Part shown: in pieces, positions 1 to 64,000 of the stretch
Layout of the letters: every line of letters begins with the position of its first letter
Position numbering within the stretch: position 1 is the stretch's first letter
Source: Streptomyces sp. NBC_00775
GTDB taxonomy: Bacteria; Actinomycetota; Actinomycetes; Streptomycetales; Streptomycetaceae
DNA length: 64,000 nucleotides
Direction of reading: 5' to 3'
Assembly (NCBI RefSeq): GCF_036347135.1
Contig: NZ_CP108938.1
Location: 4,154,001 to 4,218,000 of the forward strand
Position numbers and translations under genes: made by a program
The notes under the pieces: generated by a model
Seen by the model: only the letters and a program-made list of their open reading frames with translations
Databases searched by the model: none
What the model was told of the DNA's origin: nothing

Positions 1-1653
1 CTCGTCGTCCATGCCGAGCGACGGCGCCATCGGCAGCAGCCGCTGCTGGGCGACGGTCTGCGCCTCGGTGTACTTGAGGATGCCCTCGGAGCCGTGCCGG
101 CGGCCGAGGCCGGAGTCCTTCATGCCGCCCATGGGCGACTGGACGCTGCCGTACGCGGGCGCGTACCCCTCGTTGACGTTCACCGTCCCGGTGCGCAGCC
201 GGGCGGCGACCGCGCGTCCCCTCCGCCCGTCCTTCGTCCAGACGGACGAATTGAGGCCGTACGGCGTGGAGTTGGCGAGTTCGACGACCTCGTCCTCGGT
301 CTTGAAGCGGTAGAGGGAGACGACGGGCCCGAAGGTCTCCTCGGCGCAGACGGCCATGGGGGCTTCGACGCCGTCGAGGATGGTGGGCTCGAAGAAGTAC
401 GGCCCGATGTCCGGGCGGGCCACACCGCCCGCGACCACCTTGGCCCCCTTCGCCACGGCCTCCTCCACATGCCGCGTCACGGTCTCCAGCTGCCGCTCCC
501 CGACGAGCGAGCCCATGTCGGCGCCGTACGCGAGCGACGTGCCGAGCCGCATGGCCTTGGTGCGGGCGGCGAACCGCTCCGCGAACGCGTCGGCGATCGA
601 CTCGTGGACGTACAACCGCTCGATGGAGATGCAGAGTTGACCGGCGGAGGAGAAGCACGCGCGGACGGCGCCCGCGGCGGCCTTGTCGATGTCGGCGTCC
701 TCAAGGACCACCATGGCGTTCTTGCCGCCGAGTTCGAGGGAGACGCCGACGAGACGGGCGGCGGCGCCCTGCGCGACCTCGCGCCCGGTGCGGGTGGAGC
801 CGGTGAAGGAGACGTAGTCGGCGTGCTTGACGACCTCGGGGCCGACAACAGGCCCGTCCCCTATGACGACTTGGAACACCTCGGCAGGCAGCCCGGCCTC
901 GACGAGCAGGTCGCGCGCCCAGAGGGCGGTGAGGCAGGTCTCGGTGTCGGGCTTCATGACGACGGCGTTGCCGGCGACGAAGGCGGGCAGCGCGTCGCCG
1001 ACGGACAGTTCGAGGGGGTAGTTCCAGGGCGCGATCTGGCCGACGACCCCGCGCGGGTGGCGCAGCTCGGTGACCTTGGTGAGGGTCGGGACGGCGCCGG
1101 TGTGCCGCTTGGGACGGAGGTACGAGGGTGCCTTGCGCCCGTAGTGCCGCGCGGCGACGACCACGGCCTGCACTTCCTCGTGCGCGTGCAGCCGGGCCTT
1201 GCCGGTCTCCAGCTGGATGAGGTCGAGGACCTCGGCCTGGCGGGCGAGCACGAGGTCGTGGAAGCGGAGGAGCACGGCGGCACGCTGCCGCACCGGGGTG
1301 GCGCCCCAGGCGACCTGGGCGGCGCGGGCCCGCTCGAAGGCCTTGGCCACGTCCTCGGGGGTGGACTCGGGCAGATCGGCCAGCTTCTCACCGGTGAACG
1401 GCGTGTGGTTGGCGGTCCGCCCGGAACCGGCCACACCCTTGGTGAGCTGCGCGACCAGCTCGGGGGTGACCACGTCGACGGCGGTTCGGGCGCCGGCGGG
1501 GGCGGGGGCCAGCGGGTTGGTGCCGACCTTGGCGGCAGCGCCGGTGGTGGCGTCCGTGCCGTCCATGACATCCGTGGCGTCCGTGGCGTCCGTGCCGGGG
1601 GCGTCCGTACCAGCGTCTTCCTTGGCCTGCTCCGCGGCCTGCGAGTCCGTCAT
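1..1653 (-). CDS. Succinate-semialdehyde dehydrogenase (NADP+), 3' end cut off by the window
   Basis: Aldehyde dehydrogenase family enzyme oxidising succinate semialdehyde to succinate, as in the GABA shunt. 551 codons are visible and only the last few residues are missing. A Thr/Asp/Ala-rich N-terminal tail (about residues 1-55) precedes the domain. Family motifs visible: QIAPWNYP, the GSTRTGREVA cofactor loop, catalytic Glu in SLELGGKN near residue 304, catalytic Cys in SSAGQLCIS near residue 340, and EETFGPVVS. The ATG at 1653 is the first good start in this frame. The exact substrate among ALDHs is inferred from overall resemblance to the actinobacterial GabD2 type. Confidence 0.88.
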   Translation of the reverse strand, partial: MTDSQAAEQAKEDAGTDAPGTDATDATDVMDGTDATTGAAAKVGTNPLAPAPAGARTAVDVVTPELVAQLTKGVAGSGRTANHTPFTGEKLADLPESTPEDVAKAFERARAAQVAWGATPVRQRAAVLLRFHDLVLARQAEVLDLIQLETGKARLHAHEEVQAVVVAARHYGRKAPSYLRPKRHTGAVPTLTKVTELRHPRGVVGQIAPWNYPLELSVGDALPAFVAGNAVVMKPDTETCLTALWARDLLVEAGLPAEVFQVVIGDGPVVGPEVVKHADYVSFTGSTRTGREVAQGAAARLVGVSLELGGKNAMVVLEDADIDKAAAGAVRACFSSAGQLCISIERLYVHESIADAFAERFAARTKAMRLGTSLAYGADMGSLVGERQLETVTRHVEEAVAKGAKVVAGGVARPDIGPYFFEPTILDGVEAPMAVCAEETFGPVVSLYRFKTEDEVVELANSTPYGLNSSVWTKDGRRGRAVAARLRTGTVNVNEGYAPAYGSVQSPMGGMKDSGLGRRHGSEGILKYTEAQTVAQQRLLPMAPSLGMDDE

Positions 1654-1791
1654 GAGCCGCAGGGTATGCCCGACCGGCGGCTTTGGGTACCCGTCGGTAA
1701 TCGGCTTTCACCGACCGCACACACGGCGCCAGTGATCGCTGGCAACGAATGCGCTGATCAGGGCGTTGTTCGCCCGACGATCACGGGTTGA

Positions 1792-2001
1792 TCACTCCTG
1801 GACATCCACCTGGGCATCCTCCGGGACATCCACCTGGGCATCCACCTGAGCCTCACCGTCCGGGCGGGCGGCGAAACCGGAGGTGTCGAGCTCGAAGTCG
1901 AAGGGTGCGGGTACGTGGAGGGGCTTCCCGAAGGGGACGGTGGTCCGCGACCGGTTCCTGACGTCACATGCGATGGCCTTGAGCGATACAGGACTCTTCA
2001 T
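1792..2001 (-). pseudogene. Remnant of a Uma2-family (DUF820) protein C-terminus
   Basis: Short frame that carries only the end of a Uma2-type restriction-endonuclease-fold protein: TVPFGKPLHVPAPFDFELD resembles the closing strand of that family. The nuclease core is absent. It is followed by a repetitive acidic tail (AQVDVPEDAQVDVQE) built from a short DNA direct repeat at 1798-1850. The upstream part overlaps the end of the DUF4265 gene. I read it as a deletion remnant; a small real protein of unknown role is the alternative. Confidence 0.4.
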
Positions 2002-2431
2002 AGTCCCAGAGTTCGCTACTCAGTCCCGCCTCAATGAGGGTCATCACCGAACGGTATTCAACACCGGGCGGGATGTCGACGGACATCAGATCCTGCACCC
2101 TCCCCGACTCCGTCGAGCATCCCACCTCCTGAAGTTGAGCCACCAAATCTTCGATTCGCGACCGGTCGAAGAAGATGATGCGCAATGTCGAATGGCCCCG
2201 GACAGAGAGGAGTTCATCGAACTCGAACTCACCGGCGCCTCCCACGGAGTAGGAGACCAGGTCCCCTTTACTCACCCCCTGGACAAAGAACGGAATACTG
2301 ACGAGCTCGCACACCGAATCCGACAGGATGCGAGCATGGAGGACCTCTTCCGCGAAAGGCGGATATCCTTCTTCGTCCTGCTCAAGGGGGAATACCACGC
2401 GCATAAATCCGACATCCGCCGCTTCACTCAA
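1964..2431 (-). CDS. DUF4265 domain protein
   Basis: Small soluble protein of 155 residues matching the DUF4265 pattern: an N-terminal VVFPLEQDEEGYPPF stretch, then SIPFFVQGVSKGDLVSYSV, then a GHSTLRIIFFD strand. The biochemical function of the family is unknown; members are often found near toxin-immunity and other accessory genes. The gene is visibly less GC-rich than its neighbours (several A/T-ending codons), suggesting recent acquisition. It ends inside the Uma2 remnant. No signal peptide or membrane segment is visible. Confidence 0.72.
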   Translation of the reverse strand: MSEAADVGFMRVVFPLEQDEEGYPPFAEEVLHARILSDSVCELVSIPFFVQGVSKGDLVSYSVGGAGEFEFDELLSVRGHSTLRIIFFDRSRIEDLVAQLQEVGCSTESGRVQDLMSVDIPPGVEYRSVMTLIEAGLSSELWDYEESCIAQGHRM

Positions 2432-2593
2432 AGCCTGACCCCACGTTCCTGAACTACTCGCTCAACCGCGGCACAGAAGCAGACCCCGCTACCGATCGAA
2501 AAGCACCCGCACCGACCGCCCCCTGTCGCACCCACCTCCCGCCCCCTACCATCGACGCTCGCGTCAGTGTTCTCCCCAGGGGGCAGGAGAGGC

Positions 2594-3286
2594 ATGGACA
2601 ATGAGCCGCAGCGGCGGGTGCTTCGGAACACGGCTCTCTTCAAAGTTCCGGTCACCCTTCTTGGCCTGGCCGCGTTGGTGCTCGTGTGGAGCGTCGTGCG
2701 GGTCAACGTACCGGCTTCGGCTCGGGACTCCTGGCCCTGGAAGCTCGAACTGCTCGATGTCCAGTCCGCCACCACCGCCACCACCGTCACCGCCGGGCTC
2801 ATCTTCGCGCGGGCCCAATACGCCTCTGCCGTACGGCCGATGATCGGCTGGGTGGGATACGTCGTTGCGGTGTCCGAGCTCACCGAACCGCTCGCCTGGA
2901 TGGTCCGGCTGGTCAACGGGACGGGGGCGGCGGCGCAGATTCACGATCCGAAGTACCGGGTCGTCCTCCGGGGCGACCGGCAGCATGGTGCCCGGGTGGC
3001 CGCGTCCGCCTGGATGTCCCGGGACGACGCCGTCTCCGTACTGGGCGAGGCGGGGCTGGTGCACGGGGAGGACTACTCGCTGCGCTCGCTCGGGCCGTCC
3101 TTTCCGCTGTCCAACTCCAGTCAGAAGGCAGGGATACTCGCCCTCTTCACCCGTCGGGCCATGGCCGAGATCGAGGAGCTCCTGATCCAGGTGGATGCCA
3201 CGGACCAGGTCGGGGACACGCATCGGCGGGTCGTCCACTGCCTTCAGGCCGCCGTTCGGGTTCCCGCGTCTCCGACTCTGGATTGA
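2594..3286 (+). CDS. Membrane-anchored protein of unknown function
   Basis: 230-residue protein not recognised as a known family. The start chosen is the ATG at 2594, preceded by a GGAGAGG ribosome-binding sequence; an upstream ATG at 2567 lacks one. A basic N-terminus leads into a hydrophobic helix at about residues 17-38, followed by a possible second hydrophobic segment at about 55-85. The rest is hydrophilic and probably cytoplasmic or surface exposed. It is divergent from the DUF4265 gene, across a gap of about 160 bp, and part of the same accessory patch. Confidence 0.6.
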   Translation: MDNEPQRRVLRNTALFKVPVTLLGLAALVLVWSVVRVNVPASARDSWPWKLELLDVQSATTATTVTAGLIFARAQYASAVRPMIGWVGYVVAVSELTEPLAWMVRLVNGTGAAAQIHDPKYRVVLRGDRQHGARVAASAWMSRDDAVSVLGEAGLVHGEDYSLRSLGPSFPLSNSSQKAGILALFTRRAMAEIEELLIQVDATDQVGDTHRRVVHCLQAAVRVPASPTLD

Positions 3287-3333
3287 CGACCAGCCATTAC
3301 TGAGCTGCGCGCCCCCGCAGGGTGACCGACTGA

Positions 3334-3783
3334 TCAGCCGGACGGAATCGGCGCGACCGTCACCTGGCCGTCCATCAGGCACTCGATGAGGACCGGGCCG
3401 CCCAGCGGGTAGATCCAGAAGTGGGGCTCCATGCTCAGGAGTCTGCGTGCGTGGCGTACCGCCGTCTCGGCGGGAATGGTCACCGTCGGGACCCTGAGGT
3501 CTCCCCAGAAGACGGCGACGCGCCTGCCTTCCGACACGTAGGGGGTGAGCAGATCCGCCGCGATCTTCGCCCAGTCGTCCTCGTCGTCCCAGCTTCGCCG
3601 CTCGTCGTACTCGGCCGAGTCCCAGTCGAGGCCTGCGCTCACGGTGGGCGGAAACCTGTTCAGGCTCAGGGCCTCCAGCTCACGGCTCTCGGCGTGGTCC
3701 AGCTTCACGACCTGGCTGCCGTCGTCGTCGTTCGGGTCGTTCATGAAGCCCGGGAGGTAGCCCGGGCGGCTTCCGTAGGTCAT
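3334..3783 (-). CDS. Hypothetical acidic protein
   Basis: 149-residue soluble protein, rich in Asp and Glu in its first two thirds, with no signal peptide or membrane helix. I do not recognise a family. A run like DWDSAEYDERRSWDDEDDWA is followed by a more ordered C-terminal half with alternating hydrophobic strands (RRVAVFWGDLRVPTVTI). It lies 37 bp downstream of the barstar-like gene on the same strand, so the two are probably co-transcribed. Confidence 0.55.
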   Translation of the reverse strand: MTYGSRPGYLPGFMNDPNDDDGSQVVKLDHAESRELEALSLNRFPPTVSAGLDWDSAEYDERRSWDDEDDWAKIAADLLTPYVSEGRRVAVFWGDLRVPTVTIPAETAVRHARRLLSMEPHFWIYPLGGPVLIECLMDGQVTVAPIPSG

Positions 3784-3820
3784 ACGACGCCATCCCTCCT
3801 ACTGGTGGCCTGCTGGTGGC

Positions 3821-4381
3821 CTACTGGGTCACTGACACCGTCACGTACGCGCCGGACGACTCGACATCCACATCCGGCCGCACGATCCGGGAGGCGAACT
3901 CCCCCGGCGGGACATCGCGGCACACGAAGACGAAGTGCTGGGCGATCGCCGGTCTGTCGTCCCGGGAGTCGCCGTCGGCGTCCACCGCGGAGTTGGCGCG
4001 GGCGGCGGCCTGGCAGAGCACGGAGACGAAGAGCGGCAGGTGGCCGACATCGAGCAGGAGGTCGGCGTCGTCGACGACGACCGCGATGTCACGGTTCCCG
4101 TGCCAGGAGCCGTGCAGGTCATCCAGGCAGTCGACCAGGGCGTCCCAGTTGTGGCCGAAGTAGCCGGGGAACTCGAGCGAGCGGGCGAAGGCCAGGAACA
4201 GGCTCTCGGGGGTGGTCAGTTCCTCTGCGGGCAGGTGAACGACCAGACCTCCCCGCTGCTGCTCCAGTACGGCCAACTGCCGCGCCAGCACCGCGTCGCC
4301 CTCCGGGGCGAAGACAACCCACGGCTCCTCACGACGAGTGAGCTCGAACGGACTCCGGCCAGGATCGTCCAGGCGCGCCAC
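3821..4381 (-). CDS. Barstar-like protein (putative RNase inhibitor), no partner RNase nearby
   Basis: 186-residue protein with the barstar-family signature FPGYFGHNWDALVDCLDDL at about residues 95-115; barstars bind and inhibit secreted or contact-delivered ribonucleases. The frame is open back to 4552, but a GTG at 4381 has an excellent GAGGAGG Shine-Dalgarno sequence five bases upstream, and the upstream extension has a TTA codon and no family-like sequence, so 4381 is preferred. No barnase-type gene is visible in the window, so it is an orphan immunity gene or a regulator that has kept the fold. Confidence 0.72.
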   Translation of the reverse strand: MARLDDPGRSPFELTRREEPWVVFAPEGDAVLARQLAVLEQQRGGLVVHLPAEELTTPESLFLAFARSLEFPGYFGHNWDALVDCLDDLHGSWHGNRDIAVVVDDADLLLDVGHLPLFVSVLCQAAARANSAVDADGDSRDDRPAIAQHFVFVCRDVPPGEFASRIVRPDVDVESSGAYVTVSVTQ

Positions 4382-4593
4382 AGGGCCCTCCTCTATGCCG
4401 AGTCGGCGAGAGCTGGACCTTAACAACCGCCACCGGCCCGGCCGTTTGTCGCCCGTGAGCTCATGGCTTATCCACAGGTTATGTGGCACGGATCCGGTCA
4501 AGCCGGGCGTCAGGATTTTAAGAACTTGACGTTCCCTTGACCTGAGCCTCATAGTCCCCTCACCTCACGAGCATCGAAGGAACCTCCTTAAAA

Positions 4594-5427
4594 ATGAAGA
4601 GATTCGCGCTGTCGCGCACCGGCATCGCAGTGGCCGCCTCGGCCCTCTCGCTCGCCCTGGCCACCGGCTGCTCCGACAGCGGCTCAGGCGACAGCGACAA
4701 GGCCGCCGGCTCCGACAAGTCGACGGCCGCCGCGAAGGCCCTGAGCGCCTCCGAGTTGAAGAGCCGGATCATCGCGACGGGTGACGTCGACGGGTACAAG
4801 GTCGGAGCGGCGGACCAGACCGCCGGGTTCGCGTCCTCCAAGGAGGACGTCACGGTCGTGGACGAGAAGTGCGAGCCGCTCGCGTACGTCCTCACCGGGT
4901 TCGCGCCCGGCGACTCGGCCGCGTTCGTCAACCGCATGGTCTCGGAGCAGGCCGCCTCGCCCAGCGCGTCCTCCACCAAGAGCATGGAGGACATGACGGA
5001 CGAGGAGTTCGAGGAGGCGATGAAGAACATCACCGGCGCCCTCGGGCAGACGGTGACGATCGTCTCGCTCTCGTCGTACGAGGGTGAGGGCGCCCAGAAG
5101 ACCATGTCCTCGGTCTCGGACGCGATCAAGGGGTGCGCGAGCGGGTTCACGGCCACGCCGAAGGGCGGCGCGAAGGACGACGCCGAGAAGTTCACCAAGG
5201 TCGAGGCCGAGAAGGCGTCCGGGACCGGCGACGAGTCACTGGCGTTCGCGGTGACCGGCGACGCGGACGGTGACGACGTCGTCGTGCACTGCGAAGTCGT
5301 ACGCCATGGCAGCACGATCGCCACGTACTACGCCTTCAGCCTGGCGGCCTTCTCCGGCGAGGACGGCGCCGGCGACTACGAGATCCCCGCCGAGATCATC
5401 AAGGCCCAGGCCGCCAAGCTCGCCTGA
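4594..5427 (+). CDS. Secreted lipoprotein next to the kinase array
   Basis: 277-residue lipoprotein. A signal peptide ends in a lipobox LATGC (Cys at about residue 27), then a Ser/Gly/Asp-rich spacer, then a folded domain from about residue 50. It is anchored to the outer face of the membrane. The domain is not firmly recognised; it loosely resembles PknH-type extracellular sensor domains. It is convergent with the last kinase gene, and a role as accessory sensor for the kinases is only inferred from position. A purine-rich site (AAGGAACC) lies about ten bases before the ATG. Confidence 0.68.
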   Translation: MKRFALSRTGIAVAASALSLALATGCSDSGSGDSDKAAGSDKSTAAAKALSASELKSRIIATGDVDGYKVGAADQTAGFASSKEDVTVVDEKCEPLAYVLTGFAPGDSAAFVNRMVSEQAASPSASSTKSMEDMTDEEFEEAMKNITGALGQTVTIVSLSSYEGEGAQKTMSSVSDAIKGCASGFTATPKGGAKDDAEKFTKVEAEKASGTGDESLAFAVTGDADGDDVVVHCEVVRHGSTIATYYAFSLAAFSGEDGAGDYEIPAEIIKAQAAKLA

Positions 5428-5471
5428 GCCTCCACGAACAGCTCCCCCGGACAACCTCCGCGAACAGCCCC

Positions 5472-7196
5472 TCAGAGCTTGTCGATGTCCAGGTTCGCGA
5501 TCGCCGTCCTGGCGACTTCACGACCCCGTGCCGTGAAGTCGCCCTGGCCCGGGTAGCTGATCGTGAGCTTGTACATGTCGCCCGCCTTGGACTTGTAGTA
5601 GAAGATCTTCAGCTCGCGGGGGCGGGGGTTCTGGCTGTCGGTGGTCGTGTATCTCACCGTGTTCTCGGCGGACTTGTTGCCCTGGTACGTCGTGCTCCCG
5701 TTCGTGTCCGTCTTCGGGTTCCCCGGCATGCCGAGGTCGTACTCGCCGTCAGCCTTGAACGTGTCGTTGTCGGCGTACATTTCGGCCGCCGAGGAATCCT
5801 TGATGGTCTTGCTGGTGTCCTCGGCCTTCTTGGCGAGGGTCAGGCCGATCCAGATGCTGCCGCTCGGGTCGGTGTACGTGACCCAGTGGCCCTTGTCCGT
5901 CGACCGGTCCGGTGTGGACTGCTTGTAGGACGCGGGCGCCGCCAGCGTCGCGGCGACATCCTGCACGTGGTGCTTCTTCCAGCCGTCCGGCAGCGGGCCC
6001 GCGAACGGGTCCGCGATCACCAGGTACGCCGCCACCGCCGCCGCGACGACCGCCGCACCGAGCCCGAACAGGGCCTTACGGCCGACACGGAGGCCCTTGG
6101 CGCCCGGCCCCGCGAGCTGCCCTGCCGTCTGCTGCCCCTCGATCCGCACGACCTGCGTAGGCGCCGGCGCGGGCGGCTTCGCGGCGTCCTCCAGGAGGCT
6201 GCGGACCTGGCCCGCGCCGGGGCGGCGGGAGGGGTCCTTGTCCAGGAGACCGTTGATGGCCTCGGCGAGCGGGCCGCCGGCCGCCGAACCGGGCGGCGCG
6301 GGCGTGGAGTTGAGGACCGACTGGAGGGTGGCGGGCGTGTTGCTGCGGCGGAAGGGCGAGACGCCTTCGGTGGCCGTGTAGAGCACCACGCCGAGCGACC
6401 AGAGGTCGGACGCCGGTCCGGGGCGCTGACCCAACACCCTCTCGGGAGCGATGTATTCGGGTGAGCCGACGAAGCCGCCGGTGTCCGTCAGGTTCGTCTC
6501 GCCCTCGATCTGGGCGATGCCGAAGTCGGTGAGGACGACGCGGTCGTGGCGGCCGAGCAGGACGTTGTCGGGCTTGACGTCACGGTGCAGGATGCCGGCG
6601 GCGTGCGCGGCCTCCAGCGCGCCGAGCACCTCCAGACCGACACGCGCGGCCTCGCGTACGCCGAGCGTGCCCTCCTGGAGGGCGTCGCCGAGCGAGCGGC
6701 CCCGCACCAGCTCCATGACGATCCAGGGCTGTCCGTCCACGACGGCGACGTCGTGGACGTTCACGACCGCCGGGTGGTCGAGCCGCGCCGCCGCCCGCGC
6801 CTCGCGACGCATCCGCTCGAAGGCGTTGGCGCGTTCGCGCTCGGGAAGATGGTCCGGAACGCGCGGCTCCTTGACGGCGACCTCACGGTCCACCGTCTCG
6901 TCCTTGGCCCGCCAGACCGTGCCCATGCCGCCGTGGCCGAGCTTGGAGAGAAGCCGGTAGCGCCCGGCGATCAACCGCCCGGCGCCCGGCTCCTGAGCGT
7001 CCACCTGGGCATCCGTCCGCGCCTGCTGCTGCGGTACGACCTGAGTGGGCGCGGCGTACGGATTCCCCGGGTACGGGACCGCGGAAGGCTGTCCGGGACC
7101 ACCCGGCTGCTGCCCCGGCACCGCCGGACTCGGCGGTTGCAGACCAAAACTCGTCGGCTCGTCGGACCCGTAAGGGACTCCCCCGTTGTTGCTCAT
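5472..7196 (-). CDS. Transmembrane Ser/Thr protein kinase 1
   Basis: 574-residue Hanks-type kinase. A Pro/Gln-rich cytoplasmic N-terminus (residues 1-75) precedes a complete kinase domain (about 78-335): Gly loop LGHGGMGTVW, Lys in EVAVKEPR, HRDVKPDN, DFGIAQ and APERVLG. A single helix at about 372-395 exports a C-terminal domain of about 180 residues starting PLPDGWKKHH. All catalytic residues are present. It is the last gene of the five-kinase array and convergent with the lipoprotein gene. In S. coelicolor a syntenic cluster is reported to act on spore-wall synthesis proteins; extension to this strain is inference. Confidence 0.9.
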   Translation of the reverse strand: MSNNGGVPYGSDEPTSFGLQPPSPAVPGQQPGGPGQPSAVPYPGNPYAAPTQVVPQQQARTDAQVDAQEPGAGRLIAGRYRLLSKLGHGGMGTVWRAKDETVDREVAVKEPRVPDHLPERERANAFERMRREARAAARLDHPAVVNVHDVAVVDGQPWIVMELVRGRSLGDALQEGTLGVREAARVGLEVLGALEAAHAAGILHRDVKPDNVLLGRHDRVVLTDFGIAQIEGETNLTDTGGFVGSPEYIAPERVLGQRPGPASDLWSLGVVLYTATEGVSPFRRSNTPATLQSVLNSTPAPPGSAAGGPLAEAINGLLDKDPSRRPGAGQVRSLLEDAAKPPAPAPTQVVRIEGQQTAGQLAGPGAKGLRVGRKALFGLGAAVVAAAVAAYLVIADPFAGPLPDGWKKHHVQDVAATLAAPASYKQSTPDRSTDKGHWVTYTDPSGSIWIGLTLAKKAEDTSKTIKDSSAAEMYADNDTFKADGEYDLGMPGNPKTDTNGSTTYQGNKSAENTVRYTTTDSQNPRPRELKIFYYKSKAGDMYKLTISYPGQGDFTARGREVARTAIANLDIDKL

Positions 7197-7263
7197 GAGT
7201 CCATCTCTATCGCGGCAGGCGCTCCGTCATCCAGCCCCATTCCTTCGTGGTCACACACCCGTG

Positions 7264-7298
7264 ACGCACCTCGCCGCTTATGCGGTTTTTAGGTGCGT
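7264..7298. terminator. Candidate hairpin between kinase genes 2 and 1
   Basis: Outer arms ACGCACCT and AGGTGCGT (8 bp) enclose an inner CCGC-TTAT-GCGG stem followed on the plus strand by five T residues. It covers the stop codon of the upstream kinase gene. It could end that transcript, which fits reports that homologous kinase genes are transcribed separately. The T-tract is in the plus orientation, so a role for the minus-strand transcript is uncertain. Confidence 0.35.
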
Positions 7299-8962
7299 AC
7301 GAAGGTATCCACCGCCACGTCGAAGTACTCCTTCGCCTCCGTCACCTTCCCGACCGGCGCCGACACCCACACGTCGTACATCCGGCCGCCCTCCTCCCAG
7401 CAGAGGTCGTACGTGTGCCGCGCGCCCTCCGCCTTGGTGAAGCCGTTCCAGGTGAACTCCCAGAGCGCGGCGGTCTGTCCGTTGTGCGTGGTCCGCGTGA
7501 CCGTGCCGTCGCGGTAACCCGGGTTCGTGGACGGACCCTTGGCGTCCGCCCGCCGCATCACCCCGAGCGGGCCGCCCGTCTCGGGATCGGTCACCTTGAT
7601 GCCGAGACGGAAGATCTGCCCCGGTGACATGTAGAAGACCCGCTCGCCTTGCGGATCCCGCGTGAAGTCGTCGGGCACGGCGAGCGAGAACCCGTACGGG
7701 TCGTCGGCGATGCTGTAACCCGAGGGCGCCGTACGCGCGGTGGAGGTCGGACTCTGCTGCCGGGTCACGGTGACGGTGGGTCCGGGGCTCGCGGATGTCG
7801 AGGAGGACCCCGACGCACCTCCCGCCGTAGCCCTGGATGTAGACGTAGCCGTAGACCTGGACGAGGACGTGCTCGACGGGGACGGCGTACCGCCCCCACC
7901 GTCGTTCATCAGCAGCGCCGCGGCCGACACGCCCGCCCCGGCCATCGCGGCGACCAGCGCGGCGGCGACGAGGATGCCGCGCGCGGAGTGCTTCGCGGAT
8001 CGTTCCTCCACCGTGGAGGGCGAGGACGAGGCCGAGGTCGAGGACGACGGCGGTGCGGGCTTCCGCTTCGGTACGTCCCGCTGCGTGGGCGTGTACGGGG
8101 TCAGCAGCCGTGGCGTACGGCCCGTGTCCCGGAAGGCGCGCAGCATGCGCTCCGCCTCCGCCGCGTCGAGCCGCCGTTCGGGGTCGCGCTCCAACAGCCC
8201 CCGTACGACCGGCAGCAGCGGCGCGGCCTGGGCGGGTGGACGAATCTCGTCGACGACGACGGCGTGCAGGATGCCGCCCAACGAGTCGCGGCGGAAGGGC
8301 GATTCGCCGCTCAGCACGGTGCACAGCAGCGCGCCGAGCGACCACAGGTCGGACTCGGGGCCCGTCCTGACCCCGGACATCCGCTCGGGCGCGGTGTACT
8401 CGGGCGAGCCGACGAAAGCCCCGCTCTCGGTGAGCGTGGTCGCGCCCGCGACCTGGGCGATGCCGAAGTCGGTGAGGACCACGCGGTCGGTGCCCGCCTC
8501 GATCAGGACGTTGGCGGGCTTGAGGTCCCGGTGCAGGACGCCCGCGTCGTGCGCGCGGCGCAGCGCGCCGAGGAGGCCGATGCCGATGCGGGCGGCCTCA
8601 CGCGCGTCGACCGGGCCGTCGGCGGAGATCCGCTCGGCGAGCGAGCCGCCGTCGATCAGCTCCATCACGATGTACGGCCGTTCGTCGTCCACGACCACGT
8701 CGTGCACGACGATGATGTGCGGATGCCGCAGCTGCGCGACGGCGCGGGCCTCACGCAAGGTGCGGTCCCGTTGCAGCCGGGCCTCGTCCTCCGAGAGCGA
8801 GTCGTCGACCGCGAGTTCCTTCACCGCGACCCGGCGGCCGAGCAGTTGGTCGGTGGCGCGCCATACGACGCCCATGCCGCCCCGCCCGATCCTGGCCTCC
8901 AGCCGGTACCGGCCCGCGATCACACGGACGTTCTCCCCCTCGGTCCCCATGGGCCCCATCAT
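7289..8962 (-). CDS. Transmembrane Ser/Thr protein kinase 2
   Basis: 557-residue Hanks-type kinase. Kinase domain at about 14-270 with IGRGGMGVVW, Lys in RVAVKEL, HRDLKPANV, DFGIAQ and a GSPEYTAPERM activation-loop end. A Ser/Thr-rich juxtamembrane linker leads to one helix (about 328-350) and a long Ser/Thr-rich stalk, then a sensor-like domain containing YGFSLAVPDDF and ALWEFTWNG, shared with the neighbouring kinases. Catalytically complete. An in-frame ATG at 8950 is an alternative start. Confidence 0.9.
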   Translation of the reverse strand: MMGPMGTEGENVRVIAGRYRLEARIGRGGMGVVWRATDQLLGRRVAVKELAVDDSLSEDEARLQRDRTLREARAVAQLRHPHIIVVHDVVVDDERPYIVMELIDGGSLAERISADGPVDAREAARIGIGLLGALRRAHDAGVLHRDLKPANVLIEAGTDRVVLTDFGIAQVAGATTLTESGAFVGSPEYTAPERMSGVRTGPESDLWSLGALLCTVLSGESPFRRDSLGGILHAVVVDEIRPPAQAAPLLPVVRGLLERDPERRLDAAEAERMLRAFRDTGRTPRLLTPYTPTQRDVPKRKPAPPSSSTSASSSPSTVEERSAKHSARGILVAAALVAAMAGAGVSAAALLMNDGGGGTPSPSSTSSSRSTATSTSRATAGGASGSSSTSASPGPTVTVTRQQSPTSTARTAPSGYSIADDPYGFSLAVPDDFTRDPQGERVFYMSPGQIFRLGIKVTDPETGGPLGVMRRADAKGPSTNPGYRDGTVTRTTHNGQTAALWEFTWNGFTKAEGARHTYDLCWEEGGRMYDVWVSAPVGKVTEAKEYFDVAVDTFVRT

Positions 8963-9028
8963 GCCGCACCGGACGAGGACCCTCCGGACGGCAACCGGCC
9001 TAGTTGGGGGCTTCGGGCGACAGGGCTG

Positions 9029-10660
9029 CTAGGAGGCCTGGGGGCGCCAGCCGCGCAGTATCGCGTCGAACTGCTGACGGGCTGTGTCCCAGTCCGCCGC
9101 CGGCGCCGACATGTAGATCGCGTACTCGACACCGTCCCGCGCGAGATACGTCTGCTCGATGGCCCGGCGCGGCCCCGGGAACGGCGTCTGCTTCGGCAGC
9201 GCTGTCCAGGTGAAGTCCCAGAGCGAACCGTGGCAGTCCCGGAAGGTGTTGGCCTGGAGACTCACCCGGTGGTACTCGCTCAGCTTCGTCAACTGCTGCT
9301 CCAGGTCCAGCTGGTGCATGTACGGGTTGTCGAAGTCGGGCGAGTCGTCCACGGCGATGCGGACGAAGTGCTCGCCGCCGTCGGGCGTGTAGTCGACCTG
9401 GGTGCCGTTGGCCTGCCGCTCCCAGCCCTTGGGCAGAGCGAGGCTGAAGCCCTCGACGTCGTGGACCCGGTGCCAGTTGTCGGGGACGGCACCGGCGGGC
9501 GTCTGCGTCGCGCTCTTCCCACCCGTCCCGCCCGTCCCACCCGGGCTGCTCTTTCCGCCCACGGTGCTGGTCGACGCGGTGTTGTCCTTGCGCCACTCGT
9601 CCGCGTACCGCATGGCCGCGGCGCTGCCACCGCCGACGAGCGCGGCCATGACGATCACGAGGACGGCCGTGCGGCCCCGACGCCGCTTTCTCGGCGGGAC
9701 GGAGGCGGGCGCGGGCAGCGGCTGGTGCAGGGTCACGACCGGGGTGGCCTGGGGCGGGCGTACGGAGCTGGTCGCCGCGTCGCCTCCGCCGCCCTCCATG
9801 TGCTCCGTCGGCACATACGCCTGCGCGGCATTGGGCCGTCGCCCCTCCGCAGCCTCGGCGAGCATCTGCTCGGCCTCCGACGCGCTGGGGCGCTGGGCGG
9901 GATCCTTGCGCAGCAGCGCGGTGATGACGGGCTCCAGCGGGCCGGCCTGGAGCGGCGGCGCGGGCTCCTCGTCGACCACGGCCTGCATGGTGGTCAGCGG
10001 CGAGGTGCGCCGGAACGGCGACCGCCCCTCCACCGCCGTGTACAGCGTGGCGCCGAGGGCCCACAGGTCGGAGGCGGGCCCGGGGTCGTGGCCGCGTACC
10101 CGCTCGGGCGCCAGATAGTCGACCGAGCCGACGATCTCGCCGGTGCGCGTGATCGTCGTATCGCCCTCGACCTGCGCGATCCCGAAGTCGGTGAGCAGCA
10201 CGCGCCGGTCGGCGGAGAGGAGTACGTTCCCGGGCTTCACGTCACGGTGCAGGACGCCGGCGGCGTGCGCGGCCCGCAGCGCGCGCAGCACCCACAGCCC
10301 GATCCGCGCCGCCTCGACCGGTTCAATACGCTCCCGCTCCTTGACCTCGTCGGCCAGCGAGTTGCCCTCGACCAGCTCCATGACGATCCACGGCCGGTTG
10401 TCGTGCTCCAGGACGTCGTGCACGGTGACGACGGCCTCGTGGTTGATCCGGGCGGCGGCACGCGCCTCGGCGTGGGTACGCGCGAGCAGCCGGGCCAGGT
10501 CGCTCTCGGCGACGTACAGCGCCGCGGTCAGCTCCTTGACCGCGACCGCGCGGTGCAGCACCTCGTCGTGAGCGCGCCACACCCGGCCCATGCCACCGCT
10601 GCCGATGATGTCGACAAGCCGGTAGCGGCCCGCGAGGAGCAGGCCCTGCATCTGATTCAC
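9029..10660 (-). CDS. Transmembrane Ser/Thr protein kinase 3
   Basis: About 543 residues from a GTG at 10660 that has a GCGGGG site just upstream; a TTG at 10672 and an ATG at 10651 are alternatives. Kinase domain at about 10-270 with IGSGGMGRVW, Lys in AVAVKEL, HRDVKPGNV, DFGIAQ and LAPERVRG. Helix at about 329-352, then an extracytoplasmic domain with GFSLALPKGW and LWDFTW, the same pattern as in the flanking kinases. All catalytic residues are intact. Confidence 0.9.
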   Translation of the reverse strand: MNQMQGLLLAGRYRLVDIIGSGGMGRVWRAHDEVLHRAVAVKELTAALYVAESDLARLLARTHAEARAAARINHEAVVTVHDVLEHDNRPWIVMELVEGNSLADEVKERERIEPVEAARIGLWVLRALRAAHAAGVLHRDVKPGNVLLSADRRVLLTDFGIAQVEGDTTITRTGEIVGSVDYLAPERVRGHDPGPASDLWALGATLYTAVEGRSPFRRTSPLTTMQAVVDEEPAPPLQAGPLEPVITALLRKDPAQRPSASEAEQMLAEAAEGRRPNAAQAYVPTEHMEGGGGDAATSSVRPPQATPVVTLHQPLPAPASVPPRKRRRGRTAVLVIVMAALVGGGSAAAMRYADEWRKDNTASTSTVGGKSSPGGTGGTGGKSATQTPAGAVPDNWHRVHDVEGFSLALPKGWERQANGTQVDYTPDGGEHFVRIAVDDSPDFDNPYMHQLDLEQQLTKLSEYHRVSLQANTFRDCHGSLWDFTWTALPKQTPFPGPRRAIEQTYLARDGVEYAIYMSAPAADWDTARQQFDAILRGWRPQAS

Positions 10661-10749
10661 GTTTCCCCGCAATGTTCTTGACAGGGGTCAGACTAAGGAG
10701 CGCCGCCCCGCACAGGGAACCGGCGCGGTCGTACGGAGACCGCACTGTG

Positions 10750-10783
10750 ACGGTTCTCCCTTCCGGGTACGGGAGGGAACCGT
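10750..10783. terminator. Imperfect hairpin after the pseudokinase gene
   Basis: ACGGTTC pairs with GAACCGT, with an inner CTCCC/GGGAG helix and small bulges. It lies between the end of the degenerate kinase gene and the start of kinase 3, and would separate their transcripts. No T-tract, as usual for streptomycete terminators. Confidence 0.45.
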
Positions 10784-10828
10784 TCGGCGTTCAGGGCCAC
10801 ATGGGCCGGGTGAGGGGCTGAGGCCGGT

Positions 10829-13687
10829 TCAGCCGGTGACCTGATACGTCGCCGACGCCTGCTCGTACAGCCGTGTCACCTCGTCCCGTTCGGCCTCCGG
10901 GCCGCGCACCTGCACCACGTGGTAGCGCCCGCCGACGACGATCGCGAGGTTGCGCACATAGAGCGAGCGTCCCGCGGAGTCCTGCCAGGTGAACTGCCCC
11001 TCGGCCATGGTCCGTCCGCCCACCTCGATCCGCCGCATCCCGCTGGACGTGGCCCAGGTCGAGTCCCGGAACGGCTGCAGTTCCTTCTCGCTCTCCCGCT
11101 GGTACGTCATCGGGTCGCTGCCGTACGTCGACGTGCTGTCCCGGCCGGGTACGACGATGAGCTCGAAGTCCCCGTGGGAGTACACGACCTGGCCGCTGCC
11201 GTTCTTCGGCGTACGGTCCCAGCCGTCGGCCACCGCGACACTGAAGCCCTCGGCGTCCTTGCGGAGCTTGAACCCCTGGGCGACATCGGGGTCGCCGGTC
11301 TGCGACTTCGTCGAACTGGACGACCCTGAGGGGCTCTTGTCCGTGCCGGGCGAGGTCTGGTCCGGCCGCGGCTCACTGCTCGCCCTGCCGTCCCCGCTGG
11401 TGTCGGGGGCGGGGCTGACACCTCCGGCGGCGCCCGTCCGCTCTCCGTCCGTAACGCTGCCACTGCCGCTGCTCGACTCGGCCTTCGGCATGAAGACCAT
11501 GGCGTACGTGATCGCCGCGGCCAGCAGGAGCAGGACGAGCAGGAGCAGATTCCGGCCCAGACGGCGGGGCTTGGCCGATCTCGTCGCCTTGGCCTGCCTG
11601 GCCGGCCTGTCCTGCTTGGCGCGCTTGTGGCGGGCGTGCGGGCTGGTCGCGGGCAGCCCGGCGCGGCGCCTGCGGACGAGCTCGCCCCGGCGCCGTACGA
11701 TCGGCAGCCGGCTCGGGTCGACGGGGGGCGCGGCGACGACATGCGCGCCCGCCTCGGGCTCCGGCGCGGACCGTACGAGGGAACGCAGCCAGCCGCGCAA
11801 CTCCTCGAAGTCGAGCCGCTCGGTGGGGTCCTGGCGCAGCAGCGACTCCACGACGGGCCGCAGCGGCCCGCACTCCTCGGCGAACGCGGGCGGCTCCGCG
11901 CACACCAGCTGCACCAGCTCGGCGGTGTTCTCCTCCGGATAGGGCGCGTGCCCCTGCACGGCCCGGAAGAGCAGCGCCCCCAGCGCCCACAGATCGGTCC
12001 GGGGCCCGATCGGCGCCGCCAGCTGCCAGTTCTCGTGCACCGGCCCGGCCTGCTCCGGCGCCCACCGCTCGGTCACCGGCCCCACCACAGCCATCCGCGC
12101 CTGCCGGGCCCGCTCCGCGGCGAGCGCGGTGCTGGGCCCCCGGCTCGGCGGCGCGCTGGCGACGAGCTCGTCCCAACGACCGCCCTGGCCCTGGGCGTTG
12201 TGAGCGGTCTGGGGAGCTGGGTGGGTTTGAGGCGTTTGGGGGTGGTGGGAAGCTCGGGTGTAGTCGGGCTCTCGGGTGTAGTCGGACTCCCGGCTGTTGT
12301 CGGGTGTGCGGGCGGGAGCCTGGGAGCCAGGTCCGCCACCACGCCCGGCGGGGGAGGACTGCTGCCCGGGCGCGAGCGCGGGAGTGCCGTACCCCGCGGC
12401 CGCCGCGCCGTTCGCGCCTCCGGGAAGCGCCGCGCGCCCCTGGCCGTTGCCACCGCCGGCGGTGCCGGTACGCGGCTGGGCGCCATGCCAGGTGGTACCG
12501 CCCCCCACTCCGTACGGGTCGGCTATCTGGCCGGGGGGTGCCGAGGCGGCGGACTGTCCGGCCGTCCCGGCCTGTTCGGACGGTGTCGAGGGCCGGGGCG
12601 CGGGCAGCGCCACCTGGTTGCCCCGTTGTTCTTCCTGCACGCGGGCGGCGGCACGCGCCCCGGCGCGGTACGCGGCGATGGCTCCGGCGCGCGCCGCGCG
12701 AATGTCGGCCTCGGCACCCCCCGCGCCCCCTGCCCCGCCCGCTTCGAGCGCACGCCGGCCCGCACCGGGCGCACCCCCCGCGGGCGTACCCGCTACGGGC
12801 GTCCCCTGCTCCGCCCGAGCCTCGATCGCGGCCCGCCGCGCGGCTTCGGGGTCGCCGCCGGGCGAACCTCCGCCACCGAACCCGACCCCACCCGGACCAC
12901 GTACACCGGCACCGCTGGATCCGCCGAGCGCACCAGGCACAGCCCCACCGGTGCCGGCGCCGGCACCGCGCTGGGCACCGCCCACGCCGGGCGAACCGCC
13001 GTTCCCCGCCCGCCCGGTGTGTCCACCGGAACCGGGACCGGCCCCGGAACCGGGCTCAGCCTCCACGTCCTCCCGGACCGGCACCGGGTCGTACCCGCAC
13101 AGCGCCTCTTCCGCGGCCCCCGCCGCCAGGCCGGTCAGCATGACGCGGCCGTCGTCGCAGACGAGCACGGTGCGCGCGGTGATGTTCCGGTGCACCCAGC
13201 CGTGTGCGTGCAGCACTCGCAGCGCGGTGAGGACGTCGGAGGCGACCTCGGCGGCCCGATAGGGGCTCAGCGGCTTCTCGGCGAGCAGCGCGGCCAGCGG
13301 CCTCGCGGGCACCAACTCGCTCACTATCCACAGCGACCCGCCCTCGGCGAACACGTCGAAGACCTGGTCGAGCCGGGGGTGGTCGGGGATCTGCGCGGCG
13401 GCCTGAGCGGCCTCGATCGCCCGCCGCACGGCCGGTTCGGTGGGCCGTCGTGTGGTCCGCGCGGACGCCCGCCGTACCCCGCCGTCCCGTGGCACGAATC
13501 CCTCGGGCAGCCCGTCCGCGTCGAGCACCTCGGCCTCGACGACCTCCGGCAACGGCACCTGCCGTACCAGGACTTCCTGCCCGCTGTAGGTGTCGAAGGC
13601 CCGGGTCTCGGCGAGTTCATACTCGTCGGAGGGCGGTAGCGGCAGGCGGTAGCGGTCGGCGAGTACCCGTCCCGCATAGTCGTCCAC
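10829..13687 (-). CDS. Degenerate kinase-family receptor (pseudokinase) with long disordered insert
   Basis: About 952 residues from a GTG at 13687 preceded by GGGGGAGG; an ATG-proximal extension to 13717 is less likely. The N-lobe lacks a glycine loop, and the Lys position reads VLVRQV. The catalytic loop reads VHRNITARTVL (Asp to Asn, about residue 167), and DFG is replaced by LTGLAAG (about 184). Roughly residues 200-545 are a Gly/Ala/Pro-rich low-complexity insert. The C-lobe then resumes with PRTDLWALGALLF (about 567). One helix at about 712-733 is followed by an extracytoplasmic domain starting GFSVAVADGW, related to those of the active kinases. Phosphotransfer is not expected; a scaffold or allosteric role is inferred. 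Confidence 0.85.
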   Translation of the reverse strand: MDDYAGRVLADRYRLPLPPSDEYELAETRAFDTYSGQEVLVRQVPLPEVVEAEVLDADGLPEGFVPRDGGVRRASARTTRRPTEPAVRRAIEAAQAAAQIPDHPRLDQVFDVFAEGGSLWIVSELVPARPLAALLAEKPLSPYRAAEVASDVLTALRVLHAHGWVHRNITARTVLVCDDGRVMLTGLAAGAAEEALCGYDPVPVREDVEAEPGSGAGPGSGGHTGRAGNGGSPGVGGAQRGAGAGTGGAVPGALGGSSGAGVRGPGGVGFGGGGSPGGDPEAARRAAIEARAEQGTPVAGTPAGGAPGAGRRALEAGGAGGAGGAEADIRAARAGAIAAYRAGARAAARVQEEQRGNQVALPAPRPSTPSEQAGTAGQSAASAPPGQIADPYGVGGGTTWHGAQPRTGTAGGGNGQGRAALPGGANGAAAAGYGTPALAPGQQSSPAGRGGGPGSQAPARTPDNSRESDYTREPDYTRASHHPQTPQTHPAPQTAHNAQGQGGRWDELVASAPPSRGPSTALAAERARQARMAVVGPVTERWAPEQAGPVHENWQLAAPIGPRTDLWALGALLFRAVQGHAPYPEENTAELVQLVCAEPPAFAEECGPLRPVVESLLRQDPTERLDFEELRGWLRSLVRSAPEPEAGAHVVAAPPVDPSRLPIVRRRGELVRRRRAGLPATSPHARHKRAKQDRPARQAKATRSAKPRRLGRNLLLLVLLLLAAAITYAMVFMPKAESSSGSGSVTDGERTGAAGGVSPAPDTSGDGRASSEPRPDQTSPGTDKSPSGSSSSTKSQTGDPDVAQGFKLRKDAEGFSVAVADGWDRTPKNGSGQVVYSHGDFELIVVPGRDSTSTYGSDPMTYQRESEKELQPFRDSTWATSSGMRRIEVGGRTMAEGQFTWQDSAGRSLYVRNLAIVVGGRYHVVQVRGPEAERDEVTRLYEQASATYQVTG

Positions 13688-13858
13688 GATGCCTCCCCCG
13701 GCCGACCGGTTGGTCAATTCCGTTCGCCTTGCGTCCCGTTACGGCTTCGTACGGTCCGCAACCACTCACGATACGTGCCGGAGGCAACCCGCAAAGTGCG
13801 GATTGCGAGATCTCACGGCCCCCATGCGTGGCGGAACGTCACATCGGCGAGCGGTACG

Positions 13859-16114
13859 TCACGACTTCGGCTGGAACGTCGTGGTGAATGTCTTCCATGT
13901 GTCCTTGCGCAGCTCGCTGTCCCACTTGGCCGCTTTCGCCGTGTACATCAGCGCGTATCCCTGATGGGAGTTGACGACGAACCCGCGGTCGATCGACCGG
14001 TACTTCGTGCCGCCGTCCGTGTAGGTGAACTCCCAGTCGGCCGTGTTCCAGTCGCGGTATTCCACCTTCTCTATGCGCACCCGCTTGTACTGCGAGCGCG
14101 TCATGTACCTCTCCTGGTTCTTCCAGTCCGCGACGGGGTCATCCTTGGGCGTCGTCGTCCAGCCGACCAGAAGCTTCTGCTCGTCGGGGCCGGTGAACCG
14201 GGCTCCCGCGCTGCCCGTGGACTCGTACTTCCACCCCTTCGGCAGCCCGATCGAGAAACCCTGCCCGCCCTTGTACGTCGTCACCGCGGTGGAGCCCGAC
14301 GAGCCCGACTCCTTGCCGCCGCTGTCCGTCCCGCTCGACGCGCTCGCACTGGCGCTCGCGCCCGAGGTGGCGTTCGCGGTCTCCTCCGGGTCGGAACCCG
14401 CGGTGGAGCCCGTCTTGGCACCGCTGTCCGTGTGGTCGCCGCCGCTGCCGCCGCTGTCCTTGCCGCCGCTTCCCGCGGTCGCTCCACTGGAGGCGGCCGC
14501 CTTGGTGTCGCCGCTCTTGCTGCCCTTCGACCCGTCGTCGTCCCCGCCACCGAGCGTGAGCGCCAGCACGGTCCCGAGCACGGCCAGCACCACGACCAGC
14601 GCGATGATCACCAACGTCCGCTTCGGCACCACATCCGTCAACGGCGCCCGGGGCACCGGCCGCGGCGGCCGCTCCGGAGCCACCGGCCACCCGGATCCCG
14701 AGGCTCGCCCGGCCGACCCACCAGCATCCACGGAACCCGCGGCACCAGCAGCCCCCGCCGAACTGGAGTTCACCGACGTACTGTCACGAACCCCCGCCTT
14801 CCCGGAGGAAGCCGCACTCGCACCGCCACCCGCACCGGCACCCGTCCCGGCGGCAGCCGCACCAGCACCCGAAGCCTTCCGCAACCCGGGCGACACAGGC
14901 GGCGCGGACGGCGTGGGAGGCACCGGCGCCGAAGGCGACGCAGTCGTGGACACACCGGCACCGGCACCCGCACCCGCACCCGTGGAAGCCGCCCCGTCGC
15001 CCGCCGCCGACCCGGAACCCTCCGTGCCGACAGCCTTCGCGCGTGCCGTCGCCGCCGCGGTGGCCGCCGCCGTGGCAGCCCCGGCCGCCGATGCCGCCTT
15101 CCGCACGGAACGCAGCGCCCCGCGAAAACGATCCGCCGCCTCCTCGCCCCGCTTGGCCCCGGAGCCGCCCGAACTCCCCTTGCCCGGGCCCTCGTCGGGC
15201 ACCGGCGGCAACGCCACGACCTTGGTCGCGTCCGCCGGCTCCGGCACCGTCTCCCGGGGCTCGGGCGCGTGCAGCACCTTGTTGAGCATCGCCCGGGCGC
15301 CCGCGTCGTCGAGCCGCTGCTCGGGGTCCTTGGCGAGCAGCCCGTAAATCACGTTCTCCAGCGGCCCCGCGTTCTTCGGCTGCTCCACCGGCTCAGTCAT
15401 CACCGCGGTGAGCGTCGCGATCGCGGAACCCTTGTCGTACGGAGGCACGCCCTCCACCGACGCGTACAGCAGCCCGCCCAGCGACCACAGGTCGGCCGCG
15501 GGACCGGGCTTGTGCCCGCGCGCCCGCTCCGGCGAGATGTACGAGGGCGCGCCGACGAGCATGCCGGTCGAGGTGATGGACGGGTCGCCCTCGACCTGCG
15601 CGATACCGAAGTCGGTCAGCACCACGCGGCCGTCGTCGGACATCAGCACGTTGGACGGCTTCACGTCCCGGTGCAGGATGCCCTCACGGTGCGCCGAACG
15701 CAGCACGTCGAGTATCGCCAGGCCGACCTCGGCGGCGCGCCTCGGCGTGAGCAGGCCGTCCTCGCGGATGACCTCGGCGAGCGACTTGCCCTCGACGAGC
15801 TCCATCACGATCCACGGCCGGTTGTCCTCGTCGACCACGTCGAAGACCGTCACCGCGCCGTTGTTGCGGACCCGCGCGATCGCCTTGGCCTCGCGCAGCG
15901 TGCGCGTGATCAGCCGCCGCTTCTCGTCCTCGTCGATGCTCGACGGGAACCGCAGCTCCTTCACGGCGACCGTACGGCCCAGGGTCTCGTCCTTGGCCCG
16001 CCACACCGTGCCCATGCCGCCGCGGCCGAGAACATCCCCCAGCCGGTATCGCCCGGCGAGGAGACGTTCGCTCTTGTCCTGACGGGATGCTCCCGCCCGC
16101 TCCGCCTCCGACAT
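13859..16114 (-). CDS. Transmembrane Ser/Thr protein kinase 5, long Ala/Ser/Pro linker
   Basis: About 751 residues from the ATG at 16114 (AGGGGACGC upstream); the frame is open to 16177. Kinase domain at about 18-280: LGRGGMGTVW, Lys in TVAVKELRF, HRDVKPSNVL, DFGIAQ and ISPERARG. A low-complexity cytoplasmic region of about 200 residues leads to a helix at about 498-520, a Ser/Gly/Asp-rich stalk and a terminal domain with GFSIGLPKGW and ADWEFTYTDG, homologous to its neighbours. First gene of the array in the direction of transcription; divergent from the serine hydrolase gene. Confidence 0.9.
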   Translation of the reverse strand: MSEAERAGASRQDKSERLLAGRYRLGDVLGRGGMGTVWRAKDETLGRTVAVKELRFPSSIDEDEKRRLITRTLREAKAIARVRNNGAVTVFDVVDEDNRPWIVMELVEGKSLAEVIREDGLLTPRRAAEVGLAILDVLRSAHREGILHRDVKPSNVLMSDDGRVVLTDFGIAQVEGDPSITSTGMLVGAPSYISPERARGHKPGPAADLWSLGGLLYASVEGVPPYDKGSAIATLTAVMTEPVEQPKNAGPLENVIYGLLAKDPEQRLDDAGARAMLNKVLHAPEPRETVPEPADATKVVALPPVPDEGPGKGSSGGSGAKRGEEAADRFRGALRSVRKAASAAGAATAAATAAATARAKAVGTEGSGSAAGDGAASTGAGAGAGAGVSTTASPSAPVPPTPSAPPVSPGLRKASGAGAAAAGTGAGAGGGASAASSGKAGVRDSTSVNSSSAGAAGAAGSVDAGGSAGRASGSGWPVAPERPPRPVPRAPLTDVVPKRTLVIIALVVVLAVLGTVLALTLGGGDDDGSKGSKSGDTKAAASSGATAGSGGKDSGGSGGDHTDSGAKTGSTAGSDPEETANATSGASASASASSGTDSGGKESGSSGSTAVTTYKGGQGFSIGLPKGWKYESTGSAGARFTGPDEQKLLVGWTTTPKDDPVADWKNQERYMTRSQYKRVRIEKVEYRDWNTADWEFTYTDGGTKYRSIDRGFVVNSHQGYALMYTAKAAKWDSELRKDTWKTFTTTFQPKS

Positions 16115-16263
16115 GCGTCCCCTCATGCAACCCGCCCTGACAGAGCCTCCATTGTCCCTCACCCGACAAGTACTCAACGCCCAGGGGCCCCCTCATGCCC
16201 CGACCGCCCGGCGTCCACACAGCTACGTCCCACATGATGGACCGCGACAAGGAAGGACCGCCG

Positions 16264-17373
16264 ATGCCTCCGACCAGGACACCTCGGACACTTCTGGCCA
16301 TACCTGTGTCCCTGGCGCTGCTCGGCCTGGCCCCGAGCGGTCTTCTGGTCCTGACCCCGTCCCCCCTCACCTCCCCCGTCTCCGCGACCCCAACGGCCTC
16401 ACCAGCCCTCACATCCCCGGCGACAGACGCCGCCCTCGCCCTCCTCGTCACCCGCGGCAAGGTCCCGGCCGCGGCCATGCTGGCACGTGACGACTCCGGC
16501 TCACGCTTCGCCCGCGCCGGATCCGGAATGGCGCGCTCCGACCACTTCCGCGCGGGCAGCATCACCAAGACGTTCATCGCGACGGTGGTCCTGCAACTCG
16601 CCGCCGAGCACCGGCTGTCCCTGTCCGACTCCGTGGACGATCACCTCCCCGGCCTGGTGCGCGGCGCGGGCAACGACGGCCGCCGGCTGACGTTGCGCGC
16701 CCTGCTCACCCACACCAGCGGCCTGTACGACTTCACCGCGGACACCAAGGGCCTGGTCCCCGTCACCCCGCTTCAGGCCATACGCATCGCGCTCACCCAC
16801 CCCCCGGCCGACCGCGGCCGCTTCGCCTACTCCAACACCAACTACGTAGTGCTCGGCATGGTCGTCGAGCAGGTCACCGGCCACTCGTACGCCACCGAGG
16901 CCGAGCGCCGGATCATCACTCCTCTCCGTCTGACCGGCACCTCCTTCCCGGGTGCCCGCACCTCGCTGCCCTCGCCGCACGGTCGCTCGTACACCGCCGA
17001 CGGGTCGGACGTCACGGAACTCGACCCGCGCGTGGCCGGCGCGGCGGGTGAGCTGGTCAGCACGCTCGCCGACCTCAACCGCTTCTACTCCGCCCTGCTG
17101 GGCGGCGACCTGCTGCCCTCGCACTGGCTGCGCGAGATGCTCAACACCCGTACCGCACAGGGCGAGTACGGCATGGCGCTGTTCCCCGTGAAGCTCCCGT
17201 GCGGGACCACGGTGTGGGGGCACAATGGCCGGATCTCCGGCAGCTACGTGCGCACCGCGGCCACCGTCGACGGTCGTCGTGTCCTCACCTTCCGGGTGAA
17301 CACGGATGCGATGGCAGACCCCGACCTCGAACCCGCGCTGCTCGCCGCCGAGTTCTGCCCCCGCACCTCGTAG
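16264..17373 (+). CDS. Secreted serine hydrolase (class C beta-lactamase / D-Ala-D-Ala carboxypeptidase fold)
   Basis: 369-residue protein from the ATG at 16264, which has an AAGGAAGGA site before it; an upstream ATG at 16195 gives an unlikely leader. Signal peptide at about residues 1-35. Active-site motifs are in order: SITK (nucleophile Ser and Lys) in RAGSITKTF, YSN in YSNTNYV, and HNG in GHNGRISG replacing the usual KTG. Typical of serine-type D-Ala-D-Ala carboxypeptidases and esterases of family S12; the true substrate cannot be told. Divergent from kinase 5 across about 150 bp. Confidence 0.85.
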   Translation: MPPTRTPRTLLAIPVSLALLGLAPSGLLVLTPSPLTSPVSATPTASPALTSPATDAALALLVTRGKVPAAAMLARDDSGSRFARAGSGMARSDHFRAGSITKTFIATVVLQLAAEHRLSLSDSVDDHLPGLVRGAGNDGRRLTLRALLTHTSGLYDFTADTKGLVPVTPLQAIRIALTHPPADRGRFAYSNTNYVVLGMVVEQVTGHSYATEAERRIITPLRLTGTSFPGARTSLPSPHGRSYTADGSDVTELDPRVAGAAGELVSTLADLNRFYSALLGGDLLPSHWLREMLNTRTAQGEYGMALFPVKLPCGTTVWGHNGRISGSYVRTAATVDGRRVLTFRVNTDAMADPDLEPALLAAEFCPRTS

Positions 17374-17461
17374 AACGTGCGGGTTCCGAACGAAGATCCC
17401 GGAACGCGACACTCGATCGGGTGACATCCCGCCGGGCGACCCGGCGAGGTGTGCCGACGCA

Positions 17462-17487
17462 CCCTGTCGGCGCCTTCGCCGACAGGG
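17462..17487. terminator. Perfect hairpin between convergent serine hydrolase and glpD genes
   Basis: CCCTGTCGGCG and CGCCGACAGGG form an 11-bp perfect stem with a four-base loop, followed by further partial copies of GCCGACAG / GTCGGCGC up to 17525. Its position between two convergent genes suits a bidirectional terminator. Confidence 0.7.
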
Positions 17488-17559
17488 CCCGCCGACAGAA
17501 CCCGTCGGCGCACCTCGTCGGCGCACGCCATCCGGCCCGTGGCACCGCACCCCACGGAT

Positions 17560-19266
17560 CTACAGCGGCACGATGTCCGGCGCTCCCAGCCGCGCCGCGT
17601 CCGCCGTCAGGTCGTCCGGCTGGCGCTGGGACTCCCGCTCGGCCTCGACCCGCTTCTCGTAGTGCTCCACCTCGCGCTCGATCTGGTCCTTGTCCCAGCC
17701 GAGGACCGGTGCCATCAGCTCGGCGGCGTCGCGGGCGCTGCGCGTGCCCCGGTCGAAGGTCTCGATCGAGATGCGGGTGCGCCGGGTCAGCACGTCGTCC
17801 AGGTGGCGGGCGCCCTCGTGCGAGGCGGCGTAGACGATCTCGGCCTTGAGGTAGTCGTCGGCGGCCGGCAGGGGCTCGCCCAGGGACGGGTTCTCGGTGA
17901 TGAGGTCGAAGAGCTCCTCGGCGAGCGCCCCGTACCGGTTCAACAGGTGCTCCACGCGCACCACATGGATCCCGGTGCGCTGCGCGATCCGCGCTCGCGC
18001 GTTCCACAGCGCCCGGTATCCCTCGGCGCCCAGGAGCGGGATGTCCTCGGTGACGCACTCGGCGACCCGCTGGTCGAGGCCGTGCACCGCCTCGTCCACC
18101 GCGTCCTTGGCCATCACCCGGTACGTCGTGTACTTGCCGCCCGCCACGACCACGAGCCCCGGCACCGGATGGGCCACGGTGTGCTCGCGCGACAGCTTGC
18201 TGGTGGCGTCCGACTCGCCGGCGAGCAGCGGCCGCAGCCCCGCGTACACGCCCTGTACGTCGTCGCGGGTGAGCGGCACCGAGAGCACCGAGTTCACATG
18301 CTCCAGCAGATAGTCGATGTCCGCGCTGGACGCCGCCGGGTGGGCCTTGTCGAGGTCCCAGTCGGTGTCGGTGGTGCCGATGATCCAGTGGCGTCCCCAC
18401 GGGATCACGAACAGCACGGACTTCTCGGTGCGCAGGATCAGACCTGTGGAGGAGTTGATCCGGTCCTTCGGTACGACCAGGTGGATGCCCTTGGACGCCC
18501 GTACGTGGAACTGCCCGCGCTCCCCCACCATCCCTTGGGTGTCGTCGGTCCACACGCCGGTGGCGTTGACGACCTGCTTGGCGTGGATCTCGTACTCCCC
18601 GCCGCCTTCGACATCCTGCACCCTGGCGCCGACAACGCGTTCGCCCTCGCGCAGGAATCCGGTCACGCGCGCGCGGTTGGCGACCTTCGCGCCGTACGCG
18701 GCCGCCGTGCGCACCAGGGTCGCCACATAACGGGCGTCGTCCATCTGCGCGTCGTAGTACTGCAAGGCGCCGACCAGCGCGTCCTTCTTCAACGCGGGGG
18801 CGACGCGCAGGGCATGGCCGCGGGTCAGGTGACGGTGTGTGGGCAGTCCGCGGCCGTGGCCGCTCGAAATCGACATGGCGTCGTAGAGGGCGACGCCCGA
18901 GCCCGCGTACAGCCGCTCCCAGCCCTTGTGCTGGAGCGGGTAGAGGAAGGGGACGGGCTTCACCAGGTGCGGTGCGAGCCGTTCGAGGAGCAGACCGCGT
19001 TCCTTAAGGGCCTCGCGCACCAGCGCGAAGTCGAGCATCTCCAGATAGCGCAGTCCTCCGTGGATCAGCTTGCTGGACCTGCTCGAAGTGCCCGACGCCC
19101 AGTCACGCGCCTCGACCAGGCCCGTGGACAGGCCGCGTGTCACGGCGTCGAGTGCGGTACCCGCGCCGACCACGCCCGCGCCGACGACCAGCACATCCAG
19201 CTCGCGCTCGGCCATTCCCGCCAATGACTCGGCGCGCTCCGCCGGCCCCAGTGTCGCTGTCCTCAC
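17560..19266 (-). CDS. glpD: Glycerol-3-phosphate dehydrogenase (FAD-dependent)
   Basis: 568-residue flavoenzyme oxidising sn-glycerol-3-phosphate to dihydroxyacetone phosphate at the membrane, feeding electrons to the respiratory chain. Visible: FAD-binding VVGAGVVGAGTALDA near the N-terminus, the family signature GTSSRSSKLIHGGLRYLE, and HIVINATGVW-like VVNATGVWTDD mid-protein. A C-terminal helical extension carries DDVLTRRTR. The start is a GTG at 19266 with a GGGAGG site upstream. Length is normal for the family. No glpF or glpK is in the window. Confidence 0.93.
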   Translation of the reverse strand: MRTATLGPAERAESLAGMAERELDVLVVGAGVVGAGTALDAVTRGLSTGLVEARDWASGTSSRSSKLIHGGLRYLEMLDFALVREALKERGLLLERLAPHLVKPVPFLYPLQHKGWERLYAGSGVALYDAMSISSGHGRGLPTHRHLTRGHALRVAPALKKDALVGALQYYDAQMDDARYVATLVRTAAAYGAKVANRARVTGFLREGERVVGARVQDVEGGGEYEIHAKQVVNATGVWTDDTQGMVGERGQFHVRASKGIHLVVPKDRINSSTGLILRTEKSVLFVIPWGRHWIIGTTDTDWDLDKAHPAASSADIDYLLEHVNSVLSVPLTRDDVQGVYAGLRPLLAGESDATSKLSREHTVAHPVPGLVVVAGGKYTTYRVMAKDAVDEAVHGLDQRVAECVTEDIPLLGAEGYRALWNARARIAQRTGIHVVRVEHLLNRYGALAEELFDLITENPSLGEPLPAADDYLKAEIVYAASHEGARHLDDVLTRRTRISIETFDRGTRSARDAAELMAPVLGWDKDQIEREVEHYEKRVEAERESQRQPDDLTADAARLGAPDIVPL

Positions 19267-19537
19267 CGCTGCCTCCCGCTATATGTCGCGCTGGCCGCAC
19301 CTGTCGGGCGACGCCCGGCTCACATCCCCCATGCCCAAAGTCTGACCTCCTAGCCCGACATCGGCCACCGCCCGCCCGCAGCCTGTGGACAACTCTCGGC
19401 GACTCGCAAGGAATCACGGCCGAACAATCCCGCAAATCGGTCATATTTACTCCTAGTCTGACATTGCGCTCGCCCATCCTGTCCACAGGGCTTGCGCACC
19501 TGTCCCGCTTCGGTTACTGGGAAGGACGGCCCACGCC

Positions 19538-20746
19538 ATGCCCGCAGATCTCGCCGTCATCGGACTCGGTCATCTCGGCCTGCCGCTGGCCCAGGCCGCC
19601 GTCGCCGCCGGCATCCCCACGCTCGGCTACAAAACAGGGCCGGAAGGCGGCTCCCTCACCCCCGCCGAACTGCGCCGGATGCTCTCGGGGGGCTTCCGGC
19701 CCGCCGGCAACCCGGCCGAGCTCGGCCGCGTACGCACCGCGGTCATCTGCGCACCGACCCCACGGGGCGCCGACGGCGACCTCGACCTCAGCCAGGTGGA
19801 GGCCGCCGCCCGCACCCTGGCCGCGCAGCTGCGCCCGCACACCACGGTGATCCTGGAATCACCCGTGCACCCCGGCACCACGGAGGAATTCCTCCGCCCG
19901 CTCCTCGAAGAGGGCTCCAGACTGCGCGCGGGGCGTGATTTCCACCTCGCGTACTCACCCAGTCGGGTAGACCCCGGCAACCGCGACTTCGGTCCCGCCA
20001 ACACTCCGAAGGTCATCGGCGGTCTGACCCCCGCGTGCACCGAGTCGGCCGCCGCCTTCTACGGGCGCCTCACCGACAAGGTGGTACGCGCGCGTGGACC
20101 ACGCGAAGCGGAAACCGTGCAGCTCCTGGAGACCAACTACCGGCATGTCAACATCGCCCTCGTCAACGAGATGGCCGTGCTCTGCCACGACCTGGGCGTC
20201 GACCTGTGGGACGTCATCCGCTGCGCCGAGACCAAGCCGTTCGGCTTCCAGGCGTTCCGGCCGGGCCCCGGTGTGGGCGGCCACGGCATCCCCCAGGACC
20301 TGACCGGCCACACGACCCGCTCACTCCGGATGGTCGAACTGGCTCAGCAGGTCAACAGCCACATGCCGCAGTACGTCATCCAGCGCGCCGCCACGCTTCT
20401 CAACGAGCACGGGAAATCGGCCCGCGCCGCGCGCGTGCTCCTCCTCGGCGTCACCTACAAGCCCGACCTCGCCGACCAGCAGGGCACCCCCGCCCACGAG
20501 ATCGCGCTGCGCCTGATGGAACTCGGCGCGTCCGTCAGCTACCACGACCCGCACGTCCCTGCCTGGAGCGTTCTCGGGCGCCCCGTCCCGCGCGCGGACT
20601 CCCTCTACGAGGCCGCGGCCGACGCCGATCTCACGATCCTGCTCCAGCAGCACCGCACGTACGACCTGCAAGGACTGTCCGTGAAGGCCCAGCTGCTGCT
20701 GGACACCCGGGGGGCGACCCCGACCGGGGCGGCGCACCGGCTCTGA
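19538..20746 (+). CDS. Nucleotide-sugar dehydrogenase homologue with altered active site
   Basis: 402-residue member of the UDP-glucose / UDP-N-acetyl-hexosamine 6-dehydrogenase superfamily, with N-terminal Rossmann domain (VIGLGHLGLP), central helix and C-terminal domain (LLGVTYKPDLAD). Three residues central to catalysis in characterised members differ. The thioester-forming Cys of the GGHCxPxD loop is Gly (VGGHGIPQD). The Lys and Asn of the KLxEN motif read QLLET. The Asp after the first Rossmann strand that usually binds NAD ribose is replaced (TLGYKTG). The fold is clear but normal two-step oxidation to a uronate is not expected. No glycan cluster lies beside it. Confidence 0.82.
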   Translation: MPADLAVIGLGHLGLPLAQAAVAAGIPTLGYKTGPEGGSLTPAELRRMLSGGFRPAGNPAELGRVRTAVICAPTPRGADGDLDLSQVEAAARTLAAQLRPHTTVILESPVHPGTTEEFLRPLLEEGSRLRAGRDFHLAYSPSRVDPGNRDFGPANTPKVIGGLTPACTESAAAFYGRLTDKVVRARGPREAETVQLLETNYRHVNIALVNEMAVLCHDLGVDLWDVIRCAETKPFGFQAFRPGPGVGGHGIPQDLTGHTTRSLRMVELAQQVNSHMPQYVIQRAATLLNEHGKSARAARVLLLGVTYKPDLADQQGTPAHEIALRLMELGASVSYHDPHVPAWSVLGRPVPRADSLYEAAADADLTILLQQHRTYDLQGLSVKAQLLLDTRGATPTGAAHRL

Positions 20747-20900
20747 CCTCCCCGAAATCTCCTCACGGGCTGTCACTCCGGCCTGCTAATGTGCGGCAGC
20801 TCTCGCACACAAGTGCGCCCGCGTCCCGGGCGCCCTCAGATGTGCGCTCACGTCCCTGGCGCACACCGCAAGTGCGCACACATTCCCTGGGGGGAACCAT

Positions 20901-21503
20901 ATGAGTCAGTCGACTCCGCCGCCGTCCGGTCCACCGGTCGACAACCCGTACGCGGGCCAGAACCCGTACGCCGGCCAGCCCGGCCAGCCGCCCGCCCCGG
21001 AGCAGGGTGCCGACCAGGCCGGCTTCCCGCAGCAGGGCGCCCCGCTGGGCACGCCCCAGCCCGGCTTCCCGATGGCCCCCGTCGCCCCGGCCGCTCCGGT
21101 GCGCAACAACCTGGGGCTCGGTCTCGCCGCCGCCGTCGGTGCCGCCCTGGTCGCGGCGGGCGTCTACGGCGCCATCATCGGCCTCACCAAGCACGAGATC
21201 GGCTGGGCCGCCGTCGGCGTCGGCTTCCTGATCGGCCTCGCCGCGGGCCGCTTCGGCGGCCGCAACCCGATCCTGCCGATCGTCAGCGTGGTGCTGTCCG
21301 CCGGCTCGGTCTACCTCGGCCAGCTGGTCGGCGAGGCCATGATCGGCTCCAAGGAGGTCGGCATCGGCTTCAACGAGCTGTTCTTCGACCACTTCGACGT
21401 GGTCCAGGAAGCCTGGAAGGCCGAGGCCGACCCGCTGACCTTCGTCTTCTTCGCGATCGCCGCGTACGTGGCCTTCTCGAGCGCCCGGAAGGCCGGGGCC
21501 TGA
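20901..21503 (+). CDS. Membrane protein with Pro/Gln/Gly-rich N-terminal tail
   Basis: 200 residues. The first 70 are Pro-, Gly-, Ala- and Gln-rich with NPYAGQ repeats, a cytoplasmic disordered tail seen in many actinobacterial membrane proteins. Three or four hydrophobic helices follow (about 75-95, 103-118, 122-142 and 180-195). Function unknown. The ATG has a GGGGGGAA site upstream. It is followed after two bases by a second small membrane gene, so the two form an operon. Confidence 0.75.
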   Translation: MSQSTPPPSGPPVDNPYAGQNPYAGQPGQPPAPEQGADQAGFPQQGAPLGTPQPGFPMAPVAPAAPVRNNLGLGLAAAVGAALVAAGVYGAIIGLTKHEIGWAAVGVGFLIGLAAGRFGGRNPILPIVSVVLSAGSVYLGQLVGEAMIGSKEVGIGFNELFFDHFDVVQEAWKAEADPLTFVFFAIAAYVAFSSARKAGA

Positions 21504-21505
21504 CG

Positions 21506-21772
21506 TTGCCCGTCTTCCTGTTCCTCCTGCTCTTCGGCCTCTCGGCCGTCATGAGCGGAGGCTGGGTCGCCTTCGACATCCGGGGCTCGTCCGCGGCGCT
21601 GGAGGCCTACCAGGAGCGCAATCACGAACTGCGCACCACCGCGGTCGGCAACTTCACGCCGCCCGACAAGTGGATCACCGCCCTCGGTTACCGCGTACTC
21701 GGTGGCTCCATCGCTCTGGCCGGTGTGTTCCTGACACTCGTCGGCGTCGCCGAGCTGGTGTCGGGCGGCTGA
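21506..21772 (+). CDS. Small two-helix membrane protein
   Basis: 88 residues starting at a TTG two bases after the previous stop codon, so translation is probably coupled. An N-terminal hydrophobic helix (PVFLFLLLFGLSAVMSGGW) and a C-terminal one (GGSIALAGVFLTLVGVAELV) flank a short polar domain. An internal ATG at 21551 would lose most of the first helix. Function unknown; co-transcribed with the preceding membrane gene and ended by a strong terminator. Confidence 0.65.
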   Translation: MPVFLFLLLFGLSAVMSGGWVAFDIRGSSAALEAYQERNHELRTTAVGNFTPPDKWITALGYRVLGGSIALAGVFLTLVGVAELVSGG

Positions 21773-21787
21773 CCCGGCACCCGTCAC

Positions 21788-21829
21788 GCGAAAGGGCCCG
21801 TCCACCACTCGGTGGACGGGCCCTTTCGC
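21788..21829. terminator. Strong bidirectional terminator
   Basis: A 19-bp perfect stem (arms 21788-21806 and 21811-21829) with loop ACTC. The stem carries AAAGGG near its base and GGGCCC internally, so both strands read A-rich then T-rich. It sits between the convergent small membrane gene and guaB3. Confidence 0.9.
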
Positions 21830-21846
21830 CGCGTACGGGCCGCGGG

Positions 21847-22971
21847 CTAGCGCTTGTGCTGGGAGTCCGCGACCGTCACCTCGACGCGCTGGAACTCCTT
21901 GAGCTCGCTGTAACCGGTCGTGGCCATGGCGCGGCGGAGGGCACCGAAGAAGTTCATGGAGCCGTCGGGGGTGTGCGAGGGGCCCGTGAGGACCTCCTCG
22001 ATCGTGCCGACGGTGCCGAGGTCGACCTTCTTGCCTCGCGGCAGCTCCTCGTTGACCGCCTCCATGCCCCAGTGGTGGCCCTTGCCGGGCGCGTCCGTGG
22101 CACGGGCCAGCGGGGAGCCCATCATCACGGAGTCGGCACCGCAGGCGATGGCCTTGGGGAGGTCGCCGGACCAGCCGACGCCGCCGTCGGCGATCACGTG
22201 CACATACCGGCCGCCGGACTCGTCCATGTAGTCGCGGCGGGCCGCGGCCACGTCCGCGACGGCGGTTGCCATCGGGACCTGAATCCCCAGCACGTTGCGC
22301 GTGGTGTGCGCGGCGCCGCCGCCGAAGCCGACGAGGACACCGGCCGCGCCGGTGCGCATCAGGTGCAGGGCCGCGGTGTACGTGGCGCAGCCGCCGACGA
22401 TCACCGGGACGTCCAGCTCGTAGATGAACTGCTTCAGGTTCAGCGGCTCGGAGGCGCCCGAGACATGCTCCGCGGACACCGTCGTACCGCGGATGACGAA
22501 GATGTCCACGCCCGCGTCCACGACGGCCTTGGAGAACTGCGCCGTGCGCTGCGGGGACAGGGCCGCGGCGGTGACGACGCCGGAGTCGCGCACCTCCTTG
22601 ATGCGCTGCCCGATCAGCTCTTCCTTGATGGGAGCCGCGTAGATCTCCTGGAGGCGGCGGGTCGCGGCGTCCACGTCCAGCTCGGCGATCTCGTCGAGCA
22701 GCGGCTGCGGGTCCTCGTACCTCGTCCACAGGCCTTCGAGGTTGAGGACGCCCAGGCCGCCCAGCTCGCCGATGCGGATCGCGGTGGCCGGGGAGACGAC
22801 CGAGTCCATCGGGGCGGCCAGAAACGGCAGCTCGAAGCGGTAGGCGTCGATCTGCCAGGCGATCGAGACCTCCTTCGGGTCTCGCGTACGGCGGCTCGGG
22901 ACGACGGCGATGTCGTCGAAGGCATACGCCCGGCGGCCGCGCTTGCCGCGCCCGATCTCGATCTCAGTCAC
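21847..22971 (-). CDS. guaB3: GuaB3 family IMP dehydrogenase-related protein
   Basis: 374-residue (beta/alpha)8 barrel of the IMPDH/GMP-reductase family without CBS domains. The start is a GTG at 22971 (GAAAGG upstream); the frame is open further but unlike the family. Visible: FDDIAVVPSRRTRD, LAAPMDSVVSP, the ADGGVGWSGDLPKAIACGAD phosphate loop, and a C-terminal FFGALRRAMA. The loop that carries the catalytic Cys in IMPDH reads GGGAAHTTRNV here, with no Cys, as I recall for other actinobacterial GuaB3 proteins. Role in purine metabolism is unproven. Downstream of guaB on the same strand. Confidence 0.9.
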   Translation of the reverse strand: MTEIEIGRGKRGRRAYAFDDIAVVPSRRTRDPKEVSIAWQIDAYRFELPFLAAPMDSVVSPATAIRIGELGGLGVLNLEGLWTRYEDPQPLLDEIAELDVDAATRRLQEIYAAPIKEELIGQRIKEVRDSGVVTAAALSPQRTAQFSKAVVDAGVDIFVIRGTTVSAEHVSGASEPLNLKQFIYELDVPVIVGGCATYTAALHLMRTGAAGVLVGFGGGAAHTTRNVLGIQVPMATAVADVAAARRDYMDESGGRYVHVIADGGVGWSGDLPKAIACGADSVMMGSPLARATDAPGKGHHWGMEAVNEELPRGKKVDLGTVGTIEEVLTGPSHTPDGSMNFFGALRRAMATTGYSELKEFQRVEVTVADSQHKR

Positions 22972-23026
22972 GTGTGTGGCCTTTCCCTCTTCGCTTCTGC
23001 GCTCCCAGTATCCCCGACGCCTACGA

Positions 23027-23061
23027 CAAGGGCGGCCCCGGAACCTCCGGGACCGCCCTTG
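23027..23061. terminator. Terminator after guaB
   Basis: CAAGGGCGG and CCGCCCTTG form the outer stem and CCCGG/CCGGG an inner stem around a short loop. It lies 36 bp beyond the guaB stop codon and before guaB3, so the two genes have at least partly separate transcripts. Confidence 0.75.
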
Positions 23062-23096
23062 GACGTGCCCCACGCACGCGTGGAGCACGATTACGG

Positions 23097-24644
<1,548 letters not shown>

Positions 24645-24770
24645 CTAACGGGAAGCATGGCTCTCTCATTCCACGGTTGAGGGTGCGGTTGGGCTTCGTA
24701 TGTTCGTACGGGGCTGGTGTCATCCCTGTTCAGCCGCTTGCCGGGGAGGCTCCGGGATGCCGTTGCGGCC

Positions 24771-24798
24771 GGAGAAGAGCGGAGAAGAGCGGAGAAGA
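24771..24798. repeat. Short 10-bp direct repeat
   Basis: GGAGAAGAGC occurs at 24771 and 24781, with a third partial copy at 24791. It lies in the intergenic region upstream of guaB; no function evident. Confidence 0.8.
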
Positions 24799-24821
24799 AA
24801 AAGCCCCTGCGGGAATGCGTC

Positions 24822-24906
24822 TGCGGGCCGGTGGGGGCTGGTCGCGCAGTTCCCCGCGCCCCTAAAGGCAAGGCCGCGCCCCAGGTTCTTTTAGGGGCGC
24901 GGGGAA
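24822..24906. repeat. Copy of the dispersed GC-rich inverted repeat
   Basis: Contains GGTCGCGCAGTTCCCCGCGC facing GGGGCGCGGGGAA about 35 bp later, the same core found at 49.3, 53.8, 58.5 and 60.1 kb. It occupies most of the 353-bp gap (24603-24955) between guaB and the shbA stop codon, and can fold as a hairpin that might end shbA transcription. Nothing else recognisable is in this gap. Confidence 0.75.
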
Positions 24907-24955
24907 CACAGGCACCCCGCCGAGCGACACCGTCGCCCCCCGACGGGCGAAATCC

Positions 24956-25672
24956 CTACTGTTCCGCCAGCGCCCGCAAGCGACTCAGCGCCCTGTGCTG
25001 TGCCACCCGTACGGCTCCTGGTGACATTCCCAACATCTGGCCCGTCTCCTCAGCCGTGAGGCCCACCGCGATGCGCAGCAGCAGCAGCTCGCGCTGGTTG
25101 TCGGGGAGGTTGGCCAGGAGTTTCTTGGCCCATTCGGCGTCGCTGCTGAGGAGGGCACGCTCCTCGGGGCCGAGTGAGTCGTCCGGGCGCTCGGGCATCT
25201 CGTCCGAGGGGACGGCCGTCGAGCCGGGGTGGCGCATCGCGGCGCGCTGCAGGTCGGCGACCTTGTGCGCGGCGATGGCGAAGACGAACGCCTCGAAGGG
25301 ACGCCCGGTGTCCTTGTAGCGCGGCAGCGCCAGGAGCACCGCGACGCAGACCTCCTGCGCCAGGTCCTCCACGAAGTGCCGCGCGTCGCCCGGAAGTCGG
25401 GACAGACGGGTGCGGCAGTAGCGCAAAGCCAGCGGATGTACATGGGCGAGCAGGTCGTGTGTGGCCTGCTCGTCGCCGTCGACCGCGCGATGGACGAGCG
25501 CACCGATCACCGTCGTCCCGTCGTCGCGCATCGGTCCATGGTGCCTTGGCGTCGTCCGATCCGTGGCACCGCGTCCGTAGTTGTGCACCGAAGCGTTATG
25601 AGCAGGTGCGCCGGAACTCATCTCCTGCGCCCTCCCCTTCCGCTCGACCGACTCGTCCCCGAGAGACTCCAC
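24956..25672 (-). CDS. shbA: RNA polymerase sigma factor ShbA
   Basis: Sigma-70 family factor, ECF-like with regions 2 and 4. ShbA in Streptomyces directs transcription of hrdB, the principal sigma factor gene. Region 2: [21 protein letters not shown] with [15 protein letters not shown]; region 4: [21 protein letters not shown] with the helix-turn-helix around [19 protein letters not shown]. The start is uncertain: GTG at 25672, ATG at 25621 or ATG at 25531; the conserved domain begins just after the last. Identity rests on sequence type plus its place between guaB and bldM. Confidence 0.88.
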
Positions 25673-25799
25673 ACCTCAAGGATGCGGCATCCGCCGGGAA
25701 ACGGGCATCGGGCACCGAAGAGACTCGCCCTGAGGGCCCGGCCCCACCCGCCATGAGGCGGGCAGGGGCTACTACCGTCATACCCTCGAGGCGGCTCAC

Positions 25800-26411
25800 C
25801 TAGCGAACCAGACCCCACCGGAAACCGAGCGCCACGGCGTGCGCGCGGTCCGAGGCACCGAGCTTCTTGAACAGCCGCCGGGCATGTGTCTTGACAGTGT
25901 CCTCGGAGAGGAACAGCTCACGGCCGATCTCCGCGTTGGAGCGGCCGTGGCTCATGCCTTCCAGCACCTGGATCTCACGCGCGGTGAGCGTGGGCGCGGC
26001 ACCCATCTCGGCCGAGCGCAGTCTGCGCGGAGCGAGCCGCCAGGTGGGATCGGCGAGTGCCTGCGTCACGGTCGCCCGCAGCTCCGCGCGGGAGGCGTCC
26101 TTGTGCAGATAGCCGCGGGCACCGGCGGCGACGGCGAGCGCCACGCCGTCCAGGTCCTCGGCGACGGTGAGCATGATGATGCGCGCACCGGGGTCGGCGG
26201 ACAGCAGCCGCCTGACTGTCTCCACGCCGCCCAGTCCGGGCATGCGTACGTCCATCAGAATCAGGTCCGAACGGTCGGCACCCCAGCGGCGGAGGACTTC
26301 CTCGCCGTTGGCTGCCGTCGTCACACGCTCGACGCCGGGCACGGTCGCGACCGCGCGGCGGAGCGCCTCTCGGGCAAGCGGGGAGTCGTCGCAGACGAGG
26401 ACGGATGTCAT
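25800..26411 (-). CDS. bldM: Developmental response regulator BldM
   Basis: 203-residue response regulator needed for aerial mycelium and sporulation in Streptomyces. Receiver domain (1-120) with acidic pair D8/D9, D54 in LILMDVRMPG and K104; LuxR/FixJ helix-turn-helix at about 137-203 (LTAREIQVLEGMSHGRSNAE). It has no partner histidine kinase nearby, as expected for this orphan regulator, which acts as a homodimer or as a heterodimer with WhiI. A sigma-BldN-type promoter lies about 140 bp upstream. Divergent from whiD, a known BldM target. Confidence 0.97.
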   Translation of the reverse strand: MTSVLVCDDSPLAREALRRAVATVPGVERVTTAANGEEVLRRWGADRSDLILMDVRMPGLGGVETVRRLLSADPGARIIMLTVAEDLDGVALAVAAGARGYLHKDASRAELRATVTQALADPTWRLAPRRLRSAEMGAAPTLTAREIQVLEGMSHGRSNAEIGRELFLSEDTVKTHARRLFKKLGASDRAHAVALGFRWGLVR

Positions 26412-26545
26412 GGCCGCCCTCCGCAGCTGATGCGCGTCACCTTGAGCCTCCAGGCTGGGTACGAATCGTCACCTGTGCGGTTGACACTCGCCGACGGATA
26501 CTGCCGCCTGCCCGAGCGCTTGTTCCTTCAACCGCCTCCGCACTC

Positions 26546-26573
26546 TCAACGATGGTCACTCGAAAGAGTTACG
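26546..26573 (-). promoter_or_regulatory. Sigma-BldN-type promoter of bldM
   Basis: Read on the minus strand: CGTAAC (-35), 16 bases, CGTTGA (-10), an exact match to the consensus I recall for sigma-BldN promoters such as bldMp1. The rest of the 391-bp bldM-whiD gap (26412-26802) must also hold whiD promoters, which I could not place; its whiD-proximal half is markedly A/T-rich for this genome. Confidence 0.85.
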
Positions 26574-26802
26574 GGGCAGTCAGTCATCTTCGGCACTCTA
26601 CGTGAGGGTGCGGACACGGTGCAGACATGCACAACGGACCCTCAACGTTTCATCACAACCTATGCCCCATTTAGCCCGATTTCTTCCCCTTTGCTGGTGT
26701 CTGCGGCTAGATTCGCAATGAGTCATATTTTCATCTCCTTAGATCATAGATGTACGGTCGGTGGGCACAGAGCAGCCCAGAACGGCAACAAGGGGACACG
26801 CA

Positions 26803-27132
26803 ATGGCAGATTTCTCCCGCCTTCCCGGTCCGAACGCGGACCTCTGGGACTGGCAGCTCCTCGCGGCCTGCCGCGGGGTCGACAGCTCGCTCTTCTTCCA
26901 CCCGGAGGGCGAGCGTGGTGCGGCACGGAGCGCTCGTGAGAACTCGGCCAAAGAGGTCTGCATGAGATGCCCGGTACGCGCGGAGTGCGCGGCGCACGCG
27001 CTGGCGGTGCGTGAGCCGTACGGCGTGTGGGGCGGGCTGACCGAGGACGAGCGCGAAGAACTCATGGGCCGGGCGCGCAACCGGCTGGTCTCGGCGGCGG
27101 CCACCGGAAGCGGTCACGCTTCGAACAACTGA
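26803..27132 (+). CDS. whiD: WhiB-like iron-sulfur regulator WhiD
   Basis: 109-residue Wbl protein required for late sporulation. The four [4Fe-4S] ligand cysteines are C23, C53, C56 and C62 (CMRCPVRAEC), followed by the GVWGG turn and a basic C-terminal tail (RARNRL) that contacts DNA or sigma region 4. The ATG at 26803 with AAGGGGAC upstream is the start that matches the known protein; an upstream frame to 26761 is ignored. Adjacent to and divergent from bldM. Confidence 0.97.
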   Translation: MADFSRLPGPNADLWDWQLLAACRGVDSSLFFHPEGERGAARSARENSAKEVCMRCPVRAECAAHALAVREPYGVWGGLTEDEREELMGRARNRLVSAAATGSGHASNN

Positions 27133-27201
27133 AGGAACGTTTCTGCACGGTGGGCACGCGCACACGTGCCCCAACTTTTCCCCGCCAGCGCCTTTTCCCC
27201 G

Positions 27202-28098
27202 CTACCGCGTCGCGGCCCGGGCCAGCCGGTCCAGCGTTGCCGCCACCGCCGGCACCTGGGCCAGATCCGGCAGCGTGAGCGCGACGATCTCCCGTCGCAC
27301 CGGGGGCTCCACCGTCACCGTGCGCGCCCCCTTGGGACGTACGGACTCGATGGCGAGCTCCGGAAGGACGGCCACCCCCAGACCCGCGCCGACGAGGCCG
27401 ACCACGGCCGGGTAGTCGTCGGTGGCGAAGTCGATACGGGGCTCGAAGCCCGCGTTGCGACAGACCTCGATCAGCTGTCCGCGGCAGCGCGGACACCCGG
27501 CGATCCACGGCTCTCCGGCGAACTCGCCGATCGCGACCGACCCCGCCCGGGCGAGGCGGTGCCCCTCGGGCACGAGCCCGACGAGCCGGTCCGTCAGCAG
27601 CGGCCGTACGACCAGGTCGTCCCACTCCTCGGCGCCGGCCGCCCCCTCGTACCGGAAGGCGAGCGCGATGTCGCAGTCGCCGGCCCGGAGCTTCTCGACG
27701 GACTCGGGCGGTTCGGCCTCCTCCAGGGAGACACGGGTGCCGGGGTGCGCGGCGCGCAGCGCGGCGAGGGCCGTGGGGACGAGCGTGGAGCTGCCGCTGG
27801 GGAAGGAGACGAGCCGGACCCGGCCCGCGCGCAGGCCCGCGATCGCGGCGACCTCCTCCTCGGCGGCCGTGAGCCCGGCGAGGATGCCCGCCGCGTGCCG
27901 GACCAGTGCCTCACCCGCCTGGGTCAGGCGCATCTCGCGCCCCGTGCGGATCAGCAGCGGTGTGCCGACGGACGACTCCAGTGCCTTCATCTGCTGGCTG
28001 ACGGCGGGCTGGGTGCAGCCCAGCTCGCGCCCCGCCGCCGAGAAGGAGCCGGTGGTGGCGACGGCGCGCAGAACGCGGAGATGGCGGGCCTCGATCAT
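27202..28098 (-). CDS. LysR-family transcriptional regulator
   Basis: 298 residues. N-terminal winged helix-turn-helix (RHLRVLRAVATTGSFSAAGR, then GCTQPAVSQQMKALE), then a two-lobed effector-binding domain from about residue 90. It contains a CPRCRG segment in the second lobe, unusual for the family. Divergent from the MOSC gene across 80 bp, the classic arrangement for a LysR regulator and its target, so MOSC-gene control is a fair inference. The effector is unknown. Confidence 0.9.
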   Translation of the reverse strand: MIEARHLRVLRAVATTGSFSAAGRELGCTQPAVSQQMKALESSVGTPLLIRTGREMRLTQAGEALVRHAAGILAGLTAAEEEVAAIAGLRAGRVRLVSFPSGSSTLVPTALAALRAAHPGTRVSLEEAEPPESVEKLRAGDCDIALAFRYEGAAGAEEWDDLVVRPLLTDRLVGLVPEGHRLARAGSVAIGEFAGEPWIAGCPRCRGQLIEVCRNAGFEPRIDFATDDYPAVVGLVGAGLGVAVLPELAIESVRPKGARTVTVEPPVRREIVALTLPDLAQVPAVAATLDRLARAATR

Positions 28099-28178
28099 GT
28101 GTCGAGCATAAGCGGGTCTTGGGGGTGGCGCCGAATATTGCGTCGACGCTTTGACCGCCGTCGCCTAGCGTTGTTGTC

Positions 28179-28847
28179 ATGAAGCTTCTGTCGCTGAATC
28201 TGGGCCGTGCGCGGGCCGTCGAGTACACGGACCAGCCGGAGGGCGTGACCGGCATCGACAAGCAGCCGGTGGACGGGCCCGTCCGGGTGACCGCGCCCGG
28301 GCCCAAGGGGGTCGGCGCGAGCGGCCTCGCCGGGGACGCGGTGTGCGACATGCGGCATCACGGCGGGGACCACCAGGCCGTGTACGCGGTGGCGCGCGAG
28401 GACCTCGACGACTGGGAGCGCGAGCTCGGCCGCACGCTGCCGAACGGCGTGTTCGGCGAGAACCTCACGACGCAGGGGCTCGACGTGTCCGGCGCGCGGA
28501 TCGGCGAGCGCTGGCGCGTCGGCTCCGAGGTCGTCCTGGAGGTCACCTGCGGGCGCATCCCCTGCCTCACCTTCCAGGGGCATGTCGGGGAGAAGGGCTG
28601 GGTGAAGCGCTTCACCCAGAAGGGCGCGCCCGGCGCGTATCTGCGGGTGGTCGAGCCCGGCGAGATCCGCTCCGGCGACCCGATCGAGATCGTGCACCGG
28701 CCCGGACACGACGTCACGGTCGCCCTCCAGTTCCGCGCCGTCACGACCGAACGGGAGCTGCTGCCAAGGCTGTTGGCGGCGGGCGAGGCGCTGCATCCGG
28801 AGTCGCTGGCGACGGCGGAGAAGTACGTGGCGAAGTACGCCGGCTAA
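28179..28847 (+). CDS. MOSC domain protein (YiiM-like)
   Basis: 222-residue protein with a MOSC domain. MOSC domains occur in molybdenum cofactor sulfurases and in YiiM-type proteins that reduce N-hydroxylated bases. Visible: VCDMRHHGGDHQAVYAVARE, NGVFGENLTTQGLD, and the conserved Cys in EVTCGRIPCLTFQ. No N-terminal aminotransferase domain. The ATG at 28179 matches family starts. Divergent from the LysR gene. Confidence 0.88.
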   Translation: MKLLSLNLGRARAVEYTDQPEGVTGIDKQPVDGPVRVTAPGPKGVGASGLAGDAVCDMRHHGGDHQAVYAVAREDLDDWERELGRTLPNGVFGENLTTQGLDVSGARIGERWRVGSEVVLEVTCGRIPCLTFQGHVGEKGWVKRFTQKGAPGAYLRVVEPGEIRSGDPIEIVHRPGHDVTVALQFRAVTTERELLPRLLAAGEALHPESLATAEKYVAKYAG

Positions 28848-28944
28848 GCCCCTGAAAACCATGGTGCGCGGAACTCGTGGAGCTTGGCCGGGCGTTGGGT
28901 GGCGGGGGGCGCCGGACGCCTGGCCAGGTCACTAACCTTGCGCC

Positions 28945-29718
28945 ATGACAACGGCTCTGATTACGGGATCGACCGCGGGCATCGGCGCGGCCTTCGCGCG
29001 GCGTCTGGCGGCTGATGGGCACAACCTCGTCCTGGTGGCGCGCGATACGAAGCGGCTGCACGAGCAGGCCACCGAACTGCACGACCGGCACGGCATCGAG
29101 GCGGAGGTGCTGACGGCGGATCTGGCGACCGACGACGGCATCGAAGCGGTGGCCGGGCGACTGGGCGACCGCAAGAACCCCGTCGACCTGCTGGTCAACA
29201 ACGCGGGCTTCGGCAACAAGGGCCGCTACCTCGACGTATCGATGGCCGACGAGCTGAAGATGCTCAAGGTGCACTGCGAGGCGGTGCTCCGGCTGACGTC
29301 GGCGGCGACCGAGTCGATGCGGGAGCGCGGCCGTGGCGGGGTCGTCAATGTCGCGTCGGTGGCCGCGTTCGTGCCGCGGGGTACGTACGGGGCGTCCAAG
29401 GCGTGGGTCGTGCAGTTCACGCAGGGCGCGGCCAGGGATCTGGCGGGCAGCGGCGTACGGCTGATGGCGCTGGCCCCCGGTTTCGTGCGCACCGAGTTCC
29501 ACCAGCGGGCCGGGATGGGCACGGACAACATCCCGAACTGGATGTGGCTCGACGCGGACAAGCTGGTCGCGGCGGCGCTCGCGGATCTGGCCCGCGGCAA
29601 GTCGCTGTCGATCCCCGACCCGCGCTACAAGGCGCTGATGGGCGTGGTGAAGCTGGCCCCGCGGTCGCTGCTGGGCGGGATCACGTCGAAGACGGGGCGG
29701 AAGTACGGCCCTCAGTGA
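28945..29718 (+). CDS. Short-chain dehydrogenase/reductase
   Basis: 257-residue classical SDR. NAD(P)-binding TGSTAGIGAAFA at the N-terminus, LVNNAGFGNKG, catalytic Ser in NVASVAAFV and the YGASK motif (Tyr and Lys present). The C-terminal APGFVRTEFH loop is typical. NADP preference is suggested by the basic residues after the second strand (VARDTKRL). Substrate unknown. Single gene with its own 97-bp upstream region. Confidence 0.88.
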   Translation: MTTALITGSTAGIGAAFARRLAADGHNLVLVARDTKRLHEQATELHDRHGIEAEVLTADLATDDGIEAVAGRLGDRKNPVDLLVNNAGFGNKGRYLDVSMADELKMLKVHCEAVLRLTSAATESMRERGRGGVVNVASVAAFVPRGTYGASKAWVVQFTQGAARDLAGSGVRLMALAPGFVRTEFHQRAGMGTDNIPNWMWLDADKLVAAALADLARGKSLSIPDPRYKALMGVVKLAPRSLLGGITSKTGRKYGPQ

Positions 29719-29826
29719 CGGTGGACGTACGGCTCTGGGAAAGGGCCGCCGTTCAATAGGTGGTGTCGTCCCTCCGGTGGGAAAATGAGGGTGTTCAACC
29801 GGACCCAGGGGGCCGGAGGCGGCGCC

Positions 29827-30534
29827 ATGACATTCGTACAGCTCATCGACTGCAAGACCAGCCGGTTCGACGAGATGAACCAGCTGATGGACACATGGGT
29901 CGAACAGACCAGGGGCAAGCGGACCGCGACGCACGATGTGATCGGCAAGGACCGGTCCGACGCGACCCACTACATAGAGATCGTGGAGTTCCCGTCGTAC
30001 GAAGAGGCGATGCGGAACTCGAACCTTCCCGAGACGGCCAGGATCTTCCAGGAGATGGTGGCTCTCTGCGACGAGACGCCGACGTTCACGGACCTGGACG
30101 TGGTCCGGGACGAGCAGTTGTACTCGGCCAACATCCGCAAGTTCTTCGAGACGATAGCCGCCAAGGGCGAGCTGTCACCGCTCAACGACCTGATCGCGGA
30201 GAACTACCACGACCACGATCCCGCCAACGAGCAGGACACCATCGGGCTCGACGCGATACGGCGCGAGATCGGGATGTGGCGTGGCGCGTTCGACTTCACG
30301 TTCACCGTCGACGACCAGGTCACCGAGGCCGATCGCGTCTGCACGCGCTGGACCTGGAACGCCACCCACACGGGCGACTTCCGCGGGATCGCGGCGACCG
30401 GCAAGCAGGTCACCATGACCGGCACGACCATCTTCCGGTGCCAGGATGACGGCAAGATCGCCGAGGGGTGGTGGCAGTACGACCAGCTGGGGCTGATGGG
30501 CCAGCTCGGCGTTCTGGACCAGCTTGAACTCTGA
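29827..30534 (+). CDS. Two-domain protein: ABM-like dimeric barrel fused to SnoaL-like domain
   Basis: 235 residues from the ATG at 29827 (GGAGG eight bases upstream). Residues 1-95 look like a ferredoxin-like alpha+beta domain of the antibiotic-monooxygenase type (FVQLIDCKTSRFDEMNQLMD, HYIEIVEFPSYEEAMRNS). Residues 100-235 form a SnoaL / ester-cyclase domain (NLPETARIF region then AENYHDHDPAN, ATGKQVTMTGTTIFRC and GWWQYDQLGLMGQL). The enzymatic activity is unknown; no polyketide genes are nearby. Confidence 0.82.
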   Translation: MTFVQLIDCKTSRFDEMNQLMDTWVEQTRGKRTATHDVIGKDRSDATHYIEIVEFPSYEEAMRNSNLPETARIFQEMVALCDETPTFTDLDVVRDEQLYSANIRKFFETIAAKGELSPLNDLIAENYHDHDPANEQDTIGLDAIRREIGMWRGAFDFTFTVDDQVTEADRVCTRWTWNATHTGDFRGIAATGKQVTMTGTTIFRCQDDGKIAEGWWQYDQLGLMGQLGVLDQLEL

Positions 30535-30595
30535 CGGCTTCCAGTGACTCCGCCGGACTCCAGAGACTCTGACGGACTCAGGCAACTCCGCAGCA

Positions 30596-30634
30596 CGAAG
30601 GCCCGGCTCCCCCGCCAGGGGGACCGGGCCTTCG
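30596..30634. terminator. Strong terminator between convergent SnoaL-like gene and groEL1
   Basis: CGAAGGCCCGG pairs with CCGGGCCTTCG (11 bp), continued by CCCCC/GGGGG around a GCCA loop. Suited to end both convergent transcripts. Confidence 0.9.
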
Positions 30635-30664
30635 GTGTCGGCTACGAACCGTCAGCTACGAACC

Positions 30665-32302
<1,638 letters not shown>

Positions 32303-32406
32303 TCAGCCCTCTCGGAAATCTTTGGGAGAACGAACTGCGCCCCCAGCACCCGGCTTGTTAAAGGACGCGGGGGCCAGGGGCGCAGCTCACTGCAATTCTG
32401 GGTGAA

Positions 32407-32715
32407 TTACTTCTCGACGATCGCGAGCACGTCGCGAGCCGAGAGGACGAGGTACTCCTCGCCGTTGTACTTCACCTCGGTGCCGCCGTACTTGCTGTAC
32501 AGCACGATGTCGCCGACGGAGACGTCGAGTTCGACGCGCTTTCCGTCCTCGATGCGGCCCGGACCGACGGCCAGGACGACGCCCTCCTGGGGCTTCTCCT
32601 TCGCGGTGTCCGGAATGACCAGGCCAGAGGCCGTGGTCTGCTCGGCGTCGAGCGGCTGGACCACAATGCGGTCCTCGAGCGGCTTGATGGCAACCTTGGA
32701 GCTGGCGGTCGTCAC
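32407..32715 (-). CDS. groES: Co-chaperonin GroES
   Basis: 102-residue 10-kDa chaperonin that caps GroEL. Begins [16 protein letters not shown], mobile loop region [19 protein letters not shown], and ends with [16 protein letters not shown]. First gene of the groES-groEL1 operon; transcription starts from a promoter overlapped by two CIRCE operators upstream. Confidence 0.97.
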
Positions 32716-32812
32716 GATCCGACCTCCCCCTTCGGAGATCTCACGGGGTTAACTGTCTGAGGTGGCGACCAGGTCGATCCGTCGTCGCGGGTGCCGGACC
32801 TGCCCGTCGCTA

Positions 32813-32839
32813 TTGGCACTCTCCAGGGGGGAGTGCCAG
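32813..32839. promoter_or_regulatory. CIRCE operator 1 (HrcA site)
   Basis: TTGGCACTC-N9-GAGTGCCAG, one of two copies. It lies just downstream of the -10 element relative to groES transcription. Confidence 0.93.
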
Positions 32840-32844
32840 ACCCG

Positions 32845-32874
32845 AGACTATGACTGCGATTAGCACTCGGTCAA
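32845..32874 (-). promoter_or_regulatory. groES-groEL1 promoter
   Basis: On the minus strand TTGACC, 18 bases, TAGTCT, a vegetative (HrdB-type) promoter. The -35 hexamer falls in the spacer of CIRCE operator 2 and the -10 just before CIRCE operator 1, so repressor binding would block RNA polymerase. Confidence 0.75.
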
Positions 32875-32886
32875 GCGGAGTGCCAA
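32860..32886. promoter_or_regulatory. CIRCE operator 2 (HrcA site)
   Basis: TTAGCACTC-N9-GAGTGCCAA, differing from the consensus at a single base. Overlaps the -35 region of the groES promoter. Confidence 0.95.
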
Positions 32887-32940
32887 AGACCTCCGGCGTG
32901 GCGTGGGGTTCCGGGAGCCGTGCGTGGGTGCGGGCGTGCC

Positions 32941-33006
32941 CTGGGGCTGCGCCCCAGACCCCCTATCGGCCTGAACGGCCTCGCCCTCAAACGCCGGACG
33001 GGCTGG
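32941..33006. repeat. GC-rich repeat with hairpin CTGGGGC-TGC-GCCCCAG
   Basis: A 7-bp perfect stem at 32941-32957 followed by CCTCAAACGCCGGACGGGCT, a sequence type often seen between streptomycete genes. It lies beyond the stop codon of the polysaccharide deacetylase gene and could serve as its terminator. The same CTGGGGC/GCCCCAG hairpin recurs at 58439-58455. Confidence 0.6.
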
Positions 33007-33072
33007 GTGGTGCCGGCCCGCGCTGGAGTGTCAGCCGCCCGCATTGACGTAACGCCTGCCTGCCCCGAGCGG

Positions 33073-33831
33073 CTACAGATAATTTTCCAAGCGCGCGGGC
33101 GTGAAGCCCTCCGCCTGGATGCGCTTGAGGAGCCCGAGTGTCGCGTCCGTGAAGTTGGGTTCCCTGAAGCCGGAGAGGATGTCGCCGGGCCGCAGCGGGT
33201 GGGCGTCGGCCGGGCGGCCGAGGACGACCGCCGCGACCCCGCAGTCGGCGGCGGCACGCAGGGTGGTGGAGTCGTAGGTGCCGTACGGGGGGCGCAGCAG
33301 CCGGGGCCGGACGCCGAAGCGCTGTTTGAGCTTGTCCTGCTGGCCGCAGATCTCGGCGCGCTGGCCGGCGTAGGGCAGGCCGCGCAGGGAGGCGTGGTCG
33401 AGGGTGTGGTTCTGCACGCTGGCGCCGACGTCGCCCAGCTGCGCGAAGTGCCCGTACCCCGGCCCGACGACGCTGTTCGTGAGGAACATGCTGACCGGCA
33501 GCCGCAGTTCACGCACCATGTCGACGAACCGGGGATCGCGTTCGGCACCGTCGTCGTACGTCAGGAAGACCACCTTGTCGCGGGTCCGGACATGGTCCAC
33601 GACGGGCGGCAGCCCCGGGCCCGCGGTGCGCGCGGTGGTCCTGGCGGGTGGTCTCGGCGGCCGGGCGAGCGGCGCGGCGAGCCCCCAGCGGCGGTACGCC
33701 GACTCATGCGGCCGTACCTTCTGCGCCGCCTTCTTGCCCAGCCGTTCGATCGGGTCGACGGACTGGGCGCAGCCGGTGAGCAACGCGGCGGCGAGCAGCC
33801 CGGTGGCCAGGGCGCGCACCCGGTGCCTCAC
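33073..33831 (-). CDS. Lipoprotein polysaccharide deacetylase (second of a pair)
   Basis: 252-residue NodB-fold (carbohydrate esterase family 4) protein, secreted and lipid-anchored (lipobox LLTGC). The GTG at 33831 overlaps the preceding stop codon (GTGA), so the two genes are coupled. Motifs: LTYDDGAERD (metal Asp pair), HTLDH (metal His), RPPYGTYD. Deacetylates an N-acetylated cell-wall or capsular polymer; substrate unknown. In the later part a shortened PADAHPLRPGDI replaces the usual WDxD region, so activity could be reduced. Confidence 0.87.
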   Translation of the reverse strand: MRHRVRALATGLLAAALLTGCAQSVDPIERLGKKAAQKVRPHESAYRRWGLAAPLARPPRPPARTTARTAGPGLPPVVDHVRTRDKVVFLTYDDGAERDPRFVDMVRELRLPVSMFLTNSVVGPGYGHFAQLGDVGASVQNHTLDHASLRGLPYAGQRAEICGQQDKLKQRFGVRPRLLRPPYGTYDSTTLRAAADCGVAAVVLGRPADAHPLRPGDILSGFREPNFTDATLGLLKRIQAEGFTPARLENYL

Positions 33832-34754
33832 AGGTAGTCCTCCAGGCGGGCCACCGCGTACCCCTTGGCGGTCACTTTCTTCATGAAGCGGCGGACCATG
33901 TCGGGCATGCTGCCCTTCCAGTCGTTCCGGCCCCGGAAGTGGCTGAGGACGATGTCGCCGGGGTGCAGGTCGCGGTCCCACTCGCGGTACTCCCAGTGGT
34001 CGACGAAGACTTCCTCGTCCCAGATTGGCGCGTACTTGATGCCGCAGGCCTTCGCGGCGCGCAGGGTGTCCTGGTTGTAGTTGCCGTACGGGGGCCGGAA
34101 GACCGTCGGGCGCCTGCCGAACTGCTTCCTCATCACGCGCTGCATGCCGCAGATCTCGTCCTTCTGCTCGGCGTAGGAGAGTCCGGGCAGGTAGGGGTGG
34201 GTCAGCGTGTGGTTGTTGAGGGTGATGCCCCGGTCGCGCATCTTGCGGAAGTACCGGTAGTTGTCCTTGACCAGGTAGTTGCTGAGGAACGCGGTGTACG
34301 GGATCTTCAGTTCGCTCATCATCCGCAGGAACCGCGGGTCCTTCTCCGCGCCGTCGTCGATGGTGAGGAAGACGACCCTGTCCTTGGTGGGGATGGTCGT
34401 GAAGACCGGGGGCAGCCCCAGCTCCTCCTGGCCGTCGACCTCGAACCCCTTGCGTGCCTTGATCACCGGCTTCCTGGCGGGTGCGGGCGGGGCCGTCAGC
34501 GGCGTCTCGGCCAGCCCCCAGCGCTTGGCCGCGGCGACCCGCTGGGCCTGCGCGATGCGGAGCTTGGAGGCGTACGCGTCGAGAGCGCGGGCGGGGGGCG
34601 CCTTCAGCGGCTGCTGACCATGGGCCGGCCACACACCGCCGGAGCCGTCGTCCGCACAGCCGGAGACGACGGCGGTGAGGGCGAGCAGGGCGATTCCACC
34701 GCGAAGACCCATCCACTTCGCCCCATTTTTATAATTTTGTCGCACTGGTCGCAT
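33828..34754 (-). CDS. Lipoprotein polysaccharide deacetylase (first of a pair)
   Basis: 308 residues from the ATG at 34754 (GGGAGG upstream); an ATG at 34712 is an alternative. Lipobox VVSGC, a Pro/Ala-rich spacer, then a NodB domain with LTIDDGAEKD, HTLTH, RPPYGNYN and PIWDEEVFVDHW, and LSHFRG near the end. It shares the layout of the following gene (KRWGLAETPL versus YRRWGLAAPL in the linker), so the pair arose by tandem duplication. Likely acts on peptidoglycan or another wall glycan. Confidence 0.9.
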   Translation of the reverse strand: MRPVRQNYKNGAKWMGLRGGIALLALTAVVSGCADDGSGGVWPAHGQQPLKAPPARALDAYASKLRIAQAQRVAAAKRWGLAETPLTAPPAPARKPVIKARKGFEVDGQEELGLPPVFTTIPTKDRVVFLTIDDGAEKDPRFLRMMSELKIPYTAFLSNYLVKDNYRYFRKMRDRGITLNNHTLTHPYLPGLSYAEQKDEICGMQRVMRKQFGRRPTVFRPPYGNYNQDTLRAAKACGIKYAPIWDEEVFVDHWEYREWDRDLHPGDIVLSHFRGRNDWKGSMPDMVRRFMKKVTAKGYAVARLEDYL

Positions 34755-34844
34755 GGTGCGGGATCCTCCCAGGCCATGGCCCGTACGAGGCCCCGACACC
34801 GCGGCCGGAAGCGCGCCGTCCACCGACTGGCCCACAATGGCCCG

Positions 34845-36038
34845 GTGAACGACGTCTCCTTCGCCTCCCTCCTCACCCCCGAGGGCCGCGCCCTGCTCGA
34901 CGAGGTGCGCGGCACCGAACCGGCGCAGGAGCTGGCCGTCGCCACCCGGCTGCGCCGCGAGCACTCGGCCGAGCTGGTTTCGGCGGCGCTCGGACAGGCG
35001 CGGCTGCGGCAGCGGGCGGTGGCGAAGTTCGGGGCCGAGGACGCGCAGCGGATGTTCTTCACGCCGAACGGGGTCGAGCAGTCGACCCGTACGACGGTCG
35101 CGACGCACCGCGCGAGGCGATTCGCGGAGCTGGGCGTCCGCTCGGTCGCCGACCTCTGCTGCGGCATCGGCGGCGACGCGATCGCGCTGGCCCGCGCCGG
35201 GATCCGTGTCCTCGCCGTCGACCGCGACCCGCTGACCGCGGCGGTCGCCCGCGCGAACGCCGACGCCCTCGGCCTAGCCGACCTCATCGAGGTGCGCGAG
35301 GCGGATGTCACCGAGGTGGACACGGCGACGTACGACGCGGTCTTCGTGGACCCCGCGCGGCGCGGCGGACGTGGCCGGATCTTCGACCCGGAGGCGTACT
35401 CGCCGCCGCTGTCCTGGGCGATCGGGACGGCGCTCGCGGCGCCCCTGGCCGCCCTGAAGATTGCCCCCGGCATCCCCCACGAGGCGATCCCCGCCGAAGC
35501 GGAGGCCGAGTGGATCTCCGACGGCGGCGATGTGAAGGAGGCCGTGCTGTGGTTCGGCACGGAGCCCGGCCTGGTGCGGGCCACGCTGCTGCCGGGCCCG
35601 CGGGTGCTGCGCGGGCGGGGGCTGCCGGATCCCGCCGTGCGACCGGTCGGGCGTTATCTGTACGAGCCCGACGGCGCCGTCATTCGCGCGCATCTGGTCG
35701 CGGAGGTGGCCGAGGAGCTGGGGGGCGGGCTGGTCGACGAGACGATCGCGTACATCACCGCGGACGAGCTGCGGCCGACGCCGTATGCCACCGCGTACGA
35801 GATCACCGACCAACTGCCCTTCGGCGTGAAGAAGTTGAAGGCGCTGCTGCGGGAGCGGGGGGTCGGCGTACTGACGGTGAAGAAGCGGGGGTCGGCCGTC
35901 GAGCCGGAGGAGCTGCGGCGGAAGGTGAAGCCCCAGGGGCCGCATGCGGCGACCGTGTTCCTGACGCGGGTGGCGGGTGCCCCGACCATGCTGGTGGGGG
36001 CACCCGCGACGCCGTCCACTGGGGGTGGACCGTCTTGA
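34845..36038 (+). CDS. Class I SAM-dependent methyltransferase with THUMP-like C-terminal domain
   Basis: 397 residues from a GTG at 34845. SAM-binding core: VADLCCGIGGDAIALARAG (motif I), LAVDRDPLTAAVA, and the catalytic-loop VFVDPARRGGRGRIFDPE. The C-terminal 150 residues (ITADELRPTPYATAYEITDQ, FGVKKLKALLRERGVGVLTVKKRG) match the THUMP-like domain seen in this family of probable RNA methyltransferases. Substrate not established. Divergent from the deacetylase pair across 90 bp. Confidence 0.85.
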   Translation: MNDVSFASLLTPEGRALLDEVRGTEPAQELAVATRLRREHSAELVSAALGQARLRQRAVAKFGAEDAQRMFFTPNGVEQSTRTTVATHRARRFAELGVRSVADLCCGIGGDAIALARAGIRVLAVDRDPLTAAVARANADALGLADLIEVREADVTEVDTATYDAVFVDPARRGGRGRIFDPEAYSPPLSWAIGTALAAPLAALKIAPGIPHEAIPAEAEAEWISDGGDVKEAVLWFGTEPGLVRATLLPGPRVLRGRGLPDPAVRPVGRYLYEPDGAVIRAHLVAEVAEELGGGLVDETIAYITADELRPTPYATAYEITDQLPFGVKKLKALLRERGVGVLTVKKRGSAVEPEELRRKVKPQGPHAATVFLTRVAGAPTMLVGAPATPSTGGGPS

Positions 36039-36112
36039 GGTGCCCTCGTTGGTGCTCGCCATGATCGGGTAGGAGGGGTACGGCGACGGCCACTTGGAGA
36101 AGTGGGCGTCAC

Positions 36113-37456
36113 TCAGCCGCACTCCCGGGCCCGGGCGAGCAGCAGTGCCCGCTCGCGCTCGTTCCGCGCCAGCGAGGCCGCGCGTGCGAACTCCGCCCGC
36201 GCCTCCGCCGTACGCCCCATCCGGGCCAGCAGATCCCCGCGCACGCTGGGCAGCAAGTGGTAGTCACGCAGGGCGGGTTCGGCGGCAAGGGTGTCGACGA
36301 GGGCGAGGGCCGGTTCCGGGCCTTCCGCCATCGAGACGGCGACGGCGCGGTTCAGCTCGACGACCGGGGAAGGCGAGCGGGCCGCCAGCAGCCCGTACAG
36401 GGTGGCGATCTGCGCCCAGTCCGTGTCCTCGTACGCGTACGCCTGCGCGTGGCACGCGGCGATGGCGGCCTGCAGGGCGTACGGGCCGGGGCCTGCCGTG
36501 GCGACGGCGTTGGAGCGGCCCAGCGCGGCGAAGCCCCGGCGGATGAGCAGGCGGTTCCAGCGGCGGCGGTTCTGGTCCTTGAGGAGCACCGGTTCGCCCA
36601 AGGGGCCGGTGCGGGCGGCCGCGCGGGACTCCTGGAGCTCCAACAGGGCGGCCAGCCCGTGCACTTCGGGCTCCTTGGGCATCAACTCGGCGAGCACCCG
36701 GGCCAGTCGGAGCGCGTCCTCGCACAGGGCGGGGCGCAGCAGGTCGTCGCCCGCGGTGGCGGCGTAACCCTCGTTGAAGATCAGGTAGATGACTTCGAGG
36801 ACCGACCCGAGCCGGGCTTCGCGCTCCGGGCCGTACGGGACCTCGAAGGCGACCCCCTTCGTCGCCAGCGTCCGCTTGGCGCGCACGATGCGCTGGGCGA
36901 TCGTCGCCTCGGGGGCGAGGAAGGCGCGGGCGATCTCGGGGGTGGTCAGGCCGCCCAGCAGCCGCAGGGTGAGCGCGATGCGGGCCTCGGCGGACAGGAC
37001 GGGGTGGCAGGCGGTGAAGACGAGCCGCAGCAGGTCGTCGTCGATGTCGTCCGGGTCGGCGGGCTCCTCGAACGGGGTGGTCGTGTCCAGGTCCCGCCCG
37101 ATCTCCTCCAGCTTGCGGGCGTACCGTTCCCGGCGGCGTACGAGGTCGATCGCGCGATGCTTGGCGGTGGCCGTCAGCCAGGCGCCCGGGTTCTCCGGCA
37201 CCCCGTCCCGCGGCCACTGCTCAAGGGCTGCGACCAAGGCATCCTGGGCCAGCTCCTCGGCGATACCGACGTCACGGACGATCCGGGCCACGCCGGCGAT
37301 GATGCGGGGCGACTCGATGCGGAAGATCGTCTCGACGGCGTCGCCGGCGCCGGAGGCGGTGGCTTCGTCCACGGTGGCCTCGGCCGGGTCGGTACCGGCC
37401 GGGTCGGCATCGGCTGGCTCGGCATCGGCTGGGGTGACGGTGGGCTGTGGTTCCAC
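36113..37456 (-). CDS. ECF42-type RNA polymerase sigma factor with TPR-like C-terminal extension
   Basis: 447 residues from a GTG at 37456. An acidic Ala/Asp-rich leader (1-35), sigma region 2 (LAQDALVAALEQWPRDG, TAKHRAIDLVRRRERYARKL), region 4 (TLRLLGGLTTPEIARAFL), then a long helical C-terminal extension of about 200 residues (QIATLYGLLAARSPSPVVELNRAVAV) typical of group ECF42. These factors lack a classic anti-sigma and are encoded with DGPF/YCII proteins, exactly as here. The extension is thought to control activity. Confidence 0.9.
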   Translation of the reverse strand: MEPQPTVTPADAEPADADPAGTDPAEATVDEATASGAGDAVETIFRIESPRIIAGVARIVRDVGIAEELAQDALVAALEQWPRDGVPENPGAWLTATAKHRAIDLVRRRERYARKLEEIGRDLDTTTPFEEPADPDDIDDDLLRLVFTACHPVLSAEARIALTLRLLGGLTTPEIARAFLAPEATIAQRIVRAKRTLATKGVAFEVPYGPEREARLGSVLEVIYLIFNEGYAATAGDDLLRPALCEDALRLARVLAELMPKEPEVHGLAALLELQESRAAARTGPLGEPVLLKDQNRRRWNRLLIRRGFAALGRSNAVATAGPGPYALQAAIAACHAQAYAYEDTDWAQIATLYGLLAARSPSPVVELNRAVAVSMAEGPEPALALVDTLAAEPALRDYHLLPSVRGDLLARMGRTAEARAEFARAASLARNERERALLLARARECG

Positions 37457-37501
37457 AACCCACCATCAGACACCCGCCGGGCCGTGAGGCCAAGCCGCGA
37501 C

Positions 37502-37858
37502 TCAGCCCTCCGCGATCTCCCGCACCTCGCAGGTCACCGTCCAGTGCTCCTCGTGCACCTTCAGGAACCGCTTGGTCCACTCGATGGCCTCGGCCATGTC
37601 CTTGCACTGCATGAGCGCGTAGCCGCCGACGACCTCCTTGGACTCGGTGAAGGGCCCGTCGGTGACGGACAGCTGTCCGCCCTCCCAGTGCACCCGCTTG
37701 CCCTGGGCGGACGGCGTCAGCCCGTCGGTCGCGAGCATGACGCCCGCCTTGGTGATCTCCTCCAGCAGCTCGCCCATCCGCTGCATCAGCTCGGGGCTGG
37801 GGCCCTCGGCGGGGGCGGTGGCCTCGTCGATCTGGACCAGCGACAGGTAGCGCGGCAT
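37502..37858 (-). CDS. YCII/DGPF-family protein, partner of the ECF42 sigma factor
   Basis: 118-residue dimeric alpha/beta protein of the YCII-related family. Visible: RYLSLVQIDEA at the N-terminus, the family motif DGPFTESKEVVGGYALMQC and a C-terminal strand. Lies 45 bp upstream of the sigma gene on the same strand, so co-transcription is likely. Other members have been linked to ECF42 sigma factor systems; the molecular role is unknown. Confidence 0.92.
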   Translation of the reverse strand: MPRYLSLVQIDEATAPAEGPSPELMQRMGELLEEITKAGVMLATDGLTPSAQGKRVHWEGGQLSVTDGPFTESKEVVGGYALMQCKDMAEAIEWTKRFLKVHEEHWTVTCEVREIAEG

Positions 37859-38310
37859 GGTGACTCCTCGTGTTTCGTGTGTCTCGTGTGTCCCGGAGGC
37901 GGGGCTTCTTCCTGCCTCTCACCCATGCGTCGATCGGGAGACGCCTGAATCGACACCGTCTCCGGATTTCTTCGAATTTTCTTCCGCGAGGTTCGTTTCC
38001 GCAGGTCGCAGCCCCTCGTTCGCGCCATCCGGGCCGGGCAGGACCGCCCAGATGGCCGAGGAGACCGCCCGGTCCAGCAACATCGAGCGGCGCACCACAC
38101 GGCGCCGTGAGTCTCGTGAGGGCCCTGAAAGCACTCCGGCATGGTGCCCGGCCGCATCACCCCGAACCGCGCCGCACACCCTCGCTCCCCCGTCGTGCGC
38201 CGCCACGAAGACCGACACCAGCTACGCGGACGGGCAGCTCCCGGACGGATACACCGCGGTGTTCGTACCGCGGAGTTGAGGCCCGGGACCTGTCCGCTCC
38301 ACCGATCCGG
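37859..38310. other. 452-bp stretch without a convincing gene
   Basis: Several frames are open but none has streptomycete third-position GC. A plus-strand segment ending at 38279 reads like a protein C-terminus (DGQLPDGYTAVFVPRS then stop) with no plausible start or body, so it may be a gene remnant. A local A/T-rich patch (TTCGAATTTTCTTCC, 37972-37986) may belong to the promoter of the YCII-sigma operon. Confidence 0.4.
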
Positions 38311-39705
38311 CTATCCGATCTCGAAGCCGAACTGTGCCTTCGTGTAGGGCGCCCCGATCGCCTTCCCGCCGAACACGAGCGCCGCGTCCGGCACGATCCC
38401 GGTCGGGCGGCCGCGCAGCGACCAGACCGAGCCGTTGCCGTTGTTCTCGCTCGGGCCGCTCGCGGCCAGGTCGGCGTAGCCGTTGCCGTTGATGTCGAGC
38501 AGCTGGAGGCCGTAGCCGAAGTCGTCGCCGGCCTCGTTCGTGCCGGGGATGCCGGCGGTGTTCTGGCTGATGAACTGGGCGCCGGTGGCGGTGAGGCCGG
38601 AGCGGCTGCCATGCAGGAGGGTGACGGCGCCGGCGCACTGGGCCTCGCCCAGGCTCTCGCAGGGGGCGCCGATGGCGACATCGTCGTACCCGTCGCCGTT
38701 GACGTCCCCGGCGGCCACGGCCTCACCCCACAGGTCGTTGCTCTCGTCGGTTCCCGGCACACCCGGGCTGTCCTGCGTGAATGTCTTCCAGGTGGTGTCG
38801 GCGCCGATGCCGGAGGCCGAGCCGTACGCGATGTCGACCCGGTTGTCGTAGCCGACACCGTCGATCATGTCGTCGTATCCGTCGCCGTTGAGGTCGCCGA
38901 ACGCGACGCCGCGGTAGTTGCCGTTCGAGGCGGTGCGCACCAGTCCGGTGGCGGAGGCCTGGTACAGCTGCGTGCAGTAATTGCCGTCGCCGCAGTACAC
39001 CGTCAGCGCGAGGTCGTCGCGGCCGTCGCCGTTGACGTCTCCGACAGCGCCGTCCAGGACGTCGTAGTACTGGAGGTGGTCGGGATCGATCGGGGCGGTC
39101 GCGGCCGGGGTCGCGGTGCGGCTGACGGGGCCCGTCCAGAGGGTGGCGGTGGTGCCCGCCGGGTCGTCGCCGAGGCTGTGGCCGGGGCGGAACAGCGCCA
39201 GGTCGAGCTTGCCGTCGCCGTCGAAGTCGCCGGTCTGGGTTTTGTAGGCGGGCACCGACGTGCCTCCGGACAGGCCGTGCGACCCGCCCCAGACGACGAC
39301 CGCGTCACCGGTCAGGTCGGTGCCTATGACGAGGTCCGCGTACCCGTCGCCGTCCAGGTCGCCCTTCGACATCTGTGTTCCGAAGCCCTGGCCCTTGGTA
39401 GGACTGCCCGGAATGCCGCTGGTGGCACGGCTGATGACGGTCCGTCGGCTTGCGGAGGTCGCCGACAGTCCGTGCGGTCCGCCGTACATCACCGCCACAT
39501 AGCCGGCCTTGCTCATCCCGCCGACGGTGGCGTGGTTCGCGGCGATGGCGAGGTCCATGTATCCGTCACCGTTGAAGTCGTCGCGGACGGGGGCGGCGGT
39601 GGCGGCGGCCGCACCGTCGGCCGTGCCCAGCGAGCCGACCCCCAGGGCGAGGAGGGCCACCGCCAGCGGTCCTGCCCAACGAGCACGCGAACGCAGGGAA
39701 AACAT
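38311..39705 (-). CDS. Secreted FG-GAP (integrin-alpha-like beta-propeller) repeat protein
   Basis: 464 residues. Signal peptide at about 1-35 (VALLALGVGSLGTADGAAAA). Seven calcium-binding-type FG-GAP/VCBS repeats follow, recognisable by FNGDGYMDLAIA, DLDGDGYADLVIG, DFDGDGKLDLALF, DVNGDGRDDLALT, DLNGDGYDDMIDG, DVNGDGYDDVAIG and DINGNGYADLAAS. Predicted seven-bladed beta-propeller exported from the cell. No catalytic domain is attached, so binding of a ligand or polymer is the likely role. Confidence 0.88.
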   Translation of the reverse strand: MFSLRSRARWAGPLAVALLALGVGSLGTADGAAAATAAPVRDDFNGDGYMDLAIAANHATVGGMSKAGYVAVMYGGPHGLSATSASRRTVISRATSGIPGSPTKGQGFGTQMSKGDLDGDGYADLVIGTDLTGDAVVVWGGSHGLSGGTSVPAYKTQTGDFDGDGKLDLALFRPGHSLGDDPAGTTATLWTGPVSRTATPAATAPIDPDHLQYYDVLDGAVGDVNGDGRDDLALTVYCGDGNYCTQLYQASATGLVRTASNGNYRGVAFGDLNGDGYDDMIDGVGYDNRVDIAYGSASGIGADTTWKTFTQDSPGVPGTDESNDLWGEAVAAGDVNGDGYDDVAIGAPCESLGEAQCAGAVTLLHGSRSGLTATGAQFISQNTAGIPGTNEAGDDFGYGLQLLDINGNGYADLAASGPSENNGNGSVWSLRGRPTGIVPDAALVFGGKAIGAPYTKAQFGFEIG

Positions 39706-39782
39706 CGGCGAACCCTCCCATTACGGCTACATGGTCACCGCACGAGACTCTCCGGCTCAGGGTTTGGTTGTACCGAAGCCCG

Positions 39783-39842
39783 GTTCACGGACGCCCAGTT
39801 CACGGACGCCCAGTTCACGGACGCTCACGTCACGGACGCTCA
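39783..39842. repeat. Four tandem 15-bp units
   Basis: Units begin at 39783, 39798, 39813 and 39828 with consensus GTTCACGGACGCCCA; the first two are identical and the last two have changes. The last unit runs into the stop codon of the LCP gene, suggesting slippage growth at the gene end. Confidence 0.85.
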
Positions 39843-40913
39843 CTTCAGCGAGGCCCACAGATCGCTCGCCTCCGGCTCGTTCGCCACCACCCGGTTGGGG
39901 TCCGACGGAGCCGTCACCACCGGCATCATGACCGTCTTGACCTCGTCGGACGACAGCCCCTTGAGACTCTGGCCGAGCTTCATCAGCTCACCCAGCGAGT
40001 CCAGGCCCGTATCGGTCGTGAGGCTTCCGGTCACCGCGTCCGCGACCTTGTACAGCTTGGTGGGGTTGATGAGGAGGTCCGTCGAGGAGATCTGCTTCAA
40101 CAGCGCCTTCACCAGCTTCTGTTGGAGACCTATGCGCCCCAGGTCGCTGCCGTCGCCTATGCCGTGGCGGGTGCGGGCCAGCGCCAGCGCCTTGGTGCCG
40201 CCCAGGTGGTGTTCGCCGGCCTTCAGGTGCAGATGGCTCTTGTCGTCGTCGATGTCCTCGTCCGTGGTGACGGTGACGCCGCCGAGCGCGTCGACGAGCT
40301 TCGCGAAACCGGAGAAGTCGATCTCGATGTAGTGGTCCATACGGACGTTGGTCATCGATTCGACCGTCTTCACCGCGCAGACCGGACCGCCCACCGAATA
40401 GGCGCTGTTGAACATCGCGTTGTACGCCACCGATGTCGTCCCGCCCGACGACGTGGGGCACGAGGGGCGGGTCACCAGGGTGTCCCGGGGAATGCTCACC
40501 ACGGTCGCCTTGGTGCGGCCCTCGTCGATGTGGACGACCATCGCCGTGTCCGAGCGGGCGCCGGAGCTGTTGCCGCCGCCGAGCTTGGCGTTCGCCTTGC
40601 CGCTGCGGGAGTCGGAGCCGAGGACGAGGATGTTCACGGCGCCGCTGGGCAGCGGAGCGGCGGAGGCCGAGGCGGACGCGGACGCGGTCGGTGTCGTCAC
40701 CGCCTTCGCCGGACGGTCGTCGCCGAGCGCGCTGTTGATGTCGACGCTCTTGATGTTGTGGTTCAGATGCCAGTACGCCCAGCCCGCCCCCGCGGCGGAG
40801 AGTACGAGGGCGCCGGCGAGCACGACGCCGGCGGCCTTCACCAGGCTGGACCGCCGGTTGCCGCGTCTCGCGGCGCCCTCTTTGTCATCCCCGTGCTCGT
40901 CTTCAGAAGTCAC
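39840..40913 (-). CDS. LCP family (LytR-CpsA-Psr) glycopolymer ligase
   Basis: 357 residues. Short cytoplasmic tail, one membrane helix at about 25-47, then an extracellular LCP domain. Characteristic: NILVLGSDSRSG, RSDTAMVVHIDE, VSIPRDTLV, MDHYIEIDFSGFAKLVDALGGV, and ALALARTRHGIGDGSDLGRIGLQQ. LCP enzymes transfer wall glycopolymers such as teichoic acid or arabinogalactan-type chains from lipid carriers to peptidoglycan. The conserved Arg and Asp residues are present. It lacks the C-terminal LytR_C domain. Confidence 0.92.
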   Translation of the reverse strand: MTSEDEHGDDKEGAARRGNRRSSLVKAAGVVLAGALVLSAAGAGWAYWHLNHNIKSVDINSALGDDRPAKAVTTPTASASASASAAPLPSGAVNILVLGSDSRSGKANAKLGGGNSSGARSDTAMVVHIDEGRTKATVVSIPRDTLVTRPSCPTSSGGTTSVAYNAMFNSAYSVGGPVCAVKTVESMTNVRMDHYIEIDFSGFAKLVDALGGVTVTTDEDIDDDKSHLHLKAGEHHLGGTKALALARTRHGIGDGSDLGRIGLQQKLVKALLKQISSTDLLINPTKLYKVADAVTGSLTTDTGLDSLGELMKLGQSLKGLSSDEVKTVMMPVVTAPSDPNRVVANEPEASDLWASLK

Positions 40914-40998
40914 GCGGAGGAACGTAAGTCCGAATTATTACGAGCAGGAACCACTTCTCGGGTTTCCTTCGGAAAATCTCACACTTCTCAGGCGGACC

Positions 40999-42405
40999 TC
41001 AGCCCAGCGTCACTGTCGGCACCGGATTGCTGCCGCTCCATGACGAGTTGAACCCGAACGTCACCGAGCCGCCGTCCGCGACCGCCCCGTTGTAGGAGGC
41101 GTTGACGCAGCTCACGGCCGCACCCGATTGTGTACAGGTCGCGTTCCAGGCCTGCGTGATCTGCTGGCCCGCGCCGTAGGTCCAGCTCACCTTCCACGAC
41201 GACAGCGCGGCCCCGGAGCAGGCGATCTTCACCTGGCCCGTGAACCCCGTGTTCCACTGGTTCGTGACGCTGTACGTCGCCGTGCACGCGCCCGTCGTCG
41301 GAGGTGTGGTCGTCCCGCCGAGCGAGGTCGCGATCGCGTAGTACGCCGGTTTCGGCGCGTAGTTCTCGTCGTACGGTGTCGCCGCGCCGTATCCCGAGAA
41401 GACGTCCGGGATCCAGGAGTCGGAGTCCGTGAAGCCCCAGACGGTGACGCCGTAGCACCGGGTCACGGCCACGCACGCGTCGAACACGGCCTTGTAGTCG
41501 GCGGCCTGCTGCGCCAGCTTCGTGCTGTCGGACGGGAGTTGCATCCGGATGTCCAGCTCGGTGATCGCGACGTCGACGCCGAGGTCGGCGAAGCGCTGGA
41601 TGTTCTGCTGGAGCGTGGACGGCACCTGGCCGAGGATGAGGTGGGCCTGGAGGCCGACCCCGTCGATGGGGACGCCACGGTCCTTCAGCGACTTGACCAG
41701 GTTGTAGAGGGCGGTGCTCTTCGCGTTGACGCCCTCGACGTTGTAGTCGTTGATGTAGAGCTTGGCGCTCGGGTCGGCCGCGTGGGCCCAGGTCAGGGCG
41801 TTGGCGATGTAGTCGGCGCCGAGGCCGTTGTACCAGAGGGTCGAGCGGTAGGTGCCGTCCTCGTTGAAGGGCTCGTTGACCACGTCCCAGGCGGCCAGCT
41901 TGCCTTTGTAGCGGGTGACTTCGGTGGTGATGTGGTCCTGGAGCAGGGTGCTCAGTTCGGCGGACGTCCAGGTGCCGTTCGTCAGCCAGCTCGGGTTCTG
42001 GCTGTGCCAGACCAGGGTGTGGCCGCGCACCTGCTGGTTGTGGGCCTGCGCGAAGGCGACGATCTGGTCGGCCTCGGCCCAGTTGTAGGTGCCCCGGGTG
42101 GGCTCGACGGAGCCCCATTTCATGGCGTTGCCCGGGGTCAGCGAGTTGAACTGGGCCCCGGCGATGTCGCCGTATGTCCCGGTGAGTTTGGAGCCGGTGA
42201 CGGCGGTGCCGATGACCTTGCCCTTGGCGGCGGCGAGGTCGCGGAGCGGGGTGTCCGCGGCGTGCGCCGTCGTACCGGCCGCGAGCAGGGCGCCCACGGC
42301 CGCGGCGCCCGTGAGCAGGGCGGTGAGGCGCGAGCGTAACGAGGTTCTGGGGGTTCGCGAGCGTAACGAGGTTCTGGGGGTTCTGGGGGTTCTGGAGGTT
42401 CTCAT
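40999..42405 (-). CDS. Secreted endo-1,4-beta-xylanase: GH10 plus CBM2, with two TTA codons
   Basis: 468 residues from the ATG at 42405 (GGAGG eight bases upstream). A signal peptide with an unusually long Arg/Thr/Ser-rich n-region (1-26) ends near THAADT. GH10 domain about 45-350: acid/base Glu in WDVVNEPFNED (about 177) and nucleophile Glu in ITELDIRM (about 283). A short Thr/Pro linker leads to a family 2 carbohydrate-binding module (about 371-468). Leu14 and Leu23 are both TTA, so translation should depend on bldA tRNA. First enzyme of the xylan locus, with an operator at 42417. Confidence 0.95.
   Translation of the reverse strand: MRTSRTPRTPRTSLRSRTPRTSLRSRLTALLTGAAAVGALLAAGTTAHAADTPLRDLAAAKGKVIGTAVTGSKLTGTYGDIAGAQFNSLTPGNAMKWGSVEPTRGTYNWAEADQIVAFAQAHNQQVRGHTLVWHSQNPSWLTNGTWTSAELSTLLQDHITTEVTRYKGKLAAWDVVNEPFNEDGTYRSTLWYNGLGADYIANALTWAHAADPSAKLYINDYNVEGVNAKSTALYNLVKSLKDRGVPIDGVGLQAHLILGQVPSTLQQNIQRFADLGVDVAITELDIRMQLPSDSTKLAQQAADYKAVFDACVAVTRCYGVTVWGFTDSDSWIPDVFSGYGAATPYDENYAPKPAYYAIATSLGGTTTPPTTGACTATYSVTNQWNTGFTGQVKIACSGAALSSWKVSWTYGAGQQITQAWNATCTQSGAAVSCVNASYNGAVADGGSVTFGFNSSWSGSNPVPTVTLG
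42329..42382. repeat. 27-bp tandem duplication inside the xylanase signal peptide
   Basis: Two identical in-frame 27-bp copies (42329-42355 and 42356-42382). Each encodes nine residues and each carries one TTA leucine codon (42337-42339 and 42364-42366 on the minus strand). Confidence 0.95.
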
Positions 42406-42416
42406 TGCGGGTGCCT

Positions 42417-42429
42417 CCGAAAGTTTCGG
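42417..42429. promoter_or_regulatory. Palindromic operator upstream of the xylanase
   Basis: CCGAAAGTTTCGG, a perfect 13-bp palindrome 12 bases before the xylanase start codon. It has the form CGAAA-N-TTTCG expected for a LacI-type repressor of xylan genes. One of four similar sites in this locus. Confidence 0.75.
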
Positions 42430-42513
42430 TCGTGCAACCGATTGACTTCGGAGCAGTGTGGGACCGCTCCCATCCCTCGTCAAGACATCCGTCACGGCCG
42501 TATCCCCAGGCCT

Positions 42514-43551
42514 CTACGCCGGGGGCGCGCCGGTGCTGCTGCGCACCACGAGGCTTGTGGCCAGTTCCACTCTTGTCGCCGCCGACGCCCCCTGCTCACG
42601 CCCCAGTTCGAGCACCAGCCGCGCCGCCGCCTCCGCCATCTCCGTCAGCGGCTGCCGTACGGTCGTCAGCGGCGGCCCGACCCAGCGCGCCACCGGCAGA
42701 TCGTCGAACCCGACGACACTCAGGTCCTCGGGAACGCGCAGCCCCAGCTCGCGCGCGGCCTCGTACAGGCCGAGCGCCTGGAGGTCGTTGCCCGCGAAGA
42801 CGGCGGTGGGCCGGTTCGGCGAGCGCAGCAGTTCGAGCCCCGCCCGGTACCCGCTCTCGTGGTGGAAGTTGCCCGGCCGGATCAGCGCCGGGTCGACCGG
42901 CAGCCCCGCCGTCTCCAGCGCGGCGCGATAGCCGTCGACCCGGGCGCGGCTGCACATCATCCGCGAAGGCCCGCTGATCGCGCCGATCCGGGTGTGGCCC
43001 AGCTCGACGAGATGGCGGGTCGCGGCCAGCCCGCCGTGCCAGTTGGTGGCGCCGATCGACGGCACGTCGTCGCCGGGGTCGCCGGCCGGGTCCATCACCA
43101 CGAACGGGATGGACCTGCTGGTCAGCAGCGCCCGTCCGGACTCGTCGAGCCCGGACAGCACGAGGATCACCCCGTACGGGCGGCGCGCGGCGACCTGGTC
43201 GGCCCAGGTGCGGCCGGGGGTCAGCCGCCCCGCGCTCTCGGAGAGGACCACGCTCAGCCCCTCGTCCCGGGCGACGTTCTCGACGCCCCGGATCACCTCC
43301 ATCGCCCAGGCGCTCTCCAGCTCGTGGAAGACCAGGTCGATGAGGGGTGACCGGGTCGCCTCGGCCCTGCGCCGCCGGTAGCCGTACGAGCGCAGCAGCT
43401 CCTCGACGCGGGTGCGGGTCGCCGGGGCCACGTCGGCGCGGCCGTTGAGTACCTTCGAAACAGTCGGAGCCGATACGCCGGCCTCGCGGGCGATCTCGGC
43501 GAGCGTCGCGGTCTGCGTCGACCGTGCGGTCAGCGGCTTCGAGGGGTTCAT
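42514..43551 (-). CDS. LacI-family repressor A of the xylan locus
   Basis: 345 residues from the ATG at 43551; ATG 43575 and GTG 43608 are alternatives. Helix-turn-helix at about residues 16-40 (LAEIAREAGVSAPTVSKVL), then the periplasmic-binding-like sensor domain (DLVFHELESAWAMEVIRGVE, GFDDLPVARWVGPPLTTVRQP). It closely resembles the second LacI gene at 49482 over the whole length. Located between the xylanase and GH3 genes; likely senses a xylo-oligosaccharide. Candidate operators lie in its own promoter, at 43633-43645. Confidence 0.9.
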   Translation of the reverse strand: MNPSKPLTARSTQTATLAEIAREAGVSAPTVSKVLNGRADVAPATRTRVEELLRSYGYRRRRAEATRSPLIDLVFHELESAWAMEVIRGVENVARDEGLSVVLSESAGRLTPGRTWADQVAARRPYGVILVLSGLDESGRALLTSRSIPFVVMDPAGDPGDDVPSIGATNWHGGLAATRHLVELGHTRIGAISGPSRMMCSRARVDGYRAALETAGLPVDPALIRPGNFHHESGYRAGLELLRSPNRPTAVFAGNDLQALGLYEAARELGLRVPEDLSVVGFDDLPVARWVGPPLTTVRQPLTEMAEAAARLVLELGREQGASAATRVELATSLVVRSSTGAPPA

Positions 43552-43632
43552 GGGCGCGATCGTAGCCTCGCGCATCGACGCGTCGAACCCCCTTTTGACG
43601 CCATACACCTCCCGGAAAGTTCGCGGTGCGGC

Positions 43633-43645
43633 TCGAAAGATTCGA
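43633..43645. promoter_or_regulatory. Palindromic operator upstream of LacI regulator A
   Basis: TCGAA-AGA-TTCGA, perfect 5-bp arms, preceded at about 43614 by a weaker GGAAAGTTC. It sits about 82-94 bp before the repressor start and just before the end of the GH3 gene, pointing to autoregulation. Confidence 0.55.
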
Positions 43646-43648
43646 ACA

Positions 43649-45895
43649 TCACTTCACCCGCACCTCGCATCGCATCCGCCGCCCGGGCCCCACCACCCGC
43701 TCGGGCCCGGTCAGCGTGACCGGCACCGCGTACCGCACGTCGCCGTCGGCGCTGGACACCCCCAACCGCAGTTCCAGCGCACCCGGTTCGACGATCCGGT
43801 CCCCGTCGGGTCCGGTGTACGCGGCCAGGTCCGCCGGGACCGTGAAGTGCGCCTCCGCCGACGCCCCCGCCTCCAGCGGCACCCGCGCGTAGCCGATCAG
43901 CCGGGCCACCGGTCGCGCCACCTTGCCGACCGGGTCGTGCAGATAGAGCTGGACGACCTCCGTACCGGCCCGCTCCCCCGTGTTGCGGACGGTCAGCCGC
44001 AGCGTCGTCTCGCCGTCCGTCGCGAACGTGGCGTCGTCGACCGTCGGCTCCTGCCAGGCGTACGACGTGTAGGACAGACCGTGCCCGAACGGGAACAGCG
44101 GCGTCGGGTCGAGGGTGCTCGCCCCGCCGCGCTGCCCGAGCGGCGGGGCGAGATACGTCCACGGCTGTCCGGCGGGGTCGCGCGGCACGCTCACCGGAAG
44201 CCGCCCCGACGGGTTGACCCGCCCCGACAGGACCCCGGCCAGCGCGGGCCCGCCCTCCTGGCCGGCGAAGAACGCCTGCACCACCGCCGCGCACCGGTCC
44301 GCCCAGCGCCCGAGCGCGTAGGGCCGCCCGGAGAGCAGCACCAGTACCACCGGTGTCCCGGAGGCCAGCGCCTTGTCCACCAACTCTGCTTGTCCGTCGG
44401 GTAGTTCGAGGTCGGCCGCGTCGCAGCCCTCGCCGGACGTGCCGCGTCCGAACAGCCCCGAGCGGTCGCCGACCGCGACCACGCACACGTCGGCCGCCGC
44501 CGGGTCGTCCCCGAACTCGGCGTCCGGCAGCTCCGCGCGCAGCGCTTCGAGCAGCGTCGGTACGGCGACGCCCATCGGGACGTCGGGGTGGTCGAGGAGG
44601 ACATGGCGGGGGAAGGTGTAGCAGCCGAGCATGGCCGCCGGGTCGTCGGCGAGCGGGCCGAGTACGGCGATCCGCCGCACGCCGGGCGCGAGCGGCAGTG
44701 TGCCGGTGCCGGTGCCCTCCCGGTCGCCGTTGGCCAGCAGCACGACCGACTCCTCCGCCAACTGCCGTGCCAGTTCCCGCATTTGCGGCGGATTGAAGTC
44801 GACCGGGCCGTCCGCGGCCGGGGGCGCCCAGTCGGGGTCCAGCAGCCCCAGCTCGCACTTCTGCGTCAGGACGCGCAGCGCGGCCCGGTCCACCAGCTCC
44901 TCGTCGACCGGCCCGGATCCGTAGCACCGTACGGCGGGCAGCTCCACGTCCACGCCCGCCGCGAGGGCGAGCGCCGCCGCCCCCGCCGGGGAGTCGGTGA
45001 GCCCGTGCGCCGACTCCAGGAAGGACACCGCGAAATAGTCGGCGACGACCGTGCCGGTGAACTGCCATTCCTCGCGCAGGAGTTGGGTGAGGAGCCCGTA
45101 GTGCGCGTGCGCGGGCAGCCCGTCGACGTCGTTGTACGCCGCCATCACCGACCGCGCCCCGCCCTCCCGCAGGGCCATCTCGAACGGCGGCAGGATGACG
45201 TCCGCCAGTTCGCGCGGGCCGATCGACGCGGGCGCGTGGTTGCGGGCGCCGCGCGAGGCCGAGTACCCGGCGAAGTGCTTGAGGGTGGCGACGACGCCCG
45301 CCGACTCCAGCCCCTGGACGTAGGCGGTGCCGACGGTCGCCACGAGGTAGGGATCCTCGCCGATCGACTCCTCCGTGCGGCCCCAGCGCGGGTCCCGCAC
45401 GACGTCGAGGACGGGGGCCAGCCCCTGGTGGATGCCGGCGGCCCGCATGGTGGCGCCGATCGACGACGCCATCTCCTTCACCAGGGCGGGGTCGAAGCTC
45501 GCGCCCCAGGCGAGCGGGGTCGGGAAGATCGTCGCCTGCCAGGCGGTGAACCCGGTGAGGCACTCCTCGTGCGCGACGGCGGGCAGCCCGAAGCGGTTCG
45601 CGGAGCGTACGCGTTCCTGGAGGGAGGCGAGCCGGGCCGTGCCCTCCGCCGGAGCGACGGGCGCGGTACCGAAGGGGCGGGTCAACTGGCCCAGCCCGTG
45701 CGGGAGAAGCTCGGTCAGGTCGATGTCCTCGGACAGGGCGTGCTGGAGCGGCGCCATGTCACCGCCCGGGGTCTCGTTCGAGCCGGGCCAGACGCTGTAG
45801 AGCTGGGCGATCTTCTCCTGCAGGGTCATCCGGGCGAGCAGATCGGCGGCGCGGACGCCTGCGGGCAGAGCGGGGTCCTGCCAGGGGTGGATCAT
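43649..45895 (-). CDS. Cytoplasmic GH3 beta-xylosidase / beta-glucosidase
   Basis: 748 residues from the ATG at 45895 (GTGAGGAG upstream). No signal peptide, consistent with hydrolysis of imported oligosaccharides. N-terminal TIM-barrel domain (LQEKIAQLYSVWPG, GLAPVLDVVRDPRWGRTEES, KHFAGYSASRGARNHAP) with nucleophile Asp in VVADYFAVSF (about 285). An alpha/beta sandwich (LADDPAAMLGCY) and a C-terminal fibronectin-III-like domain follow (NTGERAGTEVVQLYLHD). Last gene of the importer operon; matches the arrangement of bxlEFG-bxlA loci, hence the xylosidase suggestion. Confidence 0.9.
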   Translation of the reverse strand: MIHPWQDPALPAGVRAADLLARMTLQEKIAQLYSVWPGSNETPGGDMAPLQHALSEDIDLTELLPHGLGQLTRPFGTAPVAPAEGTARLASLQERVRSANRFGLPAVAHEECLTGFTAWQATIFPTPLAWGASFDPALVKEMASSIGATMRAAGIHQGLAPVLDVVRDPRWGRTEESIGEDPYLVATVGTAYVQGLESAGVVATLKHFAGYSASRGARNHAPASIGPRELADVILPPFEMALREGGARSVMAAYNDVDGLPAHAHYGLLTQLLREEWQFTGTVVADYFAVSFLESAHGLTDSPAGAAALALAAGVDVELPAVRCYGSGPVDEELVDRAALRVLTQKCELGLLDPDWAPPAADGPVDFNPPQMRELARQLAEESVVLLANGDREGTGTGTLPLAPGVRRIAVLGPLADDPAAMLGCYTFPRHVLLDHPDVPMGVAVPTLLEALRAELPDAEFGDDPAAADVCVVAVGDRSGLFGRGTSGEGCDAADLELPDGQAELVDKALASGTPVVLVLLSGRPYALGRWADRCAAVVQAFFAGQEGGPALAGVLSGRVNPSGRLPVSVPRDPAGQPWTYLAPPLGQRGGASTLDPTPLFPFGHGLSYTSYAWQEPTVDDATFATDGETTLRLTVRNTGERAGTEVVQLYLHDPVGKVARPVARLIGYARVPLEAGASAEAHFTVPADLAAYTGPDGDRIVEPGALELRLGVSSADGDVRYAVPVTLTGPERVVGPGRRMRCEVRVK

Positions 45896-45936
45896 GTAAC
45901 TCCTCACGTGGAGAGGGGATGGGCCCCTGAGACGGG

Positions 45937-46821
45937 TCAGCCCTTGGTCGCGCCGAGCGTGATGCCGCCGATGAGCTGCCGCTCGGCGACCGCGTAGAAG
46001 GCGAGGGCGGGCACCATGGCGAGCACCAGATAGGCGAAGATGCGGGCCACGTCGGAGGCGTACTGGCCCTGGAACTGCTGGATGCCGACCGGGATCGTCC
46101 ACCAGGTGGGTTCGCTGAAGACGAGCAGCGGCAGCAGGAACTGGTTCCAACTGCCCACGATGGCAAGGACGGAGACGGTGCCGAGCGCGGGCCGGGCCAG
46201 CGGCAGCAGGATCCGCCAGAAGAACCCGAAGCGGGTGCAGCCGTCGAGGGTCGCCGCCTCCTCCAGCTCCGCCGGGATCTCCCGGAAGAAGCCGCGCAGG
46301 ATGATGATCGTCACCGGCAGTCCGAAGGCCGCCTCGGGCAGGATCACACCCCACGGGTTGTCCAGCAGCCCGAAGGTGCGCAGCAGGATGAACAGCGGCA
46401 GGATCGCCACCGCGAACGGGAACATCAGCCCCATCGTGAACAGGGTGAACATCAACTCCCGTCCACGGAAGGAGAACCGGGCGAGCGCGAACGCCGCCAG
46501 GGCCGCCACCGACACCGTGAGCAGGGTGGCGCCCACCGCGATCACCGTGCTGCTGCCGATGGCCCGCCAGAACGAGCCCGAGCCGAGCAGCGAGGTGTAG
46601 TTCGAGGTCACCCACGGCGAGGGCAGCCCGAACGGGTTGGAGGAGAGCTGGTCGGTGGACTTGAAGCCGGAGATCAGGGCGTAGAGGAGCGGGGTGACCA
46701 TGAAGACGCCGACCACCCAGAGGATCACGTACACGGGGAGGGAGCGCAGCCGTCGGCGCCGCCGCACCTCCTTCGGTGTCCCCGTCGTGGCGGTCACCGG
46801 GGTCCCCGTCGTGGCGCTCAT
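45937..46821 (-). CDS. Sugar ABC transporter permease (inner component 2)
   Basis: 294 residues with six predicted helices; MalG/CUT1-type permease. The EAA loop reads EEAATLDGCTRFGFFWRILL, the contact site for the shared ATPase (an MsiK-type protein encoded elsewhere). Its start overlaps the stop codon of the previous permease gene by four bases. Imports oligosaccharides together with the upstream permease and binding protein. Confidence 0.93.
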   Translation of the reverse strand: MSATTGTPVTATTGTPKEVRRRRRLRSLPVYVILWVVGVFMVTPLLYALISGFKSTDQLSSNPFGLPSPWVTSNYTSLLGSGSFWRAIGSSTVIAVGATLLTVSVAALAAFALARFSFRGRELMFTLFTMGLMFPFAVAILPLFILLRTFGLLDNPWGVILPEAAFGLPVTIIILRGFFREIPAELEEAATLDGCTRFGFFWRILLPLARPALGTVSVLAIVGSWNQFLLPLLVFSEPTWWTIPVGIQQFQGQYASDVARIFAYLVLAMVPALAFYAVAERQLIGGITLGATKG

Positions 46822-47849
46822 CGTTTTCCTCGCATGGTGGTGATGGCTCCTTCGGTGTCCCGGCGCAGCACGAAGCGCTGGTAGGCGAGGGCGAAGACCA
46901 GGCTGATCAGGAACATCACAACGCTGATGGAGCTGGCGTAGCCCATCTGATAGCGCTTGAAGCCGTACTGGACCATGCTGATCGCCATGGTCTCGGAAGC
47001 GTGGTCGGGGCCGCCGGTGGTGATGACCCAGACCAGGTCGAAGAGCTGGATGGAGTAGACGACCGAGAGGAACGCGCTGATCCGGAGGGTCGGCGCGAGC
47101 AGCGGCAGCGTGATGTGCCAGAAGCGCTGCCAGGTGCCGGCGCCGTCGATGCGCGCCGCCTCCTGCAGTTCGGCGGGGATGCCCTGGAGGCCCGCGAGGT
47201 ACAGCATCATGTGGAAGCCGAAGTACTTCCAGGTCATGACGATGAAGAGGGTGGGCATCACGCTGTGCTGACCGGCGAACCAGTCGCCCCCCAGCCCGCC
47301 GAGCCCGACCTTGTCGAGGACCTTGTCGGCGAGCCCCTCCCCCGGCGCGAAGATCATGCTGAACAGCACGCCGGTGATGACCTCGGACAGGATGTACGGG
47401 GCGAAGAACAGCATCCGGTACACGGCCCGGCCGCGCAGCTTCTGGTTGAGCAGCACGGCCATGGCGAGCGCGAACGGCAACTGCACGACGATGGAGAAGC
47501 CGATGAGCAGCGCGCCGCGCCCCAAGTCCCCGAGGAACACGGGGTCCTTGAAGAGCCGGGTGTAGTTGTCGAAGCCGATGCTGTCCGAAGGCGAGCCGAA
47601 TCCGCCCCAGTTGAAGAAGCTGACGTAGATCGCGTAGCCCATCGGCACCAGCACGAGCAGGCCGAACAGGATGAGGGCGGGGACTGTGAACACGACGGCC
47701 GACAGCCAGTCGCGCAGCCGGAGCAGCGGCGACCGGCGGCGCCCCGGGCCGGGAGCGGCGACGCCCTGGTCGTCGTACTTGCCGACCTCGGGCACGTACG
47801 GCGCCGAGCCCGCCGAGGAGGTCGCGGAGGTCGAAGTCGAGTGGGTCAT
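46818..47849 (-). CDS. Sugar ABC transporter permease (inner component 1)
   Basis: 343 residues, MalF/CUT1-type permease with a charged N-terminal tail and six helices (VFTVPALILFGLLVLVPMGY first). EAA loop: LQEAARIDGAGTWQRFWHITL. Lies between the binding-protein gene (8 bp upstream) and the second permease (4-bp overlap). No ATP-binding subunit is encoded in the operon, normal for streptomycete oligosaccharide importers. Confidence 0.93.
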   Translation of the reverse strand: MTHSTSTSATSSAGSAPYVPEVGKYDDQGVAAPGPGRRRSPLLRLRDWLSAVVFTVPALILFGLLVLVPMGYAIYVSFFNWGGFGSPSDSIGFDNYTRLFKDPVFLGDLGRGALLIGFSIVVQLPFALAMAVLLNQKLRGRAVYRMLFFAPYILSEVITGVLFSMIFAPGEGLADKVLDKVGLGGLGGDWFAGQHSVMPTLFIVMTWKYFGFHMMLYLAGLQGIPAELQEAARIDGAGTWQRFWHITLPLLAPTLRISAFLSVVYSIQLFDLVWVITTGGPDHASETMAISMVQYGFKRYQMGYASSISVVMFLISLVFALAYQRFVLRRDTEGAITTMRGKR

Positions 47850-47857
47850 CGGCGGCG

Positions 47858-49168
47858 CTAGCTCTTCTCGCTCTTGGCGACCTGCGTGACCGAACGCGTC
47901 ACCTGCTCAGGCGACTTGGAGCCCGCGATGAGCGCGGCGACGCTGTCGTTGATCTCCTGCCCGACCGCGGGGGCGTACGCCTGGTCGAGGTAGAGCTGGA
48001 AGCCGGTGGCCTTGTTCAGCATGTCGGAGACGGCGGTGAGGTTGGGGTCGGTGAGCGCGCCGGCGGCGTCCTTGGAGACGGGGATCAGGCCGGTCTCCTT
48101 GACGAGCTTCTCGGCGAACTCCTTCTCGCCGAAGAACTTCAGGAACTCCAGGGCCGCGTCCGGCGCGCCCTTGCGCAGTGCGTGGCCGCCGCCTCCGCCG
48201 AACACCTCGGTGAGCGCTCCCTTGCCGCCCTCGACCGCGGGGAAGGAGAAGAAGCCGAGGTCCTTGCCGATGCCCTTGCCGGAGTCGGCCTCGACGATCG
48301 GCGCCCACTGGCCCATCAGCTCCATGGCCGCCTTGCCGTTGCCCATCAGGGCCGCCTCGCCGTTGGGGTCGGAGTAGGCCCCGCCGAGGAATCCCTTCTG
48401 GAAGGGCTGGAGCGCGACGAGGTCCTTGAGGTGCTGGCCGGCCTTGACGAAGTCGTCGCCGGTGAAGTCCGCGTCGTCGGAGGCCTTCTGCATGGCGTCG
48501 AGACCGGCGACGCGCATCGAGAGGTACGCCCAGAAGTACATGCCGGGCCACTTCTCCTTGCCGGCCAGGGCGATGGGCGTGATGCCGGCCTTCTTGAGGG
48601 CCTTGATGGCGTCGAGGTAGCCGGACCAGGTGGTGGGCGGGGTGGTGATGCCGGCCTTCTTGAAGAGCGCCTTGTTGTACCAGAAGCCGACCGCGCCGAT
48701 GTCGAAGGGGACGGCGTACATCTTGTCGTCGTACTTGTAGGCCGTCATCGAGGCGGGTACGTAGTTGCCGGTCCAGGAGGCGATCCGGTCCGTCAGGTCC
48801 TCGACCAGGCCCGCGTCGATCTGCTGCTTGAGGACGCCGCCGCCCCAGGTGTGGAAGATGTCCGGCAGCTTGCCCGAGGCGATCTGCGCGGTCATCTTCT
48901 GCTTGTACGCCTCGTTCTCCATCGTGACGACCTTGATCTTCACGTCCGGGTGCGCGGCCTCGAACTCCTTGGCGCGCTGGGCCCACAGCTTCTTCGCGGG
49001 CTGGGTGGTGGTGATGTTCCACCACTCGACGGTGGTCTTGCCCGAGCTGTTCCCACTGTCCGACGAGCCGCACGCGCTCAGGGCGGCCGCGCCCAGGCCG
49101 GTCGCCGCGGACGCCGCCAGGAACCTCCGGCGGTTGAGGGGGGTGTAGGTGTTGCCCAACGCTCGCAT
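47858..49168 (-). CDS. Sugar-binding lipoprotein of the ABC importer
   Basis: 436 residues from the ATG at 49168 (GGAAGG upstream). The N-terminus carries a twin-arginine motif NRRRFLAA followed by a lipobox ALSAC, so it is probably a Tat-exported lipoprotein. The family 1 solute-binding fold follows (VEWWNITTTQPAKKLWAQRA, PDIFHTWGGGVLKQQID, GGGGGHALRKGAPD). First gene of the operon (binding protein, two permeases, GH3), preceded by two operator-like palindromes. Ligand is probably xylobiose or a related oligosaccharide, by context. Confidence 0.92.
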   Translation of the reverse strand: MRALGNTYTPLNRRRFLAASAATGLGAAALSACGSSDSGNSSGKTTVEWWNITTTQPAKKLWAQRAKEFEAAHPDVKIKVVTMENEAYKQKMTAQIASGKLPDIFHTWGGGVLKQQIDAGLVEDLTDRIASWTGNYVPASMTAYKYDDKMYAVPFDIGAVGFWYNKALFKKAGITTPPTTWSGYLDAIKALKKAGITPIALAGKEKWPGMYFWAYLSMRVAGLDAMQKASDDADFTGDDFVKAGQHLKDLVALQPFQKGFLGGAYSDPNGEAALMGNGKAAMELMGQWAPIVEADSGKGIGKDLGFFSFPAVEGGKGALTEVFGGGGGHALRKGAPDAALEFLKFFGEKEFAEKLVKETGLIPVSKDAAGALTDPNLTAVSDMLNKATGFQLYLDQAYAPAVGQEINDSVAALIAGSKSPEQVTRSVTQVAKSEKS

Positions 49169-49189
49169 CGCGCACCTTCCGGAAGAGGG

Positions 49190-49226
49190 CCGAAAATTAT
49201 CGGTGGAGTGCGCTCGGAAATTACGG
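49190..49226. promoter_or_regulatory. Two operator-like sites upstream of the importer operon
   Basis: CCGAAAATTATCGG at 49190-49203 (12 of 14 positions symmetric) and CGGAAATTACGG at 49215-49226. They lie 22-58 bp before the binding-protein start codon and resemble the site before the xylanase gene. Confidence 0.5.
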
Positions 49227-49278
49227 GTGCGCGTCGGGTATGTCAACGCTCCTGACAAATATCGGGTGGTTCGTTGAC

Positions 49279-49467
49279 TGCGGGTGGGTGGGGGCTGGTC
49301 GCGCAGTTCCCCGCGCCCCTTGGGTGGGTGGGCGGTTGGGGTTGTTTGTCGGGTGCGGGGCGGTGGGGGTTGCTCGCGCAGTTCCCCGCGCCCCTTAAGG
49401 GGCGCGGGGAACTGCGCGATCTTTTAGGGGCGCGGGGAACTGCGCGACCAGCCCCCACCGGCCCGCA
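49279..49467. repeat. Long inverted repeat, copy of the dispersed family
   Basis: Left arm 49279-49320 and right arm 49426-49467 are near-perfect inverted copies of about 42 bp, each containing GGTCGCGCAGTTCCCC or its complement. Two more copies of the GCGCAGTTCCCCGCGCCCC core lie between them (49373-49413), giving nested hairpins. It occupies the gap between the LacI regulator B gene and the importer operon. Confidence 0.85.
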
Positions 49468-49481
49468 GACGACGAACCACC

Positions 49482-50525
49482 TCAGACGGCCCGCACAGCC
49501 GTACTCGCCCGCACAACCAACTCGGTGGCCAGCTCCACCCGAGGAGACGCCGGCTCTTCCCCCAACGCCAGCCGCAGAACCGTCCGCGTCGCCAGCTTCC
49601 CCATGTCCGCCAGCGGCTGCCGCACCGTCGTGAGCGGCGGCGCGGACCACCGCACCTCGGGCAGGTCGTCGAACCCCACCACGCTCATGTCCTCCGGCAC
49701 ACGCAACCCCCGCCGCCGCAACGCCTCGATCGCCCCCAGCGCCATCTGGTCACTCGCGGCGAACACCGCGGTGGGCGGTTCCCCCAGGTCGAGCAGGGTG
49801 TTGCAGCCGTCGAACCCCGCCTGGTGATAGAAGTCGCCCGGCACGATCAGGGCGTCGTCGACGTCGACACCGACCCCCTCCAGCGCCGCCCGGTACCCAT
49901 CGAGCCGCGCCCGCGAGCACAGCAACCGCACCGGCCCGGCGATGAAGCCGATCCGGCGGTGGCCGAGGCCGAGCAGATGCTCCGTCGCGGCCATGCCGCC
50001 CGCCCAGTTGGTGGCGCCGACGGTGGGCGCGTCCAGGGACGGCGACCCCGCCGGGTCGATGACGACGAGCGGTACGCCGAGGCGCCGCAGCTCCTCGTGC
50101 AGCCGGGGTTCGAGGACGGAGGTCACCAGGATCACGCCGTCCGAGGCGCGGGCGCGCAGATTGGTCATCCACTGCCGGGCCGAGCCCGAGGCGTCGTGGA
50201 TCGCGGAGACCACCGTGCCCACGCCCGACGCGTGCGCGACCTCCTCGACGCCCCGGATGATCTCCACGGCCCAGGGGCTGTCGAGATCGTTGAAAACAAG
50301 GTCGATGAGGGCGGCCCGGTCGCCAGGCGCGGACGATTTGCGCTGGTAGCCATGGTGCCGCAGCAGGTCCTCGACCCGGGCCCGGGTCTCCGGCGACACA
50401 TCGGAGCGGCCGTTGACGACACGCGACACGGTGGGCACCGAGACCCCGGCCTGCCGGGCGATCTCGGTGATCGTCACCTTGTTCTTGATGCTCTCCCGGG
50501 CCACTGCGCCCACCTCCGTCGACAT
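49482..50525 (-). CDS. LacI-family repressor B, upstream of the importer operon
   Basis: 347 residues from the ATG at 50525 (GGGGGAG upstream; a TTG at 50531 also possible). Helix-turn-helix: ITEIARQAGVSVPTVSRVV. The sensor domain matches regulator A closely (DLVFNDLDSPWAVEIIRGVE, GFDDLPEVRWSAPPLTTVRQ). Position directly upstream of the binding-protein gene suggests it is the BxlR-type local repressor. A CGAAACTTTGC sequence lies in its own upstream region. Confidence 0.9.
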   Translation of the reverse strand: MSTEVGAVARESIKNKVTITEIARQAGVSVPTVSRVVNGRSDVSPETRARVEDLLRHHGYQRKSSAPGDRAALIDLVFNDLDSPWAVEIIRGVEEVAHASGVGTVVSAIHDASGSARQWMTNLRARASDGVILVTSVLEPRLHEELRRLGVPLVVIDPAGSPSLDAPTVGATNWAGGMAATEHLLGLGHRRIGFIAGPVRLLCSRARLDGYRAALEGVGVDVDDALIVPGDFYHQAGFDGCNTLLDLGEPPTAVFAASDQMALGAIEALRRRGLRVPEDMSVVGFDDLPEVRWSAPPLTTVRQPLADMGKLATRTVLRLALGEEPASPRVELATELVVRASTAVRAV

Positions 50526-50560
50526 GTCCAAGACTCCCCCTACCGTGCCGGCCGCACCAG

Positions 50561-50571
50561 CGAAACTTTGC
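50561..50571. promoter_or_regulatory. Operator-like site upstream of LacI regulator B
   Basis: CGAAACTTTGC, one mismatch from CGAAA-N-TTTCG. Located about 36 bp before the start codon of regulator B. Confidence 0.45.
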
Positions 50572-50625
50572 AGGAGTCTTCCGGAAAAGCGAGCTCGGCG
50601 TGAAGCCCGGCCGGGAACGACGGCG

Positions 50626-50883
50626 TCAGGAGACCGACTCGAACCGCCACCGATGGACCGCCCGGGTCACCAACTCCGCGCCCGGCTCGGGAAGTTCGGG
50701 CAGCTCGGCGTCGTACGCCGCGTCCCACCAGGTGATGACGAGCACGCGGTCCTCAGGAGCCCGGAAGAGTTCCCGGCGCAGCGGCGGAACCGCGAGCTCC
50801 TGCGCCTGCGCCCGCGCCCAGGCGAGCAGTTCCTCGCCCCGCCCGGGGACGGCCCGCGCCTCCCACATCAGCGCGACGGTCAC
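50626..50883 (-). CDS. Small ABM-like (dimeric alpha-beta barrel) protein
   Basis: 85 residues from a GTG at 50883 that overlaps the tsaD stop codon by four bases (GTGA), so translation is coupled to tsaD. The pattern [20 protein letters not shown], then [11 protein letters not shown], resembles the antibiotic-biosynthesis-monooxygenase superfamily. The catalytic role is unknown, and the link to tRNA modification is positional only. Confidence 0.7.
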
Positions 50884-51989
50884 GAGTACAGGTTCTCCTT
50901 CGAGACCTCGTGCACATGGTCGTGCCCGTGCCCGTGCGCATGCCCGTGTCCTGGCACATGCGGGTCGGTCACCGGCAGCGAGGAGTCCGCGGACAGGTCC
51001 CAGTCGGAGGCGGCCCGGTTCCGCGCCACCATCTCCGCGCCGAGGGCCGCGACCATCGCACCGTTGTCCGTGCACAGCTTCGGCCGCGGCACCCGCAGCC
51101 GGATCCCGGCGGCCTCGCAGCGCTCCTGGGCGAGCACGCGCAGCCGGGAGTTGGCGGCCACGCCGCCGCCGATCATGAGGTGGTCGACGCCCTGATCCTT
51201 GCAGGCCCGTACGGCCTTGCGGGTGAGCACGTCCACCACGGCCTCCTGGAAGGACGCGGCCACATCGCGCACCGGCACCTCCTCCCCCGCCGCCCGCTTG
51301 GCCTCGATCCAGCGGGCCACGGCCGTCTTCAGACCGGAGAAGGAGAAGTCGTACGCCGCGTCGCGCGGCCCGGTGAGCCCGCGCGGGAACGCGATCGCCT
51401 TCGGGTCGCCCTCCTTCGCGTACCGGTCGATGACCGGGCCGCCCGGGAAGCCGAGGTTCAGCACGCGGGCGATCTTGTCGAAGGCCTCGCCCGCCGCGTC
51501 GTCGATGGTCGCGCCCATCGGCCGTACGTCGGAGGTGATGTCCGTGGACAGAAGCAGCGAGGAGTGGCCGCCCGACACGAGGAGCGCCATCGTCGGCTCC
51601 GGCAGCGCGCCGTGCTCCAGCTGGTCCACGCAGATGTGGGAGGCGAGGTGGTTGACCCCGTACAGCGGCTTGCCCAGCGCGTACGCGTACGCCTTCGCCG
51701 CGGAGACCCCGACGAGCAGCGCACCGGCGAGCCCGGGCCCGGCGGTGACCGCGATCCCGTCCAGGTCCTTCGCGCTCACCCCCGCCTCCTTCAGCGCCCG
51801 GTCGATGGTCGGCACCATCGCTTCCAAGTGGGCGCGGGAGGCGACCTCGGGCACGACCCCGCCGAAACGCGCGTGCTCGTCGACGCTGGAGGCGATCGCG
51901 TCCGCGAGCAGGGTGTGGCCGCGGACGATGCCGACGCCGGTCTCGTCGCAGGAGGTCTCGATGCCGAGGACGAGCGGTTCGTCAGCCAT
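50880..51989 (-). CDS. tsaD: tRNA threonylcarbamoyladenosine synthase subunit TsaD, with His-rich tail
   Basis: 369 residues, Kae1/Gcp ASKHA-fold enzyme transferring the threonylcarbamoyl group to A37 of tRNA, with TsaB and TsaE. Motifs: [14 protein letters not shown], metal-binding HLASH (about 112-116), SGGHSSLLL, and [13 protein letters not shown]. The C-terminus carries a histidine-rich extension of about 30 residues ([14 protein letters not shown]) outside the conserved domain. It overlaps rimI by eight bases. Confidence 0.96.
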
Positions 51990-52476
51990 TGCTCTCTGTT
52001 CCTTGTACTGAACTCGATGGGTCGGTCAGGCGCATGACCAGGGCGTCGATGTTCCCTGGCTGGTAGTAGCCGCGCCGGAAGCCGATGGGCTCGAAGCCGA
52101 AGCGCTCGTACAGCTTCTGCGCGCGGACGTTGTCCACCCGGCATTCGAGCATCACCTCGGCGCACTCGAACGCGGTCGCCGCCCGCAGCAGCTCGGTGAG
52201 CAGCCGGGCGCCGAGCCCCGTGCCCCACTGTTCGCGGCGTACGGCGATGGTCTGTACGTCGCCGAGGTCCCCGGCGGCGGCGAGTCCGGCGTACCCGACG
52301 AGCCGCTCCCCCTCGGTGGCCACGACATACCGCCGTGTCGCCTCCGCCCCGCGCGCGTGGGCCAGCTCGGACCAGAACATCCCCCGCGACCAGGCGTCCT
52401 CGGGGAAGAGGTCCTTCTCCAGCTCCAGTACGGGATCGATGTCCCACCAGCGCATCTCGCGCAGCTCGGCGGTCAC
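51982..52476 (-). CDS. rimI: Ribosomal protein alanine N-acetyltransferase RimI
   Basis: 164-residue GNAT acetyltransferase. The GTG at 52476 overlaps the tsaB stop codon by four bases. Acetyl-CoA site: [20 protein letters not shown]; then [20 protein letters not shown] with the conserved ending [13 protein letters not shown]. Acetylates the N-terminal alanine of ribosomal protein S18, possibly other proteins. Middle gene of tsaB-rimI-tsaD. Confidence 0.93.
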
Positions 52477-53126
52477 TTGGGGGTGACCACCTTGTAGTTC
52501 TTCGGGACCTGGGCGTCCGGGCGCCGCAGATAGAGCGGCCGGGGCGCCTCCAGCTCCTCGCCCGCGGCGAGCTTCTCCGCGGCGAGGCAGGCGAGCGCGG
52601 CGGCCGTGACGTGCTCGGGCTCGCGGGCGTCGGGGAAGGTGTCGGGGTAGAGCAGCGCGCCCGCGCCGACAGCAGGCAGTCCGGCCACGGCGTCGGCGAT
52701 CTCGGCGGGCCGGTCCACGGCGGGCTCCGACACGCGCGTACGGCGGTCGGCGTACCGCGCCCAGTAGACCTCCTTGCGCCGTGCGTCCGTGGCGACGACG
52801 AAGGGGCCCTCGACCTCGGCGGCGTAGGCGAGCCCGTCGAGGGTGCACAGGCCGTGCACGGGCACCCCGAGCACGAGCCCGAAGGTGTCGGCGGTCATGA
52901 GGCCGACACGCAGCCCCGTGTACGGGCCGGGGCCGACGCCCACGACGATGCCGGTGACGGCGTCCAGCTTGAGGCCTGCGTCGGCGAGCACCCGGTCGAC
53001 GGCCGGCAGCAGCAGCTCTCCGTGCCGGCGCGCGTCCACCTGGCTCGACGAGGCGATGACGGACGTGCCGTCGTGCAGGGCGACGGTCACAGCGGGGGTG
53101 GCGGTATCCAGAGCGAGCAAGAGCAC
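52473..53126 (-). CDS. tsaB: tRNA threonylcarbamoyladenosine synthase subunit TsaB
   Basis: 217 residues, ASKHA fold without its own activity, which dimerises with TsaD. N-terminus LALDTATPAVTVALHDG, then GVGPGPYTGLRVGLMTADTF and VVATDARRKEVYWARY. The start is a GTG at 53126. First of the coupled genes tsaB-rimI-tsaD-ABM. Confidence 0.95.
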   Translation of the reverse strand: MLLLALDTATPAVTVALHDGTSVIASSSQVDARRHGELLLPAVDRVLADAGLKLDAVTGIVVGVGPGPYTGLRVGLMTADTFGLVLGVPVHGLCTLDGLAYAAEVEGPFVVATDARRKEVYWARYADRRTRVSEPAVDRPAEIADAVAGLPAVGAGALLYPDTFPDAREPEHVTAAALACLAAEKLAAGEELEAPRPLYLRRPDAQVPKNYKVVTPK

Positions 53127-53237
53127 GCAAACAGCCTACGGCGCCCGAGCCGGACGTACGGCCGCCCGGGAGTGCCGCTCCCCGGCTGCTACCGTCAACA
53201 GCAAAGACGTACGCAGTACGAGAGGTGGGCACACAAG

Positions 53238-53792
53238 GTGGCTAGGAGCAGCTCGGGAATCGTGGCCGGGCTCACCGTGGCGGCGATCGCCGCAGTCAGC
53301 TTCCTCGCCTACCAGGCGTCCGCGAGCGTGCCGGACACCCTGGGCAAGCCGCACGCGAGCGCCTCGCCCAAGGCATCCGTCTCGAAGGCCCCCCGGGACA
53401 AGAAGAACCCGGCGGCACTGCCCACCCAGTCCGGCACGGGCGAGCGGGTCGTCTACTCCACCGACGACGACCGCGTATGGCTGGTCGGCGCGGACAACAA
53501 GGTCCAGCACACCTTCAAGGTCACCCCGGGCACGATCGACCCGGCCGTCGGCACCTACGCCGTCACCACCCGCTCCAACGCGGTCACCGGATCGGATGGC
53601 GCACAGATCGAGCACGTCGTCCGTTTCACCCTGGTCGACGGCATCGCCATCGGCTTCAGCGCGGCGGTGAACGGCTCCACGGCCTCCCCCGACTCCACCA
53701 AGAAGCTCGGCGGCATCCGCGAGTCCCGCAAGAACGGCACCGCGATGTGGGAGTTCGCAACGATCGGCGTAAAGGTCGAGGTCATCCAGTAA
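53238..53792 (+). CDS. Secreted or membrane-anchored protein resembling a Cys-less L,D-transpeptidase domain
   Basis: 184 residues from a GTG at 53238. An N-terminal helix (SGIVAGLTVAAIAAVSFLAY) acts as signal or anchor. A Pro/Ser/Lys-rich spacer leads to a domain with DDRVWLVGADNKVQHTFKV, GTYAVTTRSNAVTGSDG and FTLVDGIAIGFSAAV. The strand pattern resembles YkuD-type L,D-transpeptidases, but the catalytic Cys and the SHGC region are missing. Function unknown. Divergent from tsaB. Confidence 0.65.
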   Translation: MARSSSGIVAGLTVAAIAAVSFLAYQASASVPDTLGKPHASASPKASVSKAPRDKKNPAALPTQSGTGERVVYSTDDDRVWLVGADNKVQHTFKVTPGTIDPAVGTYAVTTRSNAVTGSDGAQIEHVVRFTLVDGIAIGFSAAVNGSTASPDSTKKLGGIRESRKNGTAMWEFATIGVKVEVIQ

Positions 53793-53834
53793 CGGCCCCC
53801 TGCCAGAGCCGCGCCCCGTCAGAGGCGCCCCATC

Positions 53835-54018
53835 AGGGGCGCGGGGAACGGCGCAACCTTTTAGGGGCGCGGGGAACGGCGCAACCTTTTAGGGGCGCGG
53901 GGAACGGCGCAACCTTTTAGGGGCGCGGGGAACGGCGCAACCTTTTAGGGGCGCGGGGAACGGCGCAACCTTTTAGGGGCGCGAGGAACTGCGCGACCAG
54001 CCCCCACCGAACCCGCAG
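53835..54018. repeat. 28-bp tandem repeat array, five identical units plus a variant
   Basis: Identical 28-bp units begin at 53835, 53863, 53891, 53919 and 53947. A sixth, diverged unit begins at 53975 and continues into GCGCGACCAGCCCCCACCG. Each unit contains GGGGCGCGGGGAACGGCGCA followed by ACCTTTT. The unit is the core of the dispersed repeat seen elsewhere in the window. It fills most of the 253-bp gap after the secreted protein gene. Confidence 0.95.
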
Positions 54019-54045
54019 ACGAAAACGAACCCCCCAGCGGAGCGC

Positions 54046-54219
54046 TCACGCAGCCTTGCGAGGCTCCTCAACACCCCGCGAAACCGCCGGAGGCTCACGC
54101 GGCGGCAAAGACACCGCTTCCGCCGCCGCACACGAAGCCAACAACTCCCGCATCGACACCCCGCCCGGCTGCGCCACCCCACGCGGCGGCTGCGGCACGT
54201 CACGTTCTGAAGCCGGCAT
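54046..54219 (-). CDS. Small hypothetical protein
   Basis: 57-residue protein starting at an ATG at 54219 with a strong AGGAGG five bases upstream, the best evidence that it is real. Sequence is Pro/Arg-rich at both ends with a predicted helix in the middle (MRELLASCAAAEAVSLP). No family recognised. It is preceded by a 16-bp palindrome at 54252-54267 that may control it. Confidence 0.6.
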   Translation of the reverse strand: MPASERDVPQPPRGVAQPGGVSMRELLASCAAAEAVSLPPREPPAVSRGVEEPRKAA

Positions 54220-54251
54220 GGACGCCTCCTGGGGCTTCGGGGGCAAGCGTG

Positions 54252-54267
54252 GTTAGGTAGACCTAAC
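54252..54267. promoter_or_regulatory. 16-bp palindrome resembling a shortened iron box
   Basis: GTTAGGT-AG-ACCTAAC with perfect 7-bp arms, 33-48 bp upstream of the small gene at 54219. The arms match half-sites of DtxR/DmdR iron boxes (TTAGGT, ACCTAA), but the spacing is about five bases shorter than the canonical 19-bp box. Confidence 0.5.
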
Positions 54268-54390
54268 TACGGACTGATGTCCATGTGAACACGGCCGGGA
54301 CGCCGAACGCAATATCTTGCCGACGTCTTGTCGGAACGTTAAGCAAAACTACGAACGGCAGGCGCGCCGACGCGGTGAGAACGGTGCCGG

Positions 54391-54924
54391 TCAGGCCGAG
54401 AGCACGCTCAGGTCGACCGTCACCCAGCGCTCCCCCAGACCGGTGACCGTCACATGCCGTACCTCGTCCGTGGTGTCCCCGACGGCCCGGTGGATGACCA
54501 CGTGCAGCCGGTCGTCGGTCAGCTCCTCGACCTTGCCCTCGCCCCACTCCACGACGATCACCGAGTCGGAGAGCGAGACGTCGAGGTCGAGGTCCTCCAT
54601 CTCGTCGAGCCCGCCGCCGAGGCGATACGCGTCCACGTGGACGAGCGGCGGACCGTCCCCGAGGGAGGGGTGCACGCGGGCGATGACGAAGGTCGGGGAG
54701 GTGACCGCGCCGCGCACGCCGAGCCCCTCGCCGAGCCCGCGGGTCAGCGTGGTCTTGCCCGCGCCGAGCTCCCCGTTCAGCATCACGAGGTCGCCCGCGC
54801 GCAGCAGCTTGGCGAGCCGGCGGCCCAACTCCTGCATCTGTTCGGGGGAGTTGACGGTAATCTGCGCGCTGACCCCGTCCTGCGCGGGCTCAGCCGGGTT
54901 GTGCGCTGCTGCTGGTGCTTCCAT
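54391..54924 (-). CDS. tsaE: tRNA threonylcarbamoyladenosine biosynthesis ATPase TsaE
   Basis: 177 residues from the ATG at 54924 (a GTG at 54930 is possible). P-loop GELGAGKTTLTRGLGEGLG, switch region SPTFVIARVHP, then HVDAYRLGG and VVEWGEG. Hydrolyses ATP in the TsaB-TsaD-TsaE cycle of t6A formation. Its start lies inside the 3' end of the hydrolase gene, so they are translationally coupled, whereas tsaB and tsaD sit in a separate block 1.3 kb further on. Confidence 0.94.
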   Translation of the reverse strand: MEAPAAAHNPAEPAQDGVSAQITVNSPEQMQELGRRLAKLLRAGDLVMLNGELGAGKTTLTRGLGEGLGVRGAVTSPTFVIARVHPSLGDGPPLVHVDAYRLGGGLDEMEDLDLDVSLSDSVIVVEWGEGKVEELTDDRLHVVIHRAVGDTTDEVRHVTVTGLGERWVTVDLSVLSA

Positions 54925-56125
54925 AGCCACCCACGGTAGCCCCTGCCGGGACGGCTCCCGCGCGCATGAGGAGGTCGGCCAGACGGTCTATGACGACCTC
55001 GGGGTGCTCCAGCATGACGAGGTGCCCGGCGTCGGCGACGAGCACCAGCTCGGCGTCCGGCAGCAGGTCGGCGATGGCCTCGCTGTGCTCGCTCGGGGTC
55101 ACCAGGTCCTTGACCCCGGCGAGGACGAGGACGGGCAGGTCGGCGAAGTGGGTGAGCGCCGCGGTCTTGTCGTGCTCGGTGAACGCCGGGTAGAACTCGG
55201 CGACCACGTCGATCGGGGTGCCCTCGATCATCCGCTCGGCGAACCGCTCGACCGCCGGGTCGACGTCCCGGGTGGCGAACGAGTAGCGCTTGATGACCCC
55301 GGCGAACAGGTCGGCGGTGGCTCGCCGCCCCCGCTCCACCAGGGCGGCCTGCTGCCCGAGCGCCCGCAGTACGCCGGGGAGCACGCGTCGCACCGCGTTG
55401 ACGCCCGCGACGGGCAGCCCGAAGTTGACCTCGCCGAGCCGCCCCGACGACGTACCGACGAGGGCGACGGCGACGACCCGGTCGCGGATCAGCTCGGGGT
55501 ACTGGTCGGCGAGGGCCATGACGGTCATCCCGCCCATCGAATGGCCCACGAGCACGATGGGGCCCTCGGGCACGGCCGCGTCTATGACGGCCTTCAGGTC
55601 GCGGCCGAGCTGGTCGATGGTGACCGGCGTCCCGTCCTTGAGCTGGGCGACGCCCCGCCCGGACCGCCCGTGGCTGCGCTGGTCCCAGTGGACCGTGCGC
55701 ACGACACCGCGCAGCGCGGCGCGCTGGAAGTGCCAGGAGTCCTGGTTGAGGCAGTAGCCGTGGCTGAAGACGACGGTGACGGGGGCCGGCGCCTTGCGGC
55801 CGAAGAGCCGGCGACGGCGCGGGGCGAGGGGGGCCTCCGGCTCGGCGTCGTCGACCTCGTAGTACAGCTCGGTGCCGTCGTCGGCGTACGCCTTGCCGGG
55901 GGTGCCGCGCAGCGCGCCGTAAGGGCCCGTGGAGTCGAGCGCGAGGAGCGCCTTCCTGCGCATGCCACGGCCGACCGTGAGGCGCTCTATGGCGACTCCG
56001 GCGGCGGCGCCCGCTGCCACGACGCCTATCGCGGCGCCCGCGACACCGGCCCTGCGCCAGTTCCCGGCGGAGGCGGCGGCCGCCGAGGCCGCACTCGCGA
56101 CGGCCTCCGCGCTGCTCTCGCTCAC
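54890..56125 (-). CDS. Alpha/beta hydrolase with N-terminal membrane helix
   Basis: 411 residues. Ala/Gly-rich N-terminus with a helix at about 25-50 (GVAGAAIGVVAAGAAAGVAI), then an alpha/beta hydrolase fold: VVFSHGYCLNQ oxyanion strand, nucleophile Ser in GHSMGG, acid in VLAGVKDLVTP, His in ADAGHLVMLEHP. Likely a membrane-bound esterase or lipase. It lies between alr and tsaE in the same operon, 55 bp downstream of alr. Confidence 0.9.
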   Translation of the reverse strand: MSESSAEAVASAASAAAASAGNWRRAGVAGAAIGVVAAGAAAGVAIERLTVGRGMRRKALLALDSTGPYGALRGTPGKAYADDGTELYYEVDDAEPEAPLAPRRRRLFGRKAPAPVTVVFSHGYCLNQDSWHFQRAALRGVVRTVHWDQRSHGRSGRGVAQLKDGTPVTIDQLGRDLKAVIDAAVPEGPIVLVGHSMGGMTVMALADQYPELIRDRVVAVALVGTSSGRLGEVNFGLPVAGVNAVRRVLPGVLRALGQQAALVERGRRATADLFAGVIKRYSFATRDVDPAVERFAERMIEGTPIDVVAEFYPAFTEHDKTAALTHFADLPVLVLAGVKDLVTPSEHSEAIADLLPDAELVLVADAGHLVMLEHPEVVIDRLADLLMRAGAVPAGATVGGYGSTSSSAQPG

Positions 56126-56180
56126 GTCCCGCTCCTCTTCGCTGTCAGCTCTTCGCCGGGTCCTGCTCGGTTATTCGGTA

Positions 56181-57338
56181 CTACCCGTCTTGTTCCTCGT
56201 TCACATTCACGTAGACGCGGGGTACGCGGGTTCCGATCCGGGTGACGATTTCGTACGCGATCGTGCCCGCCGCCCGGGCCCAGTCCTCGGCGGTCGGCTC
56301 GCCGCGGTCGCCCGGCCCGAACAGGACCGCCTCCGTCCCGGCCAGGGGCTCGTCCCCGCCCAGATCGACGACGAACTGGTCCATCGCGACCCGGCCCGCG
56401 ACCGTACGCCACTTGCCGCCGACCAGGACGGGTCCGGTGCCGGAGGCGTGGCGCGGGATGCCGTCCGCGTAGCCGACGGGCACGAGGCCGAGGGTGGTGT
56501 CGCCGGGCGTGGTGTAGTGATGCCCGTAGCTGACGCCGTGGCCGCCCGGGACGTGCTTCACCAGCGCGAGCGAGGCGGTCAGCGTCATCACCGGACGCAG
56601 TCCGAAGTCGGCCGGGGTGCCGAGCTCGGGGCTGGGCGAGATGCCGTAGACCGCGATGCCGGTGCGTACGAGGTCGAAGTGGCTCTCGGGGAGGGTCAGC
56701 GTGGCGGGCGAGTTGGCGATGTGCCGCACCTCGGGGCGGACGCCCTGCTCCTCGGCGTACGCCACCATCTCGCGGAAGCGGGTGAGTTGGGCCTGGATGG
56801 AGGGGTGACCGGGCTCGTCGGCGCAGGCGAAGTGCGACCAGAGGCCGGTGACGGTGATGAGCCCGCGGGCCTCGGCGCTCAGGGCCTCGCCGACGAGCTC
56901 CGGCCAGTCGTCGGGCTGGCAGCCGTTGCGCCCGAGGCCCGTGTCGGCCTTGAGCTGGACGCGGGCGGGCGCGCCGACCGTCCGAGCGGCCGCCACGACC
57001 TCCCGCAGGGCCCACATCCCGCTGACCGAGACGTCGAGGTCGGCCTCGATGGCCTGCGCCCACGGCCCGCCCGGTGTCCAGAGCCAGCACATGATCCGCC
57101 CCGGCAGTCCGGCCGCCCGCAGCGCGAGGGCCTCCTCGGGGGTGGCGGTGCCGAGCCAGGTGGCGCCGGCCTCGCGCGCCGCTCGGGCACACGGCACCGC
57201 CCCGTGGCCGTACGCGTCGGACTTGACCACGGCCATCAGGGCCGCGGACGGCGCGTGGGCGCGCAGGGTCCGCACGTTGGCCCGCAGGGCTGCCAGGTCG
57301 ATCTCGGCGCGGGCGCGCAGGGGTGCTGTCTCGTTCAT
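56181..57338 (-). CDS. alr: Alanine racemase
   Basis: 385-residue PLP enzyme making D-alanine for peptidoglycan. PLP lysine in AVVKSDAYGHGA (about residue 39), RTGIAVYGISPSPE, and the second catalytic Tyr region VSYGHHYTTPGDTTLG with GYADG. Fold type III barrel followed by the C-terminal beta domain. Full length. First gene of alr-hydrolase-tsaE. Confidence 0.95.
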   Translation of the reverse strand: MNETAPLRARAEIDLAALRANVRTLRAHAPSAALMAVVKSDAYGHGAVPCARAAREAGATWLGTATPEEALALRAAGLPGRIMCWLWTPGGPWAQAIEADLDVSVSGMWALREVVAAARTVGAPARVQLKADTGLGRNGCQPDDWPELVGEALSAEARGLITVTGLWSHFACADEPGHPSIQAQLTRFREMVAYAEEQGVRPEVRHIANSPATLTLPESHFDLVRTGIAVYGISPSPELGTPADFGLRPVMTLTASLALVKHVPGGHGVSYGHHYTTPGDTTLGLVPVGYADGIPRHASGTGPVLVGGKWRTVAGRVAMDQFVVDLGGDEPLAGTEAVLFGPGDRGEPTAEDWARAAGTIAYEIVTRIGTRVPRVYVNVNEEQDG

Positions 57339-57425
57339 CGCGCCCCCAGTGTCTCAGAGGGGCCTGACAGCCCCCCGGCGCCGGTACCGCTAGGACCCCG
57401 CAGGCCCGTCTGGCCGTCCGCGGCA

Positions 57426-58325
57426 TCAGGTGCCGGCTCTACGGCCCCACACGTAGACGCGGTCGCCCGTCTTGAGGACGTTCCACAACGTGCGGGCGTC
57501 GGCGAGCCGCAGATTGACGCAGCCCCAGGAGCCGTTGGGGTTGTAGATGCTGCCGTAGATGGCGTGAAAGGCCTGTCCGCCGCTGAAGAACTGGCTGTAC
57601 GGCATGGGGCTGTTGTAGAGGGTCGACCAGTGGTTCTTGTGCTTCCAGTAGATCTTGAACCAGCCGGTACGGGTCCGGTACCCGGCCCGCCCGCTGCGCA
57701 TCGGCACCGGCCCCCACACCACCTTCTTCCCCTTCTGCACCCAGGTGAGCTGTCGTGCCAGGTCCACGCAGGCGATCCGGTACGACCGCACGGGACACTT
57801 TCCGGCGGCGTTCGGGTTCTTCATCGCGGAGAGCAGCTGCATGCGGGCCCAGGTGACGGGTCCGGCGAAGCCGATGTTCGGCTTGATCTTGTACCGCGTC
57901 TGGAACGCACGGACGGCAAGACAATCGGCAGCGGACTGTTTCCCGTCCACCTTCAGCTTCAGCCACCGCTCGACCTGCCGCTGATACGGTCCCGTCCGCT
58001 TGCTGCATGTCACCGCCGTGCCTGCGGCGGCGTCGCTGAGCGGTACGTATTCGATGAGCGCGTCCGTGCCGGCGGGGGCGTTGCGCGGCTCGACGGCATC
58101 CTCGTCCGCGGTGGGTGTGTACACCCTGGGCGCGAGCATCTGGTCCGGTGTATCGATCTGCCACGGCTGATGCGGACCGGGCGCCACGCCCGGCACCAGC
58201 TCGCTCCCCGGTCCGGGAGCCGGCGGTCCACTCATCGCCCAGGCACTCTCCCCGGGCGACACCGCCAGCAGCGCCAGCACCACCGCCGCACTCCGACCCC
58301 ACCACACCATTCGTCTGATCATCAT
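57426..58325 (-). CDS. Secreted L,D-transpeptidase (YkuD) with peptidoglycan-binding region
   Basis: 299 residues from the ATG at 58325 (the frame is open to 58337). Signal peptide (MVWWGRSAAVVLALLAVSP). A Pro-rich spacer, then a PG_binding_1-like segment (QVERWLKLKVDGKQ, LAVRAFQTRYKI). The C-terminal YkuD domain has the catalytic motif HAIYGSIYNPNGSWGCVNL (His and Cys present). Forms 3-3 cross-links or modifies wall peptides. Followed by alr on the same strand after about 90 bp. Confidence 0.88.
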   Translation of the reverse strand: MMIRRMVWWGRSAAVVLALLAVSPGESAWAMSGPPAPGPGSELVPGVAPGPHQPWQIDTPDQMLAPRVYTPTADEDAVEPRNAPAGTDALIEYVPLSDAAAGTAVTCSKRTGPYQRQVERWLKLKVDGKQSAADCLAVRAFQTRYKIKPNIGFAGPVTWARMQLLSAMKNPNAAGKCPVRSYRIACVDLARQLTWVQKGKKVVWGPVPMRSGRAGYRTRTGWFKIYWKHKNHWSTLYNSPMPYSQFFSGGQAFHAIYGSIYNPNGSWGCVNLRLADARTLWNVLKTGDRVYVWGRRAGT

Positions 58326-58403
58326 GCGACCACCCAACGCAACCCGCCCCCGCCCCCGAGTGAGCCGCGCGGAAGGGGTCCCCCATTCGCCCGGCCCGTT
58401 CTC

Positions 58404-58660
58404 TCGCCCCCGCCGCCCCTACCCGTCCCATCCCGTTCCTGGGGCTCCGCCCCAGACCCCGTGGGTGGGTTCTTCGGCTGCGGGTGGGTGGGGGCTGGTC
58501 GCGCAGTTCCCCGCGCCCCTAACGGCTCGGGGCTGCGCCCCATCGCCCCTGGCCCGCCCCGGGAGCTTTTAGGGGCGCGGGGAACGGCGCAATCTTTTAG
58601 GGGGGTCTGGGGGCACAGCCCCCAGGAACGGGATGGGACGGGTAGGGGCGGCGGGGGCGA
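58404..58660. repeat. 257-bp inverted-repeat element
   Basis: Left arm 58404-58461 and right arm 58603-58660 are inverted copies of about 58 bp with a few mismatches (left: CCCGTCCCATCCCGTTCCTG; right holds the complement). Between them is a second nested pair of the GCGCAGTTCCCCGCGCCCC type (58499-58520 and 58568-58590). It fills the 352-bp gap between nnr and the L,D-transpeptidase start. It looks like a small non-autonomous repeat element; no transposase is present. Confidence 0.85.
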
Positions 58661-58677
58661 AACCCCCCGGGTGGGCG

Positions 58678-60108
58678 TCAGTCGCGGATGTCCCGCCACG
58701 CGGCCGGGATCGCCGACGCCACGTCATGGGCCCCCGCAGGCGCCCCGTCCGCCGCGAACCGCCCCGCAAGCCCATGAACGTACGCAGCAACACTCCCCGC
58801 ATCCACCGCGGACAACCCCGCCGCCAACAACGACCCGGCAAGCCCCGACAGCACGTCCCCACTCCCCGCGGTCGCCAGCCAAGCCGTCCCCGTCGCATTC
58901 ACCCGCACCACCCCACCCCCCGCATCAGCCACCAACGTCGTCGCCCCCTTGAGCAACACCGTCGCCCCATAAAGCCCCGCAAGCTCCCGCACGGAAGCAA
59001 GCCGAGCCCCCTCCACCACCGCACGTGAAACCCCGAGCAACGCCGCCGCCTCCCCGGCATGCGGAGTCATCAGCGTGGGCGCACTCCGCGCCCGCACGAC
59101 CCCCCGCTCCGCGAGCCGCAACCCGTCCGCGTCCACCAGCACCGGCACCTCCGCGGCCAGCACCTCGGCGACCGACGACGCGTCGTCCCCGGCCCCGGGC
59201 CCCACGACCCACGCCTGGACCCGCCCCGCCTTGTGGGGCCCCTTGTCGGACACGAGCGTCTCGGGGAAGGCGGCGATCACCGCGTCCCCGGCGGGCCCCA
59301 CGTACCGCACGGCCCCCGCACCACCCCGCAGCGCACCGGACACGGCGAGCACCGCCGCCCCGGGATAGCGCGCGGACCCGGCGGCGATCCCGACGACACC
59401 GCGCCGGTACTTGTCGCTCGCCGCCCCCGGCACCGGCAGCCGCGCCGCGACGTCCGCGTGCTGGAGCGCCTCCAGCTCGGCCTGGTCCGGCAGTTCGAGA
59501 CCGATGTCGACGAGGCGTACGGAACCGGCGTACTCACGCGCCGGATCGATGAGCAGCCCCGGTTTGTGCGTCCCGAAGGTGACGGTCAGGTCGGCGCGCA
59601 CCGCCGCGCCGAGGACCTCCCCGGTGTCCGCCTCAATGCCGCTCGGCAGGTCGACGGCGACGACGGCCGCACGCGACCGCTCGGCCCAGGCGGCCAGCGC
59701 CGCCGCGTCCGGCCGCAGCCCGCCCTTGCCGCCGATCCCGACGATGCCGTCGACGACGAGGTCGGCACGGCGGACGATCTGCTCGGCGGCACCGGGGGTG
59801 ACCAGCGTGCCGCCCGCCCGCCGCAACGCGGACAGCCCCCCGGGATGCGTCCGTTCGGGGGCGAGCAGTACGGCGGTGACACCGGCCCCGCGCCGGGCCA
59901 GCCGGGCCCCCGCGTACAGCGCGTCGCCCCCGTTGTCGCCGCTGCCGATCAGCAGCACGACCCGGCTGCCGTACACCCGCCCCAGCACATCGGCGCAGGC
60001 CGCGGCCAGTCCGGCGGCGGCGCGCTGCATCAACGCCCCTTCGGGGAGCCGCGCCATCAGCTCCCGCTCGGCCGCCCTTACCGTCTCCACGCTGTAGGCA
60101 GTACGCAT
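58678..60108 (-). CDS. nnr: Bifunctional NAD(P)H-hydrate repair enzyme (epimerase + ADP-dependent dehydratase)
   Basis: 476 residues from the ATG at 60108. N-terminal YjeF epimerase domain (about 1-210; LLIGSGDNGGDALYAGARLA, VDLPSGIEADTGE). C-terminal ribokinase-like dehydratase domain (about 220-476; KYRRGVVGIAAGSARYPGA, TPHAGEAAALLG, ATAGSGDVLSGLAGSLLAAG with the catalytic GSGD). Repairs damaged NAD(P)H hydrates. Downstream of acpS on the same strand. Confidence 0.94.
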   Translation of the reverse strand: MRTAYSVETVRAAERELMARLPEGALMQRAAAGLAAACADVLGRVYGSRVVLLIGSGDNGGDALYAGARLARRGAGVTAVLLAPERTHPGGLSALRRAGGTLVTPGAAEQIVRRADLVVDGIVGIGGKGGLRPDAAALAAWAERSRAAVVAVDLPSGIEADTGEVLGAAVRADLTVTFGTHKPGLLIDPAREYAGSVRLVDIGLELPDQAELEALQHADVAARLPVPGAASDKYRRGVVGIAAGSARYPGAAVLAVSGALRGGAGAVRYVGPAGDAVIAAFPETLVSDKGPHKAGRVQAWVVGPGAGDDASSVAEVLAAEVPVLVDADGLRLAERGVVRARSAPTLMTPHAGEAAALLGVSRAVVEGARLASVRELAGLYGATVLLKGATTLVADAGGGVVRVNATGTAWLATAGSGDVLSGLAGSLLAAGLSAVDAGSVAAYVHGLAGRFAADGAPAGAHDVASAIPAAWRDIRD

Positions 60109-60127
60109 AGGCCCGAGTCTCGCATCA

Positions 60128-60157
60128 GCGCCCCGCGAGGGGCGCGGGGAACTGCGC
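60128..60157. repeat. Short copy of the dispersed repeat core
   Basis: GCGCCCCGCG followed by GGGGCGCGGGGAACTGCGC, a partial copy of the repeat at 49.3 and 58.5 kb, in the 114-bp gap between acpS and nnr. Confidence 0.65.
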
Positions 60158-60222
60158 CAGCGACCACAGCCATCCCGCGGCCGACGAACCACCCGCGACG
60201 AGCGATTCCCCCAACGCGGCGG

Positions 60223-60594
60223 CTATCCCTCCGCCACCACCACCGCCGAAGCCACCCCCGCGTCATGGCTCAGCGACACATGCCACGACCGCACGCCCAG
60301 TTCGGCCGCCCGGGCCGCCACCGTGCCCTTCACCCGCAGCCGCGGCTGCCCGCTGTCCTCGACGTAGACCTCGGCGTCGGTCCAGTGCAGACCGGCCGGG
60401 GCACCGAGCGCCTTGGCGAGCGCCTCCTTCGCGGCGAACCGGGCGGCCAGCGACGCGATGCCTCTGCGCTCCCCGCTCGGCAGATGCAACTCCTGCTCCA
60501 CAAAGACCCGTTCGGCCAGTCCGGGTGTGCGCTCCAGCGACGCCCGGAACCGGTCGATCTCGGCCACGTCGATACCGACCCCGATGATGCTCAT
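60223..60594 (-). CDS. acpS: Holo-[acyl-carrier-protein] synthase
   Basis: 123 residues from the ATG at 60594. Transfers phosphopantetheine from CoA to ACP. Motifs: [14 protein letters not shown] at the N-terminus, [15 protein letters not shown] (metal-binding Glu and Lys) and [14 protein letters not shown] near the end. Normal length. Probably co-transcribed with nnr. Confidence 0.95.
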
Positions 60595-60631
60595 GCCGAG
60601 CAGCCTACGGCTGACGCACCGTCCGAACCGG

Positions 60632-60653
60632 CTGCTAGCCTGCTGCGACCTCA
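60632..60653 (+). promoter_or_regulatory. Shared upstream motif, copy 1 (candidate promoter)
   Basis: CTGCTAGCCTGC followed by TGCGACCTCA, 105 bp before the start of the unknown gene at 60737. A nearly identical motif precedes the paralogous gene at 63669. TAGCCT could be a -10 element. Confidence 0.5.
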
Positions 60654-60736
60654 TCACTTCGGCCTGTACACGTCAGCTCGCCCTGGGGGGCCAGGAGGCG
60701 CGTGCCGTGGGCCGGGAACGCCAGGGGGGCGGAGGC

Positions 60737-61708
60737 ATGAACAGTGCGACCAGCGGCGAGGGCGGAAGATCCGGCACCTCGCCGGGCCCGTCTTTCGACC
60801 CGTTCGACACGCTGCCCGAACTCGCTCCGCTGCGCACCGCCGCGGCGAACGGCGACTGGGACGCCACCCGGGCGTTCTTCGCGGATCTCGACTCCGCCGA
60901 GAAGGTCACCTTCGCGGCGGACGTCCTCGGCGACACCGCCGGGGTCGAGACGTACCTGGAGCAGGCCGCGGCCGACACCCCCGCGGATCCGCTGCCGCGC
61001 ACGCTGCTCGCCGGGCGGTACATCCACCTGGGCTGGGAGACCCGTGGCCGCGCCGCGGCCACGCAGGTCAAGCGGGAGCAGTTCGACCAGTTCCACACTT
61101 TGCTGCGAAAGGCCGAGCGAATCCTGATCGAGGTGTGCGCGGAGCAACCCGACTACGCCCCCGCCTGGACCGCCCGGCTGCTCACCGCGCGCGGCCTGGA
61201 GCTGGGACTGTCCGAGGCCCGCCGCCGCTACGACCGCCTCTCCGCCCACCATCCGCACCACTACGCGGCGCAGACGCAGCTGCTCCAGCAAGTGTGTCCG
61301 AAGTGGGGCGGCTCCTGGGAGGCGGCGCACGGTTTGGCCCAGGAGTGCGCGAGCGCCGCGCCCGACGGCTCTCACGCGGGGGCGCTGGTCGCCCTGGCTC
61401 ATCTGGAGCACTGGGTGGGCCTCAACGGCGCCGCACACAAGGTGTATCTGCGGGACGTGTCGGTCCGCAACGATCTGCGCTCCGCCGCCCGGGTCTCCGT
61501 GCTGCACCACGACTACCGGCCGGGCTGGCACTGGATCGACGCGCACAGCGCGTTCGCGATGGCCTTCTCCCTCGGCGGCCACTTCAAGGACGCGGCCCCT
61601 CACTTCGCCGCCCTGGGCGACCGGGCCGCCGAGTTCCCATGGCGCTATCTGCACGATCCGAAGGCCGCCTTCGTCGAGTGCCGCACATCCGCGCTGGCGA
61701 CGCTCTGA
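60737..61708 (+). CDS. Unknown all-helical protein, paralogue A
   Basis: 323 residues, soluble, no signal peptide. The ATG at 60737 follows GGGGGGCGGAGGC. Rich in Ala, Leu, Asp and His, with repeated helical hairpins (TPADPLPRTLLAGRYIHLGW, YAPAWTARLLTARGLELG, HAGALVALAHLEHW), so a TPR-like or superhelical fold is plausible. No recognised family. Directly upstream (13 bp) of the M16-like gene, and a paralogue follows that gene. Confidence 0.72.
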   Translation: MNSATSGEGGRSGTSPGPSFDPFDTLPELAPLRTAAANGDWDATRAFFADLDSAEKVTFAADVLGDTAGVETYLEQAAADTPADPLPRTLLAGRYIHLGWETRGRAAATQVKREQFDQFHTLLRKAERILIEVCAEQPDYAPAWTARLLTARGLELGLSEARRRYDRLSAHHPHHYAAQTQLLQQVCPKWGGSWEAAHGLAQECASAAPDGSHAGALVALAHLEHWVGLNGAAHKVYLRDVSVRNDLRSAARVSVLHHDYRPGWHWIDAHSAFAMAFSLGGHFKDAAPHFAALGDRAAEFPWRYLHDPKAAFVECRTSALATL

Positions 61709-61721
61709 GGAGGACCGATCC

Positions 61722-63485
61722 ATGACCGCCGACCTGCACGGCTCCGGCCTCGACGCCCTCTCCGACCTGGTCTCCCACACCGTCACCCAGGGCATTCCCA
61801 CTCTCTACGCACCCCGCGCGGGCGAGATCACCGCCGGACTGCTCTTCCGCGTGGGCCGTGCCGACGAGACACTGCCCACGGCCGGGATCACGCATCTCGT
61901 CGAGCATCTCGCGCTGCACCGCCTGGGCGTGTCCGACCTGCACTACAACGGCACCACGTCGATGTCGTACACCCACTTCCAGGTCACCGGCGACGAGGAC
62001 GAGGTGGTCGAGTACCTCAACAGCGTCTGTGCCGCCCTGCGCGACCTGCCGCTGGACCGGCTGGAGACCGAGAAGGAGATCCTGCGGACCGAGGCCGCGG
62101 GCCGGAACGGCGGGCCCGACTCCCGGCTGCCGCTGTGGCGTTACGGCGCCCAGGGCTACGGCCTGTCCAGCTGCAACGAGCTCGGCACCTGGACCCTCAC
62201 CGCCGACCAGGTGCGGCAGTGGGCCGAAGCCCGGTTCACCCGCGACAACGCGGTGCTGTGGATCACCAGCGACCATGTGCCGGACCGCCTGGACCTGACC
62301 CTGCCCGCCGGGACCCGCATCTCCGCGCCCGCCCCGACCAGTGCGCTACCGGTCACGCCCGCCTGCATCCGGGGAGCCGACGGTCACGTCGCGTACAACG
62401 CGGTCGTACGCCGCTCCACCGCCGCGGCGGTCTTCGCCAACGTCCTCGGCCGCGCCCTCTACCAGGATCTGCGCCAGGAGGGCGGCTACTCGTACGCGGC
62501 CGAGGCCGACTACACCCCGCGCGACGCCGACTTCGCCACCCTCACCGCGTACGCCGACGCGCTGTTGCAGAAGCAGGACGCGGTCGTCGGCGGCTTCGTC
62601 GACACGCTCGCCCGGCTGCGGGCGGGCAGGATCGAACAGGCCGAACTGGACTCGGCGCGCGCCAAGGCGCTGAAGGCGTACGACACTCCGGACCTCGCAG
62701 CCGCCCTGCTGCCGTCGTTCGCGCTCAGCCTGCTCCTCGGCCATCGCCTCCTCACCCCCGAGCAGGGCAGGGCGGAGCTGCACGCGGTGACCGTCGCCGA
62801 TCTGCGCGAGGTCGCCCGGGAGGCGTGGGCCGACGGGCTGCTCCAGGTGCCGGGCCAGGACGCCGACTGGGCGGGCTTCACCCCGGCGCCGCAGTACTCC
62901 CAGGCTGCCCTGACCGGCACCCGGCACCAGTCCCTTGAGGACGAGCGGATCACCTTGTCTATCGGCACCGAAGGCGTCAGCCTGCTGACCCCGGGCGGCC
63001 CGGTCAGCGTGCGGTACGACGCCTGCGCGGCGATGACCGCCCGCCCCGACGGGGGCCGTTCCCTCACCGGCCACGACGGCTTCTCGGTGACCATCGAGCC
63101 GACCCTGTTCCGGGGCGTCACACCGGAGCGGATCGCGGCCGTGGACACGGCGGTTCCGGCCGACGTGGTGGTGCGGATGCCGGCGCGGGACCCGGAGCGG
63201 ATCCCGCAGCCTCCGGAGCCGGAGCCGGAGCAGCAGCCGGAGCTCTCCAGGCTGCGGCGAGGCCAGGGTAGGGCGGCGGGGCGGGACTGGACGGCCGCGC
63301 TCTGGTTCTTCGGTGTGCTCGCGGTCGCCTGGGCTGTGCTCGGCACGGTCGTCACCCTGAACGAGATCGGCTCCGCACACACGGACGGCGCGCGCATCTT
63401 CCTCTTCTGGTTCCTGGAGCTGCCGCTGCTGTGGCAAATGCGGTCCATGCGCCAACGGCGGGCCCGGGCCCGCGCGGGCCGCTGA
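61722..63485 (+). CDS. M16-family zinc peptidase-like protein with C-terminal membrane helices
   Basis: 587 residues. The inverted zinc motif HLVEH with downstream ETEKEILRTEA (third ligand Glu) is present in the first 120 residues, indicating a catalytically competent M16 domain. A second M16-type lobe (LYQDLRQEGGYSYAAEADYT) follows. A Pro/Glu-rich linker (about 490-510) leads to two helices (WFFGVLAVAWAVLGTVVTL and RIFLFWFLELPLLW). M16 peptidases are rarely membrane-anchored this way. It probably forms an operon with paralogue A. Confidence 0.8.
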   Translation: MTADLHGSGLDALSDLVSHTVTQGIPTLYAPRAGEITAGLLFRVGRADETLPTAGITHLVEHLALHRLGVSDLHYNGTTSMSYTHFQVTGDEDEVVEYLNSVCAALRDLPLDRLETEKEILRTEAAGRNGGPDSRLPLWRYGAQGYGLSSCNELGTWTLTADQVRQWAEARFTRDNAVLWITSDHVPDRLDLTLPAGTRISAPAPTSALPVTPACIRGADGHVAYNAVVRRSTAAAVFANVLGRALYQDLRQEGGYSYAAEADYTPRDADFATLTAYADALLQKQDAVVGGFVDTLARLRAGRIEQAELDSARAKALKAYDTPDLAAALLPSFALSLLLGHRLLTPEQGRAELHAVTVADLREVAREAWADGLLQVPGQDADWAGFTPAPQYSQAALTGTRHQSLEDERITLSIGTEGVSLLTPGGPVSVRYDACAAMTARPDGGRSLTGHDGFSVTIEPTLFRGVTPERIAAVDTAVPADVVVRMPARDPERIPQPPEPEPEQQPELSRLRRGQGRAAGRDWTAALWFFGVLAVAWAVLGTVVTLNEIGSAHTDGARIFLFWFLELPLLWQMRSMRQRRARARAGR

Positions 63486-63577
63486 CCCTGCGGCGCACGC
63501 CGTCAAGCGGCGGCGGCTCGCACCACACGTACTTGCCCCGCGGGCCCCGGTCCAGCCGCCGGGAATGTCTCACCCCC

Positions 63578-63599
63578 CTGCTAGCCTGCGGCGACTTCA
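63578..63599 (+). promoter_or_regulatory. Shared upstream motif, copy 2 (candidate promoter)
   Basis: CTGCTAGCCTGC followed by GGCGACTTCA, 91 bp before the gene at 63669; 20 of 22 positions match copy 1 at 60632. Confidence 0.5.
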
Positions 63600-63668
63600 C
63601 ATCCAGCGCACAGGCACGGGGGGCCTGCCGGTGCGCGACACTTCCAAGTACGCCATGGGGGCGGAGGC

Positions 63669-64000
63669 ATGACCAGCACAACCGGCGGCGTGAGCGGAGC
63701 ACCAGGGATATCCGCGCCGCCTCGTTTCGACCCGTTCGACACCCTGGCCGAACTCGTCCCGCTGCGCACCGCGGCGGCGCACGGCGACTGGCCCGCCACG
63801 GCGGCGTTCTTCGCGGGCCTCGGCACGGAGGCGCAGCGGTCCTTCGCCGCGGGCCTGCTGGCCGATATCGACGGAGTGGAGCGGTATCTGGAGCAGGCCG
63901 TGGCCGCCCTGCCCGGCGACCCGCTGCCCCGTACGCTGCTCGCCGACCGGTATCTCCACATCGGCTGGGACATCCGCAGCGGCGCCCGCGCCCAGCATGT
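63669..64000 (+). CDS. Unknown all-helical protein, paralogue B (cut by the window end)
   Basis: First 110 residues of a protein clearly homologous to paralogue A: FDPFDTLAELVPLRTAAAHG against FDPFDTLPELAPLRTAAANG, and GDPLPRTLLADRYLHIGWD against ADPLPRTLLAGRYIHLGWE. The ATG follows the same GGGGGCGGAGGC sequence. The remainder lies outside the window. Function unknown; tandem duplication with the M16-like gene between the copies. Confidence 0.8.
   Translation, partial: MTSTTGGVSGAPGISAPPRFDPFDTLAELVPLRTAAAHGDWPATAAFFAGLGTEAQRSFAAGLLADIDGVERYLEQAVAALPGDPLPRTLLADRYLHIGWDIRSGARAQH

Follow-up and report, generated by a model that had tools for sequence, protein, structure and literature searches.

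By its sequence and predicted fold, the protein encoded at positions 19538 to 20746 on the forward strand of the window, the 64,000-nucleotide stretch of Streptomyces sp. NBC_00775 DNA analysed here, is a nucleotide-sugar dehydrogenase by descent, and its residues put it outside the class of NAD-dependent NDP-sugar 6-dehydrogenases. The reading that we consider probable, with real room for doubt, is that of a pseudoenzyme inactivated in steps, seated between guaB3 and glpD, that would still bind a UDP-type ligand and report it through its C-terminus. The initial annotation had proposed a conserved branch of the superfamily that is either non-catalytic or differently catalytic. Our results agree with that proposal: the branch forms one clade, the catalytic losses run throughout it, its dN/dS values are those of purifying selection, and it occupies one genomic place.

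The reading frame is intact from ATG to TGA over 402 codons, as had been stated, and 89% of its third codon positions are G or C, a value expected for a Streptomyces gene. The N-terminal, central and C-terminal UDPG_MGDP_dh domains scored 72.8, 74.4 and 56.3 bits against Pfam cut-offs of 27, 25.4 and 30, and the NCBIfam model TIGR03026 scored 292.5 bits against a cut-off of 189.8. Together with matches to solved structures, these scores place the 402-residue protein in the superfamily by homology and fold, and they bear out the UDP-sugar dehydrogenase fold assigned earlier. Databases name the proteins of this branch nucleotide-sugar dehydrogenase or UDP-N-acetyl-D-glucosamine dehydrogenase. 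Scans of 19200-21900 for promoters and terminators returned 0 sites each, Streptomyces promoters being poorly covered by the scan.

The residues that are invariant among 229 members of the family have been listed with their roles, among them Tyr10 in thioester hydrolysis, Asp29 at the NAD ribose and Arg327 at the NAD pyrophosphate (PMC4794789, whose numbering is given in brackets below). Three sets of replacements named in the initial annotation are present as described: the thioester Cys is Gly250 (GGC, 20285-20287) within VGGHGIPQD; QLLET (20120..20134) stands in place of KLxEN, with Gln195 for the catalytic Lys and Thr199 for the catalytic Asn; and TLGYKTG lacks the Asp that selects NAD, residue 32 being Lys (AAA, 19631..19633). 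Four further losses were identified, all likewise on the forward strand. His replaces the thioester-hydrolysing Tyr at residue 12, inside a GxGxxG turn that is itself kept (residues 9-14, 19562..19579); Pro replaces the Thr that adjoins NAD and the catalytic water at residue 109 (19862..19864); Ser replaces the loop Glu at residue 142 (19961..19963); and Gln replaces the Arg that holds the NAD pyrophosphate at residue 315 (20480..20482). The RPGPGVGGHGIPQD loop (20258..20299) that carries Gly250 retains the UDP-side glycines and the general-base Asp254. Thus the query shows three features of the enzyme class, the general-base Asp, the GxGxxG turn and the UDP-diphosphate Lys, and lacks the GGxC Cys, the Lys and Asn of KLxEN, the loop Glu and Thr, and the NAD Arg and Asp.

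Two sets of proteins served to count these positions: 373 unique members of the branch and 163 relatives from outside it. The branch set is not a random sample: it combines P0001-P0241 (two lists of the best 120 matches each) with 80 named loci and the genome loci, made unique, and leaves out six fragmentary or split copies (L124, L126, L129, L131, L132 and L133). The outside set combines, also made unique, the best 120 matches to one Cys-keeping protein with 45 genome loci that were chosen before their residues were seen or came from a re-search of weakly matching genomes. The catalytic Cys (Cys260; query 250) is found in 6/373 branch proteins as against 163/163 outside, the loop Glu (Glu141; query 142) in 1/373 against 162/163, the hydrolytic Tyr (Tyr10; query 12) in 3/373 against 162/163, the NAD-pyrophosphate Arg (Arg327; query 315) in 4/373 against 163/163, and the catalytic Asn (Asn208; query 199) in 13/373 against 163/163. 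Less complete losses were seen for the Thr of the ST pair (Thr118; query 109; 64/373 against 163/163), the catalytic Lys (Lys204; query 195; 172/373 against 163/163) and the NAD-ribose Asp (Asp29; query 32; 184/373 against 162/163). Whereas 161 of the 163 outside proteins keep all eight of these NAD and chemistry residues, no branch protein keeps more than six and 165 of the 373 keep none. Among 101 columns at least 98% invariant in the outside relatives, 15 are lost in the branch and include 8 of 9 chemistry or NAD columns (hypergeometric P 2.7e-7, a descriptive value, since the nine columns were picked from PMC4794789 after the losses were known). Because Cys, Glu, Asn, Thr, Tyr and the NAD Arg are gone together, two-step oxidation is very unlikely. 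In the human enzyme UGDH, the C276A reaction from UDP-glucose falls short of completion (PMC3184952). PDB titles record a Glu161Gln protein with a trapped thiohemiacetal (3khu) and Tyr10 mutants (2y0c and 2y0d).

The question raised in the initial annotation, whether the same substitutions recur in orthologues, has a mixed answer. The catalytic losses recur across the branch, but the Cys replacement is not one fixed residue: the position holds Ala in 148 proteins, Gly in 140, Ser in 63, Asp in 8, Thr in 7, Cys in 6 and Val in 1. Similarly, the losses of the NAD Asp and the catalytic Lys hold for the query subgroup (168 proteins at least 85% identical), where Asp29 remains in 1/168 and Lys, Tyr, Thr, Glu, Cys and Arg327 each in 0/168, with Asn in 6/168; in the rest of the branch, however, the Asp (183/205) and the Lys (172/205) are mostly kept. 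A loss confined to this strain, or a sequencing error, can be ruled out, as Cys is present in 0/121 proteins made up of the query and its closest 120 among the matches listed. Some copies have gone further, with the general-base Asp also altered or missing in L080, L118, L127, L128 and L130 and the GGH turn reading AGP in L127, L128 and L130.

Other parts of the active site have been retained. At positions that PMC4794789 assigns to UDP, the loop and the general base, the UDP-diphosphate-holding Lys308 (Lys320; 20459..20461, forward strand) is kept in 360/373 branch proteins and in 168/168 of the query subgroup, Gly247 (Gly257) in 370/373 and the general-base Asp254 (Asp264) in 365/373, while Gly248 (Gly258), Asn210 (Asn219), Asn273 (Asn287), Glu192 (Glu201) and Pro140 (numbered as in that paper) are each present in 373/373. 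To judge from the retained diphosphate Lys and loop, the protein may well still bind a UDP-type ligand. The division between a kept UDP side and a lost NAD side is not clean, since several NAD-pocket residues remain: the three GxGxxG glycines are kept in 371, 343 and 372 of 373 proteins, Thr74 (Thr83) in 346/373 and Ser108 (Ser117) in 369/373, so that a dinucleotide may still bind. With Asp254, a UDP pocket and a dinucleotide turn in place, the branch might instead catalyze another reaction, one without oxidation, that acts on a nucleotide or nucleotide sugar. The near-constant Asp254, the mostly kept GxGxxG and the presence of H249 in 310/373 proteins are in keeping with this idea, and a different chemistry would likewise need the Asp. 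However, none of the positions of Cys, Glu and Thr has acquired a fixed new polar residue; at the Cys position and at Thr109, which is Pro, Ala, Thr or Ser in the branch, the replacements vary, and constraint therefore looks released. Moreover, the newly fixed residues lie at the C-terminus, distant in sequence from the old catalytic columns. Although sequence alone leaves room for both readings, we favor a non-catalytic protein and regard a different catalytic activity as unlikely.

The best sign of a new interface is the C-terminal segment, residues 376-402 (20663..20743, forward strand), which is nearly invariant in the branch and free to vary outside it. Mean entropy over the segment is 0.05 bits for the close group, 0.31 bits for the other branch members and 1.94 bits for the outside proteins. 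Lys383, Asp389, Gly392, Pro395 and Arg401 are each present in 373/373 branch proteins, and outside the branch Asp389 is found in 163/163, Arg401 in 95/163, Pro395 in 50/163 and Lys383 in 18/163. Codon differences between pairs that share the same residue peak in residues 391-402 (0.479 and 0.534), and this high codon turnover indicates that the protein rather than the DNA is constrained; an overlapping gene or signal in the DNA is ruled out on the same grounds. The new conservation suggests a surface through which ligand binding could be read out. It would also suit a pure scaffold, a protein that binds no ligand and counts only through its fold and its C-terminal surface, as the active-site chemistry is gone, the segment is the strongest new constraint and some of the kept UDP-side residues may be structural. 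On the other hand, the diphosphate Lys and the GG turn exceed what folding should need, judged by their published roles (PMC4794789), and we give the scaffold without a ligand a small chance at most.

The gene lies in a fixed place in the chromosome. On one side, 271 bp away and divergent, is a gene for a glpD-type glycerol-3-phosphate dehydrogenase (17560..19266, reverse strand; Pfam DAO and DAO_C), and the conserved neighbor on the other side encodes a guaB3-type IMP dehydrogenase-related protein (21847..23088, reverse strand; Pfam IMPDH). This setting is conserved: of 89 branch loci, 85 have glpD in their flanks (at L132 just a 31-residue match) and 71 have guaB3, whereas both are seen at 0/51 other loci, namely 45 of relatives outside the branch and 6 further matches in the query's own genome. 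Among the 80 named branch loci, 79 have glpD, 70 have guaB3 and 72 have a Ser/Thr kinase gene like that of the window. Of ten genomes belonging to genera that lack the gene, six have glpD within the 1.5 kb guaB3 flank with no pseudo-dehydrogenase gene between the two, and the gene was present at 0/16 guaB3 loci examined. It thus appears to have arrived a single time, at a site between guaB3 and glpD.

Several other neighbors were noted. A 200-residue predicted membrane-type protein with a start rich in Pro, Gly and Gln and no Pfam match is encoded at 20901-21503 (forward strand); it is present at 33/89 and at 29/80 branch loci, and was weakly seen beside guaB3 in two genomes of genera without the pseudo-dehydrogenase gene (L224 and L225). 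A beta-lactamase-fold protein (16195-17373, forward strand; PF00144, 161.8 bits) lies between glpD and a cluster of five Ser/Thr kinase-like genes (5472-16177). The fourth of these (10829-13717, reverse strand) matches Pkinase over residues 107-195 only, at 51.4 bits, and reads HRN at a motif where active kinases read HRD; its product is probably a pseudokinase. From the numbers of neighboring genes, our guess is that the Streptomyces coelicolor orthologue of the pseudo-dehydrogenase is SCO4773. Neither SCO4773 nor SCO4774 is named in the open-access main texts searched, in which we also found no description of this branch. The arrangement of the window's kinases corresponds to that of SCO4775-4779, a cluster whose deletion harms spore envelopes (PMC4416010). 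A functional tie between the pseudo-dehydrogenase and these kinases is speculation.

The contents of the genome also bear on whether the protein acts as an inactive subunit whose task is to activate or regulate a paralogue that works as a dehydrogenase. Such an arrangement has a precedent in the Trypanosoma brucei AdoMetDC, where an inactive paralogue activates its enzyme (PMC6221367), and some Streptomyces genomes do carry Cys-keeping relatives at 42-57% identity. In the query's own genome, however, the next best match is only 32% identical (84.7 bits, all 50 candidates scored), and the gene is thus kept without a close active paralogue, which disfavors a partnership of this kind. We regard it as very improbable.

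Phylogenetic analysis groups the branch as a single lineage. The branch was monophyletic in a quick tree of 106 proteins (SH-aLRT 100), and in a careful tree of 55 proteins its 26/26 rows grouped together with support of 100/100 and in all 200 bootstrap trees examined. It sits within a set of actinobacterial relatives that keep the Cys, and its stem is long (0.46 changes per column in the careful tree). Orthologues that keep the Cys, named in the initial annotation as evidence against its reading, are limited to six of the 373 proteins, among them those of W. vitaminophila, S. capparidis and one metagenomic sequence. The careful tree contains five of them, every one in the earliest-branching group (99/96); the sister of that group is supported at 100/96. 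Thr occupies the Glu position in each of the six, and five also keep Thr, Lys and Asn; Wenjunlia-type sequences hold six of the eight NAD and chemistry residues, and some Streptomyces sequences none. Because the Cys keepers branch early and lack the Glu, the loop Glu was probably lost first, then Cys and its neighbors; the main lineage of Streptomyces would later have lost Lys and the NAD Asp too. This direction is taken from the rooted tree. The early-branching sequences may still be partly active. They are also, together with the three family domains that pass their models, what could be said for dehydrogenase activity that has survived by means of other residues. Set against the fact that most branch members are missing six residues at once (Cys, Glu, Asn, Thr, Tyr and the NAD Arg), that explanation strikes us as highly improbable.

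The gene is nearly universal among the Streptomyces genomes searched: a branch member, whole or in pieces, was found in 294 of the 295. All 295 gave some match, with best E-values weaker than 1e-160 in eleven, and when 19 weak genomes, those eleven among them, were searched again, a branch member was recovered in all except G276. In that genome the contig stops 127 bases past the guaB3 gene, on the side expected to carry the pseudo-dehydrogenase, so the absence may reflect an assembly gap. In a sample of the family, 83/150 genomes have the gene, spread over 9 of 17 genus codes (Streptomyces 38/38, g7 33/35 and seven further codes 12/12), compared with 0/65 genomes of the remaining eight; this count and most of the 294 rest on E-values of 1e-160 or better instead of inspection sequence by sequence. 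Among the named holders are Streptomyces, Actinacidiphila, Streptantibioticus and Wenjunlia. Broken copies occur in a few Streptomyces, in three pieces in L131 and two in L126, with L133 also in pieces and L132 broken or split. The L131 genome is a single contig scored as 100% complete, and its flanking glpD reading frame is unbroken. Either the gene is dispensable in some strains or these copies were mis-sequenced.

Pairwise comparison of 46 close orthologues (1035 pairs) gave a median dN/dS of 0.157 and a maximum of 0.31; ten more distant pairs within the branch gave 0.07-0.30 and seven pairs outside it 0.11-0.23. These values point to ordinary purifying selection on the branch. Their resemblance to those of relatives outside it, with the single genomic place, agrees with the earlier view that the gene is not decaying. 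A slowly decaying relic, to which the varied replacements at the Cys position and the few broken copies might be attributed, is hardly credible beside such dN/dS values, the 294 genomes and a nearly invariant C-terminus.

Common descent with enzymes, loss of the catalytic residues and purifying selection together describe a pseudoenzyme. In the scheme we propose, a WbpA/WecC-like dehydrogenase would have entered a Streptomycetaceae chromosome between guaB3 and glpD. Its capacity for NAD-dependent oxidation would then have been dismantled in steps: the loop Glu would have disappeared first, Cys, Asn and Thr next, and the main lineage of Streptomyces would have given up Lys and the NAD Asp as well. 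The resulting protein would be unable to carry out the two-step oxidation, yet could hold a UDP-type ligand through the diphosphate Lys, the GG turn and the loop Asn residues, and binding would be read out through the C-terminal segment by a partner or a second subunit. Our best guess at its role is that of a sensor or scaffold for UDP-sugars, connected with envelope precursors. A bolder version, in which a core-genome Streptomyces sensor, possibly domain-swapped, binds an envelope precursor, for example UDP-GlcNAc, and signals through its invariant C-terminus, perhaps to the neighboring Ser/Thr kinases that affect the spore wall, is a long shot.

Nearly every Streptomyces genome searched thus carries a gene named as an enzyme that its sequence argues it cannot encode, and metabolic models and annotations built on the dehydrogenase name would be wrong. 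If the ligand is an envelope precursor, the leading producers of antibiotics would possess a sensor of a new type. Furthermore, since the branch preserves intermediate stages, from six of the eight residues to none, the order in which an enzyme is converted to a binding protein becomes directly testable.

Among known systems, the nearest solved structure by sequence is the UDP-ManNAc dehydrogenase of Pyrococcus horikoshii (4r16, E 3.6e-42), followed by Cap5O, the UDP-ManNAc dehydrogenase of S. aureus (3ojl, E 4.5e-41); the GDP-mannose dehydrogenase of P. aeruginosa (1mfz) is also among the closest. Structure models were built as one single-chain prediction each for the query and a control relative. 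The query model shares its fold with 4r16 and 3ojl, both of which keep the catalytic residues that the query has lost, but differs in where the C-terminal domain sits (full-chain rmsd about 19 Å), a GMD-like placement that may be an artefact of the prediction. In its active-site loop (residues ~231-260) the pLDDT is 53-56, and it is equally low in the control relative. The closest comparison is with the actinobacterial WbpA/WecC-like dehydrogenases outside the branch, such as that of Vallicoccus soli (P0242), which are 50-59% identical to the query and resemble it in the three-domain architecture, the SPxRxDPG and GPGVGGH loops and the motifs apart from the catalytic residues. They differ in keeping the Tyr, Thr, Glu, Lys, Asn, Cys and NAD Arg (162-163/163 each), in lying at other genomic places and in having a free C-terminus, and from these residues we infer that they are active enzymes.
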